Source: Chitinophaga pollutisoli (GTDB lineage Bacteria; Bacteroidota; Bacteroidia; Chitinophagales; Chitinophagaceae). Taken from it: a stretch of 64,000 nt of DNA. Positions 1 to 64,000 of this stretch are shown here, one piece after another. A model generated the notes under the pieces. It was not told where the DNA came from. It made no database searches and saw nothing but the letters and a program-made list of their open reading frames with translations. Both the position numbers and the translations under genes were made by a program. The first letter of the stretch is position 1, and each line of letters starts with the position of its first letter. Where the stretch lies: assembly GCF_038396755.1 (NCBI RefSeq), contig NZ_CP149822.1, positions 1,302,001 through 1,366,000 of the forward strand, given 5' to 3'.

Positions 1-3000
1 TTCACGAACATATCCGGTTGGGGATGCTCGCCGTTTTTATGGGTGCTTGCGGGATAAGGAGATTTCTCATCCGCCCTTGATACTGTCATCAGCAGGCTTT
101 CGTCTACGTTTCTGGCAATCGTGTTTTTGATCAGTTTGGTAAGATTGTGGCAGCGCTCCACGATAATGTGCACCACTTCTCCTTCGCGCTGCAATTTCCC
201 TTCTACCATCAGCAAAGTGGATTGCAGGACTTCCTTGCGGTATTTCTCAAACACTTTCTCGAACAGCACGAGGTTGCAAACGCCCGTTTCATCCTCGATG
301 GTGATGAAGCAAACGCCTTTCGCTGTACCGGGGCGCTGGCGCACCAATACTAAACCCGCGGCCTTTACATGTGAATCATGCACCGCCGTGGCAATGCCCT
401 TGGCGGAAAGAATATGCAGCTGCGTGAGCTGTTGCCGTACAAAACTAACGGGATGCGCTTTCAGCGACAAAGAAGTAGCCGCGTAATCCTGCACCACATG
501 TTCCGGCGTGCTCATGAAAGGAAGCTCCACCTGCTGTTCGTGGCTGGTCTCAGAAGGCTGACCGGCGAACAAAGCTTCAGGGGTATCGCCAAGGGCGGAC
601 ACTTCCCATAACGCGCGGCGCCTGTCCATCCCCATCGAGCGGAAGGCATCGGCATCCGCGAGGCGTTCCAGCGCGGCGACGGTCATGCCCGCATTTTTCA
701 ACTCCGTGATGGTGGTATAACCCGCTCCCCTGCCACCGGTCAGGATCTGAGCGTCTTCCGCGCGCATGCCGGTGATCTGCCGGAAGCCCAGGCGCAACGC
801 GCGGTAGCGGCCCGACTTTTCCTCCAGGCTGTTATCCCATTGCGAGAAATTCACGTCCACCGGCCGCACCGTTACCTCGTGGTTGCGTGCATCGGAAACG
901 ATCTGCGCGGGTTGATAGAAGCCCATGGGCATGCTGTTGAGAAGCGCGGCTGCGAAGATCTCCGGGTAAAAGCACTTCAGCCAGGAAGAAACGTACACCA
1001 GCTGCGCGAAGCTGGCAGCGTGGCTTTCCGGGAAACCATAACTCCCGAAACCTTCCAGCTGCTTGAAAATCCGGCCGGCAAACTCCGCATCGTAGCCGCG
1101 GCCCACCATTCCATTGATGAGTTTATCCCTGAATTTGCTGACCAGGCCATGCGACTTGAACGTGGCCATGCTCCGCCGCAGCTGGTCGGCCTCCGCAGGG
1201 GTAAACCCAGCGGCAACGATGGCCACTTTCATCGCCTGTTCCTGGAAAAGGGGAACGCCCAGCGTGCGGCCCAGGATTTCCTTCAACTCTTCGGAAGGAA
1301 AGGAAACAGGTTCCTCCCCGTTACGGCGCCGCAGATAAGGGTGCACCATATCGCCCTGTATAGGCCCCGGGCGAACGATGGCCACTTCTATCACCAGGTC
1401 GTAAAACTTCTTTGGCCGCAACCGCGGGAGCATGCTTTGCTGCGCGCGGCTTTCGATCTGGAAAACACCGATGGTGTCGGCATGGCTGATCATTTCATAT
1501 ACTTTAGGATCGTCCTGCGGGATATTGGCCAGTGTCAGATCTAAACCGTAGTGCTCCTTTGCGAGGGTGAACGCTTTGCGGATGCAGGTGAGCATACCCA
1601 ATGCCAGCACATCTATTTTGAGGAAGCCTAGCGCTTCGATATCGTCTTTGTTCCATTCTATATTCGTGCGGTTTTCCATGCGTGCGTTCAGGATCGGGCA
1701 CAGGTCCGTCAGTTTGCCCCGGGTGATGACGAAACCACCGGTATGTTGCCCCAGTTGCCTGGGGAAGCCGATCATCTGGCCGGTCAGTTCCAGCACCTTT
1801 TTCAGGTGCGGATCTTCCGGGTTGAGGCCTGCCTGCCGCAGGGCTTTTTCGTCAAACCACTCATCCGTAAATTCCCAGATGGCGCTGCTGAGACGGCTGA
1901 CCGTATCGGCCGACAATCCCATCGCCTTTCCTACGTCGCGGATGGCGCCTTTCTGCCTCTGCTGGGTAACCGTTGCCACGATGGCCGCGCGGTCGCGGCC
2001 GTATTTGTTATAAATGTACTGCATCACTTCCTCCCGCCTTTCGTGTTCAAAATCCACATCGATATCCGGCGGCTCGTTGCGGGCGGAAGAGATAAAACGC
2101 TCGAAGAGCAGGTCGAATTTTGTGGGGTTGACAGAAGTGATGCCCAGGCAGAAACAAACCGTGGAATTGGCGGCTGATCCTCTCCCCTGGCAAAGGATTT
2201 GCTTTTCCCGCGCATACCGGACAATATCATACACCGTAAGAAAATACGCGGCATAATCCATTTCGCGGATGAAAGACATTTCGTGGTGGATGGAATGGAT
2301 GATCTTTTCCGGCAGCACTTCTCCGAAATGTGCTTTTGCCCCTTGCCAGGTAAGCATTTCCAGTTCTTCCTGCGGTGTGCGGCCACCGGAGGTGATTTCT
2401 TCCGGGTAAATGTATTGAAGGCTATCGAGCGAAAACCGGCAGGATTCAGCGATCTCCATCGTCTGGCGGATCGCGTCGGGATACTGGCGGAAAAGGCGCT
2501 CCATTTCTTTCGGTTCCTTGAGATAGCGCTCCGCGTTGGCGTGCAGGCGGAGACCGGCATCATAGATCGTACACTTCTCCCGCACGCAGGTTAATATATC
2601 CTGCAGCTGGCGCCGCTCGTGACAATGGTAATGCACGTCGTTAAGGGCCACCATCGGCACGCCGAGATAACCGGCCAGTTGATGCAAACGGAAGATCCGT
2701 TTCTGATCGTCCTGCGCATAGGTTCTTGACGCGCCAATATAGAGCCCCCGGCCGAAGGCTTCCCTGTATTCTTCCACATGCTTTTTATACCCCGCATCCA
2801 GCTCAAAATCCCGCACCAACGAATCCGGCGGCACGGTCACAAACCGGATGCCCTGGCGATGGGCATACACATCCTGTTTGCGCAGCAGGCATTCGCCTTT
2901 CTCCGCGCGCATGTTACCGAGGCTGAGCAATGCGCTCATGCGGCCATAGGCTGCTTTATCCGTTGGAAATGCCAGCAAACCAGGCCCGTCTTCGAGGTCC

Positions 3001-3200
3001 AGCCGGCAAGCCGGGATGAATCGGATCCCGCATGTTTTCGCGGCGGTATGCGCCCGCACGATGCCCGCCAGGGTGTTGCGGTCCGTTACAGCGATGGCCG
3101 CATGTTGCAGGATAGCCGCCTGTTGCACCAGTTCTTCGGGATGGGAACCGCCGCGGAGGAAGCTGAAATTGCTGGTAACTTGTAATTCCGCGTATTCCAT
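1..3200 (-). CDS. dnaE2: Error-prone DNA polymerase III alpha subunit DnaE2 (ImuC), 3' end cut by window edge
   Basis: This is the C-family polymerase of the ImuA-ImuB-DnaE2 mutasome, which copies past DNA damage at the cost of mutations. The frame is open from the ATG at 3200 to the left edge (1066 codons), so only the last few residues can be missing. It opens with a PHP-type N-terminal region (SNFSFLRGGSHPEEL at about residue 10). The polymerase core shows GRGSAANS at about residue 340 and PDIDVDF at residues 378-384, where D379 and D381 match the catalytic aspartates of the family. The C-terminal part has the helix-hairpin-helix and OB-fold regions expected of DnaE2. It starts 10 bases after the imuB stop on the same strand, so it is the third gene of a three-gene operon. 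The symbol rests on this context together with the motifs; the replicative DnaE would not normally sit in such a cassette. Confidence 0.95.
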   Translation of the reverse strand, partial: MEYAELQVTSNFSFLRGGSHPEELVQQAAILQHAAIAVTDRNTLAGIVRAHTAAKTCGIRFIPACRLDLEDGPGLLAFPTDKAAYGRMSALLSLGNMRAEKGECLLRKQDVYAHRQGIRFVTVPPDSLVRDFELDAGYKKHVEEYREAFGRGLYIGASRTYAQDDQKRIFRLHQLAGYLGVPMVALNDVHYHCHERRQLQDILTCVREKCTIYDAGLRLHANAERYLKEPKEMERLFRQYPDAIRQTMEIAESCRFSLDSLQYIYPEEITSGGRTPQEELEMLTWQGAKAHFGEVLPEKIIHSIHHEMSFIREMDYAAYFLTVYDIVRYAREKQILCQGRGSAANSTVCFCLGITSVNPTKFDLLFERFISSARNEPPDIDVDFEHERREEVMQYIYNKYGRDRAAIVATVTQQRQKGAIRDVGKAMGLSADTVSRLSSAIWEFTDEWFDEKALRQAGLNPEDPHLKKVLELTGQMIGFPRQLGQHTGGFVITRGKLTDLCPILNARMENRTNIEWNKDDIEALGFLKIDVLALGMLTCIRKAFTLAKEHYGLDLTLANIPQDDPKVYEMISHADTIGVFQIESRAQQSMLPRLRPKKFYDLVIEVAIVRPGPIQGDMVHPYLRRRNGEEPVSFPSEELKEILGRTLGVPLFQEQAMKVAIVAAGFTPAEADQLRRSMATFKSHGLVSKFRDKLINGMVGRGYDAEFAGRIFKQLEGFGSYGFPESHAASFAQLVYVSSWLKCFYPEIFAAALLNSMPMGFYQPAQIVSDARNHEVTVRPVDVNFSQWDNSLEEKSGRYRALRLGFRQITGMRAEDAQILTGGRGAGYTTITELKNAGMTVAALERLADADAFRSMGMDRRRALWEVSALGDTPEALFAGQPSETSHEQQVELPFMSTPEHVVQDYAATSLSLKAHPVSFVRQQLTQLHILSAKGIATAVHDSHVKAAGLVLVRQRPGTAKGVCFITIEDETGVCNLVLFEKVFEKYRKEVLQSTLLMVEGKLQREGEVVHIIVERCHNLTKLIKNTIARNVDESLLMTVSRADEKSPYPASTHKNGEHPQPDMFV

Positions 3201-3210
3201 CTTCAGTCAT

Positions 3211-4713
3211 TTAAGCAAAATAGCCATGTAAATACCAATTGAAACGGGCCTTCTCTCCATAGTGGCCGGAGCGGAACAGCCAGTAACGCCGGCCTTCACG
3301 GTCTTCCACCACATAATAATCGCGATGTTCGCCGTTTTCCAGCCACCATTCCTGCTCGATGCGCTCCGGGCCTTCGGCTTTGCTGATTTCGTGCAGCACG
3401 CCTTTGTGGATGAAGTTCATGGGCGGATAATCAGGGATCGGGGCGCTCACAGTAATATTTTCGGGATCCGCTAAAAGCTGCACAGGGCGTTGGATATCCG
3501 TCCGCCAGGCCATGGCGGGCAGTTCGGTGATGGATTGCGCTTTGCGGATGGAGCGCTCCGGCCAATGGTGGGCGTCCGGGAGGTACCGGTGAATAACACC
3601 GGGGCCGATCTTGCCGGCGATCCTGTCGAGCAGTTCATTGATTGGAGCATGGCCAGCGCCCGTACCGCCTCCCCAAAGCGCGTGTTGTTCCTGCGCAGCG
3701 TTTTCCACCTTGCTGTCGAGTACAAACAACTCAATGCCCAGGCCCGGCGCGATGCTGCTGATCTTCAGCCTGAAAAGGCCCAGCAAATGCCCCACGTTGC
3801 CGGAAGCTGACGTGGTACCGATCTCAATGGACTGCACCTGTCCATCGACGCGGTGGCAGCTTACCTTCGCCGCGCGAACGCCTTTGCCCTCGCTGTGCAG
3901 GCGTTTGCAAAGCGATTCCAGTAATTGCCCGATGGCGATTTCGATGCCCGCCGCGTTACGGATCGGCTCCAGGCAAGGGAGCCGCTCCTGGTAGGGAGGG
4001 ATAACCTGGATCGGGGTCAGCACTTCTTCTTTGAAGCCCAGCGCCTGTTCGATGCGGTCGAGCAGCCCGATCCCATATCTGCGGAACAACATGCGGCGGT
4101 CCATATGAATGAAGGAACCGATTTGCCAGAACCCCATTTTGTGCAGGCGCAATTGCACCTGTGGTTCAATGCGGAGTGCCGCGGTGGGCAAGGGCAGCAA
4201 GGCTTCCAATTGTTTTCCGGGGGGAACGACAGGGCCGTTTTTTCCGTAGCGGGCCACGGCCCAGGCTGCGCCAGGCGTGCTGGCGATGCCAATGCGGGTA
4301 TCGTAGCCAGCGGCACGCAGACGTGTAACGATTTCTTTGAGATATGGCGGTTCTCCGCCCCACAGATGCGCGCAACCGGTTACATCCATCAGCAAACCAT
4401 CCGGCATATCCACCATCACCACAGGTGTAAAGCGGATGCACCACTCACCGATGGCCGCCAGTAATTTCCCGGTCAATGCCGGGCGCTCGTCCAGCAGTTG
4501 CAGCCCGGCCACGATGGCTTTCGCATCCGCCGCGGGCATGCCAGCCGTCACGCCTTCCTGTAGGGCGATGGGATTGGCGGCTTTCACGATCAGGCGCGCG
4601 CCGTCTTTCCCCGTAAAAACAAACGGGACATTCTTCAGTTCCGGCCGCCGGAGCGTTTGCCAGTCCGTTAACAGGTAACGGAACCAGATGGATACAAATC
4701 GCTTTTCCATCAT
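3211..4713 (-). CDS. imuB: ImuB, Y-family polymerase-like accessory protein
   Basis: This is a 500-residue DinB/UmuC-fold protein that acts as the adaptor of the DnaE2 mutasome and normally binds the sliding clamp and DnaE2. The N-terminus, where active Y-family enzymes carry a DxD-type metal site, reads FVSIWFRYLLTDW. The usual S-x-DE site is replaced by DMPDGLLMDVTG near residue 105. The catalytic carboxylates therefore look lost, as is typical of ImuB. The palm/fingers region extends to about residue 200, then a helix-hairpin-helix and little-finger region, then a C-terminal tail ending in a WYLHGYF segment. A GTG at 4716 overlaps the imuA stop, but two ATG codons follow at once and the first (4713) is chosen. 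Translational coupling to imuA is likely. Confidence 0.92.
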   Translation of the reverse strand: MMEKRFVSIWFRYLLTDWQTLRRPELKNVPFVFTGKDGARLIVKAANPIALQEGVTAGMPAADAKAIVAGLQLLDERPALTGKLLAAIGEWCIRFTPVVMVDMPDGLLMDVTGCAHLWGGEPPYLKEIVTRLRAAGYDTRIGIASTPGAAWAVARYGKNGPVVPPGKQLEALLPLPTAALRIEPQVQLRLHKMGFWQIGSFIHMDRRMLFRRYGIGLLDRIEQALGFKEEVLTPIQVIPPYQERLPCLEPIRNAAGIEIAIGQLLESLCKRLHSEGKGVRAAKVSCHRVDGQVQSIEIGTTSASGNVGHLLGLFRLKISSIAPGLGIELFVLDSKVENAAQEQHALWGGGTGAGHAPINELLDRIAGKIGPGVIHRYLPDAHHWPERSIRKAQSITELPAMAWRTDIQRPVQLLADPENITVSAPIPDYPPMNFIHKGVLHEISKAEGPERIEQEWWLENGEHRDYYVVEDREGRRYWLFRSGHYGEKARFNWYLHGYFA

Positions 4714-4715
4714 CA

Positions 4716-5444
4716 CTATCCCACATTTCTTCTTTCCTCAATGATCAATCCGGTTTCTTTCGGCACTACCTGCAGGCCGCTGTCGCTCCATTCCACCAGC
4801 CAGTTTCCGGTGTTGCCGTTGCGCACTTTATCCAGGGCAACGTTCCACCGGCGGTAGCCGATGCCGGGCAGTCCGGCCACGCTCCTGCTGGGTTGCGGCG
4901 TGATGCGCCATCGGGCGCAGCAGGCGGCGGAGCCTATTGCCCGGGGGCTTTTCCGCAGGATAAAACCGGTAATCCTGCTTTGTTCCACCGCGTGCTGCAA
5001 GCGGAGGGATTCGGTGAAACCCAGATCGCGGATTTCACTGATGACGGCCGCGACGCCTTCGCATTTCAACGCTTCTTCGGTCACCCATAAAGCATCTTTC
5101 AATCGTTCCACGTTGATAAACACGATACGGTCCGGCTGAACGCCGTAAGCGACCAGCGCCGGCGGGAAAAGCGCATGACTGATGCTCACCCAGATGGCGA
5201 CGCCGCCTTTGCTCAATAATTTAGCAAGAAGGGCGGCGATAAAGCCTTCTGAAGCGGCGGAACCTTCCCGGCAGGTGGTAATAAATTCATGGATGCCGGC
5301 TTCGGGGAAAATTCCGTTGGGAAAAGCAGCTTCCACCGGCCCCATCCCCATACGGCAAACCGCCGCCTCCGCGGGCTTGTAGCCCTGGATGCTGTTGATC
5401 TCAGCCTGTAACTGGTTAACGATATCTGCGCTGCTTTTACTCAT
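4716..5444 (-). CDS. imuA: ImuA, RecA-like cell-division-inhibitor/SulA-type protein of the mutasome
   Basis: This is the first gene of the imuA-imuB-dnaE2 operon and encodes 242 residues from the ATG at 5444. The protein resembles the RecA/SulA-like ImuA family: a core of alternating hydrophobic strands (VAIWVSI, DRIVFINVE, GVAAVISEI, SRITGFILR) without an obvious Walker A lysine. An upstream ATG at 5477 would add 11 residues, but a Bacteroidota-type promoter at 5480-5511 would start transcription close to 5475, which favours 5444. The gene stops at 4716, directly against imuB. Known ImuA proteins modulate the mutasome or RecA. The exact role here is inferred from context. Confidence 0.85.
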   Translation of the reverse strand: MSKSSADIVNQLQAEINSIQGYKPAEAAVCRMGMGPVEAAFPNGIFPEAGIHEFITTCREGSAASEGFIAALLAKLLSKGGVAIWVSISHALFPPALVAYGVQPDRIVFINVERLKDALWVTEEALKCEGVAAVISEIRDLGFTESLRLQHAVEQSRITGFILRKSPRAIGSAACCARWRITPQPSRSVAGLPGIGYRRWNVALDKVRNGNTGNWLVEWSDSGLQVVPKETGLIIEERRNVG

Positions 5445-5479
5445 ATCCTGCCTAATCCTGTTGGAAGATGGGCCCAAGG

Positions 5480-5530
5480 CAAAAATACTAATTTTTTTAG
5501 CATTCAGGCAAGTTTATTGCAAACAGGCAA
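5480..5530 (-). promoter_or_regulatory. Promoter of the imuA-imuB-dnaE2 operon with tandem TTGCCTG repeats
   Basis: On the minus strand, TATTTTTG (5480-5487) matches the Bacteroidota -7 element TAnnTTTG exactly. A TTG (5509-5511) lies 21 bases upstream, in the expected -33 position. The 7-mer TTGCCTG occurs twice, at 5505-5511 and 5524-5530, exactly 19 bases apart. The inner copy covers the -33 element, so a repressor bound there would block RNA polymerase. A damage-responsive operator is an inference. Confidence 0.5.
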
Positions 5531-5661
5531 ATAATAAATCAAGGTAGTTTAATAAAGCGGCGAAACAAGCATGCTTCAGCGATGTAAACCGCCTGGAATT
5601 GATTACATTGCAACCCTTTAACCGGAAACCATTTTCAGCCCATAACCCGGGCTGCTGAAGC

Positions 5662-6417
5662 ATGCTTATCATCATCATTTACCTGGTCCTGATCAGCTTT
5701 CTCGCCACACTGGTACGTTCTACTTTCGGGTTCGGGGAATCCCTGATCGCCGTGCCGCTTTTCCTGCTCTTTATCCCGTTGCATGTGGCGGTGCCTTTGT
5801 CGGTGCTGATGTCCATTTTTGTTGCGGCGGTGGTAGTAGTACAGGATCATAGATCCATCCACTTCCAAAGCGCCAAATGGCTGATTTTGTACGCCCTGCT
5901 GGGGATACCCGTGGGGTTGCTCGTGCTTTCCTACGGCAACGAATATTGGGTGAAGATCGGGCTGGGCGCGCTGATCATCAGTTACAGCATTTTTACACTC
6001 CGGGCAAAACATTCCGTGAAGCTGGAACATGACAGTCCGTTCTGGCTTTTCATCTGCAGATTTTTGTCCGGCGTGCTGGGCGGGGCTTATGGGATCAACG
6101 GGCCGCCGCTGGTGGTGTATGGTAACAAAAGAGGCTGGAGCGCGCAGCATTTCAGGGCAACCTTGCAGGCTTACTTCCTGCCGGCCAGCTTTATCGGCGT
6201 GGTGGGTTATGGGGTGCAGGGATTGCTGGGGTGGACGGTCATCCAATACTTCTTCATCTGCATCCCCGCCATGCTGCCGGCGATTTCCCTGGGCAGGTAC
6301 CTGAACCGCAGGCTGCAGGGCAATACATTCTATAAATATGTGTATGCGGGACTGATCGCCATCGGCGCCATGCTGATTATTTTCACTTTGGCGGGCCAGG
6401 GCGGGAAGTTGCATTGA
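5662..6417 (+). CDS. TSUP-family membrane permease (TauE/SafE type)
   Basis: This 251-residue integral membrane protein belongs to the TSUP (sulfite exporter TauE/SafE) family, whose members move organic or inorganic sulfur anions and other small anions. It has about eight hydrophobic segments. Two family-like repeats show RSTFGFGESLIAVPLF near residue 20 and a matching GGAYGINGPPLVVYG near residue 145, the duplicated signature that lines the transport path. It stands alone on the plus strand, diverging from imuA, with no sulfur-metabolism neighbours, so its substrate cannot be named. The start at 5662 places the first membrane helix directly at the N-terminus. Confidence 0.85.
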   Translation: MLIIIIYLVLISFLATLVRSTFGFGESLIAVPLFLLFIPLHVAVPLSVLMSIFVAAVVVVQDHRSIHFQSAKWLILYALLGIPVGLLVLSYGNEYWVKIGLGALIISYSIFTLRAKHSVKLEHDSPFWLFICRFLSGVLGGAYGINGPPLVVYGNKRGWSAQHFRATLQAYFLPASFIGVVGYGVQGLLGWTVIQYFFICIPAMLPAISLGRYLNRRLQGNTFYKYVYAGLIAIGAMLIIFTLAGQGGKLH

Positions 6418-6821
6418 TTTCAATACTATCCGGAGTACTTATCAGAAGACAATTGTCATACGACTTGCAACTTTCCTACTTGAAATGTCAAAACCTCCAT
6501 CAGCAGACTAATTTAAAGAAAATCAAACCCACATCAAAAAAGGCGTAAAAACCAGCGGCTGATTATCTTCGATAAACTAATGCATTAAAGCGGAAAGCCA
6601 TTTCTCCCCCATTTACTTCGGTTTCATTACGGTATCCATGGTTGGAAACGTGCGTCCAGGTGAGGCCGCCATCACGGGTACAAAACGGTAGTAATACCAG
6701 ACAATCCAGCTTTACCGGCTAGGGCGCATGGCATTTTGCTTCCATTTGCTGATATTATTTTAGCATCAGTGCCCGGAAGAATGTAATTATTCATTACTTT
6801 AGTTCGACATCCAATCAGGAC
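6418..6821. other. Intergenic region between the TSUP gene and the ECF sigma gene
   Basis: About 400 bases without an intact gene, visibly richer in A+T than the flanks. It contains a decayed minus-strand coding fragment (6563-6721, listed separately) and must hold the promoter of the sigma factor. TACTTTAG at 6795-6802 is one base off TAnnTTTG, but no convincing -33 element is found upstream. Confidence 0.5.
6563..6721 (-). pseudogene. Remnant of a C-terminal Asp-box (BNR-like) repeat protein
   Basis: Read on the minus strand, this stretch encodes CTRDGGLTWTHVSNHGYR followed by a short C-terminus ending in ALVYRR and a stop at 6563-6565. The segment fits the Asp-box consensus SxDxGxTW found in sialidase-like and BNR/YCF48-type beta-propellers. 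The frame closes just upstream with a stop at 6719-6721. Another frame continues the coding-like sequence up to an ATG near 6795, so a frameshift plus truncation is likely. No full-length homolog lies nearby. The remnant may be the end of an older gene displaced by PUL 1. Confidence 0.4.
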
Positions 6822-7457
6822 TTGGCTACTCACACCATTCAATCTGAAAAAGAATTGCTGTTAAGAACGGCGGGGGGCGACGAACAGGCATTTACCCTGC
6901 TCGTAGACCTGTATTGGAACAAAGTTTATAGCCATGCACTGGCTTATACAAAAAAACAGGTTGCAGCGCAGGAAATCACCCAGGACATTTTCCTCAATAT
7001 CTGGCACAAAAGGTTGCGGCTTCCGGAGGTCACCAATTTTAGCAATTATCTTTTCATTGCGGGCAAACACCAGATTATATCTTTCATGCGCCAGAACCTG
7101 GAAGAGACGCAATGCCTGGAAGACGCATTTTTCCAGGAAACCACCCTGCAACCCGACCTCCAGTTAAATTACAAGGAAGCATACGAGTCCTTGCTTACCG
7201 CGATCGAAAAACTTCCGCCGGCGCGCAGGCAGGTTTTTAAAATGAGCCGCCTCGAAGGTTTAAGCTATGAGGAAATCTCGCAAAAATTGAACATATCCCG
7301 GAATACCATTAAAGAACATATTGTAAAATCGCTTAATTTCCTAAGGCAATCGCTGAAAAACGAAGGCCGCTGGCTATCGCTGCTGCTATTATTTTTTTGT
7401 TTTTTTAACCCGGAACCACCCACCTGCCATTTTAAAAGCGTCTTTATGTGTAATTGA
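6822..7457 (+). CDS. ECF RNA polymerase sigma factor (FecI/SigW type) of PUL 1
   Basis: This is a 211-residue sigma-70-family factor with only regions 2 and 4. Region 2 covers about residues 20-90 (AFTLLVDLYWNKVYSHAL, then a QEITQDIFLNIW core). Region 4 covers about residues 125-175 (LPPARRQVFKMSRLEGLSYEEI, helix-turn-helix ISRNTIKEHI). A hydrophobic C-terminal tail (LSLLLLFFCFF) is common in Bacteroidota ECF factors. No in-frame ATG precedes the conserved N-terminus, so a TTG start at 6822 is used. The FecR-type anti-sigma gene follows 6 bases downstream, then an STN-domain SusC. This is the classic trans-envelope arrangement in which substrate binding outside triggers PUL transcription. Confidence 0.88.
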   Translation: MATHTIQSEKELLLRTAGGDEQAFTLLVDLYWNKVYSHALAYTKKQVAAQEITQDIFLNIWHKRLRLPEVTNFSNYLFIAGKHQIISFMRQNLEETQCLEDAFFQETTLQPDLQLNYKEAYESLLTAIEKLPPARRQVFKMSRLEGLSYEEISQKLNISRNTIKEHIVKSLNFLRQSLKNEGRWLSLLLLFFCFFNPEPPTCHFKSVFMCN

Positions 7458-7463
7458 ACGACA

Positions 7464-8642
7464 ATGGACGCAAACGAACTCAGAGAATTACTTGATCAAT
7501 ATCTGACCGACAGCCTTACACCGGAAGGAAAGGCGGCGCTCATCCGTGCGATGGACGCGCCGGAGAGCCTCCCAATGCTGGAATCCCTTATGGAAAGTGA
7601 TTTCATTGGCGAACGGTATGTTGAATCGGAAAATCTGAACGTTAAAGAAGGGCTCCATGCGTGGTTGAAGGAGAAGATCGCTGAAGCACCGGCCATCAGG
7701 CCCGCCCGAAATCAGGCCAGGCGTTTGATGACGCGGATTTCCATCGCCGCGTCTGTAGCCCTCACCATAAGCGCAGCCGCGTATTTCCTGTCCGGAGAAA
7801 AAGACACCCGGCCGGTAATAGCCATTGTCGCCGACACAGTTCATGATGCACAGCCCGCCACCTACAAAGCGAAATTGACGCTTGCCAATGGAAAAACCAT
7901 CGTGCTCGATAGCCTGGCCCATCTACAAAATGCAGCCGCCGGACTGGTGAGCATGTCGGCCGACAGCGTTTTATTGTTCAATCCCGGGGGCAGCGGCAGC
8001 AGCGCTGTTGTTACGAACAAGGGCGAGACGTTTTCCTTTAAGCTGCCGGACGGTTCCCAGGTTTGGTTGAACTCCGCTTCCCGTGTCGAGATACCTGCCG
8101 CTTACCTGGAAAAAGAACGTAGAATAATTGTTTCCGGTGAAGTGTATGTAAAAGTGGCGGCCAACCCCTCCAAGCCTTTTATTTCAGATATGAACGGCGT
8201 AGAAGTGACCGCCCTCGGCACTGAGTTCAATTTAAACGCCTATGAAAATGAGCCCCGCCCCACGGCTACGCTGGTAAGCGGACGTGTCAGGGTAAGCAGC
8301 CGCAACGCGGGACAGTCATCAATGGTACTGGTACCCGGCCAACAGGCGCAGTTGCTGGAAAGCGGCCAACTGATTCAGCGTAAAGCCACAGACCTGGAAC
8401 GGATCATCGCCTGGAAAGAAGGGCTATTCCACTTCGAGAATGCCGACCTTGAAACGGTACTCCGTGAATTCGCACGTTGGTACGATATCCAGATCGTATA
8501 CCAAGATAAACCCTCCACAAACCGCAAATTTTTCGGCATCGTCCGTAGAAGTAATACGTTAGTGCAAGTGCTCGAAATACTGAAAGACAATGAGATAAAA
8601 TTCACAGTGAATGGAAAACAATTAATTGTATCAACCAAATAA
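7464..8642 (+). CDS. FecR-family anti-sigma factor
   Basis: This 392-residue inner-membrane regulator partners the ECF sigma factor just upstream. Residues 1-85 are cytoplasmic and should bind sigma, one membrane helix spans about residues 91-109, and the rest is periplasmic. The periplasmic part shows the FecR domain (LPDGSQVWLNSASRVEIP, then GEVYVKVAANPSKPF and a TALGTEFNL motif). It ends with the C-terminal DUF4974-type module (FENADLETVLREFARWYDIQI to LKDNEIKF) that contacts the STN domain of the cognate SusC. The order sigma-FecR-SusC(STN) supports a direct signalling chain. Confidence in class is high; the ligand is unknown. Confidence 0.9.
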   Translation: MDANELRELLDQYLTDSLTPEGKAALIRAMDAPESLPMLESLMESDFIGERYVESENLNVKEGLHAWLKEKIAEAPAIRPARNQARRLMTRISIAASVALTISAAAYFLSGEKDTRPVIAIVADTVHDAQPATYKAKLTLANGKTIVLDSLAHLQNAAAGLVSMSADSVLLFNPGGSGSSAVVTNKGETFSFKLPDGSQVWLNSASRVEIPAAYLEKERRIIVSGEVYVKVAANPSKPFISDMNGVEVTALGTEFNLNAYENEPRPTATLVSGRVRVSSRNAGQSSMVLVPGQQAQLLESGQLIQRKATDLERIIAWKEGLFHFENADLETVLREFARWYDIQIVYQDKPSTNRKFFGIVRRSNTLVQVLEILKDNEIKFTVNGKQLIVSTK

Positions 8643-8648
8643 AGAAAA

Positions 8649-8673
8649 CCGCTCCGTGGTCTAGACGGAGCGG
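8649..8673 (+). promoter_or_regulatory. Hairpin between the FecR gene and SusC
   Basis: A perfect 9-base stem (CCGCTCCGT, 7-base loop, ACGGAGCGG) lies just after the FecR stop. It has no T-run, so it is not a standard terminator. It may mark an attenuation or RNA-processing site that lets the highly expressed SusC/SusD message be uncoupled from the low-level regulators. Confidence 0.4.
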
Positions 8674-8738
8674 CGAAGTCTAGCAATTATATGTAACGCC
8701 TAAGAGCATCATTTTTTAACTGCCAAACAACCAAAGTT

Positions 8739-11700
8739 ATGAAATTAACTTTAACTGTCCCTATCGGCCTACCGGCCGGACGGTATTCCTTTTCCAAAAT
8801 TACGAGGGTCATGAAGCTGACTACGATTCTCATCCTGACCGCCAGCCTCCACGTGGCTGCATCCAAAGTTGCCGGTCAAAATGTAACCATGAGGCTTAAG
8901 GACGTGCCTATTAAAACCGTACTTCTTAAAATCCAGAAACAGACGGGGCTGGATTTCCTGATCGATGAGTCGATACTCGAAAGCGCCGGCCGTGTTTCAC
9001 TGGATGTGAAGGGCATGCCCGTTTCGTCGGTATTGAAATTATGCCTGGAAGACAAACCGCTGTCTTACTCGATTTCGAATGGCCGCATTGTGGTCAAGCC
9101 GCGGCAACCGGAAATATCAACGGCCGCCCCGGCTTACATTAAGATCTCGGGAGTCATCCGCGACACCGAGGGAAACGTGTTAATCGGGGCTTCGGTGGTC
9201 GTGAAAGACACAAAAAGAGGTGTAGTTACGGATGAAAACGGCGCTTTTACCATCGATGCCGATCCTGGCGCAACGCTGATCATCTCTTTTATCGGGTATG
9301 TAACACAAACCGTTGCCGTTTCCAATAAAACCCAACTGGACATTGCCCTGGAGAAATCGCCTAACAAACTCGATGAAGCGATCGTGGTAGCTTACGGTAC
9401 TTCCAGCAAGCGCAAGACCACCAGCGCCATCAGCACCTTGTCCATGGAAAATGTTGCTCCGATTCCCGTGCCATCCATCAACGATGCCATCGCCGGCCGT
9501 CTTGCCGGGATAATCGTCACCACAACAAACGGCGCCCCGGGCACTAAAAGCAACATCTCCATCAGGGGTGGCGGCACTCCGTTGTTTGTTATCGACAATG
9601 TCATCCGCTCTTCCAACGACTTCGCCAATCTCAATCCCAACGACATCGAAGACTACTCGATTCTGAAAGACGCCGCAGCCACTGCATTGTATGGAGTTGC
9701 CGCAGCGAACGGCGTTATCGTCGTAACGACTAAAAAAGGGAAAAGCGGAAAAATGAACGTAAACTATTCCTATAACCAGATATTCTCCCAACCTACTGTT
9801 TTCCCCACGAAAGTAAGCTCATACGAACAACTTTCGTGGTACAACAAGTTGTATGAAGCGGAAGGTCGCAGCCCTTACACACAGCCGGATGACCTCGAGA
9901 AATACCGCACGGGATCCGACCCGATCCGGTTCCCCAACACCAACTGGCAAAAGGTGGCCATGAAAAACGCGGCGCCTGAAATGCGGCACGACCTGTCCGT
10001 TTCCGCCGGCACGAAGCTTTTGACCTATTTTGCCTCTTTATCCTATTACGATCAGGCATCCATTCTGAAAACGGATAAAAACTATAACCGCCGCACCACC
10101 TACCGGTTGAACACCGTGAGCCATTTCGACGAAATCAATCTGAAAGTTACGACCGGCCTCGACGGCTTTGTAGAAACCAATTCCCAACCCAACCACAGTT
10201 ACGGCACGATCTACAGCCACATCCAGGATAAGCGCCCGCAATTCCTTGCCTATAACGAATACGGTTTGCCGTCGGTCAACACCCCCGACAACCCTGCCGT
10301 AGAACTGGCGGCCGGTTCGGGATACAACAAGAACACCTCCCGTGTTTTCAATGGAAACCTGGCGCTTGAGTATTCGGCCCATTTCCTGGAGGGGCTGCGA
10401 TTCCGGTTTAACGGGAACTACAATTCCTATAGCAGCGACGGTAAAACATGGGATTACCTGGTGCCCACATATGCCAACGGCAGCACTACCCCGATCCCTG
10501 GCCCCGCGCCCAGCCTATCATTGCGCAGCGGCTCAGGCAACAATATGAACCTCCAGGGCTATGTACTGTATAACCGGCAATTCGGCGACCACAACGTAGA
10601 GTTTACGGGTATATATGAACAGCAGCAATTCAAATCCAACAACCTGGAAGGAAGCAGGGTAAAATATCAGATAGTTTACGACCAGCTCGTGGCAGGGCCT
10701 ACCCAGGACCAGACGTTAGGCGGCGGCCAGAACGAAAGCGGACGGGCGGCCTTCATCGGCAACGTGAGCTATAATTACAAAACGAAATATATCCTTGGGG
10801 TATCGGCCCGCCGTGACGGCGACGACCTGTTCGTGCCCGGCAAGCAATGGGGAACGTTTTACGCCGTTTCCGGCGGATATGTGATCACAGAAGAGCCATT
10901 CATCGCAGATTTCGCGGAACGTGCAGGGATCGATTTCCTCAAAGTACGCGGTTCTTACGGCAAAACCGGCAACCTGGATGGGATTGCGCGGTACCAGTAT
11001 GTACCGGGATATAGTATTAACGCCATTGGATGGGTTATCAACGGCAATGCCGTGCAAAGCACATCTGAGCCAGGCTCGCTTCCCAGTACCAATTTTTCGT
11101 GGCAAAACGTTAAAAGCCGCAACATTGGTATCGATTTCGCTGCATTCAACAACCGGTTGAACGGCTCGGCCGACTATCACTATTCCCGGACGACGGGCTT
11201 CGTGAACTCCGATCCCCGTTACGCGCAGACGCTGGGCATCGGCCTGCCCCCCATCAACTTCGCGGAAGGGGCAACCCGGAAAGAGGGTTACGAATTCATG
11301 GCGAACTGGAACGGCAACAAAGGAAAATTCAGTTATAAATTAGGTGCTACTCTTACTTACTTCAATTCGCTGGTGGAAAGGAACACCGAAAGCGAAGCGG
11401 CTTTGAAAAACCCCTATACCCGCAGCTCCGGAACGGCAGGCAATTTTTATGGCACCGGCTATACGAGCCTCGGGTACTACAACAACAACAGCGACCTGTT
11501 CTCAGGTGCGCGACGCATTTCTTCCACGAATATCACCGCGGGCGACATCCGGTACGAAGACACAAATGGCGACGGACAGATCACGGGCGACGACTTCCGC
11601 CGGATCGGCAGCAACACCTTCCCCCGGTCCAACTTCGGGTTTACGGCAGATCTTGGCTTTAAGGGTTTTTCCCTTAGCATGGTACTGCATGGATCCGGCA

Positions 11701-12104
11701 AGCGCGACCGTTACATCGGACAGGTGGTACAGGGAGGCGCGGAAGGCTCCTTGTTTACTTACGCCTTCCAACAGGATTACTGGCGGCCGGACAATACGGG
11801 AGCGAAGTTCCCCCGTGCCGTGTCCACCCCGACTTTCAATGGCAACAATAACTACGTGACCAGCGACTTCTGGCTGTTGTCTTCCGGCTTCCTGCGATTG
11901 AAGGTCGTGCAGCTGGGATATGATCTTAAGTACAGTGTTTTGAAGAACAGCCGGTTCCAGACGCTCCGTGTTTTCGCATCGGGCATGAACCTGCTCACCA
12001 CTTCCAAAAGCATGAAGTACTTCATCGATCCCGAATCCGACACAAACAACTACGGTTACCCGGTACAACGCACCATTTCATTCGGCATCAATGCCGGCTT
12101 TTAA
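8739..12104 (+). CDS. SusC-family TonB-dependent outer-membrane transporter with STN signalling domain
   Basis: This 1121-residue outer-membrane importer moves oligosaccharides with TonB energy. Domains in order: a signal peptide beginning at the internal MKLTTILIL segment (about residues 25-46), an STN/secretin-type signalling domain (about 48-115, NVTMRLKDVPIKTVLLKI), a CarboxypepD_reg-like beta-sandwich (about 130-210), a TonB plug (about 215-330, with SIRGGGTPLFVIDNVI and LKDAAATALYG) and the beta-barrel ending in GINAGF with a terminal Phe. The STN domain ties it to the FecR/sigma pair upstream, unlike the other two SusC proteins in the window. SusD follows 27 bases downstream. The start could be the second Met (near 8811), which gives a more usual signal peptide. 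Confidence 0.95.
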   Translation: MKLTLTVPIGLPAGRYSFSKITRVMKLTTILILTASLHVAASKVAGQNVTMRLKDVPIKTVLLKIQKQTGLDFLIDESILESAGRVSLDVKGMPVSSVLKLCLEDKPLSYSISNGRIVVKPRQPEISTAAPAYIKISGVIRDTEGNVLIGASVVVKDTKRGVVTDENGAFTIDADPGATLIISFIGYVTQTVAVSNKTQLDIALEKSPNKLDEAIVVAYGTSSKRKTTSAISTLSMENVAPIPVPSINDAIAGRLAGIIVTTTNGAPGTKSNISIRGGGTPLFVIDNVIRSSNDFANLNPNDIEDYSILKDAAATALYGVAAANGVIVVTTKKGKSGKMNVNYSYNQIFSQPTVFPTKVSSYEQLSWYNKLYEAEGRSPYTQPDDLEKYRTGSDPIRFPNTNWQKVAMKNAAPEMRHDLSVSAGTKLLTYFASLSYYDQASILKTDKNYNRRTTYRLNTVSHFDEINLKVTTGLDGFVETNSQPNHSYGTIYSHIQDKRPQFLAYNEYGLPSVNTPDNPAVELAAGSGYNKNTSRVFNGNLALEYSAHFLEGLRFRFNGNYNSYSSDGKTWDYLVPTYANGSTTPIPGPAPSLSLRSGSGNNMNLQGYVLYNRQFGDHNVEFTGIYEQQQFKSNNLEGSRVKYQIVYDQLVAGPTQDQTLGGGQNESGRAAFIGNVSYNYKTKYILGVSARRDGDDLFVPGKQWGTFYAVSGGYVITEEPFIADFAERAGIDFLKVRGSYGKTGNLDGIARYQYVPGYSINAIGWVINGNAVQSTSEPGSLPSTNFSWQNVKSRNIGIDFAAFNNRLNGSADYHYSRTTGFVNSDPRYAQTLGIGLPPINFAEGATRKEGYEFMANWNGNKGKFSYKLGATLTYFNSLVERNTESEAALKNPYTRSSGTAGNFYGTGYTSLGYYNNNSDLFSGARRISSTNITAGDIRYEDTNGDGQITGDDFRRIGSNTFPRSNFGFTADLGFKGFSLSMVLHGSGKRDRYIGQVVQGGAEGSLFTYAFQQDYWRPDNTGAKFPRAVSTPTFNGNNNYVTSDFWLLSSGFLRLKVVQLGYDLKYSVLKNSRFQTLRVFASGMNLLTTSKSMKYFIDPESDTNNYGYPVQRTISFGINAGF

Positions 12105-12131
12105 AGAACCGCCAACGTCAAAACCACTACA

Positions 12132-14021
12132 ATGAAAAAGAAACACATCCTCATATCCGGCTTAACGGCATGTTTTGCGCTTTCGTCTGCCTGCAACAAG
12201 GTACTTGAAACGGAACCATTCGACAGGATCAGCGAAGACGTAGTCTGGAGCAACAAGGCCAATGCCGAAACCTTTATTTTCGGCACCTACAATATCATGG
12301 ACAACTTCGGCTCCGTTCCGGGAACCGATACGCGTACCACCAATATTCTGGGGCAGGACGGAACTGCCGGCGGCGCTTTCCCGGTATACACGGAAGCGGT
12401 TACGCGGAACGACGATTACGGATTCAACAACTGGGGCAGCATTCGCCGGTGCAATCTCATCATTCAAAAAGTAGGCGAGGCGCCTGGCATTTCAGACGCT
12501 GATAAACGGATGCTGATTGCGGAAGCCAAATTCCTCCGGGCCATGTCGTACTATGCTATCGCGCGTTCTACCGGCCGCATTGTTTGGATAGACAAGGTAC
12601 TAACGCCAGACGACGAGCTAAAACTACCAACCACGGCTAATCCGGCCGCTTCCTATCAATATATTATCAAAGATCTGGAAGATGCGGTGCAGGATATGTC
12701 TGCCGAAAAAGTATCCGGCAGGGCCAACAAATACGTGGCAGCCGCGTTTTTGTCGGAAGTTTGCCTGCAGGCGGCTGCTTACCAAAACTATCCGAATGCG
12801 GCGAATGTTACACCAGCCAGCCCGCTGGTCGACAAAGCCATCGCAAATGCCCGGTTTGTGATCGACAATGGCGGCTATTCACTGGAGGCCGACTACGGTG
12901 GAATGTTTAACGAAACGAAAAACACATCGCCGGAAATCATTTACGCCAAGTATCTGCTACCTATAAATACTTCGGTAGAAAACACCCCCATGCAATTCAT
13001 GGCGGGCAACATCAAGCCGGACAAGCTGGAGCAGATCGGCGGATACCCGGCCATGAACGTGCCCGATATTTTCAATTGCTGGCCCGGCAGCTTCCCCAGC
13101 GAAAATTTCACCGATGAATACCTAGTGAAAGACGATCAGAATCCTTCCCTGGCGTTGCCCTGGTACGAAACTTCGCAATATAAATCCGCGGTGGATGAGA
13201 TGGCAAATGTGCGGACGACCTACCGCCGCAGGGGCTTGCCAGACGATTCCATTCCTTTGCTGCTCGACGAAACGCTGGTAAAACAGGGACGGATCAAAGC
13301 CGGCAGCAATGAAACCGTCTGGACGCTAACCAACCGCGGGAGGGATGCCCGCTGGGCATCTTCCATCGTCAGCGATTCCACCCGCTTTTACGGCGAGCTG
13401 ATGATTACCGCGGTTAAAGGCAATGCCACCCGCTGGATTTCGGTAAACGGCGGCATCTGGGGCGCCAGTATCAGCAATATGTACTGGAGAAAGGGAATGT
13501 ACACCAACGTTACACCTACGCTCATGAATGTTTCCAAAACGGCTTACCACTATGTGTGCATGCGCCTCGGCCGGGTATACCTCAACCTGGCGGAAGCATA
13601 CCTGCTGAAGGGGGATGTTGCCAACGCTGTTGCGAGTCTCAACAAGACCCGCGAAACACATGGCAAGTTGCCTCCCGCCGCCGCCGGATCACTGGCAGAC
13701 GCCTGGAAGGATTATAAGCGGGAACGTCGCGTTGACCTGGTGCTGGAAAACGATTATTACTTTTCACTGCTGCGCTGGGGCAGGTACGGAGGCGCAGCCA
13801 ACAATGGCATAGCTCCCGGGGGTACCATTAACGATCTGACCGCTACTATCCGTGTGATGGATATCACTAGGGACCGTAAAGGTTTCGCGATCGTAACCGG
13901 CGCCTTTGCCAATGCTTACAACCAGCGCCGTTTTGATCCAGGACGCAGGTACCTCTTCCCTATCGCGCAAAACTACATCGACAACAATCCCAACTTTGGA
14001 CCGCAAAACTTCGGATGGTAA
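12132..14021 (+). CDS. SusD/RagB-family surface glycan-binding lipoprotein (PUL 1)
   Basis: This 629-residue lipoprotein pairs with the SusC upstream as the lid that captures glycan. The signal peptide ends in a lipobox with C21 (LSSAC). The N-terminal SusD-like region follows (RCNLIIQKVGEAPGISDADKRM and AEAKFLRAMSYYAIAR, the helical TPR-like core). The C-terminal part has the RagB block YLNLAEAYLLKGDVANAVASL and an RRFDPGRRYLFPI ending typical of the family. It is somewhat longer than the common 500-600 residues. It should sit on the outer leaflet and be co-transcribed with SusC. Confidence 0.94.
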   Translation: MKKKHILISGLTACFALSSACNKVLETEPFDRISEDVVWSNKANAETFIFGTYNIMDNFGSVPGTDTRTTNILGQDGTAGGAFPVYTEAVTRNDDYGFNNWGSIRRCNLIIQKVGEAPGISDADKRMLIAEAKFLRAMSYYAIARSTGRIVWIDKVLTPDDELKLPTTANPAASYQYIIKDLEDAVQDMSAEKVSGRANKYVAAAFLSEVCLQAAAYQNYPNAANVTPASPLVDKAIANARFVIDNGGYSLEADYGGMFNETKNTSPEIIYAKYLLPINTSVENTPMQFMAGNIKPDKLEQIGGYPAMNVPDIFNCWPGSFPSENFTDEYLVKDDQNPSLALPWYETSQYKSAVDEMANVRTTYRRRGLPDDSIPLLLDETLVKQGRIKAGSNETVWTLTNRGRDARWASSIVSDSTRFYGELMITAVKGNATRWISVNGGIWGASISNMYWRKGMYTNVTPTLMNVSKTAYHYVCMRLGRVYLNLAEAYLLKGDVANAVASLNKTRETHGKLPPAAAGSLADAWKDYKRERRVDLVLENDYYFSLLRWGRYGGAANNGIAPGGTINDLTATIRVMDITRDRKGFAIVTGAFANAYNQRRFDPGRRYLFPIAQNYIDNNPNFGPQNFGW

Positions 14022-14041
14022 CCAAACTAAACTCCTGAACA

Positions 14042-14518
14042 ATGAACATTAAAATATTATTCCGCACCGCCAGTCTCCTTTCCGCCATTATGATATGCCT
14101 GAGCGCATGCCTGAAAAAGGACTTGCCCGAATACCCGTTGTTCGATGGCAACGAAATCACGCTTGTGAGCGCCGAACACCGTTTCAACACCGGCCGTATG
14201 ATGAACGGCCAACCGGTTGTGGGATATCAAAAACTGACAACGGCAAGCCAGATCGACAAAGCCAACGGTGTGATCAACGTGTCTATCACCGTTCCGGGCG
14301 CATCAGGCGATTTCACCGCCGCTGAAAAAACCAAGGTGACGCAATCCAATCTCTGGTTCTATTGCAACATCTCGACTGCCGCAACGATCAAGGCGATCAA
14401 CGGTACTCCGTCGCTGGGCGACCCAACCAACGCAACCAAACCGCTGCAGTTCGAAGTAACGGCCGCCAATGGCGAAAAACGTACCTGGACAATTAATATC
14501 ACATCATTCACCAACTAA
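14042..14518 (+). CDS. Small surface lipoprotein of PUL 1 (DUF5018-like)
   Basis: A 158-residue lipoprotein with lipobox cysteine C23 (CLSAC). After KKDLPEYPLFDGNEIT, the body is a single beta-rich domain with the ending GEKRTWTINITSF. This layout recalls the DUF5018 lipoproteins often found after SusD in Bacteroidota loci, but that assignment is from pattern memory. It lies 20 bases after SusD and should be an accessory glycan-binding protein at the cell surface. Confidence 0.6.
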   Translation: MNIKILFRTASLLSAIMICLSACLKKDLPEYPLFDGNEITLVSAEHRFNTGRMMNGQPVVGYQKLTTASQIDKANGVINVSITVPGASGDFTAAEKTKVTQSNLWFYCNISTAATIKAINGTPSLGDPTNATKPLQFEVTAANGEKRTWTINITSFTN

Positions 14519-14547
14519 AGATTGAACCCTCGTTCACTGTATCAAAC

Positions 14548-14581
14548 AAGGCCGTCGCATTCTTGTGCCGGCTTCTTTTTT
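14548..14581 (+). terminator. Weak possible terminator after the SusCD-lipoprotein genes
   Basis: GCCG and CGGC arms (extended by a G-T and an A-T pair) flank a 14-base loop and are followed by CTTTTTT. The stem is short, so partial termination between binding proteins and enzymes is the most that can be claimed. Confidence 0.3.
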
Positions 14582-14595
14582 AAACTAAATTCAAC

Positions 14596-16842
14596 ATGGA
14601 ATCGAAGTCAGCTTTCTTAATATTGTCGATGGCAGGCTTATTGTACTGCAGCGGCGCAAACGCCCAGGCAAGGGAATATACGGTGGATGCAAGTGCATCT
14701 GCCGAAGCCACCGGGCTTCCATTGTCGATGAAGGGGACCAGCCCCGAAGGTGTGCGGCTGGAAGTCAATAGTAAATATTTCGTTAAAAACGGCCAGCCCT
14801 GGTTTCCCGTGATGGGCGAGCTGCATTACAACCGTGTACCTGCCGGGGAATGGGCGACAGAAATCCGGAAGATGAAAAGCGCAGGAATATCCGTGATTGC
14901 CACTTACATCTTCTGGAACGAGCACGAAATCAAACAAAACCACTGGGACTGGAGCAATAACCGGGACCTTCGCCGGTTTGTGGAAACCTGTAAACAAAAC
15001 GGCATGTACGTTTGGCTGCGCATCGGCCCCTGGTGCCATGGAGAACAGTTGCATGGCGGATTCCCCGATTGGATAGAACATATGAAAGGTCACCGCCGGA
15101 ATACACCCGCTTACCTGGATGCCAGTGCTGAATTGTTCCGCCAGATCGGCCGCCAGACACAGGGCCTGTATTTCGAGACCGGCGGCCCCGTGATCGGGGT
15201 ACAGCTTGAAAATGAATATGCGTCCGGTGAAAAATCCCATATCGCCGAATTGAAAAAACGGGCTGTCCAGGCGGGTATAAAGCCCGTGTACTGGACAGTA
15301 ACCGCCAATACGGTCTTCGACGATGCGATTACCGACGTAATCCCTCTCCAGGGTGCTTACCCCTACCGCGGCTGGGAAGCCGGCGGCGGTGGTCCCACTA
15401 AAGATTTTCTATACGGGAATGACCAGTGGATCATGACGGGCGCATTCGGCAAAGTGTATTACGACATCAGTAAATACCCGAGAGGACTGTGCGAACAGGG
15501 TTGTGGCAGCCAGCAAACCTATCAGAACCGGTTCATCGTGGAACCCCATGTAGTGGAAGCCCACCTTCAAAACCAGGTGGGCAGGGGCATGAATCTTGTG
15601 GGGTATTACATGTTCCACGGCGGCACGCAAACACCCGGCCTCGCCGAACCGGGATACCCTGCCAGTTACGATTTCCAGGCGCCGGTTTCGGAATTTGGCC
15701 TGCTAAGGCCGTCATACCATCACCTCAAAGTTATCCATCATTTCATCAATGATTTCGGATCCGACCTCGCCACCATGCGGGTAGTTCCGGCACCGCATCC
15801 CGTTACAAACGAAAAAGACACCTCGGAACTGCGGTTCGTGGCCAGGGCGCGTGGCAACAGCGGCTTCCTCTTCCTTTGCAACACACAGGTCAGGGTACCG
15901 ATGCCTGCAAAAAACGTTTCTATCAAGGTCAAGCTGGATCATGAAACCATTACGTTCCCTGAAATGAAAATTGCGGAAGAAACGGCTCCAATCCTCCCTT
16001 TCAATCTCACGGAACAAGGCCTTACCATCAAGTACGTAACCGCCCAGCCACTCGCCCGCATCACGCGGGACCGGCATACTACATTATTCTTTTTTCGACT
16101 GCCTGGCGTTTTGCCCGAATTCGGACTCGATGCCAAAGGTGTGACGAAGGTGAATGCAGGAGGATGGAAGCAGATTTCCGCGCAAACGATTTCACGTTAC
16201 AGCGGAGGCGAAAACCCGGTAGAAATACAAGGAATGGATGGCGCGCGGGTTACGCTCGTTTTTCTCTCCCGTGAGGAGGCGGAGCAATCCTGGCGTATGA
16301 CACTTAAAGGCAAAGATGTACTGATCCTGACGAAAGCCGATGTAGTCATGAACGATCAGGGGCTGGAACTCCGACAGGCGGGAAATCATCATTTCCAGCT
16401 CCGGGTTTTCCCGTCTGACGCTATTTCCGGCAAAAAAACCGGTCCGGGTAAATTGTTCACCCTTCACAGCAGGAAGGTAAAAGCCGCTTCTACGATTGCC
16501 GTCCCGCTGCAGTCAGGATCGCGCGAAGCGACCGTACCGCTGCCATCCGGCCAAACCGCTTCCATCGCGGACTGGATCATGGCCGTCAGTTACCAGGGCG
16601 GTAAATGCGAATTGCTCCGCGACGGGCAATTACTGACCGACGACCTCTACAACGGCAGCGGTCCCTGGCTTATAACATTACGGCGCTTCCGGGATGTACA
16701 AGCTCCGCTGCAACTGGCGGTACACGCCTGGAACAAAGATATCACGGGCGTACCGGAAAAGCTGGCCCAAAAGATCGCAGCCGAAGGGCCGCGTATCAAC
16801 GGCATTTCACTGATTCCACAATATAAAACCATTATCCGCTAG
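14596..16842 (+). CDS. GH35 family beta-galactosidase, secreted
   Basis: This 748-residue secreted enzyme is predicted to remove terminal beta-galactosyl residues. A signal peptide ends near residue 24 (SGANAQA). The GH35 TIM barrel starts at about residue 55 with FVKNGQPWFPVMGELHYNR. The acid/base lies in VQLENEY (N206-E207), and E300 in the CEQG segment is the probable nucleophile, a spacing like that of characterised GH35 enzymes. GYYMFHGGTQ near residue 335 matches the family motif YMFHGGT. C-terminal beta-domains follow. It is first in a GH35-GH95-GH35 enzyme block and is clearly paralogous to the gene at 19285. The barrel is divergent from eukaryotic and LacA-type GH35, so the linkage is uncertain. 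Confidence 0.85.
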   Translation: MESKSAFLILSMAGLLYCSGANAQAREYTVDASASAEATGLPLSMKGTSPEGVRLEVNSKYFVKNGQPWFPVMGELHYNRVPAGEWATEIRKMKSAGISVIATYIFWNEHEIKQNHWDWSNNRDLRRFVETCKQNGMYVWLRIGPWCHGEQLHGGFPDWIEHMKGHRRNTPAYLDASAELFRQIGRQTQGLYFETGGPVIGVQLENEYASGEKSHIAELKKRAVQAGIKPVYWTVTANTVFDDAITDVIPLQGAYPYRGWEAGGGGPTKDFLYGNDQWIMTGAFGKVYYDISKYPRGLCEQGCGSQQTYQNRFIVEPHVVEAHLQNQVGRGMNLVGYYMFHGGTQTPGLAEPGYPASYDFQAPVSEFGLLRPSYHHLKVIHHFINDFGSDLATMRVVPAPHPVTNEKDTSELRFVARARGNSGFLFLCNTQVRVPMPAKNVSIKVKLDHETITFPEMKIAEETAPILPFNLTEQGLTIKYVTAQPLARITRDRHTTLFFFRLPGVLPEFGLDAKGVTKVNAGGWKQISAQTISRYSGGENPVEIQGMDGARVTLVFLSREEAEQSWRMTLKGKDVLILTKADVVMNDQGLELRQAGNHHFQLRVFPSDAISGKKTGPGKLFTLHSRKVKAASTIAVPLQSGSREATVPLPSGQTASIADWIMAVSYQGGKCELLRDGQLLTDDLYNGSGPWLITLRRFRDVQAPLQLAVHAWNKDITGVPEKLAQKIAAEGPRINGISLIPQYKTIIR

Positions 16843-16869
16843 TACAGCGGCACAGCAAAATTACCCAAC

Positions 16870-19272
16870 ATGAAAAAACGATTGATTCTTTTGGCAATCA
16901 TTGCCGAAAGCACCACTCTTTTTGCCCAGGATCCACCGTTGCGGCTCATCTACCACCAGCCTGCACGCCAGTTTACTCAAGCGTTTCCATTGGGCAACGG
17001 CCGCCTGGGCGCCACTGTTTTCGGTGGCGTTACCCGGGAAAAAATCATCCTCAACGATGATAGTTTCTGGTCCGGGGAACCAATAGACGTGACCATACCC
17101 GGCGGCCCCGAGATTGTATCTAGGATCGAAGCCGCCATCGCAAAACGCGACCACCGGCTTGCCGACCAGCTCGCCCAACAGATACAGGGCCCTTACAACC
17201 AGTCGTACCAGCCACTGGAAACCCTGGAACTTTCCTTCGACCATAAAGGAACACCATCCCGATACACCCGTTCCCTGGACCTTCAAAACGCCCTGGCTAA
17301 AATCTCCTACGAGGCCGACGGTGTCACCTATACACGGACGGCCTTTTCCAGTTACCCTGGTCAGGCATTCGTTCTTCGCCTGGAAGCAGACCAGCCAGGC
17401 AAGCTGAATTTCGAGATAAAACTGTCCGGACCGCATCAACGGACGGCACGGGTTCACCGGAACAATACCCTGGAATCCGGCGGAAAGGCCCCCGCGCATG
17501 TAGACCCCAACTATCTCGATACACCCCATCCCATTATTTACGACAGCGCAACAGCAGGCAAAGGCATGCGCTACACAACGCTGGTGCAGGTAGAAAATAC
17601 AGGCGGCACCGTGATCCGGAAAGGGCAAACCCTCCTCGTCAAAAATGCCGACAAAGCAACGATTTACCTGACTGCCCGCACGAGTTTCAACGGCTTCGAC
17701 AAATCACCGTCCACCGAAGGTGCGGACAGCGAAAAACTCGCCCGGGCCGACCTGCAAAAATTACGCGGTAAAACATACGGTCAAATATACCAGGAACACA
17801 TCACGGACTTCGGGGCATTGTCTGGCCGCTTATCTTTTCGCCTGAACGACGGTAATGATCCTGCACAAGACACCACGACGGAATTCTCGCGGCTCGACGT
17901 CGCACGGAAAACGGAATTGCTCTTCCAACTGGGCCGCTATTTTATGATTTCCGGATCGCGACCGGGATCGCAGCCCCTGAATCTGCAAGGCATCTGGAAC
18001 GAATGGGTGCGGCCGCCCTGGAGCAGCAATTATACCATGAACATCAATTCCCAGATGAACTACTGGCCTGTTATGGTGACCAACCTGGCCGAATGCCATA
18101 GCCCCATGCTCAATTTTATCGAGGAACTGGCCGTCAACGGCCGGAAAACCGCAAAGGTAAATTATGGCAAGAAGGGATGGGTAGCGCATCACAACGCCGA
18201 CGTCTGGCGGTATTCCGGAACCGTCGGAAATAAGAGCGGTGAACCATCATGGGCGAACTTCATGGGAGGAGGCATCTGGGAAACTTTTGACTTCTGGGAA
18301 CACTACCAGTTCTCGCAGGACCGCCGTTTTCTGGAACAGCGCGCCTACCCGCTGCTGAAAGGCGCCGTCGAATTCAGCCTCGACTGGCTGAAGCGTGATA
18401 AAGACGGGAAACTCGTTCCGCCATTCACGGTATCCAGCGAAGCTACTTACCAGGATACCTCCGGGTATAAAGGGTATTGCATTTCCAATACCGGGCAGGA
18501 CATTGCGCTGTACGGAGAATTATTTATGAATTTTACCCGTACCTGTGAAATCCTGCAACGTAAAGACGAATTATACACCCGCGCTAAAGAAGCACTGGCC
18601 AGCCTGCCTCCTTACCAGATAGACCCGGAAGGGAAAATCAAAGAATGGCTGGAACCGGGGGTTGACCGTCCTTACGGTGGCAATAAGAACCACCTGTCGC
18701 AGCTCATCGGTTTTTTCCCGGGCAGGCATCTGATTTCCCAGCAAGACGCCAGGCTGGTGAGGGCAGTAAAACGGACGCTTGAAATATTCGGCCCGGGGCA
18801 ATCCGGCTGGATGTATGCCTGGGAGATTAATCTTTGGGCAAGGCTGCAACGGACAGAGCAAGCCTACGAACTGGTGAAGGCGCTGACAGACCGCGTAGGC
18901 GCGAATGACGTGAACCCCGACGGCGGTTACCAGGTGGACTGGCTGTTTGGATATACAGCGGGCATATGTGAAATGTTGATTCAATCACACACCAACGACG
19001 ATTCCGGCGCGCCAGTGATTGCACTGTTGCCTGCCCTGCCGAAAGAATGGCGCAACGGTAGCATTCGGGGTATACGTGCCCGCGGCGGTTTCGAGATAGA
19101 CATGGATTGGAAAGACGGGCTGCTGGCAAAAGCGGTGATCCGAAATGCTGCACCATCAGGCCCGAAACCGGCGACCGCCGTTATTCTTGCCAACGGCAAA
19201 AAAGAAGTCAGGCAGATTACGGATCAGGTCGAAATCAACTATTCCACATTATCTCCCAAACAAAACAAATAA
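16870..19272 (+). CDS. GH95 family alpha-L-fucosidase / alpha-L-galactosidase, secreted
   Basis: This 800-residue inverting glycoside hydrolase has a signal peptide cut after LFAQ. It has the N-terminal beta-domain starting FPLGNGRLGATVFGG and an (alpha/alpha)6 barrel with NEWVRPPWSSNYTMNIN. The catalytic apparatus of family GH95 is present: N391 and N393 in NINSQMNYW, a probable acid E524 in SSEATY, and D690 in QVDWLFGYTAGI. Most GH95 proteins read DGNFG at that last site; here it is DWLFG, so the subsite differs from typical alpha-1,2-fucosidases. Fucose or L-galactose at a non-reducing end is the likely target, next to the beta-galactose cut by the flanking GH35 proteins. It lies 27 bases after the first GH35. 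Confidence 0.9.
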   Translation: MKKRLILLAIIAESTTLFAQDPPLRLIYHQPARQFTQAFPLGNGRLGATVFGGVTREKIILNDDSFWSGEPIDVTIPGGPEIVSRIEAAIAKRDHRLADQLAQQIQGPYNQSYQPLETLELSFDHKGTPSRYTRSLDLQNALAKISYEADGVTYTRTAFSSYPGQAFVLRLEADQPGKLNFEIKLSGPHQRTARVHRNNTLESGGKAPAHVDPNYLDTPHPIIYDSATAGKGMRYTTLVQVENTGGTVIRKGQTLLVKNADKATIYLTARTSFNGFDKSPSTEGADSEKLARADLQKLRGKTYGQIYQEHITDFGALSGRLSFRLNDGNDPAQDTTTEFSRLDVARKTELLFQLGRYFMISGSRPGSQPLNLQGIWNEWVRPPWSSNYTMNINSQMNYWPVMVTNLAECHSPMLNFIEELAVNGRKTAKVNYGKKGWVAHHNADVWRYSGTVGNKSGEPSWANFMGGGIWETFDFWEHYQFSQDRRFLEQRAYPLLKGAVEFSLDWLKRDKDGKLVPPFTVSSEATYQDTSGYKGYCISNTGQDIALYGELFMNFTRTCEILQRKDELYTRAKEALASLPPYQIDPEGKIKEWLEPGVDRPYGGNKNHLSQLIGFFPGRHLISQQDARLVRAVKRTLEIFGPGQSGWMYAWEINLWARLQRTEQAYELVKALTDRVGANDVNPDGGYQVDWLFGYTAGICEMLIQSHTNDDSGAPVIALLPALPKEWRNGSIRGIRARGGFEIDMDWKDGLLAKAVIRNAAPSGPKPATAVILANGKKEVRQITDQVEINYSTLSPKQNK

Positions 19273-19284
19273 ACTGGTTCTATC

Positions 19285-21565
19285 ATGCAGGCGAAATTGC
19301 AGAAAATGGTATTATGGACCGGGCTCATGCTGTTCGGTGGCGAGGCCTCGCGCGCACAGGTGCCTGCGTACGATCTGGACGCCGCAAAGCTTCCCGGCGT
19401 AGCCATACAGTCGATCCCGGAATTCTCCGGAACCCATCCGGCAGGTGTCCGGCTAAGCGTAAACAACCGGTATTTCGAAAAGAATGGTAAGCCATGGTAT
19501 CCCATAATGGGCGAATTCCATTATTGGCGATACCCGGCCGAATACTGGGAGGAAGAGATTGTTAAAATGAAAAGCGGTGGCTTGCAAATCGTGGCTACCT
19601 ACATTTATTGGGGTGCGCACGAGAAAACGAAAGGCAACTGGAACTGGACGGGCAGGCTGAACCTGCGGCGATTCATCGAACTTTGTGCGCGGCATGGCAT
19701 GTACGTTTGGCTACGCCCCGGCCCTTACATCAACGGCGATGTGAGGGGCCGCGGATTCCCCGACAGGATTTATGAAATGCGGCAGAAACGATCCAACCAC
19801 CCGGCCTACCTCAGCGAAACGGATGCCTATTTTGAACAGGTGGGCAGGCAAACGCGGGGAATGTACTGGAAGGAGGGCGGCCCGGTAATCGGCGTACAGC
19901 TGGAAAATGAGTATGCCTCGGGAGACAGCACGCATATTTCGCAGCTGAAACAATTGGCCATTAAAAACGGTATATCCCCCGTTTATTGGTCCGTTACCGC
20001 CAATACGGTTTTCAGGGATGAAACGTTCGAGGTGCTGCCCATGCAGGGCGCCTATTGCTATCGCGGATGGGAAGCAGGTCAGCAGCTGACCACCGACTTC
20101 CTGTTCTCCCGTGACCAATGGATCATGGAAAAAAATCTCGGGCAAGTGTATTACGACGTGGAACGCTATCCAAGGGCCACCTGCGAACAAGGCGCCGGGA
20201 TGCAGGAGACGCACGGAAGCAGGATAAGCGTAGCACCACACGTCATCGAAGCGCACGCGCATAACCAGACAGGCCGCGGCGTTAACTTTATGGGGTACTT
20301 CATGTTCCAGGGAGGCACACAGTACCCGGGAACGGAAATGAAACTGTCTGACGGACCGATGATGCCCTCCGGCCTTGTTTCGTATGATTACCAGGCTCCC
20401 ATCGACGAATTTGGCCGGCTGAATGACAGCTACAAATATCTGAAGTTGCAACACCTGTTTCTGAACGACTTCGGCAACAGGCTGGTTACCATGCAGACGA
20501 TCCGTCCGGCAACGCTGCCCACCGTTCCCGAAGACACGGCAAACCTGCGATATACCGGGCGCTTCAACGGGGAGGGTCAGGGTTTCATCTTCCTTTGCAA
20601 CACGCAGAATTACCTCGCAATGCCACCCAAAACACTCCGGATGAAGGTTCATCTCCCGGACGGGCCGCTGACATTCCCGAGAGAACCTGTAACCTTTACC
20701 GACGGAAAGATTGCTACATGGCCTGTAAACTTCCAATTCGGCGGAATTAATGTCAGGTATGCCACGGCCCAGGTGCTTTGCGACATTTCCCAGGAGAAGG
20801 AACAAACGCTCTTCATGTATGGCACCGATGGAATAGACCCTGAAATTTGCATCGATCGTAAAGGTATCGATTCGATGTCCGCTACCGGTTGCGCGTATTT
20901 CAACTCGGAATCCGCAGCGTATTTCAACCCGGAAACATTGCCGGCAACGATTACGATCAGGAAAAAGACGGGCAGCGTGCAGTTATCGTCGTATTGCCGA
21001 GGGAAGACGCTGAAAATGCGTGGAAGACGCAAATAAAAGGACAGGAATACCTTTTTATTACGAAAGCTTCTTTACTCTTCTATCCCGACTACATCCTTGC
21101 ACGCCAGCCGGAAGATCCCAGTTTGAATATCCGGGCATTCCCAAAATTCCCGGGCGTAAAAGTCGGACTGCCAGCAGGGAAACCAGGAATATTCCAGACC
21201 TATACTGCCCGGCTCAGCAATTTTAATGTTGATAACATCCTGAAAGCCACATCAGACAGTACCGCTGAAATAGCGCTGCATGGCAAATGGCCCGCCTTTG
21301 TCAGCGATGTGTTTATAGCAACCCACTTCCAGGGCAATATGGCTGCTGCCAAAAAAATGATGTGGTAGTTGCGGACAGGCTATATTACGGCAAACCCTGG
21401 TATCTCGGACTTAAACGCTTCCGTACGGCTGAAGCCGGCACGAAAAACAGGTTAAGTCTTGCGATTACAGGCGAATACGATCAAAAACCGCCTAAAATAT
21501 CCAAAGTCTCGGTGATCCCCGAATACCAGGTTAAAATTAACCTGCGGCCAGGTTCATCCCGCTGA
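19285..21565 (+). pseudogene. Second GH35 beta-galactosidase of PUL 1, interrupted by two one-base frameshifts
   Basis: The intact frame 19285-21036 encodes the signal peptide and complete GH35 barrel: NGKPWYPIMGEFHYWR, acid/base E209 in VQLENEY, nucleophile candidate E301 in CEQG, and YFMFQGGTQ. The C-terminal beta-domains continue in a second frame from about 20958 and a third from about 21352. Both shifts fall in A-runs (A5 in AGGAAAAAGACG, A7 in GCCAAAAAAATGA), and restoring one A in each gives about 760 residues co-linear with the 748-residue paralog upstream. The enzyme is therefore probably intact in the organism if these are sequencing errors. If real, the barrel survives but the C-terminal domains are lost. 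Confidence 0.82.
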
Positions 21566-21569
21566 CTTA

Positions 21570-21604
21570 CATGACAAACCCGCCCCGACGGCGGGTTTGT
21601 CATG
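21570..21604. terminator. Bidirectional terminator between PUL 1 and fbp
   Basis: A perfect 15-base stem (CATGACAAACCCGCC and its complement GGCGGGTTTGTCATG) with a 5-base loop sits between two convergent genes. It can stop the plus-strand PUL and the minus-strand fbp transcript. No long T-run follows on either side. Confidence 0.7.
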
Positions 21605-21647
21605 TATTCCTGATTTATCCCGAAACAGCCGCCCAAACCGTTAGCCC

Positions 21648-22652
21648 TCAATTGTGCATCCAGGCGTGCAGCTCGGCCATCATCTCCCGGCTCCCCGCGA
21701 AGAAGGGCGTTCGCTGGTGCAGCGTGGAAGGTTGGATATCGAGGATAGGTTGATGGCCGTCTGTAGCCACTCCTCCCGCCACTTCGAGGATAAAGGCGAA
21801 GGGGTTGCATTCGTAGAGGAGCCTCAATTTCCCATTGGGCTTGCCGGTAGTGCCTGGATACAGGAAGATGCCGCCTTTGAGGAGATTGCGGTGCATATCG
21901 GCCACCATGCTCCCGCTGTAGCGCTGTGTGTAAGGGCCGCCATCCCGCGGCGCCTTTTGCTGGCATTGATCGATGTATCGCCGCACGCCTTCTCCGTAGC
22001 TGAAAAAATTGCCGTGGTTAACGGAATAGATCATTCCCTGCGCGGGGCATTGGATATCCGGGTGGCTGAGGCAGAACTCCCCGATGGAAGGGTCCAGGGT
22101 AAAGCCGTTCACGCCGCGGCGCGTGGCGTACACCAGCATGGTGGACGAACCGTAAATGATGTACCCCGCCGCGATCTGGCTCCTGCCTTTCTGGAGGAAA
22201 TCCGCCTGCGTTGCCGCCGTGCCCCTTTCGGACACACGGCGGTACACGCCGAAAATCGTACCGATCGAAATGTTCACGTCGATATTGCTGCTGCCGTCCA
22301 GCGGATCAATGAGGCATACGTACTTGGATTGCCGGCTGACGTCATCTTCAAAAGCGATATAATCATCCATCTCTTCACTCCCCACGCCCGCACAACTGAT
22401 CCCGCGCTGCAATACTTCCGTAAAATGCGTGTTGGCATACACATCCAGTTTTTTCACTTCTTCACCCTGCACATTCATCCCGCCCGTATCTCCCAGGATA
22501 TCGGCCAGCCCCGCCTTGTTCACTTCCACGTTTACGCGCTTTGCGGCGAGGCCGATATCCCTGAGCAGCCCGCTCAATTCTCCTGTTGCGTTCGGGAATC
22601 TTTTCAATTGCTGGATGGTGAATTCGTCCAGCGTCAGCATACTTCGGTTCAT
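21648..22652 (-). CDS. fbp: Fructose-1,6-bisphosphatase class 1
   Basis: This 334-residue cytoplasmic enzyme hydrolyses fructose 1,6-bisphosphate to fructose 6-phosphate, the committed gluconeogenic step. Metal and substrate motifs of class 1 FBPase are clear: GVGSEEMDDYIAF, DPLDGSSNIDVNISIGTIFG, the RYSGSMVADMHRNLLKGGIF segment and NPFAFILEVAGG near the end. Length is normal. It begins 30 bases after the stop of the uncharacterised lipoprotein gene on the same strand, so it could be read from that transcript. A PEP synthase gene 10 kb away fits a gluconeogenic growth mode. The start at 22652 is used; a second Met lies four residues later. Confidence 0.95.
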   Translation of the reverse strand: MNRSMLTLDEFTIQQLKRFPNATGELSGLLRDIGLAAKRVNVEVNKAGLADILGDTGGMNVQGEEVKKLDVYANTHFTEVLQRGISCAGVGSEEMDDYIAFEDDVSRQSKYVCLIDPLDGSSNIDVNISIGTIFGVYRRVSERGTAATQADFLQKGRSQIAAGYIIYGSSTMLVYATRRGVNGFTLDPSIGEFCLSHPDIQCPAQGMIYSVNHGNFFSYGEGVRRYIDQCQQKAPRDGGPYTQRYSGSMVADMHRNLLKGGIFLYPGTTGKPNGKLRLLYECNPFAFILEVAGGVATDGHQPILDIQPSTLHQRTPFFAGSREMMAELHAWMHN

Positions 22653-22682
22653 TTACTTTTTTCAAATAATTATCGACAATCC

Positions 22683-24032
22683 TTACTTTATGGCGAGCAG
22701 CCTCGCTTTCACCCGTTCCAGAAATCCTCTCGGGGCAAACGGCAGTGGGAATGCAGGCTTAACATTCGCCTGAACGGTCGCCAATGCTTCCAGCGCCGCC
22801 TGGGGGTTGGGGTATACGTCCGTGAACGGCGCCAACCGGTGCGCTTGCGGCATGCTGGCCTCCCAGGTACTGTGGTTCTCCACAAACCGCAGCACTTTCG
22901 CGAGTACGGGCGCCGTTTTGCTGTCGGCGACAAATCCTGCGAACTCCGCGATCACCTTTTCCGCGGTCAGCGAAGCATCCTGGCTGAAACGCCCCATCGC
23001 GTACACGTTCAGCGCTTCCGTCTGAATCCCGTCTTTGTCGATACTCGTATTCACGATCATCCCGTTCAGCTTCAATCCCCGCGCCTTGCGGGCGACATCC
23101 CCGATATACCGCGCTTCCGACTGGGTATAATGTGTGCCCACCAGGTAACCGGTATAGCCATCATCCACTTCATCGATCAGGAAATATGGCCAGGCCCATT
23201 GCCGCTGCACGCCCCTGCCCTCCAGCGCATCCACATCTGCCTGCGCGGGGAACAAGTCCGGCGTCTTGCCTGCCTTCACGTATTCGTTCAATGCGAGGGA
23301 GCGGTAATAATTATGCATGGGGTAGATCATCCCGATGTCGGCCGCCCATTTGGAATTCGCCAGCAACTTGCGGCTGAAAGATGTTTCCTTATCCCAGAAT
23401 TCAACGGTGAAGGGAGAAATATGTACATCATCCCAATGCGCGATGGCCCAGGTATTGACGTTGTACAATGCCTTCGGGGCTTTCCTTTGGACGATCTCCT
23501 TCACGGTCATCACCATATCCATAAAATGATCCACGCCGGCCTCGCCCAGCTTCACCGGCGTACCACCGGGATCGCCGGCGAACAGGGTGATCACATCCGC
23601 CGCCGCCATCCGCGTAACGATCAGTTCAATATCTTTCAACCGCTTCTCCATCAAAACAGCATCTCTTGGATCGAAGCCCTGTCCATTCGGCCCCATATTG
23701 GAAAACACGACGATCTCCACCTTAAAACCGGCATGCTGCGCATCCCGCATCCGGGCGTGGTAAACTGTCAGCAGTTCCTCCGTGGCGATTTCGCCGGCGA
23801 TGAGAATGGAAACCGTATTGTACCCGCAGGCTTTCCAGTAATCATAGTCGCGCTGAATTTCCCGGCTCCAGGAGGGCCAGAGGTATACGCCTAAATATTC
23901 GAAATCCGTTTTCGGCCGCACAACCGGGGCTTTGGTGTCCGGTTCTTCCGGCGTTGTATTCGCGGGTACCTTGGCCGTCTTCCCGCAGGCGAGGGTAAAG
24001 ACGGACAGCATGAGCAATAAACAAAATCGCAT
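22683..24032 (-). CDS. Uncharacterised secreted TIM-barrel-like lipoprotein, DPGG family subtype II
   Basis: A 449-residue lipoprotein with lipobox cysteine C16 (FTLAC), likely surface or periplasmic. The body reads like a (beta/alpha)8 hydrolase: an opening strand (EYLGVYLWPSW), helix and strand WKACGYNTVSILIAG, an FAGDPGGTP loop with D154, then ALYNVNTWAIAHWDDVHI, PMHNYYRSLAL and LIDEVDDGYTGY. The C-terminal part carries NHSTWEASMP. The protein at 40897-42243 is a close paralog sharing all of these blocks. Conserved acidic residues (D154, the HWDD pair, the DEVDD cluster) could form an active site, but I recognise no described glycoside hydrolase family. It follows a SusC/SusD pair across a strong terminator, which supports a glycan-related role. 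Confidence 0.7.
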   Translation of the reverse strand: MRFCLLLMLSVFTLACGKTAKVPANTTPEEPDTKAPVVRPKTDFEYLGVYLWPSWSREIQRDYDYWKACGYNTVSILIAGEIATEELLTVYHARMRDAQHAGFKVEIVVFSNMGPNGQGFDPRDAVLMEKRLKDIELIVTRMAAADVITLFAGDPGGTPVKLGEAGVDHFMDMVMTVKEIVQRKAPKALYNVNTWAIAHWDDVHISPFTVEFWDKETSFSRKLLANSKWAADIGMIYPMHNYYRSLALNEYVKAGKTPDLFPAQADVDALEGRGVQRQWAWPYFLIDEVDDGYTGYLVGTHYTQSEARYIGDVARKARGLKLNGMIVNTSIDKDGIQTEALNVYAMGRFSQDASLTAEKVIAEFAGFVADSKTAPVLAKVLRFVENHSTWEASMPQAHRLAPFTDVYPNPQAALEALATVQANVKPAFPLPFAPRGFLERVKARLLAIK

Positions 24033-24056
24033 ATATCCGTAGTTTTAAATTTGGGT

Positions 24057-24087
24057 AAAAAAATAGCCGGTCCGCCCGGACCGGCTA
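24057..24087 (-). terminator. Intrinsic terminator after SusD of region 4
   Basis: On the minus strand a perfect 10-base stem (TAGCCGGTCC, 4-base loop, GGACCGGCTA) is followed directly by seven T. It lies between the SusD stop and the start of the lipoprotein gene, so most SusCD transcripts should end here. The downstream gene would rely on read-through or its own promoter. Confidence 0.85.
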
Positions 24088-24110
24088 CCTGTTTCATTTA
24101 TACTTTCCTT

Positions 24111-25841
24111 TTACCATCCGGGGTTTTGATTGGCCGCGAAATCGGGGATCAGGTTGGTTTCGCCGATGGGGATGGGGAACAACAGGAATTTATCCTGCCA
24201 GCCCGAGGCGCGTCGCTCCGTCACAAACCGTTTGTAAGTGAAAGAACCGTCCGGCTGTTTCCTGATTTCCATGCCGGTTACCAGCTTATCTGTCTGCGAC
24301 AAAATTTTCCATCTCCGCACATCCCAGAAGCGGTGCTCTTCGTAAGCGAACTCCACCCTGCGCTCGCGGCGGATCCGTTCCCGCATCTGGTTTTTATCGA
24401 GCCCTGTGGGCAATTCCGGCATCCCGGCGCGCCTGCGCACGATATTCACCGGCTCATACGCCTGCGCGGGCCCGTTCGCTTCATTTTCTGCTTCGGCATA
24501 GTTGAGGTAGATTTCCGCCAGGCGGAATTTCTTCCAGCGGCACTCCTGCACCAACTGGTTCGCCGGGATCAACGGATCATAAAATTTCCGGAGGTAATAA
24601 CCCGTGCGCGTGTTGGTGAACTGCACCTGGGGAATCATTTGGTCGAGGCCGCCGATAAAAGTTTCCACATGATGATCTATGCCGGCGATCATGCCGTAAT
24701 GCGACCCGTTGTACCAGGTAGTTGCATAAAACCGCGGGTCGCGCCCTTCATACGGTTTGGTTTCATCATATCCCGAAGCCGCATTGATAATCGGTTGCAG
24801 GTGATCGTTATCCGAATAGCCCAATATCGCAGGTTCTCCGGTGACTTGCATTTCGTAACTGTCGATCAGTTCCTGGGAAGGGCAAGCCCCCGCACTGGTT
24901 CCGATGAGCCGTCCGTTCGTGGGAATGGTATTGATCACCGAGAATACGCCTGCTGGCGCGGGTATTTCGTGGATGGTTTCGAAGTCGCGGATATTGGCGC
25001 CCAGGTCCTGGGTTTTCAGGAAATACTGGCCATAATCCGCAAACAATTTGTAATCGCCCTGCACAGTGAGCGCCTGCACGGCTTCCTTACCCGCCTGCGC
25101 GGCCGCGGCCCATTTGGCGGCGTCGTTGCCGGGGTTCCAAAGCGGACTGGCATTGAACAGTAAAGCCTGCGTTTTGATGGCATAAGCCACCGATTTGGGG
25201 AAACGCCCACGCTCGGCCACGTTGGTGATCCGAAGCGGCACATCCTGGTTGGCGATCACGGCATCGCAGTCCTGCACGATAAAAGCGATTACATCGGCAA
25301 ATGCCGGCCGTTTCAGCGTTTCGTATGAGAAGGTGGCGTCGAAAGGTTTATCCACGGCCGGCATCGGACCGTATTGTTTCACCAGTTCCCAATAAAAAAA
25401 CGCCCGCAGCAATTGTACTTCCGCTTTCAGCCGGCTCTTCTTGGCGCCGTCTTTAATCGTGGCATTGTCGATGTACGACAAAAACAGGTTGGCATGCCCG
25501 ATGCCCTGCCACCATACCGCATAGTCCAACATGCCGCTAAGCGGGTTGCTGGACGGTGTGAGGCCGCCATTCTGCCATTGCAGCGCCATGCCGCCGATAT
25601 AAGTGTTGCGTACTTCCTGGGCTTCATCCGTTATCCCGGCTAAAAACCCGTAGTTGTTGTAATTGAAAAAGTACGTGGGTATTTTTGAATAGATCGTATT
25701 GACGAACGATTCCGTTTGTATCTCGTTCTTGAAAACGTCGTCGAACGTGATACGCCCGTCCGGTGTGATATCCAACGGATTCTTGTTACACGAGAACAAC
25801 GCGAAGCATCCGGTGATGAAGTATATAAAGCTCTTTTTCAT
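24111..25841 (-). CDS. SusD/RagB-family surface lipoprotein (region 4)
   Basis: A 576-residue SusD-like glycan-binding lipoprotein. The ATG at 25841 is chosen because it gives a proper signal peptide with lipobox cysteine C18 (ALFSC); the frame extends 8 codons upstream, but that would overlap the SusC stop. SusD features include the N-terminal helical core with LKAEVQLLRAFFYWELVKQYGP and the C-terminal RagB block (FRLAEIYLNYAEAENEANGPAQ, then RRERRVEFAYEEHRFWDVRRW). It begins 10 bases after the SusC stop, so the pair is co-transcribed. A strong terminator follows. Confidence 0.94.
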   Translation of the reverse strand: MKKSFIYFITGCFALFSCNKNPLDITPDGRITFDDVFKNEIQTESFVNTIYSKIPTYFFNYNNYGFLAGITDEAQEVRNTYIGGMALQWQNGGLTPSSNPLSGMLDYAVWWQGIGHANLFLSYIDNATIKDGAKKSRLKAEVQLLRAFFYWELVKQYGPMPAVDKPFDATFSYETLKRPAFADVIAFIVQDCDAVIANQDVPLRITNVAERGRFPKSVAYAIKTQALLFNASPLWNPGNDAAKWAAAAQAGKEAVQALTVQGDYKLFADYGQYFLKTQDLGANIRDFETIHEIPAPAGVFSVINTIPTNGRLIGTSAGACPSQELIDSYEMQVTGEPAILGYSDNDHLQPIINAASGYDETKPYEGRDPRFYATTWYNGSHYGMIAGIDHHVETFIGGLDQMIPQVQFTNTRTGYYLRKFYDPLIPANQLVQECRWKKFRLAEIYLNYAEAENEANGPAQAYEPVNIVRRRAGMPELPTGLDKNQMRERIRRERRVEFAYEEHRFWDVRRWKILSQTDKLVTGMEIRKQPDGSFTYKRFVTERRASGWQDKFLLFPIPIGETNLIPDFAANQNPGW

Positions 25842-25851
25842 GTCTGATGAT

Positions 25852-28800
25852 TTAGAAAGTAACATTCAATCCAAAGTTGAACACGCGCTGGATCGGGTAG
25901 GCGTACGCAGATAACTGTTCCGGGTCCACGCCCTTGAAGGGCAGGCGATCCCAGGTATAGAGGTTCTGCCCGTTCGCATAAACCCGCGCCCTGCTGAGCC
26001 CTACCGATTTGGCCCAGCCCGCCGGGAAGGTGTACCCGATTTCCACATTGCGCAACCGCAGGTAGCTCGCATTCACGTAAAAGAAATCATTCACGACTTC
26101 GTTGGGGGACACCTGCGTGGTGAGGCGGGGATAGCGGATCTTTTCACCGCTGGCCGCCCTTTCCGGGGTCCAGCTGTCGAGGTGCCAGTCCGAATAGTTG
26201 GTGAAGCCCGCGCCCGACCAGATGCCGCTGCCATTGAGGTAACGGCCCACGTTGGAAACGCCCTGGAAGAGGAAGCTCACGTCAAGCCCCTGGTAAGTGA
26301 TGTTGAATGCCGCGCCGTACGTGTATTCCGGCAAATTGGTGTAGCCGATGGGCGCCATGTCTTTTTCGTTGACCAATCCGTCGTTGTTGAGGTCTTTATA
26401 CTTGAAATCGCCCGGCCGGGAGGCATGGCCGCCCACGGTTTGCACCGGCGACCTGGCGATATCGTCATCATCCGCAAAATATCCGTCGACCAGGTAACCG
26501 AAACTCTGCCCGAGCGGGTAACCGGTGGAACGGTACCTGTACGCGAAATCTTCTCCGAGCAGGGGCTCGTCGGCAAAGAGCTGTTTGTTCTTCGCGTAGT
26601 TCATGTTCAGCTTCGCCAGGATGGACAGCTTCTTCGTCACCGCTTTCCGGTAGTTCAATTCGATTTCATATCCCTTGTTCTCGATCACCCCTACGTTTGC
26701 CGGCGGCAAAACGCCCAGCGGGAAGCCGTTCAGCACGGGGATGGTGCCGCGGCTGCGCAGGATATCTTCCCTCCTTTCCTTGTACACATCGATCACGAGA
26801 TTCAGGTCATTGAACAATCCCAGTTCGAAACCGATGTTCGTTTTCTTCGCGATCTCCCAGGTGATGTTGCTGTTTTTGAGCATGTTGATGCCGATGTACT
26901 GTCCCAGGCCGAGACTGCTGGAATATCCCCCCCGCTCAATGTGATATCATCGAGGTACAGGAAGCGGCGGCCGCCCAGCTGGTCGTTACCCACGAGGCCG
27001 TACGACGCGCGTACTTTCAAATGAGAAATAGCGGGCACCGCCTGCATGAAGGGCTCATTGGAGACGAGCCACCCCGCCGAAAACGCCGGGAAGAAGCCGA
27101 ACCGCTTGCCTTTGGCGAACTGCTCCGATCCGTTGTACCCCGCATTGAATTCAGCGAAATACTTATCGTCGTATGCGTAGGTGGCCCTTCCGGAAACGCC
27201 CCTTAAGTTGAACGGCAGCGCTATGCCCTGGATGTTCTGCTGCTGGAGGTACAGCGCCATGGCGCTCACCTGGTGCTTTTTGAACTTCCGGTCGTAATTG
27301 AGGTATGCCTGCACGTTGGACAGGGAAACGAAGCTGGTGGCGCCGCCCAGGCTCAGCGGCGTGTTCAGCCAGCCGCCATACTGCGCGAAGTGGATATCAT
27401 CCGGCGCGTTGGGGTCCTGCGCATTGGGCGTGATCACCTGCATATATCTTACGAATTCCTTCCCACCGAAAAGGTTGTTGATGGAACGCGTATCGAACGA
27501 CAAATTGACCTGCGCGGAAAGACCTTTCGTAAGTCCGGACAAATCCTGCTTCATCCCGAAAGTAGCCAACACGTTACTTCTCGTTTGCCGTACATAGCCC
27601 GATCTGTTCAGCAGGCCGTAGGCCGGCCAGTCGATATTCGGACCGGTGGTTACGTCGCCGTCGGGCGTCAGCTTCGGAACATTGGCAGGTACCCGCGTCA
27701 TAAACGACATGATGTACACCGCCGGCGATTGCCCGGTCAGCACGGAGCTTACATCTCCCAACCGGTTTAAAATCCCCATCGGCATATTCTGCTTCTCCAG
27801 GTAACCGGCTACGTTGAGGAACGCATTCAGTTTGCTGTTCAGCCGCAAATCGATATTGGAACGGAAAGAGTAACGGTCCAGCTTGAAGGAAGGATCATAG
27901 GGAAGATCTTTCTCCGTCCGGAATTGCCCGCCCTGGTTCAGGTAGGTAGCGTTGACGAAATACTTCACCGCCTTGTTGGCCGTTACGCCGGAAATATTGA
28001 GGTTGTAGCGATGTTGCAGGGAGAAATCCTTCAGCATCACATCCCGCCAATCGGTATTGGGGTAATTGGCCGTGTCGGCGCCGGTCTTGTACATTTCCAG
28101 CGCATAGGGCGAAAACTGTGCGGCCAGTCCATCGTTTTGCAATGACAGGTTGCGGAGCCGCGCGTAATCGTATGAATTCACGGTATTAACGAAATACTGG
28201 AAATCCTGCGCGGCGACTTCCGCGCTGAAATTGATTTCAGGCACTTCCGCGGTACCGCGCTTGGTGGTCACCAGGATAACCCCGTTCGCTCCCCTAACGC
28301 CGAACAGGGCGGTAGACGATGCGTCTTTGAGGATGGTAACAGACTCCACTTCGTTGGGATCGATATAGGTCAGGTCGCGCTCAATCCCGTCGATCAGCAC
28401 GATGGGGGCCGTTTGGTTGATGGTGGCCCGCCCTCGGAGGAAGAGGGAAGTGATGTCTCTCCCCGGCTCGCCGCTGGTCTGGAGGGTGGTTAACCCCGGC
28501 AGGCGGCCCGCCAGCGAAATGGCGAGGTTCGCGGAAGGGCTTTGTTTGATTTCTTTGGTCTGGATGGAAGAGATGGCTCCGGTCACCGTGGCCTTCTTTT
28601 GCTTCGCAAACGCCACTACCGCTACTTCCCGCAGTTCTTTCCGGGTAAACACCATTTCCACGTTGATGGTGGTGGCGGCGCGGACGGTCACCCGTTTCTC
28701 CAGGTAACCCTGGAACGTGAAAATCAGCTCCGCGCCGGGCGCAGCCGCTATGGTGTATTTACCGTTTTCGTCGGTTTGTGTGATTTTGGTTGTTCCCGCC

Positions 28801-28964
28801 ACCCTGACGGTCACCGCAGGCAATGTGGATTCATCAAGAGAATCCGTGACGGTTCCGGTAATATTGATGGATTGTGAAAATGCCGCGGTGCCGCAAAAGG
28901 CGAGCAGCAACAGTAAAACCAATTGCCGCCAACAGACCGGGCAACGGAATATAATTGTATTCAT
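25852..28964 (-). pseudogene. SusC-family TonB-dependent transporter (region 4), interrupted by one frameshift
   Basis: The first frame (28964 down to about 26927) gives a signal peptide (residues 1-31, ending AAFSQ), a carboxypeptidase-regulatory-like domain (INITGTVTDSLDESTLPAVTV), the plug (SLFLRGRATINQTAPIVLIDGIE and ILKDASSTALFGVRGANGVI) and most of the barrel. The remaining barrel, ending in FNFGLNVTF, is in another frame. The shift is at a run of seven G on the coding strand (C7 at 26927-26933). One added G joins LDDITLSGG to YSSSLGLGQYIGINM and yields about 1037 residues, normal for SusC. There is no STN domain, so regulation differs from PUL 1. The break is probably an assembly error; G-tract phase variation is a less likely alternative. 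Confidence 0.88.
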
Positions 28965-29044
28965 ACGGGATTGATTGAAATGATAAGTCTATCTAATGTC
29001 TAACGTATCTAAGGTACCGACTAAGAAAAATGGTTGATGTCCTG

Positions 29045-29074
29045 TTCTTAACTCGAATTATATTATTCTTAACT
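29045..29074 (-). promoter_or_regulatory. Tandem TTCTTAACT repeats upstream of SusC (region 4)
   Basis: The 9-mer TTCTTAACT (AGTTAAGAA on the SusC coding strand) occurs at 29045-29053 and 29066-29074, exactly 21 bases apart, two helical turns. Paired direct repeats in a promoter region suggest binding of a dimeric regulator such as an AraC or hybrid two-component protein. The spacer is AT-rich (TAATATAATTCG on the coding strand). Confidence 0.4.
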
Positions 29075-29193
29075 TTTCACATGCTGCAACATAGCGGATG
29101 TATTCTTCCCCCCGATCTTTTCCTCCCGGCAGCGGCGACGCCATGCCGCTTGCCGGTTCCCGTAAAATACGCATAGTTGGTTTCATTACATCA

Positions 29194-29210
29194 GAACATG
29201 CGAAATGTTC
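29194..29210. promoter_or_regulatory. Inverted repeat GAACAT-N5-ATGTTC
   Basis: A perfect 6-base inverted repeat with a 5-base spacer, centred 240 bases upstream of the region 4 SusC and 130 bases beyond the end of the beta-helix gene. The size and spacing suit a dimeric repressor site. No cognate regulator can be named. Confidence 0.3.
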
Positions 29211-29334
29211 CGACAATCCTAACTATTTAACAGCCTCCGGTCCCGGGCGCTTCCACGTCTACGAACGCGCTCCGGGCCGGTAGTAAGTTTGATGCAGATG
29301 GTTAAGGTACATTCGCCCATTTCTCCGGCCGGCA

Positions 29335-30897
29335 TTATTGCACCAGTTTTTTAGCCGATAGGGTACCGGTGTAGGTGACTACGATGGATTCCCCGGGTGA
29401 AAGCACCGCCGTAAAAGGAACGTTTGCCCCGAGCGCGGCGGGCAGGATGCTCACCCCACCCCGCGTAACGGCTGACACGCCGGTACTGGCGCTGAAGTAC
29501 ACCGTTTCCGGGGAAATCCCGGCCGTGTACGTCCAGGGCGAACCGCCGGTAGTAACCGACGCCGCGCCCACCGGGTTGTAGCCCGTCATGTCGCGGATCA
29601 TGTTGCCCGCGCCGGAAGAGCCATTGGCCACGGCCGTGGTATTGCCGTTCATGCTGCCGCCGATGAACTTCGTGGTGGCGGCGTTGCCCTGCAAGGCGAG
29701 GCCAAAACCGTTTGCGTTCACGGAATTGTTCATGAAAGTATTGCGCACCGAGCCAGTAGTTACGTAAATGCCCGCGCCGGTGCAATTAAAGGCATACGTG
29801 TTGGTAAAGATGTTGTCGCGGCAGTTTTCGACATACAATCCCCCCGCACCGGCCGCAGCACCAGGGATGCCATTGGAACCATTGATCATGGTATTGGTGA
29901 ACACACCCTTCTCCACATTCGACAGGATGATGCCGATGCCCAGGGAAAGGGAGGATTCGGTGGTGAGCGAGAAAACGAACTGGGTGTTGTTGATGAAAAT
30001 ACCATCGCCGATCACGCTGTCGGCGAAAACGCGCGTCAGCCACAAAGCGATACCATTGTTGAGGACGATGGACCGGATAGCGGGATTGTACACGCGCGGC
30101 CCCAGGCCCCAGCCGACAACATCCACCCTTTCCAGTTCCAGGCCGGCGTAGTCCTCCAGCCGGATGCCTTCCCAGGTTACGGTGGCGGGATCGGACGTAA
30201 AATCCACGTTTGTGGAACGGATGAGGAAGAAGCCTCGCGAGCGGCGGTTGTAGATCTGCCGGCCCCGGGTTTGCCAGGCCATGCAATCGTCGATGATGAT
30301 GTCGACCACATAATTGGTGGCATGCGCTTCGTCGCCGATGGCTTCCACACAATGCGAAAACTTGATCTTCGAAAGGCGCACCCGGTACACCGGCACCGCC
30401 GAATTAGTGCCGAACCGGATGGCGGTGGACGACGCGCCCGAGCCGGTCATGTCGATAGAAACGTTGCTGATCCCTGAAGTCAGTTCGAAACCGGTCATGC
30501 GGAAGAGCGACGTGGTGGCGGTGGATTTCAGCAGCACCTGGCTCTCGCCTTCGATGATCTGCCCGGAACCCACGGTGATCTGGTTCGTACCGAAGTGGAA
30601 GCCCGCGGCGGTGTAGGGGATCTTCACCGTTTTGCCGGTAGCCAGCGCCGTGTTCATGGCCGTGGTATTGACGCCCGCATTGGCGATGTTGCCGTCGCCG
30701 ATCGCACCGTAATCGGTGATCAGCACATAATCGGCCGCCGTGCTTTGCGACGGCCATGCCGCCGGGATGTTGGCCGAAGGCCGGGACAATCCGGTGAGGG
30801 CGTCTGCCCTGGCCTGGTGAACGGCGGCCGGAAGGATGCCGGACACCAGTCCGAAGTAAAAGGCCAGCCGCTTGAGAAAGTGAGATGTTGATTGCAT
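29335..30897 (-). CDS. Secreted right-handed parallel beta-helix protein (pectate-lyase-like fold)
   Basis: A 520-residue secreted protein with a signal peptide (to about ARA, residue 31). VLITDYGAIGDGNIANAGVNTTAM near residue 60 matches the entry motif of pectate-lyase-3 and GH28-type beta-helices. Residues 100-440 show regular coils rich in N, G, V and I (SNVSIDMTG, VVDIIIDDC, DNIFTNTYAFNCTGAGIYV, NTFMNNSVNANGFGLALQG), as expected of right-handed parallel beta-helices. A small C-terminal beta-domain ends in the VVTYTGTL segment. It may be a lyase, an epimerase or a non-catalytic binder; no family-defining catalytic set is visible. A mutarotase-fold gene precedes it on the same strand with a 110-base gap. 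Confidence 0.72.
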   Translation of the reverse strand: MQSTSHFLKRLAFYFGLVSGILPAAVHQARADALTGLSRPSANIPAAWPSQSTAADYVLITDYGAIGDGNIANAGVNTTAMNTALATGKTVKIPYTAAGFHFGTNQITVGSGQIIEGESQVLLKSTATTSLFRMTGFELTSGISNVSIDMTGSGASSTAIRFGTNSAVPVYRVRLSKIKFSHCVEAIGDEAHATNYVVDIIIDDCMAWQTRGRQIYNRRSRGFFLIRSTNVDFTSDPATVTWEGIRLEDYAGLELERVDVVGWGLGPRVYNPAIRSIVLNNGIALWLTRVFADSVIGDGIFINNTQFVFSLTTESSLSLGIGIILSNVEKGVFTNTMINGSNGIPGAAAGAGGLYVENCRDNIFTNTYAFNCTGAGIYVTTGSVRNTFMNNSVNANGFGLALQGNAATTKFIGGSMNGNTTAVANGSSGAGNMIRDMTGYNPVGAASVTTGGSPWTYTAGISPETVYFSASTGVSAVTRGGVSILPAALGANVPFTAVLSPGESIVVTYTGTLSAKKLVQ

Positions 30898-31007
30898 AAG
30901 GGTTTATTGTTTTACAGAATTACGTGCATAGTCAGGCGCACCGGGCGCGCCCGGCGGAAATGGGGATGTGTGGTTTTAACCAGTGTAGAGAAACGGACCC
31001 GTGCGAA

Positions 31008-32039
31008 TTAAAGCTGCGGCAGCGGCGCCGGCAATGCGATGGCGATCTGCCCGTTGTCGCACTGTACAATGATTTTCCTGTCTGTTATCCTGATGTCGTT
31101 TACGGCGGTCATATATTCTTCCGTTTTCACGAGAAAGGCTGCATACCGGGAGGTGATGTGCTCCCCTGCCCCGAGGAACCGCACTGTCTTCTCCCCGAAC
31201 AATTCCGACCTGCCGGATTGCAATATTTCATCCAGCGGCGCGTGGATACCACTGGTGCCGAATTCCAGTCCGCGGTAAAGCATCTTTCCATTTTCAGCAT
31301 GCTGCCAGCAATTGATCCACGGGAAATCCGCCCGCGGCCAGATGTAACCGATCAGCAACCTGTCCGCCGGAGACCAGGCGGCCAGCCAGCCGAACGACGC
31401 GCCTGGTTTTACGATAAATGAAAAAACATGATGATCGGGCAGATGGGAAAACCCCAGGTCCACCGCTTCCCCCGTTCCCGTTTGGCCCACCGGCCATTGC
31501 GAACGGACGGCCGTATCTGCTTCCTGGCAAATCCCCGCGTCCGCATTGGCGAACACGCGCGTGCCTTCATGCAGGAACGGCGCGGCGATGGTCGGGTGCT
31601 GCACCATATTATACCATCTCCCGGCAACACCTACGTTGGTGACCGTTTCATTTACAAAAAACACCGGCGCGCTTTCATCCAGCGTCACTTTCCGTTCCAC
31701 CTGCAGCTTTTCCACCGGGCTGATGGCCCGCATGCGTACCTGCGTATCGCTGTACGGCGGCAACACCTCCCATTGGCGGACGAAGAAATCACCGTGCTTG
31801 ATGGCCCCTGCCGCGCGCTCAGCGGCAGATGGGTCTCCCCAGCGGCCCAGGCACAAAAAGTGCCCCTTGAACGCCGCTTGTCCACAAGCGGAGGCAACCC
31901 CATCCAGGGGATACATAAAACTCAAAGGATTCAGTCCTTCCTGCCGTAAACGGAAATTCGTAAAAGCACCGCCGCACGCGTCTATCTCCAGTATACTCCG
32001 GCTATTGCCCAGCCGTATGGAATTTGGTTGAATGTTCAT
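31008..32039 (-). CDS. Galactose-mutarotase-like (aldose 1-epimerase fold) protein
   Basis: A 343-residue cytoplasmic protein (no signal peptide) with the beta-supersandwich features of the aldose-1-epimerase superfamily: LEIDACGGAFTNFRL at the start, a central FFVNETVTNVG (cf. the superfamily strand LTVTNTG), YNMVQHPTIAAPFL with a histidine in the usual position, and FGTSGIHAPLDEILQSG. It may interconvert sugar anomers. Some related proteins of this fold act on unusual sugars, so the substrate is open. It diverges from ppsA and precedes the beta-helix gene, which fits a role in handling the sugars released by that locus. Confidence 0.6.
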   Translation of the reverse strand: MNIQPNSIRLGNSRSILEIDACGGAFTNFRLRQEGLNPLSFMYPLDGVASACGQAAFKGHFLCLGRWGDPSAAERAAGAIKHGDFFVRQWEVLPPYSDTQVRMRAISPVEKLQVERKVTLDESAPVFFVNETVTNVGVAGRWYNMVQHPTIAAPFLHEGTRVFANADAGICQEADTAVRSQWPVGQTGTGEAVDLGFSHLPDHHVFSFIVKPGASFGWLAAWSPADRLLIGYIWPRADFPWINCWQHAENGKMLYRGLEFGTSGIHAPLDEILQSGRSELFGEKTVRFLGAGEHITSRYAAFLVKTEEYMTAVNDIRITDRKIIVQCDNGQIAIALPAPLPQL

Positions 32040-32286
32040 GGTGATGGTATCGAAACAAAAACGGCCACAGAACCAGCAACACTAAATTACTGATATCACA
32101 AACGGAATATGTCGTGATATTAGCGGAAAGTATCAAATAGTTACCCGCCCGTTTTTCCCGCCGTAAAGAAATGTAATTTTTACACCGTACGCTGCTGCCC
32201 TGCTGCATTTCGAAGCTTTACGGAAGGGAGGTAATATGTCGATAAAGATTGACAACATACATACATTAACGCGATCCAATCGCCCC

Positions 32287-32315
32287 TAATTTTGAAATAA
32301 ATTGATTCAAAATTA
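32287..32315. promoter_or_regulatory. Perfect 10-base inverted repeat abutting the ppsA start codon
   Basis: TAATTTTGAA (32287-32296) and TTCAAAATTA (32306-32315) are perfect complements separated by 9 bases; the right arm includes the A of the start codon. The left arm contains TAATTTTG, an exact TAnnTTTG match, so it could be the -7 promoter element, giving a leader of only about 14 bases. A bound regulator would block polymerase, or the RNA hairpin would mask the start. No clear -33 element was found at the usual distance. Confidence 0.5.
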
Positions 32316-34762
32316 TGCATGCTGATAAAATGATACTGGATTTAAATAGTGTGGGTATCAACGACATTCCTTCCGTGGGAGGGAAAAACGCGTCGCTCGG
32401 TGAAATGATGCAGCACTTGTCAGGCCTGGGCATCTGCATCCCCGGCGGCTTCGTCATCACCGTGGAAGCGTACACCCAATTCATCGTCCAGAATCAGTTG
32501 GACAAAAAGATCAGGGACCTGATCAACGACATCGATCACGACAATGTGGAATCGCTGCGCCGCGCGGGCCTCTCCGTGCGCCAGCTCATCCGGAACAGTC
32601 CCTTTCCCAAGGAGCTGAGTGTGAAAATCATCGATGCCTACTACACTTTATCCCAATCCTACGGCCAGGAAACCACGGATGTGGCCGTCCGGTCTTCCGC
32701 TACCGCTGAAGATTTGCCCAACGCCTCCTTCGCCGGCCAGCAGGAAACTTACCTGAACGTGCGCGGCCCCGCAGCGCTGATGGACGCCGTGCGGAACTGC
32801 TTCGCGTCGCTGTTCACAGACCGCGCCATCAGTTATCGCAGCACTTTCGGTTTCGATCATTTCAAGGTGGGATTATCGGTTTGCATACAAAAGATGATCC
32901 GCAGCGACCTGGGCAGCGCCGGCGTCGCCTTCTCGCTCGATACCGAATCCGGATTCAAAAACGTAGTGGTGATCAATGGTTCGTACGGACTGGGAGAAAT
33001 GGTGGTGCAGGGAAGTGTATCGCCGGATGAGTTCATCGTCTTCAAGCCGAAACTGAAAGAAGGGTTTCCTTCCATTCTTGAAAAGAAAATCGGAGTGAAA
33101 GACCAGATGATGGTGTATGGCGATAATCCCGACGAACGTGTCAAAACCATCCCGGTAGATAAATCCAAGCAAAACCAATTCTGCCTGAACGACGCGCAGA
33201 TCCTGCAGCTGGCGGAATGGGTATGCATCATTGAAGGATATTACTCCAATCTCCGCGGCCACTGGTGCCCGATGGACGTGGAATGGGCCATCGACGGCCT
33301 CAGCGGGAAGCTCTTCATCGTACAGGCCCGCCCGGAAACGATCCATTCCCGGAAAGACGCGGCGCTGCTCGTAGACTATAAGCTCAGCGAAGATTTCGAC
33401 GGTCAGCAACCGATCCTGAAAGGCATTGCGGTGGGGAACAAAATCGGGTATGGGCCGGTGCACATCATGTATTCGCTCGACAAGCGGATCGGAGAACATT
33501 TCGAGTTCAGGAAAGGCAGCGTGCTGGTAACCGACATGACCGACCCCGACTGGGAACCCATCATGAAAATGGCATCCGCGATTATTACCAACAAAGGCGG
33601 CCGCACCTGTCACGCGGCGATCATCGCGCGGGAGCTGGGCGTTCCGGCCATCGTGGGCTGCGGCAACGCCACCGAAATCCTGACAGACAACCTGGAAGTA
33701 ACCGTTTCCTGCGCCAGCGGCGAAGAGGGCGAGGTATACAAAGGTAAACTGGCATATTCCCTCGTGGAAACCAATATCAAAGACATCCCGCAGGTGGATA
33801 CCACGATCCTTTTCAACGTAGCGTCGCCATCGCAGGCGTTCCATATCGCGCATTTACCCGGCAAGGGCGTGGGCCTGGCGCGCGAGGAATTTATTATCAA
33901 CAATTATATCCAGGCGCATCCGCTGGCGCTGATGCACCACGCCTCGCTCAACGATGCGGAACTGACCGCCAGGATCCAACAGCTGACGAAAGGTTTTGAC
34001 GGCGGCGAGCATTTCTTCATCGAAAAGCTTTCTTACGGGATCGGCAAAATCGCCGCGGCTTTCCATCCATCGCCGGTGATCGTGCGGTTCAGCGATTTCA
34101 AAACGAATGAGTATTACAATCTCCTCGGCGGCAAATATTTCGAACCGAAAGAAGAAAACCCTATGCTGGGCTGGCGCGGCGCTTCGCGCTATTATTCGGA
34201 AACGTACAAGAAAGCCTTCGGGCTGGAGTGCCACGCCATCAAAAAGGTGCGCGAGCAAATGGGGCTGGATAACGTGATTGTGATGATCCCGTTCTGCCGG
34301 ACGGTCGAAGAGCTGTTCGCGGTGTATAAGGTGATGGAGGAATACGGGTTGAAGCGCGGCGAAAACGGTCTGCAGGTCTATCTTATGGCCGAAATCCCTT
34401 CCAACATCATCCTGGCTGACGAGTTCGCCAAACATATCGACGGGTTCTCCATCGGCTCCAACGACCTCACGCAACTGGTACTGGGCCTCGACCGCGATTC
34501 CTCGCTCGTAGCGAGCATTTACAACGAGCGCAACAACGCGGTGAAAGAAATGATCATCCGCCTGATCCAGGCGGCGAAAAAGGCGAAGATCAAAGTGGGG
34601 ATCTGCGGGCAGGGGCCTTCCGACTTCCCGGATTTTGCGCAGTTCCTCGTGGAGCAGGGTATCGACACATTATCCATCACCCCGGATTCGTTCCTGAAAA
34701 CCAATGCTGCCATTCATAAAATCGAAACCGAAAGCCGGAAGAAGCGGCCTCAGCACACCTAA
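32315..34762 (+). CDS. ppsA: Phosphoenolpyruvate synthase (pyruvate, water dikinase)
   Basis: This 815-residue enzyme converts pyruvate, ATP and water to PEP, AMP and phosphate, allowing growth on pyruvate-yielding substrates. The N-terminal ATP-grasp domain shows GGKNASLGEMMQHL and RSSATAEDLPNASFAGQQET. The phospho-histidine domain has GGRTCHAAIIARELGVP with catalytic H433. The C-terminal PEP-binding barrel has MAEIPSN, SIGSNDLTQLVLGLDRDS and GICGQGPSD with C764. Length and motifs fit PpsA (about 790-815) rather than pyruvate phosphate dikinase. It is the first of five plus-strand genes ending in glutamate dehydrogenase, which suggests that the pathway in this operon delivers pyruvate. Confidence 0.95.
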   Translation: MHADKMILDLNSVGINDIPSVGGKNASLGEMMQHLSGLGICIPGGFVITVEAYTQFIVQNQLDKKIRDLINDIDHDNVESLRRAGLSVRQLIRNSPFPKELSVKIIDAYYTLSQSYGQETTDVAVRSSATAEDLPNASFAGQQETYLNVRGPAALMDAVRNCFASLFTDRAISYRSTFGFDHFKVGLSVCIQKMIRSDLGSAGVAFSLDTESGFKNVVVINGSYGLGEMVVQGSVSPDEFIVFKPKLKEGFPSILEKKIGVKDQMMVYGDNPDERVKTIPVDKSKQNQFCLNDAQILQLAEWVCIIEGYYSNLRGHWCPMDVEWAIDGLSGKLFIVQARPETIHSRKDAALLVDYKLSEDFDGQQPILKGIAVGNKIGYGPVHIMYSLDKRIGEHFEFRKGSVLVTDMTDPDWEPIMKMASAIITNKGGRTCHAAIIARELGVPAIVGCGNATEILTDNLEVTVSCASGEEGEVYKGKLAYSLVETNIKDIPQVDTTILFNVASPSQAFHIAHLPGKGVGLAREEFIINNYIQAHPLALMHHASLNDAELTARIQQLTKGFDGGEHFFIEKLSYGIGKIAAAFHPSPVIVRFSDFKTNEYYNLLGGKYFEPKEENPMLGWRGASRYYSETYKKAFGLECHAIKKVREQMGLDNVIVMIPFCRTVEELFAVYKVMEEYGLKRGENGLQVYLMAEIPSNIILADEFAKHIDGFSIGSNDLTQLVLGLDRDSSLVASIYNERNNAVKEMIIRLIQAAKKAKIKVGICGQGPSDFPDFAQFLVEQGIDTLSITPDSFLKTNAAIHKIETESRKKRPQHT

Positions 34763-34774
34763 AAGCCAAGTCAT

Positions 34775-35673
34775 ATGATTACAACAACAAGTGCGCAACC
34801 CTGCGAAGTGGTGGTGCCGCATTGTTGCCTGCTGGGCGAAGGCCCGGTATGGGACGAAAAAACAAGCACCATTTGCTGGGTCGATATACTGAACGGACGG
34901 ATACACACGTATCACCCCCCGGAAAACTCCACCATACCCACCAGGTTGACAGCCTGGTGGGCGCCATCGCTATCTGCGAAAACGGTGATTTCATCGCCGG
35001 CCTGCGGGAAGGTATTTCGTTTGTCGGCAGATCGAACGGCAGTATCCGGCTCCTCCATCACCCGGAAGCGCATTTGCCGCAGAACCGCTATAACGACGGG
35101 AAATGCGATCCGGAAGGGCGTTTCCTCATCGGCAGCACGGCGCTCAACCATAAAAAGCAGGCAGGGAATCTCCATCTGCTTGATCACGACCTGCAGTGTA
35201 CGACGCAATTGCAAGGGATCACCATGTCGAACGGCATGGCCTGGAGCCCCGATGGCTGCACGTTTTATTACATCGACACACCAACCTTCGAAGTGGCGGT
35301 GTTTGATTACGATACCGCAACGGGGCGAATCGGCCCCAAACGATCGGCGTTCCCCATTCCTGAGAAAGAAGGCCTCCCCGACGGCATGACGATAGACAAC
35401 GAAGGCATGCTCTGGATCGCGCATTGGGACGGCTGGCAGGTGGCCCGCTGGAACCCGGTTACCGGTGAAAAGCTGTACAGCTTCCGGCTGCCGGTAGCGT
35501 TTGTCACCTCCTGCACATTCGGCGGCGAAAACCTGCAAGACCTCTACATCACTTCCGCCAGCATCGGCCTCAACGAAAAACAACACGACGAACAACCCCT
35601 GGCAGGTTCGCTGTTCGTGATTAAAAACTGCGGATTCCAGGGGATGAGCCCCGCGGTATTCCGCCACCACTAA
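34775..35673 (+). pseudogene. SMP-30/gluconolactonase family protein, interrupted by one frameshift
   Basis: The 5' part (34775 to about 34920) encodes LGEGPVWDEKTSTICWVDIL, the metal-site entry of SMP-30/regucalcin lactonases. The rest is in the -1 frame: NRYNDGKCDPEGRFLIGS, MSNGMAWSPDG, FYYIDTPTFEVAVFDYD, LPDGMTIDNEGMLWIAHW. The frames meet at a C6 run (34915-34920), and one extra C gives a continuous 299-residue beta-propeller, the normal family length. The conserved E, N and D metal ligands are present across the two frames. It probably hydrolyses a sugar-acid lactone in the oxidative route of this operon. The break is likely a homopolymer error. Confidence 0.85.
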
Positions 35674-35685
35674 ACCGAATTCAAC

Positions 35686-36537
35686 ATGAAACTCATACGC
35701 TTCGGCAACCCGGGCAACGAAAAGCCCGGTATTCTCCTGAACGGGGAACGTAAAGACCTGTCGCATGTTTTCCGTGACTGGGACAGCGCCTTCTTCCGCA
35801 ACGACGGGCTCGGCAAACTGCGCAGCTTCCTGGAAACGAACGGCGCCCAATTGCCTGCCGTGGAAGACGGCGCCAGGTGGGCATCCTGCGTAGCGCGGCC
35901 GGGGAAAGTGCTTTGCATCGGGCTGAACTATTCCGACCACGCGAAAGAAAGCAATATGGCCATCCCGGCCGAGCCCATTCTATTCCAGAAAGGCTCCAAC
36001 ACCGTGGTGGGGCCCTATGATCCTATCCTCATCCCGCGGAACAGCAAAAAAACGGATTGGGAAGTAGAGCTGGGCGTGGTACTGGCGAAGGACGCGCGTT
36101 ATCTGTCCACCGTAAAAGAGGCGGAATCATACATCGCAGGTTACTGCATTTCGCATGACGTGTCGGAAAGGGAATTTCAGCTGGAGCGGGGCGGGCAGTG
36201 GACCAAGGGCAAGTCCTGCGACAATTTCAACCCGCTCGGGCCTTACCTGCTTACGAAAGACGAGGTTTTCAACATCCATAACCTGTCCATGTCACTCAAC
36301 GTGAACGGCAAGCGGATGCAGACAGGCAATACCAACGCCATGATCTTTGACTGTTATCACCTCATCCAATATCTCTCCCAATTCATGACGCTGGAAGCCG
36401 GCGACCTTATCAACACCGGCACCCCGCCGGGCGTCGGGCTTGGCATGAACCCGCAGCAGTTTCTCCGGGAAGGCGATATCGTGGAAGTAAGCATCGACGA
36501 ACTGGGGGAGCAAAAACAGGTTTGCATCCCCGCCTGA
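35686..36537 (+). CDS. Fumarylacetoacetate hydrolase (FAH) family protein, probable 2,4-diketo-3-deoxyonate hydrolase
   Basis: This 283-residue cytoplasmic C-C bond hydrolase has CIGLNYSDHAKESNM near residue 83, metal ligands E126 and E128 in DWEVELGVV, D158 in SHDVSERE, and the C-terminal INTGTPPGVGLGM. FAH members of this length split 2,4-diketo-3-deoxy-L-fuconate or -rhamnonate to pyruvate and lactate, or act on related acylpyruvates. The neighbours support this: an SMP-30 lactonase directly upstream, a lactate-oxidase-like FAD/Fe-S enzyme directly downstream, and ppsA to use pyruvate. The exact substrate cannot be read from the sequence. Confidence 0.82.
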   Translation: MKLIRFGNPGNEKPGILLNGERKDLSHVFRDWDSAFFRNDGLGKLRSFLETNGAQLPAVEDGARWASCVARPGKVLCIGLNYSDHAKESNMAIPAEPILFQKGSNTVVGPYDPILIPRNSKKTDWEVELGVVLAKDARYLSTVKEAESYIAGYCISHDVSEREFQLERGGQWTKGKSCDNFNPLGPYLLTKDEVFNIHNLSMSLNVNGKRMQTGNTNAMIFDCYHLIQYLSQFMTLEAGDLINTGTPPGVGLGMNPQQFLREGDIVEVSIDELGEQKQVCIPA

Positions 36538-36563
36538 CCATCGTTCGCCATTAAACAACAGAC

Positions 36564-39398
36564 ATGCTCAGTGAATTGAGAAAAATCCTGCCCGAACGGC
36601 TGATCCGGGACAGGTATATCGACCTGGTGTCTTTCGCTTCCGACGCCGGATTTTACCACCTCGTTCCCAAAGCCGTGGTGCAACCGGAAACCGAGGAGCA
36701 GATCACCTTGCTTTCCAGGTTTGCGCGGCGCCACGGGATCCCGCTGGTTTTCAGGACAGGCGGCACGAGCCTTTCCGGCCAATCCATTACCGACGGGATA
36801 TTGGTAGACCTCAGCCTGCATTGGAAGAAAATATCCATCGAAGACGAGGGCGCGCGGGTACGGGTGCAACCGGGTATCACCGGCGCCATGGTGAATGCTT
36901 ACCTCAAAAAGCAGCAACGGAAAATCGGGCCCGACCCTTCCAGCATCAGCGCCGCCATGATCGGCGGGATCCTTTCGAACAACGCCAGCGGCATGTGTTG
37001 CGGAGTGAAGCAGAATTCATATCACACCGTCCGGCATCTGCGCTTCATGCTGCCCGACGGCAATTTTTTCAATACCGAGAATGAATCAGATTACGCGCGG
37101 TTCGAAACAGCCTGCCCGGATTTGTGTGGCACGTTGAAAGCTATCCGGCGGGATATTTGGGCCGATGCTTTGTTGTTCGAAAAGATCCGGAAGAAATACC
37201 AGGCGAAAACGACGATCGGATATTCCCTGAATGCATTCATCGACTACGAACATCCGCTCGACATCCTGGCGCACCTGCTTATCGGTGCGGAAGGAACGCT
37301 GGCATTCATCGCGGAGGCTGTTTTGGACACCGTGCCGGACTATCCCCACAAAGCCACAGCGCTGCTGTATTTCCCGACCATCGCCGCCGCCTGCGAGGCC
37401 ATCCGGCCGCTGACCGATCTGGGGGCGATGATGGTGGAACTGATGGACAGGGCTTCGCTCCGCGCCGTTGAAAACCTGGAAGGGATGCCCGCCATCGTCA
37501 AAACCCTGCCGGATGCGGCCACAGCGCTACTGATCGAATTCCAGGAAAACAGTCCGGAAGCGGTGGACCGAAGAGTGGAGGCCTTCCTGGCGCAGGCGCC
37601 GCAGTTATCGCTCCTCAACACCCCCATCTTCACGACCGAAGCCGGGGAACAGCAGTTTCTCTGGAAAGTCCGGAAGGGCCTTTTCCCCGCGGTGGGCGCG
37701 GTGAGGGCCAGCGGCACCACGGTGGTGCTGGAAGACGTGGCGTTCCCCATCGAAAAGCTCGGTGAAGCCATCGCGGATTTGCAGGCGCTGTTTCGGCAGC
37801 ACCGGTACGAGAACGCCATTATTTTCGGCCATGCGAAAGACGGGAATATTCATTTCGTGGTGACGCAGTCCTTCAATTCGCAAGTCGAAATCGACCGCTA
37901 CGACGCCTTCATCCGGGACGTAGTGGACATGGTGCTGCGGCACGAAGGCACTTTAAAAGCCGAGCACGGCACCGGACGGAATATGGCGCCATTCGTTGAA
38001 ACGGAATGGGGCGGAGATGCTTACGCGATCATCAAACGGATAAAAAACGCCGTGGACCCGCAAGGGATCTTCAACCCGGGCGTGATCGTCAACGATGATC
38101 CCGATGTGCATATCAAAAACCTCAAAAGCCTGCCCGCCGTGGAATCGGAAGTGGACCGGTGCATCGAATGCGGCTATTGCGAACACCGGTGCCCCAGCCG
38201 CGACCTCACGGCCACGCCGCGCAGGAGGATCGTTCTGCGGCGGGCGCTTAAAAACCTGGAGCTTTCGGGCGACAAGCGGCAACACCGCGCGCTGGCAAAA
38301 GCATTCCGTTTCGAAGGCCTGGATTCCTGCGCCGTGGACGGCTTATGCGCCACTGCCTGCCCAGTCGACATCAATACCGGCGACCTGGTCAAACGCCTGC
38401 GGCGCGAAAACCACTCCCCTGCCGCGAATACACTCGCGCTGGTAATTGCGCGGCAGTTTAAATCGGTGGAATGGATGGTAAGAAACGCACTTCGATTGGG
38501 GGCGAAAATCAACGCCACCTTCGGAAGCGGCACCATGACCGGCATAACGCAACTACTCCGCAAAGCGATCCCCGCATTGCCCGTTTGGCCGGCGGATGCG
38601 AGGCCGCCGGCGAAGTTGCGCCCGAATATACACACATCAAATTCCGGTAAAGCCGTCGTCTATTTCCCCGCCTGCATCTCCCGGGCGATGGGCACTTATG
38701 CAGGAGAAAAGAAAGATTTGATGGAAACATTCGGCAGCGTTTGCGCCAAAGCGGGGATCGACATGATTGTTCCCCGGGATATTTACGGTAGCTGTTGCGG
38801 GCAAATCTTCTCTTCCAAAGGATTCTTGCCCGCGTACGCCTTTACCGCCCGCAAGATCATGCGGCAATTATGGGAAAGCACCCGCCAAGGCGCGCTGCCG
38901 GTGGTAACGGACGTCAGCTCCTGCGCCTACACCCTGAAAACGATGCGCGGTGTACTGGATGAAGGCGACCAATTGCGTTTCGACCAGCTGACCATCCTCG
39001 ATTCGGTGGACTTCCTGCACGACATGGTGGTGCCCGTGGTGGGCGCGCGTGCCAATACGCGCAACATTGTGCTGCATCCCGTTTGCTCGCTTGAGAAAAT
39101 GAAAACGCAGGATAAATTCATTCGGGTGGCGCGGCACTTCGCGAATCAGGTGACAGTGCCCAAATCCGCCGGATGCTGCGGCATGGCGGGCGACCGTGGT
39201 TTCCTGTTCCCGCAGCTGACGCTGTCGGCCACGCTGCAGGAAGCCAGGGAAGTACAAAGCGGCACGTTCGACGGCTGCTATTCATCCACCAAAACCTGCG
39301 AGATCGCCCTATCGGAAGCCGTGAAAGCGAATTACATGTCGATACTATATCTGGCCGACGAAATGATGATCCCCCTTCACAACACCGACGTACAATAA
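36564..39398 (+). CDS. FAD- and 4Fe-4S-containing 2-hydroxyacid (D-lactate type) dehydrogenase
   Basis: This 944-residue fusion enzyme resembles the respiratory D-lactate dehydrogenase/GlcD-GlcF type. The N-terminal FAD_binding_4 domain has FRTGGTSLSGQSITDGILVD, then RVQPGITGAMVNAYL and IGGILSNNASGMCCG. The FAD-linked oxidase C-terminal domain shows FGHAKDGNIHFVV and KAEHGTGRNMAPFVE. Two ferredoxin-type clusters follow (CIECGYCEHRCPS, near residue 535, and CAVDGLCATACPVD). Two CCG cysteine-rich domains close the protein (GSCCGQIFSSKG, AGCCGMAGDRG). It should pass electrons from a 2-hydroxyacid to the quinone pool at the membrane. Its position right after the FAH hydrolase suggests that it oxidises lactate, or the equivalent product, released by that enzyme. 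Confidence 0.9.
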   Translation: MLSELRKILPERLIRDRYIDLVSFASDAGFYHLVPKAVVQPETEEQITLLSRFARRHGIPLVFRTGGTSLSGQSITDGILVDLSLHWKKISIEDEGARVRVQPGITGAMVNAYLKKQQRKIGPDPSSISAAMIGGILSNNASGMCCGVKQNSYHTVRHLRFMLPDGNFFNTENESDYARFETACPDLCGTLKAIRRDIWADALLFEKIRKKYQAKTTIGYSLNAFIDYEHPLDILAHLLIGAEGTLAFIAEAVLDTVPDYPHKATALLYFPTIAAACEAIRPLTDLGAMMVELMDRASLRAVENLEGMPAIVKTLPDAATALLIEFQENSPEAVDRRVEAFLAQAPQLSLLNTPIFTTEAGEQQFLWKVRKGLFPAVGAVRASGTTVVLEDVAFPIEKLGEAIADLQALFRQHRYENAIIFGHAKDGNIHFVVTQSFNSQVEIDRYDAFIRDVVDMVLRHEGTLKAEHGTGRNMAPFVETEWGGDAYAIIKRIKNAVDPQGIFNPGVIVNDDPDVHIKNLKSLPAVESEVDRCIECGYCEHRCPSRDLTATPRRRIVLRRALKNLELSGDKRQHRALAKAFRFEGLDSCAVDGLCATACPVDINTGDLVKRLRRENHSPAANTLALVIARQFKSVEWMVRNALRLGAKINATFGSGTMTGITQLLRKAIPALPVWPADARPPAKLRPNIHTSNSGKAVVYFPACISRAMGTYAGEKKDLMETFGSVCAKAGIDMIVPRDIYGSCCGQIFSSKGFLPAYAFTARKIMRQLWESTRQGALPVVTDVSSCAYTLKTMRGVLDEGDQLRFDQLTILDSVDFLHDMVVPVVGARANTRNIVLHPVCSLEKMKTQDKFIRVARHFANQVTVPKSAGCCGMAGDRGFLFPQLTLSATLQEAREVQSGTFDGCYSSTKTCEIALSEAVKANYMSILYLADEMMIPLHNTDVQ

Positions 39399-39410
39399 AC
39401 TACATCAACA

Positions 39411-40829
39411 ATGACAGCAAACGAGCAAGGCTTTATGCAAAGCGTGGGTAACTGCTTTGACAAAGCCGCGGAATTTACAAACTGGGACCCCGGCATCCTG
39501 GCACAGATCAAAGCCTGCAACGCTGTGTACAGCATGAAATTCCCCATTCGCCGCGACAACGGGCAGATTGAAGTGATCGAGGCATACCGGGCGCAGCATT
39601 CGCAGCATAAAACGCCCAGCAAAGGCGGCATCCGTTTTGCTGCCGAGGTGAACCAGGACGAGGTGATAGCCCTCGCATCTCTTATGACTTACAAATGCGC
39701 CATCGCCAACGTGCCCTTCGGCGGCGGGAAAGGCGGCATCAAAATCGATCCGGGAAAATATTCGGTGGAAGAACTGGAGCGGATCACCCGGCGGTATACG
39801 GCGGAGCTGGTCCGGAAGAACTTTATTGGTCCGGGTATTGACGTGCCCGCGCCGGATTACGGCACTGGCGCGCGGGAAATGGCGTGGATGGCGGATACTT
39901 TCCAGGGATTGCACCCGGGCGAGATCAACGCTTTGGGTGCGGTGACGGGCAAGCCCCTGGCCCAGGGTGGCGTCCGCGGCCGCAAGGAAGCTACGGGGCT
40001 GGGCGTGTTTTACGGGTTGCAGGAAATCTGCCGGATGCCCGCCGTGATGCAACGCATCGGCCTGGAACCGGGGATCGCGGGCAAGAAAGTAGTGGTGCAG
40101 GGATTGGGGAACGTGGGTTACCACGCCGCGAAATATCTCCAATCGGCAGGCGCTATCATTGTCGCCATCGCTGAGTTTGAAGGCGCGATTTACAACGAAA
40201 ACGGCCTTGACGTGGATGCCGTATTTGCACACCGCAACGCCACGCGCTCTATCCTGAACTTTCCTTCCGCCAAACATTTCCTTAACACTTCCGAAGCACT
40301 GGAATACCCCTGTGACATTCTCATCCCCGCCGCGCTGGAAATGGTGATCACCATCGGCAACGCGCACCGTATCCGGGCGAAAATCATCGGGGAAGCGGCT
40401 AATGGGCCGGTGTCATCGGGCGCAGACGAGATCCTCGCCAACAAAGGCTCACTTGTAGTCCCCGATATTTACCTGAACGCGGGCGGCGTTACCGTTTCCT
40501 ATTTCGAATGGTTGAAGAACCTGAGCCATGTGCGGTACGGCCGGATCGAGAAACGCTTTACAGAACACATGAACACGCGGATGATCGAGCAGATGGAGGA
40601 ACTTTCCGGCAAACAGATCAGCGCAGCCGCGCGCCAAAGCATCCTGTACGGCGCCAACGAAACCGACCTGGTGTACAGCGGGCTGGAAGAAACGATGATC
40701 GCAGGGGCCAGGGAGATCATGGACGCCTGGGAGGCTAACCCCGCCATTCCCGACATGCGGACAGCTGCATTTGTGGTGGCGATCAATAAAGTGGCCACGG
40801 CGTACAGTGAGCTTGGCATCTTTCCCTGA
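39411..40829 (+). CDS. Glu/Leu/Phe/Val dehydrogenase (glutamate dehydrogenase)
   Basis: This 472-residue oxidoreductase interconverts glutamate and 2-oxoglutarate plus ammonia. The N-terminal substrate domain has SKGGIRFAAEVNQDEV, the catalytic lysine in PFGGGKGGIKIDP and GPGIDVPAPDYGTGAREM. The Rossmann domain begins at VVVQGLGNVGYHAAKYL. ANGPVSSGADEIL and YLNAGGVTVSYFEW complete the family pattern. The gene ends the ppsA operon and is closed by a strong terminator. In context it may recycle the amino group handled by the class III aminotransferase at 51003, but a housekeeping nitrogen role is equally possible. Cofactor preference was not assessed. Confidence 0.92.
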   Translation: MTANEQGFMQSVGNCFDKAAEFTNWDPGILAQIKACNAVYSMKFPIRRDNGQIEVIEAYRAQHSQHKTPSKGGIRFAAEVNQDEVIALASLMTYKCAIANVPFGGGKGGIKIDPGKYSVEELERITRRYTAELVRKNFIGPGIDVPAPDYGTGAREMAWMADTFQGLHPGEINALGAVTGKPLAQGGVRGRKEATGLGVFYGLQEICRMPAVMQRIGLEPGIAGKKVVVQGLGNVGYHAAKYLQSAGAIIVAIAEFEGAIYNENGLDVDAVFAHRNATRSILNFPSAKHFLNTSEALEYPCDILIPAALEMVITIGNAHRIRAKIIGEAANGPVSSGADEILANKGSLVVPDIYLNAGGVTVSYFEWLKNLSHVRYGRIEKRFTEHMNTRMIEQMEELSGKQISAAARQSILYGANETDLVYSGLEETMIAGAREIMDAWEANPAIPDMRTAAFVVAINKVATAYSELGIFP

Positions 40830-40850
40830 ACTTTTTCCCCACAACAGGAA

Positions 40851-40876
40851 AAGCCTTGCAGATGCAAGGCTTTTTT
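40851..40876. terminator. Intrinsic terminator between convergent gdh and the region 7 operon
   Basis: AAGCCTTGC, a 4-base loop and GCAAGGCTT form a perfect 9-base stem followed by TTTT on the plus strand. On the minus strand the stem is followed by TTCC, so it may also help to end the long operon coming from the right. Confidence 0.88.
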
Positions 40877-40896
40877 AATGTACTCATCGTTGCCTG

Positions 40897-42243
40897 TTAA
40901 TTTTTGGATATTGATGCGTCATCTTTTATTTTGATATCTTCCAAACGGCTGCGGAGCCTTTCGATATATTTATCGGGCGCCTCCGGCAAGGGAAACCCCG
41001 GCTGCGGGTTTGCGCGGACTGTCAGCAGCGCCTGCAGGGCCTGGCTAGCGTCCTTCAAATCGCAATCAAATTTCTTCACCTGGTATTTTTCAGGAATGCT
41101 GGCTTCCCAGGTGCTGCGGTTCTCAATAAACCGGATGACCTGCTCCAGCGAGTGTTTCGAAGTGCTATCGGCGATGAAGCCGGCGAATTCGCTCACCGAT
41201 TGTTCCGGCGTCCGGGAAGGGTCCTGGCAGAACATTCCGAAGGCGTACACATTCATGGCCTCAATTTCGGAACCTGGACCGTCGGTAAAGCTGAAGATCC
41301 CGTTCAACCCCGCGTTCCGTGCATCGGAAACGATCCGGTGCAGGTAACGGGTCTCCGCCTGGGTGGGGTGTTTCTGCCCGCTGTATCCGGTGTAGCCGTC
41401 GTCCACTTCATCGATGAGGAAATGCGCCCATCCCCACAAATGTTTCACACCGCGCGCCTTCAGCTTTTCGACATCGGCGGCCACGGGATATGGCTCCGGA
41501 TCGCGTTTGGCGTCCGCATAAGCTTTGAAAGCCAGGGAGCGGTAATAATTATGCAAAGGGAATTCGATGCCGCAATCTTTGGTTATGAAACGCTCGTTGG
41601 TGGCGATCATCTTTCCGTAAGCCACTTCCTTGTCCCAAAAATCGACGTAAAAGGGGTTGATCGTTTTATCATCCCAATGGGTGACGGCCCAGATATTGGC
41701 GTTGTAGAAAGCCTGGGGCGCTTCCTTCCTGACGATCGCCTGCACTTTACCGGACATCTCCATCCATTTTTCGATGCCGCTGCGGCCCAGGGGCACAGGC
41801 GCACCGCCGGGATCACCGCCGAAGAACGAAAAGAAATCCGCCTTCGACAGCAACTTCACGCCTGTGGCAATATCATCGAGGCGCATGGCCATCGAATCTT
41901 TGCTATTCGGGTTGAAAGTATCCCACCATTGCAACGGGTGGGGAGAAATATTCGACTGGATGATGACGCCCACTTTGAAGCCGGCACGCTGCGCATCCGC
42001 GATGCCCTTCGCTATACGTTCGTAAAACGCCGCGTGTTCAGCCCTGGGCAGCGATACAGCGATATCGATAAATTGGAGGGTATTGTACCCACAGGCTTTC
42101 CAGAAGCGATAATGCTGCTCCCCCGCAGGATGGAAGGCATATAAACCCACCGTGGGAATGCCTGCTTGCTGCTTTTGCTGCGCGCAGGCATTCCATACGC
42201 CGGAGATGCAAATCAACAAGACAAATAATGCTATGTTTTTCAT
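40897..42243 (-). CDS. Uncharacterised secreted TIM-barrel-like protein, DPGG family subtype II
   Basis: A 448-residue secreted protein, probably a lipoprotein (C20 in VWNAC). It aligns block by block with the lipoprotein at 22683-24032: GLYAFHPAG strand, WKACGYNTLQF, FFGGDPGGAPV with D144, YNANIWAVTHWDDKTINPFYVDFWDKE, PLHNYYRSLAF, LIDEVDDGYTGY, THPTQAETRY-like block and NRSTWEASIPE. It is the last gene of an operon with three subtype I relatives, beginning 10 bases after the nearest one. Secretion and invariant acidic residues suggest an extracellular hydrolase. I recognise no described family. Confidence 0.7.
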   Translation of the reverse strand: MKNIALFVLLICISGVWNACAQQKQQAGIPTVGLYAFHPAGEQHYRFWKACGYNTLQFIDIAVSLPRAEHAAFYERIAKGIADAQRAGFKVGVIIQSNISPHPLQWWDTFNPNSKDSMAMRLDDIATGVKLLSKADFFSFFGGDPGGAPVPLGRSGIEKWMEMSGKVQAIVRKEAPQAFYNANIWAVTHWDDKTINPFYVDFWDKEVAYGKMIATNERFITKDCGIEFPLHNYYRSLAFKAYADAKRDPEPYPVAADVEKLKARGVKHLWGWAHFLIDEVDDGYTGYSGQKHPTQAETRYLHRIVSDARNAGLNGIFSFTDGPGSEIEAMNVYAFGMFCQDPSRTPEQSVSEFAGFIADSTSKHSLEQVIRFIENRSTWEASIPEKYQVKKFDCDLKDASQALQALLTVRANPQPGFPLPEAPDKYIERLRSRLEDIKIKDDASISKN

Positions 42244-42253
42244 ATAACTGCAG

Positions 42254-43810
42254 CTATTTCGTTTTCAAATCTGCCAAAGTCGATTTCATGGCGTTGAGGA
42301 GCCGGGGCGTGTAGGTCTGCACCTTTTCATAGGCATCGGCCGTGCGTTCGGCCGGCGTGGCGCCATCGCCGCGCTCCCACCAGGGCTGGTCCGACAGGAA
42401 GGGCTGCAGGTGCGCCAGGGGAAAGGCTTTCAACGTCTCCGTCATGGCCGGCCAATGCCAATAGCTTTTATAGCCGTGCCTTTGCTGCCATCCATCCGCC
42501 GATGCGATAAATTCCGTGAATGCTTTCATGTTCTCCGCCGAACGGATGTCTGCGTTTTTCGCCAGCATGTCCCGCAAGGTAAACAGCGACGCCGTCATCC
42601 GCAGTTGCGCGATCAGATCCCCGACGAACCGCTTTGGATCGCCGAAGAGCAGGCCGCTTAATTTGCCGGGCTTCAGCTTTGTTTGCTGCAGGCGAGCCAG
42701 CTGCTTTTCGGCGGCTTTAATCCGCGCGATATCCGCGCCTTGCAGCGCTTCCCATCCGGCAACGATGGCATCCCCCGCCCCACCGATCAGCTGGTTGGCG
42801 AAAGCGATGTAATCAGCACGTTCCGCCGGCAGGCCCGCTGCGCCTCTTGCAAAAGCGAACGTATTGGGCAGTTGCATGCAATGCGTTTGCGCGTTGCCGA
42901 AAACCCCGCGGCTGCCTTTGCGCGTTCCCGCATCGTGGGCGCCAGGGCCGTAATTTGTCATCGGGAAAGATGGCTCCCCCTCGATGGCGCCGTAGTTATA
43001 CGCCAGCACCCGGTCCTGCATTGTGGAATCGATCTGTGCACCGTAGCCCAGCCAATGGGTCGCGATGCCCCAGGGGTCTATGCGCTGCCGGTTGATCAGG
43101 GAAAGCGCATCCTGTATTTCGGATTGCTGCCCCATTTTGAAGTTCCCTGTGGCGTGGAATCTTCCATAAGACTCCCAGCCCGTCCAGGCCCAGTAATAGA
43201 TTTCAATGCCCGGCCGCAGGCGGTCCAACATCCGCCGGTGCGCCGCCATGAGGTAGGCGAACTCGATGTTGGTGGAATTGGGGTAACCGCCCGGGTCGCT
43301 GTCGATCATGAAAATCCCGTCGCATTGCCGGAGCGGGCCCATCAGCGTTTCCCGCCACGACATCAGCTTACCCAGCTGCTGCGGATCGCCGGGGTCGATG
43401 TATTCATCCACACCATACACCGGCCGGTTTTCAAATGTGTATTGCGCCGCCAATTCGTTTTTCGCGCGGATGTTCGGGCACAGTACCACAAAAGCCTTCA
43501 TGTTAAATTCCCGGTGCGCCAGTTCGATTATCGCTTTTGTTTTCTCCAGCTGGCGCTGATCGCCCGGCGTGAGCGGCTCGGGCATCGTTTCGAGCATGGG
43601 CCAGATCAGGATGCTGTTGTATCCCAGATGCCGGAGCCCGCCGAGGTAATTGCGCCAATCGTCCAGCGTCCACGTCCGCGCGGCGTATGGATGGTTGTAG
43701 GACCAGCCCAGGTGGATATACATCCCCCGTAACTCATTTACCTTCTCCTGTGCCGCCACGGGATGGAAGCATATTATCATCCAACAGGCAATTACCAGGC
43801 GCCGGATCAT
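42254..43810 (-). CDS. Uncharacterised secreted TIM-barrel-like protein, DPGG family subtype I (copy A)
   Basis: A 518-residue protein with a signal peptide ending near AAQ (residue 21). Conserved blocks shared with copies B and C: GMYIHLGWSYNHPYAARTW, DW..YL..LRHLGYNSILIWPMLETMP, FVVLCPN, a DSDPGGYPNSTNIEF loop with D170 and D172, then YNYGAIEGEPSFP, QLPNTFAFARGA and GWEALQG. The first 300 residues look like a TIM barrel; the rest is helical. It overlaps copy B by 4 bases (ATGA), so the two are translationally coupled. It differs most from B and C (for instance LGW instead of QHW), so it may have another specificity. Confidence 0.7.
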   Translation of the reverse strand: MIRRLVIACWMIICFHPVAAQEKVNELRGMYIHLGWSYNHPYAARTWTLDDWRNYLGGLRHLGYNSILIWPMLETMPEPLTPGDQRQLEKTKAIIELAHREFNMKAFVVLCPNIRAKNELAAQYTFENRPVYGVDEYIDPGDPQQLGKLMSWRETLMGPLRQCDGIFMIDSDPGGYPNSTNIEFAYLMAAHRRMLDRLRPGIEIYYWAWTGWESYGRFHATGNFKMGQQSEIQDALSLINRQRIDPWGIATHWLGYGAQIDSTMQDRVLAYNYGAIEGEPSFPMTNYGPGAHDAGTRKGSRGVFGNAQTHCMQLPNTFAFARGAAGLPAERADYIAFANQLIGGAGDAIVAGWEALQGADIARIKAAEKQLARLQQTKLKPGKLSGLLFGDPKRFVGDLIAQLRMTASLFTLRDMLAKNADIRSAENMKAFTEFIASADGWQQRHGYKSYWHWPAMTETLKAFPLAHLQPFLSDQPWWERGDGATPAERTADAYEKVQTYTPRLLNAMKSTLADLKTK

Positions 43811-45372
43811 GGCTTTTGATTTTCCATTTCCTGCAATGCCACTTTCATGGATTTGATCAGGCGGGGCGTATAATCCTCCAACCGCGCCATCCCGTTTTTC
43901 ACTTTATCAAAAGGCGTTTCCCCTTCATCACTTACCCAGGTGAGGGTGGCGAGGGTAGCGTCGAGTTGTTTTGATTTGAGTTTCGCCAATGTTTCCTGCA
44001 TGGCCGGCCAGTACCAGTGATTGCTGTATCCGTGCGTGCCCTGCCAGGTTTCTGTGGCGGCGATAAAGGCTGCCAGTTTCTTTTTCACGACAGCCTGCTG
44101 CGGCGTTCCGTTTAATGCTGTTTTCAGTTCATGCATCGCGCTGACAACGCGAAGCTGCAGCACCAGGTCGTTCACGAACCTCGCGGGATTCCGGAATAGC
44201 AGCCCTTCGAGCCGGCCGCTTTTCAGCGAAGCGGGTTTCAGGGCGGTAAGGTTCCTGATGCAATTGTTCATTCTCGCCACATCTTCGCCCTGCAGCGCTT
44301 CCCAGCTATCCACGATAAGTTTTCCCTGGCCGGGTATGAGATCGTTGGCGAATGTGATGTAATCTTCGGTGGCAACGGGTTTGCCCTGTGCGCCCCTGGC
44401 AAAGGCGAATGTGTTCGGCAACTGGATGCAATGCGTTTGCGCGTTGCCCATCGTGCCGCGTTGCCCGCCGTTCTTACCGCCGTTGTAGGCCCTGTCGCCG
44501 CCGTAGAGGGTGAACGGGAAAGAAGGCTCACCTTCAATCGCGCCGTAGTTGTAGGTGATGACGCGGTTCCCCATGCCGAGGGAGTCCGCAATACCCGGAC
44601 CGTAGCCGCTGCCCACACCCCAGGGCTCCATGCGCTGGCGGGAAAGCAGGCTGATCGCGTCCATGATTTCGGAGGGCTCGCCGCGCTTCAGTTCTCCCGT
44701 GGCGTAAAAATGCCCATACGACTGCCAGCCGAAGTTGGCCCAGTAATCTACCTGGATACCTTTGCGCAGGCGGTCCAGCATTTTACGATGGGCTTGCAGC
44801 AGGTACACGAATTCCATGTTGGTGGAGTTGGGATAACCGCCGGGGTCGCTGTCGATAATCGACATACCATCCGCTTTTGCCAGCGGCCGGAACAGCTCTT
44901 CCCGCCATGCCATCAGCTTACCGAATGCCACAGGGTCTCCGGGATCCACGCGCTCGTCCGTATGGAAGAAAGGCCGCTTCTCGAATGTATATTTCCTACC
45001 TTCTTCGCTTTTGGGGGAAACATTCGGACAAAACACAATGGTAACCCGCATATCGTAGTCGGCATGCGCCATATCGATCACTCTGGCGATCTTTTGCAGG
45101 TTGGCTTCATCGCTGGGCGTCAGCGGGTTGGGCATAATTTCCAGCATGGGCCAGATCAGGATGGAATTAAATCCCAGTTTATGAATGCCATCCAGGTAAC
45201 CTTTCCAGTCCTCCAAAGACCAGGTTCTGGCAGCGTAAGGGTTGTTGTAAGACCAGTGCTGGTGGATGTACATCCCTACTTCCTTCCTGTTCGCGTTTTG
45301 CTGTGCTTTCACCTGCGTGACCAGGCACATCGCCATGAAAGCGATCAATGATAATCTCAACTGTAACTTCAT
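43807..45372 (-). CDS. Uncharacterised secreted TIM-barrel-like protein, DPGG family subtype I (copy B)
   Basis: A 521-residue secreted protein with the signal peptide ending VKAQ (residue 24). It carries GMYIHQHWSYNNPYAARTW, ILIWPMLEIMPNPLTPSDE, FCPNVSPKSEEGRKYTFE, DSDPGGYPNSTNMEFVYLL with D174, YNYGAIEGEPSFPFTLYGG, GNAQTHCIQLPNTFAFARG and SWEALQGED. It is very close to copy C at 48299, clearly closer than to copy A, so at least two duplications occurred. It starts 31 bases after the SGNH hydrolase stop. Confidence 0.7.
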   Translation of the reverse strand: MKLQLRLSLIAFMAMCLVTQVKAQQNANRKEVGMYIHQHWSYNNPYAARTWSLEDWKGYLDGIHKLGFNSILIWPMLEIMPNPLTPSDEANLQKIARVIDMAHADYDMRVTIVFCPNVSPKSEEGRKYTFEKRPFFHTDERVDPGDPVAFGKLMAWREELFRPLAKADGMSIIDSDPGGYPNSTNMEFVYLLQAHRKMLDRLRKGIQVDYWANFGWQSYGHFYATGELKRGEPSEIMDAISLLSRQRMEPWGVGSGYGPGIADSLGMGNRVITYNYGAIEGEPSFPFTLYGGDRAYNGGKNGGQRGTMGNAQTHCIQLPNTFAFARGAQGKPVATEDYITFANDLIPGQGKLIVDSWEALQGEDVARMNNCIRNLTALKPASLKSGRLEGLLFRNPARFVNDLVLQLRVVSAMHELKTALNGTPQQAVVKKKLAAFIAATETWQGTHGYSNHWYWPAMQETLAKLKSKQLDATLATLTWVSDEGETPFDKVKNGMARLEDYTPRLIKSMKVALQEMENQKP

Positions 45373-45403
45373 CTTGCAATATTTTTAAACTGATTTGTTC
45401 TGA

Positions 45404-46033
45404 TTATTGATAGCTGCGTTCTATGGCTTTCTCCAGCAGCGGCCGCATTTTTTCGTATCCCGCGCGGTTGGGATGAACGCCATCCCCCGTCAGAGCCCTA
45501 TCCAGCCCTCGTTGCGCATTGGCCAATACGGGAAAATAATCCACATATGGAATCCCTTCTTCCCGGCAATAATTACTGATTTTATCGTTCAGTGCGGCGA
45601 TGAGCGGCACGGGCTTCACGGATTTGCAGCAGGCATATTCATAGGCGGGGATCACCGAGCACAGGATTACGCTGATACCGTTGGCTTTCGCCAGCGCGGC
45701 CATTTTCACGATATGCTGGAATATCGAATCAACTGGCAAATGTCCACCAAGTCCCGCGATATCGTTGGTACCGCCGAGGATCACCACTGCATGGGGATGC
45801 AAATCCAGCACATCCGCCTGGAAGCGCGCCAGCATCTGGCGCGTCGTTTGCCCGCCGATGCCTTTATTGATGAAAGGCTTGCCGGTAAAGAATTCCGGCA
45901 TCAGGGCCTGCCAGCCTTGCGTGATGGAATCGCCCATGAAAACAACGGGCTTTTTCCGTTCCTCTGCGCGCTTCGTTGCCGCGCAGCCCAGCACCAGGCA
46001 GCACAACACAACCCATGTAAAACGGTAAGTCAT
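45404..46033 (-). CDS. SGNH/GDSL-family hydrolase lipoprotein
   Basis: This 209-residue lipoprotein (lipobox cysteine C17, LVLGC) shows all four SGNH blocks: VVFMGDSITQGW (block I, catalytic Ser), NKGIGGQTTRQML (block II, Gly), ILGGTNDIAG (block III, Asn) and DGVHPNRAGYEKM (block V, Asp and His). Proteins of this kind are esterases or acetyl-xylan/carbohydrate deacetylases. Its place inside an operon of secreted putative hydrolases suggests that it removes ester groups from the same polymer before or during cleavage. Confidence 0.9.
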   Translation of the reverse strand: MTYRFTWVVLCCLVLGCAATKRAEERKKPVVFMGDSITQGWQALMPEFFTGKPFINKGIGGQTTRQMLARFQADVLDLHPHAVVILGGTNDIAGLGGHLPVDSIFQHIVKMAALAKANGISVILCSVIPAYEYACCKSVKPVPLIAALNDKISNYCREEGIPYVDYFPVLANAQRGLDRALTGDGVHPNRAGYEKMRPLLEKAIERSYQ

Positions 46034-46062
46034 AAATATTGGATATTAACATTCGGCGCCGG

Positions 46063-46827
46063 CTAATGCATCATCCAGCCGCCATCCGCATTTAAAGTCT
46101 GGCCGGTTACAAAATCGCTGTCGGCGGACGCCAGGAAAACGAACACGCCAACGATATCGTCCGTTTGCTGCCGCCTGGGGATGGCCTGCGCCCCGAGCAG
46201 GAATTCTGTCGCTTTTTCCTGGGCTTCCTTCGAGCCCACTTTCTCCAGTTCCGTTTCGGTAAGCACCGCGCCAGGTGTGATACAGTTGACCATAATATTA
46301 TCGGCGCCCAGCTCCCGGGACAGCGCCCGCGTGAACCCGATCACCGCGCCCTTGGACGCCACGTAATGCACATAATTCCGTGTACCGGCGAAAAAAGTGA
46401 CCGACGACACGTTAATGATCTTTCCATATTTCCTTTGCTGCATATAGGGATAAACGGCTTTGGCGCAAACGAACTGCGACCGCACGTTGTTGGTCATCAC
46501 CCGGTCCCATTCCGCGACGGTGATCTCATGCCAGGCTTTCCGGGGGTCGATAGCGGCGTTGTTCACCAGGATGTCGACTCCGCCGAAGCGGTCCGCCGTT
46601 TGCCGGACCATCCTTTCCACCGCTGCTTCATCGGCCACATCCGCCGCGATGGCGATGGCTTCACCGCCCTGCGCGGTGATCTGATCCACCACCTCCGCCG
46701 CCAGTTCGGGATGCGCGAGGTGATTCACCACTACTTTCGCACCTTCCGCTGCGAAACGCAGCGCCACCGCTTTGCCGATGGACTGCGCCGCACCGGTAAT
46801 TATGGCCACTTTATCTTTCAATCGCAT
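46063..46827 (-). CDS. Short-chain dehydrogenase/reductase (SDR)
   Basis: A 254-residue classical SDR. The nucleotide-binding motif is TGAAQSIG, with Ser at the middle position where most family members have Gly. NNAAI, the catalytic Ser in INVSSVTFF and YVASK (catalytic Tyr and Lys) are present, and the C-terminus reads SDFVTGQTLNADGGWMMH. It probably oxidises or reduces a hydroxyl of a sugar or sugar acid taken in by the MFS porter encoded 17 bases upstream. In the proposed hydrolytic pathway it would be the 3-deoxyonate dehydrogenase; a uronate or ketose reductase role is also possible. Confidence 0.9.
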   Translation of the reverse strand: MRLKDKVAIITGAAQSIGKAVALRFAAEGAKVVVNHLAHPELAAEVVDQITAQGGEAIAIAADVADEAAVERMVRQTADRFGGVDILVNNAAIDPRKAWHEITVAEWDRVMTNNVRSQFVCAKAVYPYMQQRKYGKIINVSSVTFFAGTRNYVHYVASKGAVIGFTRALSRELGADNIMVNCITPGAVLTETELEKVGSKEAQEKATEFLLGAQAIPRRQQTDDIVGVFVFLASADSDFVTGQTLNADGGWMMH

Positions 46828-46844
46828 ATCAAGTCTGTTTAGTA

Positions 46845-48266
46845 TTAAACTTTCCGCTGGCGGTCGCGCCAGAACTCACTTATTTTCTCCAGGCTGAGGC
46901 CTTTGGTTTCGGGCACCATTTTCCAGGAGAACAATGCGCAGGCTGCGCAGATCGCCGCGAAGATCCAGTACACGCCGGCGGCGCTGTCGAAGGTTTCAAT
47001 GAACCATTCCGTCAGCATCGGGAAAAACTGCGCGGTTACGAACGACGCGGCGTACAGGAAGAAGCATACCACAGCCAGCGCTTTGCTGCGGATACGGTTC
47101 GGGTAAATTTCCGACACGATTACCCAGCTGAGCGGCGCCAGCCCGAGTGTAAACGATCCGGTTCCGATAAGCATCGGTACGAGGGTGAACATCGGCGGCC
47201 AGTGCATTTGCAGGTTAATTGCCATAATGATATGCCCCAGCGCCATGAGCAACACGCTGGTAATCAGCAGCCCGCGGCGGCTGAAGCGCCGGATCAGGCC
47301 GAATGCCAGGATGGTGGTCAGTAAAATAAGCAGATAGATGGGAATGGAACTGAGGATGGCATTGGAGCCCACGCTGATACCGGATTCCGCCAGGATGCTC
47401 GGGGCATACATCAGCATCATATTCACGCCGTTGATCTGCGAGAATATCATGATAACGATCCCGATGAACAAAGCCGTTTTGATACCCGGCTGGAACAATT
47501 CCCGGAAAGCGCCCGTCTCTTGTTTCAGTTCTTTTTCAATTTCCTTCATCTCCAGCTCGCTTTGCTCCGGCCCGTTGATCCGCGATAAAACCTTCAGCGC
47601 TTCACCGATACGGTTGCGCGCCGCCAGCCAGCGCGGGCTTTCGGGGATCAGCAGCAAGCCTGCGATGAGCAGCGCCACCGGTACTGCCTGCGCGGCAAAC
47701 ATCCAGCGCCAGCCCCATCCTTCGAAGGAAAAGACATAACTGGTAATCACCGCCAGGTTGATACCGATCACATTCGACAGCTGGTTAACGTTCACCAGCA
47801 CGCCTCTCAGGTGCGGCGGCGACAATTCCGCGATATAAATCGGCGACGACATCATCGCCAGGCCAATACCCACGCCGCCGAAGAAGCGCCATACCGCGAA
47901 GTCCCATATTCCGCTGGCGGCGGCGGTTCCTATGGTGGATATCATAAAGAAAAACGCGGCCAGCATCATGGTTTTGCGTCGTCCCAGCCGCTCCGTGAAC
48001 CACATGCCGAACAGCGGCCCCGTTACCGCGCCCAGGATCGCACTGCTGACGGCGAACCCTTTCATGGCGGCCGACAAATTAAAATCCGCTTCCAGGAAAG
48101 GCAGCGCGCCGGCGATCACCACCAGGTCGAATCCGAACAGGAATCCGCCGATGGATGCCACCAGCACGATGGCATAAATATATAACCTGCCTGCCTTCGG
48201 GACCGGAGCCCGCTTTCTGCCCGGGTCCTGTTCTATCGTGTTGACCACTATATTGCCGTGAGCCAT
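46845..48266 (-). CDS. MFS sugar porter
   Basis: This 473-residue transporter has twelve predicted membrane helices and the sugar-porter signatures: GFLFGFDLVVIAGALPFL in helix 1, a WFTERLGRRKTM loop between helices 2 and 3, IYIAELSPPHLRGVL after helix 4, PESPRWLAARNR before the central loop and PETKGLSLEKI at the end. It should import a mono- or small oligosaccharide (or sugar acid) across the inner membrane by proton or sodium symport. It sits between a secreted DPGG-family gene and the SDR, so it probably carries the product of those extracellular enzymes. Confidence 0.93.
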   Translation of the reverse strand: MAHGNIVVNTIEQDPGRKRAPVPKAGRLYIYAIVLVASIGGFLFGFDLVVIAGALPFLEADFNLSAAMKGFAVSSAILGAVTGPLFGMWFTERLGRRKTMMLAAFFFMISTIGTAAASGIWDFAVWRFFGGVGIGLAMMSSPIYIAELSPPHLRGVLVNVNQLSNVIGINLAVITSYVFSFEGWGWRWMFAAQAVPVALLIAGLLLIPESPRWLAARNRIGEALKVLSRINGPEQSELEMKEIEKELKQETGAFRELFQPGIKTALFIGIVIMIFSQINGVNMMLMYAPSILAESGISVGSNAILSSIPIYLLILLTTILAFGLIRRFSRRGLLITSVLLMALGHIIMAINLQMHWPPMFTLVPMLIGTGSFTLGLAPLSWVIVSEIYPNRIRSKALAVVCFFLYAASFVTAQFFPMLTEWFIETFDSAAGVYWIFAAICAACALFSWKMVPETKGLSLEKISEFWRDRQRKV

Positions 48267-48298
48267 ATTGCTTGTTGATTGTAGAAGTTATAAAAATT

Positions 48299-49873
48299 TT
48301 ACCTGCCGCCCATTTCCGCAAGCGCCTGCCGCATAGCTGCCAGAAGCCTCGGCGTGAAGGATTCCATGCGCGCCAGGCCGTTTTTCACCCGGTCGAATGC
48401 CGTGGCGCCTTCCTCACTGGTCCAGGTATGCGTGTCCAAAGTGGCATTGATCGGCGCCAGATTCAGTTTGCGCAGGGTGGATTCCATTTGCGGCCAGTGC
48501 CAGGAATTGCTATAACCATGTTGACCCTGCCAGGCGGATGCTGCGTCCACGAAACCCGCCAGCGCCTTCTTTTTGGCCGCTGCGTTTTTGTTTCCGTCCA
48601 CAACGGCTTTCAGTTCATACAGCGATGCCGCCATGTTCAGTTGCAGCGCCAGGTCGCGCACAAACCCCGCGGGGTCGCCGAACATCAGTCCTTTCAGCGG
48701 CCCGCCCTGCAATGCGCTCTTCGGCATGCCCGACAATTGCTTCGCGGCTTTGCGCATGCGCGCGGCGTCTTCGCCCTGCAGCGCTTCCCATCCTTCCACG
48801 ATATTCTTCCCGGCGCCGGGAATGAGCTCATTGGCGAAAGCGGTGTAATCTTCCTTCTCCACGCTTTTCCCCTGCGCACCACGGGCAAAGGCAAACGTAT
48901 TGGGCAACTGCACCACATGCGATTGCGCATTGCCCAGCACCCCGCGTTTGCCGCCCCTTTTTCCGCCGCCGGAAGCGCGGTCGCCGCCGTAAATAGTGAG
49001 CGGGAACGCCGGCTCGTATTCGATGGCGCCGTAAGGGAATGCCAGCACTTTGTCCTGCATCCCGATCGGGTCGGCGAAGTTATCGTCGAAGCCGCTGTTG
49101 GCCACGCCCCAGGGCTCGTAATGTTGTTTGGCGAGCAATTGCATCGCTTCGCGGATTTCCTCAGGCCCGCGTTTCACGAGTTCGCCGGTAGCGTAGAAGT
49201 TACCATAAGACTCCCAACCGAAGTGCGCCCAGTAATTGATTTCGATACCCGGACGCAGGCGATCCAGCATCCGGCGGTGCGCGCCGAGGATATAAATGAA
49301 CTCCATGTTGGTAGAATGCGGGTAACCGCCGGGGTCGCTGTCGATCACAAAGAGCCCGTCGGCCTGCGCGAGTGGTTTGAACAGCCTCTCGCGCCATTCC
49401 ATCAGTTTACCGAAAGCGATGGGATCGCCGGGATCTACCCGGTCGTCGGTATGGAAAAAGGGCCGGTCTTCGAAGGTGTATTTACGTCCCTCTTCGCTTT
49501 TGGGCGAAACGTTGGGGCAGAATACGATGGATACCCGCATGTTGTAATCCTGGTGCGCCATATCGATCACTTTCGCGATTTTGGCCAGGTTGGCTTCGTC
49601 GCTGGGCGTGAGCGGGTCGGGCATGATTTCCAGCATGGGCCAGATGAGGATGTAATTGTATCCCAGGCGGTGGAGGCCGTCGAGGTATCCTTTCCAGTCT
49701 TCCAGCGTCCAGGTGCGGACGGCGTAGGGATGTTTGTAGGACCAGTGCTGGTGCATGTACATGCCCAGTATTTTTTCCGTTGTAGCCGGCTTTGTGGCGG
49801 CGGTTTGCGCGGATGCGCCGTGCATGGCAATAACAGCCCAGCAAGCGATAAATATCTTTATTGCTTTGATCAT
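48299..49873 (-). CDS. Uncharacterised secreted TIM-barrel-like protein, DPGG family subtype I (copy C)
   Basis: A 524-residue secreted protein with a signal peptide (residues 1 to about 22, ending ASAQ). Blocks match copy B closely: GMYMHQHWSYKHPYAVRTW, ILIWPMLEIMPDPLTPSDE, FCPNVSPKSEEGRKYTFE, DSDPGGYPHSTNMEFIYIL with D178, GAIEYEPAFPLTIYGG, NAQSHVVQLPNTFAFARG and GWEALQGED. It heads the seven-gene operon running to 40897. An intrinsic-terminator-like hairpin lies 18 bases upstream of its start, so it may be controlled by attenuation or start from a promoter beyond that hairpin. Confidence 0.7.
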   Translation of the reverse strand: MIKAIKIFIACWAVIAMHGASAQTAATKPATTEKILGMYMHQHWSYKHPYAVRTWTLEDWKGYLDGLHRLGYNYILIWPMLEIMPDPLTPSDEANLAKIAKVIDMAHQDYNMRVSIVFCPNVSPKSEEGRKYTFEDRPFFHTDDRVDPGDPIAFGKLMEWRERLFKPLAQADGLFVIDSDPGGYPHSTNMEFIYILGAHRRMLDRLRPGIEINYWAHFGWESYGNFYATGELVKRGPEEIREAMQLLAKQHYEPWGVANSGFDDNFADPIGMQDKVLAFPYGAIEYEPAFPLTIYGGDRASGGGKRGGKRGVLGNAQSHVVQLPNTFAFARGAQGKSVEKEDYTAFANELIPGAGKNIVEGWEALQGEDAARMRKAAKQLSGMPKSALQGGPLKGLMFGDPAGFVRDLALQLNMAASLYELKAVVDGNKNAAAKKKALAGFVDAASAWQGQHGYSNSWHWPQMESTLRKLNLAPINATLDTHTWTSEEGATAFDRVKNGLARMESFTPRLLAAMRQALAEMGGR

Positions 49874-49890
49874 AACGTTCCGTATAAATA

Positions 49891-49920
49891 AAAGAAAAAA
49901 TCGCTAACGCTTGTGCGTTA
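49891..49920 (-). terminator. Terminator after the AraC gene, or leader attenuator of the downstream operon
   Basis: On the minus strand TAACGC, a 4-base loop and GCGTTA form a 6-base stem followed by GCGATTTTTTCTTT. It lies between the AraC stop (50016) and the start of the copy C gene (49873). Only about 18 bases separate the T-run from the start codon, too few for a promoter, so downstream expression must pass through this structure. Confidence 0.6.
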
Positions 49921-50015
49921 ACAGGTGGCTGGTTAAAAATAATGTGTCAGGAGAAAAATAAATGTCATGTAATTAACCGGAATTATCACTTTGTTACCCC
50001 CCTCGATGGATGTGT

Positions 50016-50915
50016 TTAACATTGGTCCGCGCACTTGGCGATGCTGCATTTGTACTGGTAAGGACTTTGGCCGATGCGTTCCCGGAAGACCTTGCAGAAG
50101 TGGGAATTGGAATTGTACCCGCACAGGCTGGCGACTTCGGAAATCGGTTTATCCATTTCGATCAGCAGTTTGCAGGCATGCGCCATGCGTTGGTCTACCA
50201 GGTATTGCAGGAACGTCTTTTTCGTCTTGTTCTTGAAAAACCGGCAGAACGAAGGCACTGTCATGCAGGCGACTTCCGCCACCTGTTCGAGGGTGATTTG
50301 TTCATGCAGGTTGAACTTGATAAAATTGATCACTTCCAGCAGCCGGTCCGAGTGCGAAACCGGTTCTTCCACGTCTTTATTGATGATCAGGTTTTTTTCC
50401 GCGGAGATGGAAATAATATTCATGATTTGCAATAATTCCAGCACTCTTTCGAAGCCGGTTTTGGAAGACAGGGCGATAAGCTTCTCCGCGATTACGTTCC
50501 GTGTTTCCCCGAAGATATTGATGCCTTTGGAGGCTTGTTTGATCATTTCGCGGATGGCGTCGAATTCGCTGACGAAATCGAACATCTGCTGGAATATTTT
50601 CGGGTTGATGTACACGGTGATGACTTTCGAACGGAGGTTGGACCCTTCTTCGTAGAACACGGGATCGCTGAGCCAGATATGTGGGACGTTGGAACCGATG
50701 AATACCATATCTCCCGGTTCGAATGGCGCGACTTCGTTACCGATGATCCTTTTGCCGAAGCCTTCCAGGATGAAAGTCAGTTGCAGTTCAGGATGCTTGT
50801 GAAACGACGCCTGTTCGTTATTCAGTGAAGACAGGAAAGGTTGATCCCTAAAATCCAGGTACAGAGAATTGTTGATAAACGGAGTGATTTCGGTTTGTAG
50901 CAGCCTCATGTCCAA
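50016..50915 (-). CDS. AraC-family transcriptional regulator
   Basis: This 299-residue regulator has an N-terminal cupin-like sensor domain (FHKHPELQLTFILEGFGKRIIGNEV, then FEPGDMVFIGSNVPHIWL). A helical linker follows, then a C-terminal AraC DNA-binding domain of two helix-turn-helix units (about residues 195-290: LHEQITLEQVAEVACM, then ISEVASLCGYNSNSHFCKVF and RERIGQSPYQY). It sits in the middle of region 7, between the aminotransferase gene and the operon of secreted proteins, so it is the best local candidate for controlling those genes in response to a sugar. It should act as a cytoplasmic dimer. Confidence 0.93.
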   Translation of the reverse strand: MDMRLLQTEITPFINNSLYLDFRDQPFLSSLNNEQASFHKHPELQLTFILEGFGKRIIGNEVAPFEPGDMVFIGSNVPHIWLSDPVFYEEGSNLRSKVITVYINPKIFQQMFDFVSEFDAIREMIKQASKGINIFGETRNVIAEKLIALSSKTGFERVLELLQIMNIISISAEKNLIINKDVEEPVSHSDRLLEVINFIKFNLHEQITLEQVAEVACMTVPSFCRFFKNKTKKTFLQYLVDQRMAHACKLLIEMDKPISEVASLCGYNSNSHFCKVFRERIGQSPYQYKCSIAKCADQC

Positions 50916-51002
50916 AAAGATTGGTATACACCTAAATATAACATTTTATTTTTGGTATTCCGACATACTATTCCATTTTCCGGCAGGAGGAAGCGGCCGT
51001 TT

Positions 51003-52307
51003 TCACAACGTCGCCATTACGTCGGACGCCGCAGCCACGGCGCGCTCTATGTCTTCCCCGGTATGTGCGGTGCTGATGTACCATAATCCCCTCCCGATGA
51101 CCCTTACTTTCCGGTCGTGCAGCCCTGCGATGAACTTGCCGAGCTTCGCTTTGTCGTATGTAAAAGTATCCCGGTAATCCCTGACCTGTTCCAGATGGGT
51201 GAAACCGGTGTTGAACATAGGGCCCGGTCCTTGCACCAGCATCGGTTGCCCGTGGCGTGCCGCCGCTTCGCGCAGACCATCCATGAGCCGGTTGCCCAGT
51301 GCGAACATACGGTCGTAAGGCTGTTCCTGCTCCAGCACCTCGATCGTAGCCAGCGCGGCGGCGATGGTGGCGTTGCTGGAGTTCATCGTGCCGGCGTGGA
51401 TCACCTTCGCGCTTTCGATCAGGCCCATCCATTCGCGCTTGCCCACGATGGCGCTGATGGGGTAACCGCTGCCCATGGCTTTGGCGAAGATGGACATGTC
51501 CGGCGAAATGCCGAAATACCGTTGCGCCCCTCCGATCGACAACCGGAAGCCGGTAATCACTTCATCGAAGATCAACGCAATACCGTATTGGTCGCATAAT
51601 GCGCGAAGCCCTTGCAGGAAGCCCTCTTGCGGTGGAATGCACCCGCTGTTGCACATTACCGGCTCGGTGATGATCCCGGCGATTTCGTGGTGATGCGATG
51701 CGAGTTTCGTTCTCAGCAGGTCAAGGTCGTTCCAGGGCAGGATGATGAATTCGTTCCTGGCCTGTTCCGGCAAGCCGCCCGACCAGGGCCAGGCCACCGG
51801 TTCTTCACGGGGGCCGAGCGATGCCGCGTCCGGCGCGGAGATTCCCCAGGCCACGTTATCGAGCCAGCCGTGGTAATGCCCTTCAAAGCGGAGGAATTTT
51901 TGCTTCCCTGTTTTCGCCCGCGCCACCCGGAATGCCGTTTGCACCGCTTCCGACCCGTCGAGGCAAAAACGCATCAGCTCCGCCGATGGCACCAGCGCCG
52001 ATAGTTTTTCCGCCAGTTCGATCTCCCGGATGTGCTGGCCTGCGAAGAGCTGGCCCGGTTCCGAATATTCCGTGACCGATTTGAGCACATGCGGATGGGA
52101 GTGCCCCAGGATCAGGGGGCCCTGGCTTAACGTAAAATCCAGGTACTCGTTGCCGTCCACGTCGTACACGCGGCTACCTTTGCCATGCGTGTAAAATATA
52201 GCGTGGGGGTGGTTGTACTTCCGGAATTCGGAAGACACGCCGCCCGCCAGCACCTTCTTCGCCCGTTCCAATAATTTTGCTGATTCAGTATATGCTATGC
52301 GCTCCAT
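51003..52307 (-). CDS. Class III PLP-dependent aminotransferase (glutamate-1-semialdehyde aminomutase-like)
   Basis: This 434-residue fold-type I enzyme has the family blocks YDVDGNEYLDFTLSQGPLILGH, FCLDGSEAVQTAFRVARA, FEGHYHGWLDN, a LIFDEVITGFRL metal/cofactor Asp segment and FAKAMGSGYPISAIVG with the PLP lysine. It resembles HemL-like aminotransferases, but the setting, between a hydrolase locus and an AraC gene, argues against tetrapyrrole synthesis. Transfer of an amino group to or from a sugar- or lactone-derived keto compound is more likely. The AraC gene starts 87 bases downstream on the same strand. Its amino-acid partner is unknown. Confidence 0.88.
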   Translation of the reverse strand: MERIAYTESAKLLERAKKVLAGGVSSEFRKYNHPHAIFYTHGKGSRVYDVDGNEYLDFTLSQGPLILGHSHPHVLKSVTEYSEPGQLFAGQHIREIELAEKLSALVPSAELMRFCLDGSEAVQTAFRVARAKTGKQKFLRFEGHYHGWLDNVAWGISAPDAASLGPREEPVAWPWSGGLPEQARNEFIILPWNDLDLLRTKLASHHHEIAGIITEPVMCNSGCIPPQEGFLQGLRALCDQYGIALIFDEVITGFRLSIGGAQRYFGISPDMSIFAKAMGSGYPISAIVGKREWMGLIESAKVIHAGTMNSSNATIAAALATIEVLEQEQPYDRMFALGNRLMDGLREAAARHGQPMLVQGPGPMFNTGFTHLEQVRDYRDTFTYDKAKLGKFIAGLHDRKVRVIGRGLWYISTAHTGEDIERAVAAASDVMATL

Positions 52308-52335
52308 TCGTAGATAGTTTTAATCGTGTTTTAGT

Positions 52336-52375
52336 CCGCTTACCGGCGGTCCATTAAAGTTCCGCCGATAAGCGG
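52336..52375. repeat. Long imperfect hairpin between the GH-A and aminotransferase genes
   Basis: CCGCTTACCGGCGG (52336-52349) and CCGCCGATAAGCGG (52362-52375) pair over 14 bases with one C-A mismatch around a 12-base loop. No T-run follows on either strand, so it is not a classic terminator. It may be a REP-like palindrome or a transcript-stabilising 3' structure of the six-gene unit that ends at 52435. Confidence 0.45.
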
Positions 52376-52434
52376 CGGAAAAATGCGGGCGGCTGATCAA
52401 AAAGTATCAATCATTTATCCAGCCGCGGCGCATA

Positions 52435-55400
52435 TTAAGCCAATGTCAGATGTATCATATACTTCACCAGCTGATCGTCGACCAGCAGGTCCTTTCCGTT
52501 TGCAAGCCGTTGCGTTACTTTCACCGGGGGCTTCACACCGTCGCTGATTGCCACGCCGGTAATTTTCCGGCCAAAACTGATCTTCGACGGCGCGGTGGCC
52601 ATGAATTGAATTTGCTTCGCCTGCAGCAGATCCTGCCCGTCCGGCGCCGAAAGGATGATCCTGCCATGGGGTAAATTGCACAACAGTCTGCCGTTGATCC
52701 GCAATTCGCCGCCGCCTTCCATGAGCGCAACGCCTTTGCGGGTGATGTGTACCATCCCGAAATCGCTGACCGTTAACCCTGCGCCGGTTTTCCCGTATTG
52801 CAAGGCAACTGTGTGGGCAACGGGCCTGGTATCCGCGGGCTGTTCCGCCGCCAATGTAAACAACATGCCGTATTCGGTACGGCGCGCCAGCAGCTTCACC
52901 TGCTCCCCGTTTTTCACGTCCACTTTTTCGAATGCATGGCAATCCTTCCAGGCGTCGGGCCCTTCGAATACGGTTATGCCCTTGCTGCGCAGGGCGTTGA
53001 GCGCGGAGGGATTGGTAAGCGGATGGGGGCAAATGACGGCTTTCGTGCCTGCGGGTATCGCCTCCAGCGCGGATTCCTGCCAGACGCCGAACAGGGCTTT
53101 CCCGGCCCAGAGTGCAGCCAGCGTTTTTTTGACCGGCTCCATGGCCGACAGGTTGCCCGCAGGCACAATGATGTATACTTTTTCTGGCACCGAGACCCGT
53201 TGGAGCCCTTTGCCCATCAATCCCAGCCGACCCAGCGCAATCGCAGCGTCCGCAGGGAACGGCGTACCGTGATACACCGAACCGTAGCCGGTACCGCTGG
53301 GCGTGGGGCAAAGCCCTACCCCGCGCTCGAACCATGCGGAATCCAACCCGAGGTATGGCGGGAACCAGCGCGGATCGGGTTCCAGCTGCGACGCTTCCCG
53401 GAGGGGAAGCGGCCAGTAGCAGGATTCACGGGCAAACCAGCTCACGCCCCATTCGTACGACATGGCGCATGCCGCGCCGCCCGCCAACGCGTAGTGAACG
53501 GAAGCGTCGTAATACGCGAGGTTGTTCCATTTGCCGTTGCCGAACTCTTCAATGATCACCGGACGGTTGGAGCCGATGGGATCGAAATATTGTGCAGACA
53601 AACCGGCCTGTTCCGGTGGCAGGTAGTTATGCCAGGGCAGGATCGGCGCGTCCTCGTTGGCGAGATAGGTATCGCCGCCGTCCATCGTGGAGAACATGTA
53701 TCCCGGCATCACCGGCTGCATGCCGCCCGCAGCGCGGATGGCGGCCGTCATTTCGTTGGACCAGCGGCGGAACAACAGGGAATCGCGCACGGTGCCTTTC
53801 TGGGCGGGGATCCCTCGCCAGGTGGCCACTTCCGCATCCATCTGCGTTTCGTCCGGATCTTTCAGGTATACTTCGTTGGCGAGGTTATAGATGATATTGC
53901 CCGCATCTTTCCATCTTGCCGCCAGCAATCCTACCAGTTCGCGTTGCAGCCCGAGGTTGCGCAGCGAGAAGCTGACGATATTGAAATCCCTTTCATGCCG
54001 GTATTCGAAATACGCGTGCGTTCCATCGGGCCTTTCGAAGCCCATATGGCGCGCCCATTGCGTAAAAATGCAGATATCCAGCACGAGCCCGTGTTCGGCC
54101 GCCAGCTGAATGGCGGCGTCCATCGCGCGCAGTACGGGCTCGTCGGTGACGGGGTCCACCCACACCCGCACGATGCGGTAACCGGCTTTGCGGATGGCGG
54201 CAAAATCCTCGGCCACTTTCAACGGATGGAAATCGCGCCAGGCCCATTCCCACCAGGAAGTGGAGGGATAATAATGCGTACCCGACCAGAAGCCCTCTTC
54301 CCCTTCCAGCACGATACTGGGGCCTTTTACGGCTAAAATGGGGGGCGTTTGCAGCGAGGGTTCCTGCACCACGAAACCGATGAATCGTTGATCGATTACT
54401 ATCTGTTCGCCTTCCAGCGCGAGCAATGCGGCCTTGTCCACATCCTGGAAGATCTCGAGCCGGATGGTCCACATCCCGAGGCCCCCGGCGGGTTTGAAAT
54501 CACACAACACTTCCGTGTCGCTGCCGCCGGAAGCCACCCGGCGGGTGGTGATCAGCGGCGTAAACGCAGCGGCGCCGGGGGCTTTCACGGAATAGCGGAA
54601 TGTAGCCGCCACCGCCTGGGTGCCCTGGTTCTGCACGCGGGTCCGCAGTTGCACCCGCTCCCCGGGATGATATGCCGCGTAATTCGATTGATGCGCATAT
54701 ACCTGCAAACCACCTTTCCACCGCGCAGCCGTTTTTTGCAGCAGGGCCAGCCAACTTTTGGTGTCCAGCGCCGCCAGCGGATCGTTGAATAAGTAGAACC
54801 AGCAGTCACTGCCCCTGAACCTCCCCGCCGCCAGCGATGGCGCGTAATAGCTCATCAGCACGCCGGGGTATCCGGACAGGTTCCCGAACTGGTCGTATGC
54901 TTCGAGCACGGGCAGGAAATCGGCCCGTACTTCTTCATCAATGTTATGATTGGGCATCTCCTTCGGTGGAGCGATATAAGCCGAATGAGCCACCGCCGGT
55001 TTGAACGCGATATCCTCCAGGATCACCGGTGCGTTAGCGGCAACGCTTACAGCCATAGCGGCTTCCGACGGACGAAATCCGCCTACCGACAAAGCCGCCG
55101 GTATCCCTTCCGGCTTACCCACCCAGATCATGCCGTTGCCCGCAGCCAGTTGCTGCAGCAGCTTAGCTTCGTCCAGCTGATGCCGCGGATACGGCACGAT
55201 GTTCGCCGGCAAACCGCCACCCACAGCTGTCAGGAAAGCGCTATCGGCCACCAGGTACAAAACGGATTGCCTGCCCGCATCGGTGGCCGCGCTCTTATCA
55301 AAAGCGGTATCCGTGGTTCCGGGAAGTCCGGCATCCGGCCCGGTGGCGGGCGGTTCGGCCGGCTTGTCCGGGGAACTGCCCCAACCGGCCAGGGGCGTCA

Positions 55401-55452
55401 CCACGCCGGCCGAGCCCAGAGCCAGTAATCTCAGCGATTCTCTTCTGTTCAT
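52435..55452 (-). CDS. Large exported clan GH-A (GH5/GH2-like) glycoside hydrolase
   Basis: A 1005-residue protein opening with a twin-arginine-like signal (NRRESLRLLALGSAGVV). A region of about 200 residues follows that I cannot assign, then a beta-sandwich (about 245-345). A GH-A-type TIM barrel covers about 385-690: IRKAGYRIVRVWVDP, acid/base N526-E527 in YNLANEVY and nucleophile E636 (or E635) in PVIIEEFG, the N-E and E motifs of clan GH-A. Beta-rich domains close the protein. No family number can be given; GH5-like mannanase/galactanase relatives are possible. It is the last gene of the SusC-SusD-M81-SMP30-UxuA unit, so it probably acts on the polymer bound by that SusD. Confidence 0.72.
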   Translation of the reverse strand: MNRRESLRLLALGSAGVVTPLAGWGSSPDKPAEPPATGPDAGLPGTTDTAFDKSAATDAGRQSVLYLVADSAFLTAVGGGLPANIVPYPRHQLDEAKLLQQLAAGNGMIWVGKPEGIPAALSVGGFRPSEAAMAVSVAANAPVILEDIAFKPAVAHSAYIAPPKEMPNHNIDEEVRADFLPVLEAYDQFGNLSGYPGVLMSYYAPSLAAGRFRGSDCWFYLFNDPLAALDTKSWLALLQKTAARWKGGLQVYAHQSNYAAYHPGERVQLRTRVQNQGTQAVAATFRYSVKAPGAAAFTPLITTRRVASGGSDTEVLCDFKPAGGLGMWTIRLEIFQDVDKAALLALEGEQIVIDQRFIGFVVQEPSLQTPPILAVKGPSIVLEGEEGFWSGTHYYPSTSWWEWAWRDFHPLKVAEDFAAIRKAGYRIVRVWVDPVTDEPVLRAMDAAIQLAAEHGLVLDICIFTQWARHMGFERPDGTHAYFEYRHERDFNIVSFSLRNLGLQRELVGLLAARWKDAGNIIYNLANEVYLKDPDETQMDAEVATWRGIPAQKGTVRDSLLFRRWSNEMTAAIRAAGGMQPVMPGYMFSTMDGGDTYLANEDAPILPWHNYLPPEQAGLSAQYFDPIGSNRPVIIEEFGNGKWNNLAYYDASVHYALAGGAACAMSYEWGVSWFARESCYWPLPLREASQLEPDPRWFPPYLGLDSAWFERGVGLCPTPSGTGYGSVYHGTPFPADAAIALGRLGLMGKGLQRVSVPEKVYIIVPAGNLSAMEPVKKTLAALWAGKALFGVWQESALEAIPAGTKAVICPHPLTNPSALNALRSKGITVFEGPDAWKDCHAFEKVDVKNGEQVKLLARRTEYGMLFTLAAEQPADTRPVAHTVALQYGKTGAGLTVSDFGMVHITRKGVALMEGGGELRINGRLLCNLPHGRIILSAPDGQDLLQAKQIQFMATAPSKISFGRKITGVAISDGVKPPVKVTQRLANGKDLLVDDQLVKYMIHLTLA

Positions 55453-55475
55453 AGCTATTTAACCTTGATAAACAT

Positions 55476-56453
55476 TCATGATTTCTTCTCGTATTCCGCG
55501 GCTTCCAGCAAGCCTTTCAGGTACCCCAACGCAAAGAGGCGCCCCACTTCGCCGTAACCCGGTTCGCGGTTGTTCTCACCGTCCATCGTTGGCACATGGT
55601 CGATCCGCACGGGCCCGTCGAATGCAACGGTGGTATAGGCTTTCACGGCGGCGTACATATCGGTTTGGCCATCGTCGTGGAACGTTTCGGAAAACGCATG
55701 TGCCTGGCCGCGGATGTCGCGGAAATGCACGAAGAAGATTTTCCCGGCTTTCCCCAGCTCAAGAATTTCGTGCGGGATGTCTGCCCCTGCCGCGGCGAGG
55801 CTGCCCTGGCACAGGGTAACACCGCTATTGGCGCTGGGCACCAGGTTGATGGCGCGCTTCAACGCCGCGGGGCTGGTAATGATCCGGGAAATCCCCTGGA
55901 TGGGCGATACAGGGGGATCGTCCGGGTGCAGCGCCAGTTTTACGTTAGATGCTTCCGCCACGGGAATCACCCTTTCGAGAAAGTATTGCAGGTTATCCCA
56001 TAACCTTTCTTCCGGCACAATGCCCGCCGGCGTAAGCGGCGCGTCTTTCATCAGCGCGTGGTTGTAACTCGTTACCAGTGCGCCTCCGCGGGTGGGTGTA
56101 GACACGGAGGTGCGGAGCCAGTTGAATCCCGCCATAAAATTGTAACAGAACACGGGAATGTCCAATGCTCCCATATTCCGGATCAGCTGCTGGCACAGGG
56201 CGATGTCTTCATCCCGCCCTTCTATACCCAGTTTCATCCGGTGCATTTGCGCATCCAGCCCGGGTTCTATCACTTCCAGCTTAAAGCCGAAATCATCAAA
56301 ACGCTGCTTCATATGCAGCAGGTCCATGTACTCGTAAGAGGGCGTACCGTCTGCCTGCACCGGCAACCGGGCTACCGCATGTGTTACGCCTGCCTGTTTA
56401 GCCAGCCTCCAAAGCCGGTCGGGGTACTGTGACAGCACTTCTGCTATTTTCAT
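55476..56453 (-). CDS. Mannonate dehydratase (UxuA)-like enzyme
   Basis: This 325-residue cytoplasmic TIM-barrel protein belongs to the UxuA family, which dehydrates D-mannonate to 2-keto-3-deoxygluconate. Supporting segments: KLALHPDDPPVSPIQGISRI, SGVTLCQGSLAAAG (family Cys/Gln site), FFVHFRDIRG, FSETFHDDGQTDM and RIDHVPTMDGEN, which carry the His, Asp and Cys metal and catalytic residues. It is shorter than E. coli UxuA (about 390), as seen in shorter family members. Its neighbours are a lactonase and an M81 protein, not UxuB or UxaC, so the true substrate may be another aldonate. Confidence 0.88.
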   Translation of the reverse strand: MKIAEVLSQYPDRLWRLAKQAGVTHAVARLPVQADGTPSYEYMDLLHMKQRFDDFGFKLEVIEPGLDAQMHRMKLGIEGRDEDIALCQQLIRNMGALDIPVFCYNFMAGFNWLRTSVSTPTRGGALVTSYNHALMKDAPLTPAGIVPEERLWDNLQYFLERVIPVAEASNVKLALHPDDPPVSPIQGISRIITSPAALKRAINLVPSANSGVTLCQGSLAAAGADIPHEILELGKAGKIFFVHFRDIRGQAHAFSETFHDDGQTDMYAAVKAYTTVAFDGPVRIDHVPTMDGENNREPGYGEVGRLFALGYLKGLLEAAEYEKKS

Positions 56454-56475
56454 TTCGTATGTATTTTACTGTTTC

Positions 56476-57300
56476 TTATAATTTGATACTTGATACGCCT
56501 CCGGGCCCGGGTTCTCCGTATCCGCCCGTCACGATGATTTCTCCCGGCAGCAGGCAGAGGTTGCTGGTGAGCGGGTAACCTGTCCGGATCGTATCCACTA
56601 ATTTTCCGTCTTCATCCAATATCTGTACGGCCTGCATGCCGTAATGCGCTACGTACAACAATCCGTCGCGCCCCATCCTGATGCCGTCGGGCAGGTTTTG
56701 AATAATGTCTCCGGAAGGATGTTCGGGCAGCATCGCCCATTCTTCCCACTTCCCGGCTGGCTGCCCCGGCCCGCGAAGGGCGCAGGTCATGATCCGGTTG
56801 CGATAGCTTTCGGCTACAAACAGGCGTTTGCCATCCGTGCTGAGCGCGATGCCATTGGGGAAATCAAAATCGCGGCCCACGATGCGCTGCGATCCGTCTG
56901 TCCCGAAATAGCACACCTTGCCCGTTTCCCGCACGGAATCCGTGAAGTATATCCCGCCATGGGCATCCGCCGTGAGATCGTTGGGCGCACCCAACGCCTG
57001 GCCGTCGCAATGGTCCTTGATGGCATAGCCTTTAAACCCGCCGTCCCCGCCAAACCTGGCGATGCCCGCCTGCCCGCTGTCGCAGATGAGATGATCGCCA
57101 TCTGGCAGGATGTACTGGCCGTTGGGGCACTTCGCGTAAGCCCAGTGAGACATCTTCCCTTCCGGGTTGATTTTGAAAATGATGCCACCGGTCAATGTGG
57201 TAAAAAACAGGTTCCCCTGTGCATCCATAACCGGGCCTTCCGTGTACCAGGGCAGTTCCGCCAGCCGTTCAACGATCGTGACCGAAATCATCTTGTTCAT
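56476..57300 (-). CDS. SMP-30/gluconolactonase family lactonase
   Basis: A 274-residue beta-propeller of the SMP-30/regucalcin family, which opens sugar lactones with one divalent metal. The metal-site blocks are present: WYTEGPVMDAQGNLFFTT with the Glu ligand, GAPNDLTADAHGGIYFTD with the Asn ligand and FPNGIALSTDGKRLFVAES, then PDGIRMGRDGLLYVAHYG with the Asp ligand. There is no signal peptide. Its start overlaps the M81 stop by 4 bases, so the two are coupled. The UxuA-like gene follows 22 bases downstream, giving a natural lactone to aldonate to keto-deoxy-acid order. It is a second, divergent copy of the function at 34775. Confidence 0.9.
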   Translation of the reverse strand: MNKMISVTIVERLAELPWYTEGPVMDAQGNLFFTTLTGGIIFKINPEGKMSHWAYAKCPNGQYILPDGDHLICDSGQAGIARFGGDGGFKGYAIKDHCDGQALGAPNDLTADAHGGIYFTDSVRETGKVCYFGTDGSQRIVGRDFDFPNGIALSTDGKRLFVAESYRNRIMTCALRGPGQPAGKWEEWAMLPEHPSGDIIQNLPDGIRMGRDGLLYVAHYGMQAVQILDEDGKLVDTIRTGYPLTSNLCLLPGEIIVTGGYGEPGPGGVSSIKL

Positions 57301-58796
57301 TTTATATCCTGTTCAAATGGGAATAATGGTTGGCGGCGATGACGGTAGGTGAACCGCGTCATATCGGCCTGTGTAACGCCGGGGGTATTCACCTGTACGA
57401 TGGTGGGGCAAACCGGGCCATACGCCGCGATGGGCGCGTTCACGCCTTTGGCGACCACCGCGTTGAAGTGCTGTGGATGGATACCGAAGGCGGTGAGTTG
57501 CCGCAGGCTGAATGGCGGCACGCGTAAGGATGTCAGCATGATGACATTCCCGCCGCCGGTTTGCACTACGGCTATTTTACCCATATCGAAATTTACTTGT
57601 CCGCCGTGCCGGGGGCTGTCTTCGGAAAACTTCCCGTCTGCCGCCATGAGGAGGCGCACGGTAATGGTGAATGCCGTTGTTCCCTGCATATATCCGCCTT
57701 CCACATTGCCGGGCGAGAGGGAAAACGTTTCCCCGGGCTGATGCGCCAGGGCTTCCGCCACGGCCGCCGGGTCATAGATGCAGATAAAGCAGCTGGGCAT
57801 CCTGTATGATTCCACCGCGGCCAGCAGGTAAGCGCTGTTGCCCGGGGAGCCGCCGCCTACGTTGTCGCCCATATCCAGCAACAGCACCGGTTTGGCCCAA
57901 TTCCGCATCTTCGGCAGCAATGCGGCGATATCATGTTTCTCCGCCACGAAATCAGTACGATTGCTTACCAGCCTATCTTTCAATTCTTCGCCGATGCGCT
58001 TGCACAGCGGCGGGTCGTTATCGGTAATTACAATGAATGCGCTTCCCATCTCCGGCACGTCTGCATAAGGAAAACCCAGCAGAATGCTGACGGACAGCAC
58101 GCCCGGTTGCCCTGCCGCTTCCCGCGCCAGGCCATACAAACTTTTGCAGGGCTCCGCGGAAGTGAATTGCTGCTCGATGCTGATGGCGACCGGCGCCTGC
58201 ATGAGTTGCTGCACGGGATGGATGTTGCCTTTCAGCGTTTCCACCATCAGCGCGGCCGCCTTCTTCCCGGTATCGCGCTGGTCGATGTGCGGGTTGGTGC
58301 TGTAGGCGACCAATGCGTTGGTAGCCGCGGTCATGGCCGGGCTCACATTGGCATGGGGGTCGAGGGTGCCGATGATGGGCATATCCGCGCCCAGGCGCTG
58401 CCGCAGCTGCGTCAGCCAATGGCCGTCCATATCCATAAATTCCTCGGAAACGCCCGCGCCATGCGGCACCACGAGGCAGCCATCGACAGGCAGTATTGCT
58501 TCCAGCCCGCGCATCATTTCTTCCAGCAGCGTGTCGTATGTTTCGGCGCTGACCGTTCCGCCGGGCGTAGCTTCGGCATACATGACCGGCACCGCCTTGA
58601 TGTTGTTTTCTTCCAGCACTTCCAGCATGCCGCCGATTTCGTGGAAGGCGTGGCGGTATTCCCGCGCGATAGCGTCTCCCATCAGCCAGTGGCTGTTCCT
58701 GAAATCGTCCAGCGTCGTTGGTTTCGCGATGAATGTATTGGATTCGTGGTAAATGCCCAGTATGGCCACGCGCAACTGTTTGCCGTCAAAACTCAT
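57297..58796 (-). CDS. M81-family (MlrC/microcystinase C-like) metallopeptidase-type protein
   Basis: This 499-residue protein has the MlrC layout: an N-terminal DUF1485-type domain with the metal-site segment GIYHESNTF (H17), VPHGAGVSEEFMDMDGHWL and GTLDPHANVSPAM, and a C-terminal domain with LLDMGDNVGGGSPGNSAYLL. Members are zinc enzymes named after the microcystin-degradation protease, but most occur in catabolic operons with unknown amide, lactone or imide substrates. Here it sits between SusD and an SMP-30 lactonase. Microcystin degradation is not supported. Opening of an amide-linked or lactam sugar derivative is one guess that would also explain the nearby aminotransferase. Confidence 0.85.
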   Translation of the reverse strand: MSFDGKQLRVAILGIYHESNTFIAKPTTLDDFRNSHWLMGDAIAREYRHAFHEIGGMLEVLEENNIKAVPVMYAEATPGGTVSAETYDTLLEEMMRGLEAILPVDGCLVVPHGAGVSEEFMDMDGHWLTQLRQRLGADMPIIGTLDPHANVSPAMTAATNALVAYSTNPHIDQRDTGKKAAALMVETLKGNIHPVQQLMQAPVAISIEQQFTSAEPCKSLYGLAREAAGQPGVLSVSILLGFPYADVPEMGSAFIVITDNDPPLCKRIGEELKDRLVSNRTDFVAEKHDIAALLPKMRNWAKPVLLLDMGDNVGGGSPGNSAYLLAAVESYRMPSCFICIYDPAAVAEALAHQPGETFSLSPGNVEGGYMQGTTAFTITVRLLMAADGKFSEDSPRHGGQVNFDMGKIAVVQTGGGNVIMLTSLRVPPFSLRQLTAFGIHPQHFNAVVAKGVNAPIAAYGPVCPTIVQVNTPGVTQADMTRFTYRHRRQPLFPFEQDIK

Positions 58797-58809
58797 GTCT
58801 GTATCGTTT

Positions 58810-60357
58810 TTATTGAGGGTAGCCGGGATTTTGCGGCTTGAGGTTCGGGTTGTTCTGCATTTCCAGCCGCGGGAGCGGGAAAAGCAGGTGCCGGGCCTGT
58901 AAAGGCTGGTTGGAATTGAGGTTGACGTGCCCCTCGAATGCGTCGAATCCCTTGTTGGTTTCGTTGTACACTTTCCGCAAGCGGATCATATCGAACCAGG
59001 TGATGCCTTCGTAACAGAGCTCATGCCAGCGCTCGCGCCACACCGCTTCGCGGAAGGACTGCTGCGTGAAGGTGCCCATGCCCGCAGTGGTCAGCTCCGC
59101 CCTGTCGCGGATTTTCTTCAGGGCATTGTATGCTGCCTGGTTGATGCCGCCACTTTCGTTTTGGGCTTCCGCGTACATCAGCAGCACCTCCGCGTAGCGG
59201 ATCTGCATGAGGTTGAGGTCATCCTGCCCGGTGCCTGTTTTGCCGGATGTCCCGAAAGCTATCGTGTTGAAGTATTTGAAGATGTAAGGAGCACCCAGCT
59301 GGAAAAGGGCGCCGCTGCCGTTCATGTAATAGCTCGTATAGAAAAACCCTTCGCGGTCTTTGGCGCGGAGATCTCCCGTTTCATACGTCGCGTAAAATGA
59401 GCGGGTCGGCACGGTGGTGCCGGTCCAGCCGCCGAAAACCGTCACCGGTTTGTTATTCGGCAGCATGTGCAGCATGGGATTGGCTTCCACGTCGGCTAGG
59501 TATTGGATGCTGAAAAGCAGCTCCAGCTTATTCTCTTCGGCAACGCTGTGCAGCGCGCCGTAATTGGGGAAGAGATTGATCTGCGCGGGATTGGCTTCTG
59601 CGTAGTCGATGATTTCCCTGGACTTGTCGGCCGCCAGTTTGAAGTATGCGGCCCCCTTGTTCAGCGGTTGCCCCGCCATGGTCAGGTACACCCTTGCCAG
59701 CTGGGCCTTCACCGCAGCGAGCGATACACGCCCCGAAACGTCCATCCAGGGCAGGCCGGCGGCTTCGGCGGCCTGCAGGTCTTCCACAACCAGGTTGTAC
59801 ACCTCTTCCTGCGCCGTCCTTTTCGGCATAAAATCCTCCGACGACGCGGTTTGCGGCTTTGTGATGAGGGGAACATCTCCCCACAGCCGCACCGCATAAA
59901 AATAAGCCCATGCCCGCAGGAAGCGCGCTTCTCCCAGGATGCGTTTTTTCTGCGCATCGTCCATCGGGTTGATGCCCGGCACTTTTTCGATCACCTGGTT
60001 GGCCTGCGCGATCACGCGGTAGAGGCCGTTCCACCATTGCGCCACATGGAGATTATTGCCGTCATAGGAAAGGGCGTAGAGGTTATTGAGGTTTGTATTT
60101 TCGGTGGCTTCCGCGGTAGACGTTCCCGTGACCGCTTCCAGCATCTGCCAGTTGCCGGAAAAGATGGCGGCGGGGTTGCCGATAAACCGGGTTTCGGCGT
60201 ACACCGCGGCGATGGCGGCTTCGGCATGTTCGGGTATTGTGTAAAAACTTTCTGATGTAAGGCTGGAAGGATTGTTTTCCTCCAGGAACTTGCTGCAGCC
60301 CGTACCCAGCAACAACGCGCCTGCCAGCAACCATTTACCTGCTATATTCGTCTTCAT
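58810..60357 (-). CDS. SusD/RagB-family surface lipoprotein (region 7)
   Basis: A 515-residue SusD-like lipoprotein with lipobox cysteine C21 (LGTGC). Family blocks: YRVIAQANQVIEKVPGI, RILGEARFLRAWAYFYAVRLWGDVPL (the SusD helical core), then MQIRYAEVLLMYAEAQNESGG, WRERWHELCYEGITWFDMIRL and the C-terminal LFPLPRLEMQNNPNL. It begins 30 bases after the SusC stop and is followed 13 bases later by the M81 gene. Binding and uptake therefore appear to be transcribed together with the cytoplasmic enzymes. Confidence 0.95.
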   Translation of the reverse strand: MKTNIAGKWLLAGALLLGTGCSKFLEENNPSSLTSESFYTIPEHAEAAIAAVYAETRFIGNPAAIFSGNWQMLEAVTGTSTAEATENTNLNNLYALSYDGNNLHVAQWWNGLYRVIAQANQVIEKVPGINPMDDAQKKRILGEARFLRAWAYFYAVRLWGDVPLITKPQTASSEDFMPKRTAQEEVYNLVVEDLQAAEAAGLPWMDVSGRVSLAAVKAQLARVYLTMAGQPLNKGAAYFKLAADKSREIIDYAEANPAQINLFPNYGALHSVAEENKLELLFSIQYLADVEANPMLHMLPNNKPVTVFGGWTGTTVPTRSFYATYETGDLRAKDREGFFYTSYYMNGSGALFQLGAPYIFKYFNTIAFGTSGKTGTGQDDLNLMQIRYAEVLLMYAEAQNESGGINQAAYNALKKIRDRAELTTAGMGTFTQQSFREAVWRERWHELCYEGITWFDMIRLRKVYNETNKGFDAFEGHVNLNSNQPLQARHLLFPLPRLEMQNNPNLKPQNPGYPQ

Positions 60358-60387
60358 CGGAAAAAGCTTTAGAATTGAAGAATTTGA

Positions 60388-63300
60388 TTACAGGGCGGCC
60401 TGAATGCCCAGCATGAAAGTGGTGGATTTGGGATAGGCGTGATACATCATCCCCTGCGAAAACACTTTCGTATTTTCTCCGCCGATCAGCCCGATCGTTT
60501 CAGGATCACCGTTCACTTCCTTACTGGTCAGCAAAAAGAAATTCTGCACCGAACCAAACACCCGCAGCCGGCTGAAACGAATGCGCTTCAACGATTCGGG
60601 CGACAGGCTATAGCCCAGCAGCAGGTTCCGGCCCCTCAGGAAAGAGCCATCCTTCAGCCAGTGCGTATCTTCATTGATCACATATCCCGCGCGGGTATCG
60701 CGGATCTCAGGGATCATGGTGTTCTGGTTGTCGGGCCGCCAGGCGTTCAACACCGATTTGTAGCTATTCGCAAGCGCCACCCGGTCTTCGCTGGAACCCG
60801 TGCTCAGTTCGAACACATCGTTGCCATACGAGTATTGCAGCTCCAGCGACAGGTCGAACCTGCGATAGCGGAAGGCGTTGGTAAACGCGCCCCAGGCTTT
60901 GGGGCTGCCGTTGCCGATGATCATCCGGTCGGCATCGTTGATGGTATAATCACCGTTGACGTCTTTATACTTGATATCGCCGGGCAAAATGGGCAAACCG
61001 CCGCGGTAGCTGACGAATTTAGCCGCTTCGGCTCTTTCCGGTTCGCTCCAGATCCCTTCCCGCACCAGGCCATAAAACGCACCAACAGGCTCACCGATTC
61101 GGATGATGTTCGTGGGGCTGATGAACACCAGGCCGCCAACGCCATATATATCCGAAGGCGTCGCCAGCGACAAAACCTTATTGCGGTTCATGGAAATGTT
61201 GAACATGCTGTTCCAGGAAAAGTCGCGCCCTTCTATGTTCACGGTATTGAGTGAAATCTCCAGCCCTTTATTTTCCATCGACCCCACATTCTTGCGGATA
61301 ATCGCGTAGCCGCTCGTTTGCGGCACCGGCGCATCCAGCAGCATGTCGGTCGTTTTTCGGTAATACACGTCGGCTTCCAGCGAGATCCGTCCTTTGAACA
61401 GGCCGATCTCAATGCCCGCATCCGTTTGCGCTGTCTTCTCCCACCGCAGATCGGGGTTCGACAGCAGGCCGAGGCCCGTCCCCCCCACGCGCTGGTTATT
61501 GATGATAGCGGCATAGCCGGAGCTCAGCAGCGGCAGCGAAGTGTATGGCGGAATTTCGGAGTTGCCGGTAACGCCGTAACTGGTGCGCAGTTTCAGGTTG
61601 GATATCACAGGATGATCTTTCAGGAAATCTTCCTCGGACACACGCCAGGCAAGCGCGGCGGAGGGGAAGAAGGCGTATTTGTTGTTCTCCCCGAACTTGG
61701 AAGATCCGTCTATACGGCCCGTTACGGTCAGCAGGTATTTATCGAGATACCCATAATTGACCCTGCCGAAATAGGAATTGAACGCAAAACGCGAGCGGTT
61801 GGTGCCGTATCCGGGGCTGGTGCTGCCGGCGCCCAGGTTATTGAACTGGAAGAAGTCGCTGGAGAAATTCTGGATGCTGGCATACAAACCGAAAGCGTTG
61901 GTTTCCTGCCAGGCCACGCCCAGCATGCCGGTGAAAGCGTGCTTATTGGCGATGCGCTTGTTATAGGTGAGGTAATTTTCCAGCGACCAAAAGTTCTCCC
62001 GCCCGTTGCTGGACGAAGCGATGCCTTTCTGGCTGATCGACAGCGTGCGGCCGGTATAGGTGTTCGTACCCTGGGAAAGGATGTTCACACCCAGTACGGT
62101 CCGCATTTCCAGCCCTTTTGCGAGGCTGAGGTTGGTATAAAAGCTGCCGATGGTTGTTTGCGTGTTCAGTATGTATTTCCGGTCGTATAAATAATGGAGG
62201 GGACTGAAAGATTGTTCCGCATTGGGATAGTGGCGGTTATCGGCCCAGGTGCCGTCGGCGTATTTCACCGGCAGAAAAGGCAATGCTTCCGCGATCATGC
62301 GCATGGGCAGGTAGTCGAAATCCACGAGATTTTCTTCCTGATTGTTGTAGCTGAGGGTGCCGCCTACTTTGAGCCAGGGCTTCACCTGGTCGTCGAACGT
62401 AAAGCGGGCGGAATATCTTTTGAGGTAAGATGTTTTGATGAGCCCCTGGTCGTTGCGGTAGCCGAGAGAGGCGGCGTAGCTGCTTTTTTCGTTGCCGTTG
62501 GAAAAGCCCAGCTGATGGTTCTGGGAGATGCGGTGCTGGGTGGCTTCCTTCAGCCAGTCGGTGTTGTACAGCGGGTTGCCGTTGCCGTCGAATATCCGCG
62601 GATCGGTACGTGCCAGGGCGGGGTTGCGCCCGGTATATTTACCCGCGGCCCATCCGGCGGGGTCGTATTTCTCCATGTTTTTGTACGCGAGGTCTTCCAC
62701 TGCCAGGAACTCCTTTGCGTTGAGGAACTTCGGGAAGTTGGGGCCTACGGTGGGAACGCTGTAATCGCCGTTATAAGTCACTTCTCCCCCGCCGGCCTTG
62801 CCTCTTTTGGTGGTGATGAGCACTACGCCGTTGGCGCCGCGCGCGCCGTAGATCGCGGTGGCCGATGCATCTTTCAGCACCTCGACAGCCACTACGTCAT
62901 TGGGATTGATATAATCGATCGGCTGGCTGCCCACAGCCTGTGTGGAAATGGGCATCATGACGCCGTCGATCACATATAAGGGATTGTTGGAAGAGTTGAT
63001 GGAACTGAAGCCGCGGATGCGCATTTCCGTTTTACCGCCGGGCCTGCCGGAATTGGCGTTCACCTGCACCCCGGCCACTTTCCCGGCCAGCGCCTGGTTC
63101 AGGGAAGAAGCGGGGCGTTCCTGTAGGCGTTCGGCCCGCACGGAGCCTACGGCGCCGGTGAGGTCCGACTTTCGCTGGGTGCCGTATCCGATCACCACTA
63201 CTTCGTTGAGCGACTCCTTGCTGGTTTGCAGGACAACGTTTATCGTGGTTTGGCTTCCCACGGATACCTCCCGGGTTTCCATGCCTGAATAGCTGAAAAC

Positions 63301-63633
63301 CAGCACCGATGCCGCGCCGGGCACCGTGATGCGAAAGGCGCCGTCTGCACCCGTTACCGCGCCTTTGCTGGTGCCTTTGATGCGGATCGTGACGCCGGGC
63401 AGGGCTTCGCCCTTTTCATCTTTTACGCTGCCGGAGACGATTATCTCGTCGGCCACCGTGGCGGGCCCTTCGGCCGGAAGGGCGATCCCCGTGGCGGGAA
63501 GGCCTGATAACAACAATAAAACACCGCAGGTGCGGAGCCATGGCCGGAATATCAGCCGGGTAAGATGCTTAACAATTGCCCCATTCATGTTGGATAAGTT
63601 GAAACGGTTCAATGATAATGGTTGCGGATACAT
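60388..63633 (-). CDS. SusC-family TonB-dependent outer-membrane transporter (region 7)
   Basis: A 1081-residue importer. The best start may be the internal Met at 63588 (MNGAIVKHL), giving a signal peptide that ends near IALPAEG. Then come a CarboxypepD_reg-like domain (IIVSGSVKDEKGEALPGVTI), the SusC hallmark VVIGYGTQRKSDLTGAVGSV, the plug with MRIRGFSSINSSNNPLYVIDGV and LKDASATAIYGARGANGVVLI, and a complete barrel ending in FMLGIQAAL. There is no STN domain, so control is not through FecR/sigma. It leads the minus-strand unit with SusD, M81, SMP-30, UxuA-like and GH-A genes. The frame is intact, unlike the SusC of region 4. Confidence 0.95.
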   Translation of the reverse strand: MYPQPLSLNRFNLSNMNGAIVKHLTRLIFRPWLRTCGVLLLLSGLPATGIALPAEGPATVADEIIVSGSVKDEKGEALPGVTIRIKGTSKGAVTGADGAFRITVPGAASVLVFSYSGMETREVSVGSQTTINVVLQTSKESLNEVVVIGYGTQRKSDLTGAVGSVRAERLQERPASSLNQALAGKVAGVQVNANSGRPGGKTEMRIRGFSSINSSNNPLYVIDGVMMPISTQAVGSQPIDYINPNDVVAVEVLKDASATAIYGARGANGVVLITTKRGKAGGGEVTYNGDYSVPTVGPNFPKFLNAKEFLAVEDLAYKNMEKYDPAGWAAGKYTGRNPALARTDPRIFDGNGNPLYNTDWLKEATQHRISQNHQLGFSNGNEKSSYAASLGYRNDQGLIKTSYLKRYSARFTFDDQVKPWLKVGGTLSYNNQEENLVDFDYLPMRMIAEALPFLPVKYADGTWADNRHYPNAEQSFSPLHYLYDRKYILNTQTTIGSFYTNLSLAKGLEMRTVLGVNILSQGTNTYTGRTLSISQKGIASSSNGRENFWSLENYLTYNKRIANKHAFTGMLGVAWQETNAFGLYASIQNFSSDFFQFNNLGAGSTSPGYGTNRSRFAFNSYFGRVNYGYLDKYLLTVTGRIDGSSKFGENNKYAFFPSAALAWRVSEEDFLKDHPVISNLKLRTSYGVTGNSEIPPYTSLPLLSSGYAAIINNQRVGGTGLGLLSNPDLRWEKTAQTDAGIEIGLFKGRISLEADVYYRKTTDMLLDAPVPQTSGYAIIRKNVGSMENKGLEISLNTVNIEGRDFSWNSMFNISMNRNKVLSLATPSDIYGVGGLVFISPTNIIRIGEPVGAFYGLVREGIWSEPERAEAAKFVSYRGGLPILPGDIKYKDVNGDYTINDADRMIIGNGSPKAWGAFTNAFRYRRFDLSLELQYSYGNDVFELSTGSSEDRVALANSYKSVLNAWRPDNQNTMIPEIRDTRAGYVINEDTHWLKDGSFLRGRNLLLGYSLSPESLKRIRFSRLRVFGSVQNFFLLTSKEVNGDPETIGLIGGENTKVFSQGMMYHAYPKSTTFMLGIQAAL

Positions 63634-63677
63634 TTCGCTGCGGCGTAACGGGCCGGAGGCGAAGCTTCCTTAGCCAC

Positions 63678-63704
63678 CAAAGTAGAGCGAATAACGCAAT
63701 CAAA
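63678..63704 (-). promoter_or_regulatory. Candidate promoter of the region 7 SusC operon
   Basis: On the minus strand TTTG (63701-63704), a 16-base spacer and TACTTTG (63678-63684) resemble the Bacteroidota TTTG / TAnnTTTG promoter, with a one-base-shorter -7 element. Transcription would start near 63671, compatible with either SusC start codon. Confidence 0.3.
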
Positions 63705-63782
63705 ATGTTCTGTACTTACCCCGATATGTAACAAGTTTAACCCATGCCATCCTCCGCCCGGAACCCATATATTTGCAGGTAC

Positions 63783-64000
63783 ATGGAATTTTCGGAACCT
63801 TTCATCATACCCGCCGCCACCATCGGCGCGCTGTCGATCCACGACCTGCTCGAACACATGGGCCAAATCCCTGAACCCGGCGCCGGGCAAGGCATCCACC
63901 CGCTTTCCCTGTCCATCGGCGAAGGCATGTTCGCCAGGCAGGACGCCCTGGGCAACGCCCCGGTAGTGAGGGTCCGGCAAACCGAAAACGCCATCCTCAC
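63783..64000 (+). CDS. Unidentified protein, 5' part only
   Basis: An open frame begins with ATG at 63783 (MEFSEPFIIPAATIGALSIH) and runs to the window edge, 72 codons. It diverges from the SusC gene. The composition is protein-like and TATATTTG at 63768-63775 is an exact TAnnTTTG element just before the start, although no -33 box is seen. The fragment ends in VVRVRQTENAILT, which faintly recalls the N-terminal zinc-finger (SWIM) region of some Bacteroidota SNF2-type helicases. That is only a guess, and a regulator of the adjacent locus is equally possible. Confidence 0.5.
   Translation, partial: MEFSEPFIIPAATIGALSIHDLLEHMGQIPEPGAGQGIHPLSLSIGEGMFARQDALGNAPVVRVRQTENAIL

Follow-up and report, generated by a model that had tools for sequence, protein, structure and literature searches.

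A gene run in Chitinophaga pollutisoli encodes several copies of an uncharacterised protein with an Asp-Pro-Gly-Gly (DPGG) loop, and raises the question of what these proteins are and on what they act. The window, that is, the whole stretch of DNA analysed here, comprises 64,000 nucleotides (contig NZ_CP149822.1, positions 1,302,001 to 1,366,000), and all coordinates below are those of the window. It encodes five related, probably secreted DPGG proteins, which seem to represent an undescribed family of sugar-cutting enzymes with a known barrel fold. The family is regarded as new in the sense of a sequence family on a known fold which has no convincing match in the libraries used (Pfam, NCBIfam and PDB).

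Organization of the locus

All seven genes named in the initial annotation were recovered as open reading frames on the minus strand (Table 1), and Pfam and NCBIfam matches agreed with the MFS sugar porter, the SDR and the SGNH esterase in the run with the DPGG genes. The intergenic gaps in the order A, MFS, SDR, SGNH, B, C and II-1, calculated from the ORF coordinates, are 32, 17, 29, 31, −4 and 10 bases, and these genes are probably co-transcribed, as judged from spacing only. The four copies first described are all present, but a fifth, II-2, had been overlooked; it lies outside the range 40897..49873 considered previously and adjoins another SusD/SusC pair. The proposed operon consists of closely spaced minus-strand genes as described, but the run extends further, from the AraC regulator through to the SusC gene ending at 63633. 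With adjacent SusC (60388-63633) and SusD (58810-60357) genes, degradative genes and the same gene order in a congener (G746), it is a polysaccharide utilization locus. The complete genome (6.08 Mb, one contig) contains three type I and two type II genes.

Table 1 Features of the DPGG locus in the window
Feature	Coordinates	Strand	Remarks
DPGG type I copy A, 524 aa	48299..49873	-	copy retained in congener's reduced locus
DPGG type I copy B, 521 aa	43807..45372	-	
DPGG type I copy C, 518 aa	42254..43810	-	4-base overlap with B
DPGG type II copy 1 (II-1), 448 aa	40897..42243	-	
DPGG type II copy 2 (II-2), 449 aa	22683..24032	-	44% identity to II-1
SGNH/GDSL esterase	45404..46033	-	PF13472, E 1.3e-28
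SDR oxidoreductase	46063..46827	-	PF13561
MFS sugar porter	46845..48266	-	PF00083, TIGR00879
AraC-type regulator with cupin domain	50016..50915	-	
Class III PLP aminotransferase	51003..52307	-	HemL/GntE relative, under both curated cut-offs
1005-aa protein, distant GH5-type domain	52435..55452	-	PF00150, E 1.7e-6
UxuA-family mannonate-dehydratase-like protein	55476..56453	-	
SMP-30/gluconolactonase-like protein	56476..57300	-	
M81/MlrC-type metallo-hydrolase	57297..58796	-	
SusD-like protein	58810..60357	-	
SusC-like TonB-dependent transporter	60388..63633	-	

Elsewhere in the window, the SusC gene beside II-2 (25852-28964, minus strand) is divided between two ORFs, 25852-26883 and 26802-28964, that overlap in different frames, pointing to a frameshift or to decay. 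The same arrangement is seen for an SMP-30 lactonase gene (34775-35673, plus strand), whose ORFs in different frames lie at 34775-35389 and 34822-35673, the Pfam run covering only the first. A separate SusC/SusD pair (8739-14021) is followed by large enzyme-like genes (14596-21036), the region 8739-21036 being on the plus strand; the genes at 14596-16842 and 19285-21036 share one cluster.

Motifs, subtypes and homology

Copies A and C have 63% and 51% identity, respectively, with copy B. The G(M/L)Y, LG(Y/F)N or CGYN, and DPGG motifs were found in the window copies, together with the GAIEGEPSFP-like and QLPNTFAFARG blocks in type I and the HWDD and DEVDDGYTGY blocks in type II. Hydrophobic N-termini, assessed by crude hydropathy, agree with the export of the copies proposed initially. 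The DPGG loop, described as invariant, is so in the four copies originally compared, but in the wider family a third subtype (type III; L017, L026, L032 and L033) has ADWG(G/A)C where the others have GDPGG, and DPGA replaces DPGG in one type II protein.

The claim that all copies keep the same acidic residues was not upheld. In the profile alignment, D178 of type I corresponds to Gly in type II and E82 to a gap; II-1 has an Asp (D60) near the E82 position, which II-2 lacks. Across the subtypes only one acid keeps its aligned position, the Asp of the DPGG loop (D180 of A, D144 of type II), which is therefore the best candidate for a general acid.

Types I and II are homologous on sequence evidence. 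The type I alignment (n = 26) included the three window copies and 23 sequences from elsewhere with 44-65% identity to copy A, and its profile matched that of types II and III (n = 6) with a probability of 98.7 (E 1.7e-16, 268 columns). Slightly different sets gave 96.0 for types I and II, 96.5 for I and III and 100 for II and III, and in a genus search the type II/III profile picked up type I genes (E 4e-7 to 8e-6). Longer relatives with an extra N-terminal stretch scored 13.5-100% against types I-III in profile comparison, one of them (L039) reaching 100% against type I over 433 columns. Among the relatives, mostly longer, are L034, L035, L037, L042, L045, L052, L055, L019:4689-6974 and L025:3518-6682; they have a barrel with no above-cut-off Pfam family, some carry Cys-rich versions of the DPGG loop, and they are possibly further unnamed families.

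Pfam and NCBIfam (June 2026) returned no family for A, B, C or II-1, a PsbI line at E 0.41 being noise. Sequence searches of the PDB with A and II-1 gave nothing convincing (best E 0.21), and a wider profile gave a LacZ match (7e-4, over one stretch) and weak GH67 matches. The initial failure to recognise a described glycoside hydrolase family thus agrees with these libraries. Searches of open-licence papers with narrow terms brought up none on the family and no reported activity for any member.

Distribution

A scan with two short peptide patterns, which misses divergent members, of one genome per species (84,980 species) yielded 19 loci from 98 candidate stretches. The labels of these loci were Bacteroidota, Hydrogenedentes, Planctomycetes, Armatimonadota, Acidobacteriota, Chloroflexota, Nitrospirota and Verrucomicrobiota, in addition, one locus was from an archaeal MAG and one was labelled simply 'bacterium'. 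MAG contigs predominate, so that individual taxon labels are possibly wrong. On a contig labelled Sigynarchaeota (L018), the type I gene groups with a Chloroflexota MAG gene (99/95), and the contig may be misbinned or the gene transferred.

The family is rare. Type I was found in 1 of 296 genomes of a phylum sample and type II in 1 of 195 genomes of a family sample, the one being the C. pollutisoli genome itself in both cases. Around the Planctomycete G495, 2 of 246 genomes had type I, namely G495 and one with a weak match (1e-11). In the genus of C. pollutisoli, 3 of 79 genomes had it. When the genomes of 16 out of 17 scan loci (all except L026) were searched with the type II/III profile, 14 had some match, but strong matches were confined to five: G480 and G481 (type II) and G487, G490 and G492 (type III). 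In the others the matches were weak and were cross-hits, either to type I or to the larger relatives. The type I profile found no relatives among 28 stretches of viral contigs, and tblastn with copy B found no match in plasmids.

In one Planctomycete locus (L027), the type I gene adjoins a gene (4308-7460, plus strand) for a 1050-aa protein with six PF05638 (Hcp) stretches and a weak planctomycete export motif.

Predicted fold and conserved residues

The TIM-barrel order read from the motifs was supported by AlphaFold2 models of both subtypes (pLDDT 92.6 for A and 85.5 for II-1). The barrel begins at residue 31-35 in both models, with no preceding N-terminal domain, and is followed by a helical part which matches glycosidases. 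GH84 was the top VIA match for both models (identity 6-13% in the VIA rows) and GH20C the top Foldseek match for A; GH115 and GH138 also have a fold similar to the models. Xylose isomerases were among the Foldseek matches of A (query TM 0.31-0.35, rmsd 18-20), and 4ovx, a xylose-isomerase-like domain, ranked 14th for II-1 (TM 0.50, normalised to the length of 4ovx).

Each of the 26 type I sequences has H41, E82, D178, D180, E285 and H319, which are located at strands 1, 2, 4, 4, 7 and 8, respectively, or directly after them. Conserved positions were enriched on the catalytic face of type I (39/128 vs 29/171, p 0.008), while D, E and H taken alone were not significantly enriched there (8/128 vs 5/171, p 0.25). 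The invariant residues of types II and III (n = 7) include D144, W185, W190, H231, Y234, R235, D278, D281 and D282. Type II lacks at least two (E82 and D178) of the four acids that are invariant on the type I catalytic face, and residues 279-289 of its model, which hold D281 and D282, have pLDDT below 50. The initial proposal of a new extracellular hydrolase family is partly supported, by the barrel, the conservation of the catalytic face and the lack of a convincing library match, but not in its assertion of identical acids.

Conservation of the locus and history of the copies

All 15 genes of the locus are present in the same order in G746, with 82-99% identity, the SDR being matched over 132 of 254 residues and M81 being cut at the end of the fetched stretch. 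The dN/dS values between the window and G746 were 0.06 (A), 0.05 (B), 0.12 (C) and 0.05 (II-1), and these four copies are therefore maintained by purifying selection.

Another congener, G750, has a reduced locus of SusD, M81, UxuA, the GH5-like protein, the aminotransferase, AraC, copy A, MFS and SDR. Its genome contains a single type I gene but none of type II, the type II/III profile matching only that type I gene. Within its fetched 19.9 kb, neither SGNH nor the SMP-30 gene of the locus was matched over half its length, although a match was obtained for the other lactonase gene (window 34822); SusC would fall past the end of this stretch. Since the reduced locus keeps copy A, this copy appears to be the core of the set, to which B, C, II and SGNH seem to have been added as a module.

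In the tree, B grouped with a gene of L009 (100/100) and C with genes of L010 and L009 (100/100), the position of A being weakly supported (91/53). Recent duplication of B and C within the C. pollutisoli genome was rejected because both group with copies from other genomes. By similarity only, II-1 is nearer to the L010 and L031 proteins and II-2 to an L009 fusion protein (18882-21557), in which type I and type II domains share one reading frame. The suggestion that duplication led to different specificities is plausible from the tree for B and C, the similarities of II-1 and II-2 and the dN/dS values. In L031 the type II protein continues into an SGNH domain with 49% identity to the window esterase over 201 residues.

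Association with aminotransferase genes

A class III aminotransferase gene is clustered with the family in 11 of 20 loci, the window included (6 of the 14 not labelled Bacteroidota), as a raw, uncontrolled count. By family models the aminotransferases of the window, L019 and L023 are HemL/GntE-like, and those of L017, L022, L024 and L026 PRK05769-like; those of L009-L012 have 69-74% identity to the window's protein. A single ortholog group was rejected, as the HemL/GntE-like form occurs in 7 loci and the PRK05769-like form in 4. The recruitment of two aminotransferase subfamilies suggests that amine handling is part of the pathway.

No clustered aminotransferase was found in the other 9 of the 20 loci (L013, L014, L015, L016, L018, L020, L021, L025 and L027). 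Several of these are short contigs, and L013 is from the same genome as L009; the member of L014 was missed by the ORF caller, and the genome of L020 has an aminotransferase gene directly after a type I gene elsewhere (L128). Close aminotransferase homologs also occur without DPGG genes in the fetched 20 kb of L122-L125, so the aminotransferase family is not specific to the DPGG loci. The neighbours in L122-L124 are RidA-like, 3-hydroxyacyl-dehydrogenase-like and M19 dipeptidase genes, with a serine-dehydratase-like gene in two (Pfam names from L123), whereas the homolog in L125 is found with M81 and SMP-30. The L122 cassette (G000:C1:392000-411900) is conserved, being seen also in L123 and L124, and comprises RidA-like, two dehydrogenase-like, aminotransferase, M19 dipeptidase and ceramidase-like genes.

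Comparison with described families and alternative explanations

For copies A, B, C and II-1 there was no match to PF07555 of GH84 (E up to 1), PF00728 of GH20, PF03648, PF07488 and PF07477 of GH67 or PF16126 of DUF4838, nor any Pfam match pointing to GH115 or GH138, which Pfam may or may not cover. With hhalign, type I scored 0.1-0.5% against GH84, GH67 and DUF4838, and the highest score for types II and III was 27%, in an alignment of 34 columns. The positive control, GH67 against DUF4838, gave 96.5%, but GH84 was represented by one sequence, which scored 32-35% against GH67 and DUF4838, making this comparison a generally weak one. Direct membership in GH84, GH67 or DUF4838 was rejected on these low scores and the absence of Pfam matches. 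DUF4838 is listed as GH163 in a passage of PMC9870897; types I, II and III align with it at only 0.5, 0.6 and 23%, while the larger relatives L042 and L055 reach 89%, including an Asp then Cys motif, and another group 79%.

Among the glycosidases of this fold, the DPGG proteins resemble GH84 in having a TIM barrel followed by a helical domain, as reflected in the VIA matches. That they are N-acetylhexosaminidases like GH84 or GH20, with strand-4 acids assisting the 2-acetamido group and the aminotransferase handling an amino sugar, appears unlikely, although the structural matches to GH84 and GH20C, the two Asp residues (D178 and D180) after strand 4 in type I and the aminotransferase in 11 of 20 loci agree with it. 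GH84 enzymes have an adjacent Asp-Asp catalytic pair after strand 4, whereas type I has D178-S-D180 (D-x-D) and type II keeps only one of the two, D144. The Pfam models of both families failed to match, types I-III scored 0.1-0.4% in hhalign against the GH84 sequence (type I 0.1%), and A and II-1 differ from GH20 (GH20C, S. gordonii GcnA) in having no domain ahead of the barrel. Uronidases like GH67, GH115 and GH138, in which a strand-4 acid and a strand-7 base would remove a glucuronic- or galacturonic-type residue for degradation by UxuA, lactonase and SDR, are a somewhat doubtful alternative, which would narrow the preferred explanation rather than exclude it. The sequence hints towards it were all short or under curated cut-offs (type I against GH67 gave 0.3% in hhalign), and other loci carry an FGGY kinase and a lyxose-isomerase-like cupin, which suit neutral sugars equally.

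Glycan-binding proteins without activity occur in such loci, and this precedent, like the isomerases in the Foldseek list of A and 4ovx at rank 14 for II-1, would fit non-catalytic binders or TIM-barrel sugar isomerases. This seems improbable: positions conserved between phyla concentrate on the catalytic face, the isomerase matches of A have low query TM and high rmsd, and the helical C-terminal part resembles that of glycosidases. It is equally improbable that the family already has a CAZy number absent from Pfam and NCBIfam, given that those libraries (June 2026) and PDB gave no convincing match and no paper was found among open-licence literature with narrow terms.

The locus itself resembles polysaccharide utilization loci of Bacteroidota in its SusC/SusD pair, regulator, hydrolases and porter, but differs in having an M81 hydrolase and a class III aminotransferase, neither of which we know from described loci of this kind. 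No paper pairing MlrC with both polysaccharide-utilization-locus terms was found in the literature search.

Proposed function

The DPGG family is real, conserved, under selection and sparsely spread; its barrel is predicted to be of the glycosidase type, and its locus is of the SusC/SusD kind. On balance it is reasonably likely that its members are secreted glycoside hydrolases of an unnamed family with three subtypes, acting in a pathway as follows. SusC and SusD would capture sugar chains, which DPGG types I and II, the GH5-like protein and the SGNH esterase would trim outside the cytoplasm. The MFS porter would import the product, and the M81 hydrolase, lactonase, UxuA-like dehydratase, SDR and class III aminotransferase would convert it. 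The predicted fold would be the (beta/alpha)8 barrel with helical C-terminal part used by GH84, GH20, GH67, GH115 and GH138. The general acid would be the Asp that all subtypes have after strand 4 (D180 of A, D144 of II), and an acid after strand 7, E285 in type I and D278, D281 or D282 in types II and III, would be the base or nucleophile. Secretion, glycoside hydrolysis and these residue roles are inferred, and the substrate would be a glycan or glycoside whose cleavage yields an acidic sugar bearing an amine or amide.

More tentatively, types I-III might be undescribed secreted glycosidases allied to GH20, GH67, GH84, GH115 and GH163 that open a nitrogen-bearing acidic glycan or glyco-conjugate with no described catabolic locus, the M81 hydrolase, lactonase, dehydratase and aminotransferases of two subfamilies marking a route of amine removal.

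If the proposed function is correct, the map of glycan degradation would gain an enzyme family whose active site is predicted and whose locus is defined, and which occurs sparsely, in Bacteroidota and as far as contigs labelled Planctomycetota, Armatimonadota and Acidobacteriota. Copy A is singled out by the congener's reduced locus as the protein of first interest, and the association with aminotransferases from two subfamilies points to a class of substrates overlooked by standard carbohydrate annotation.
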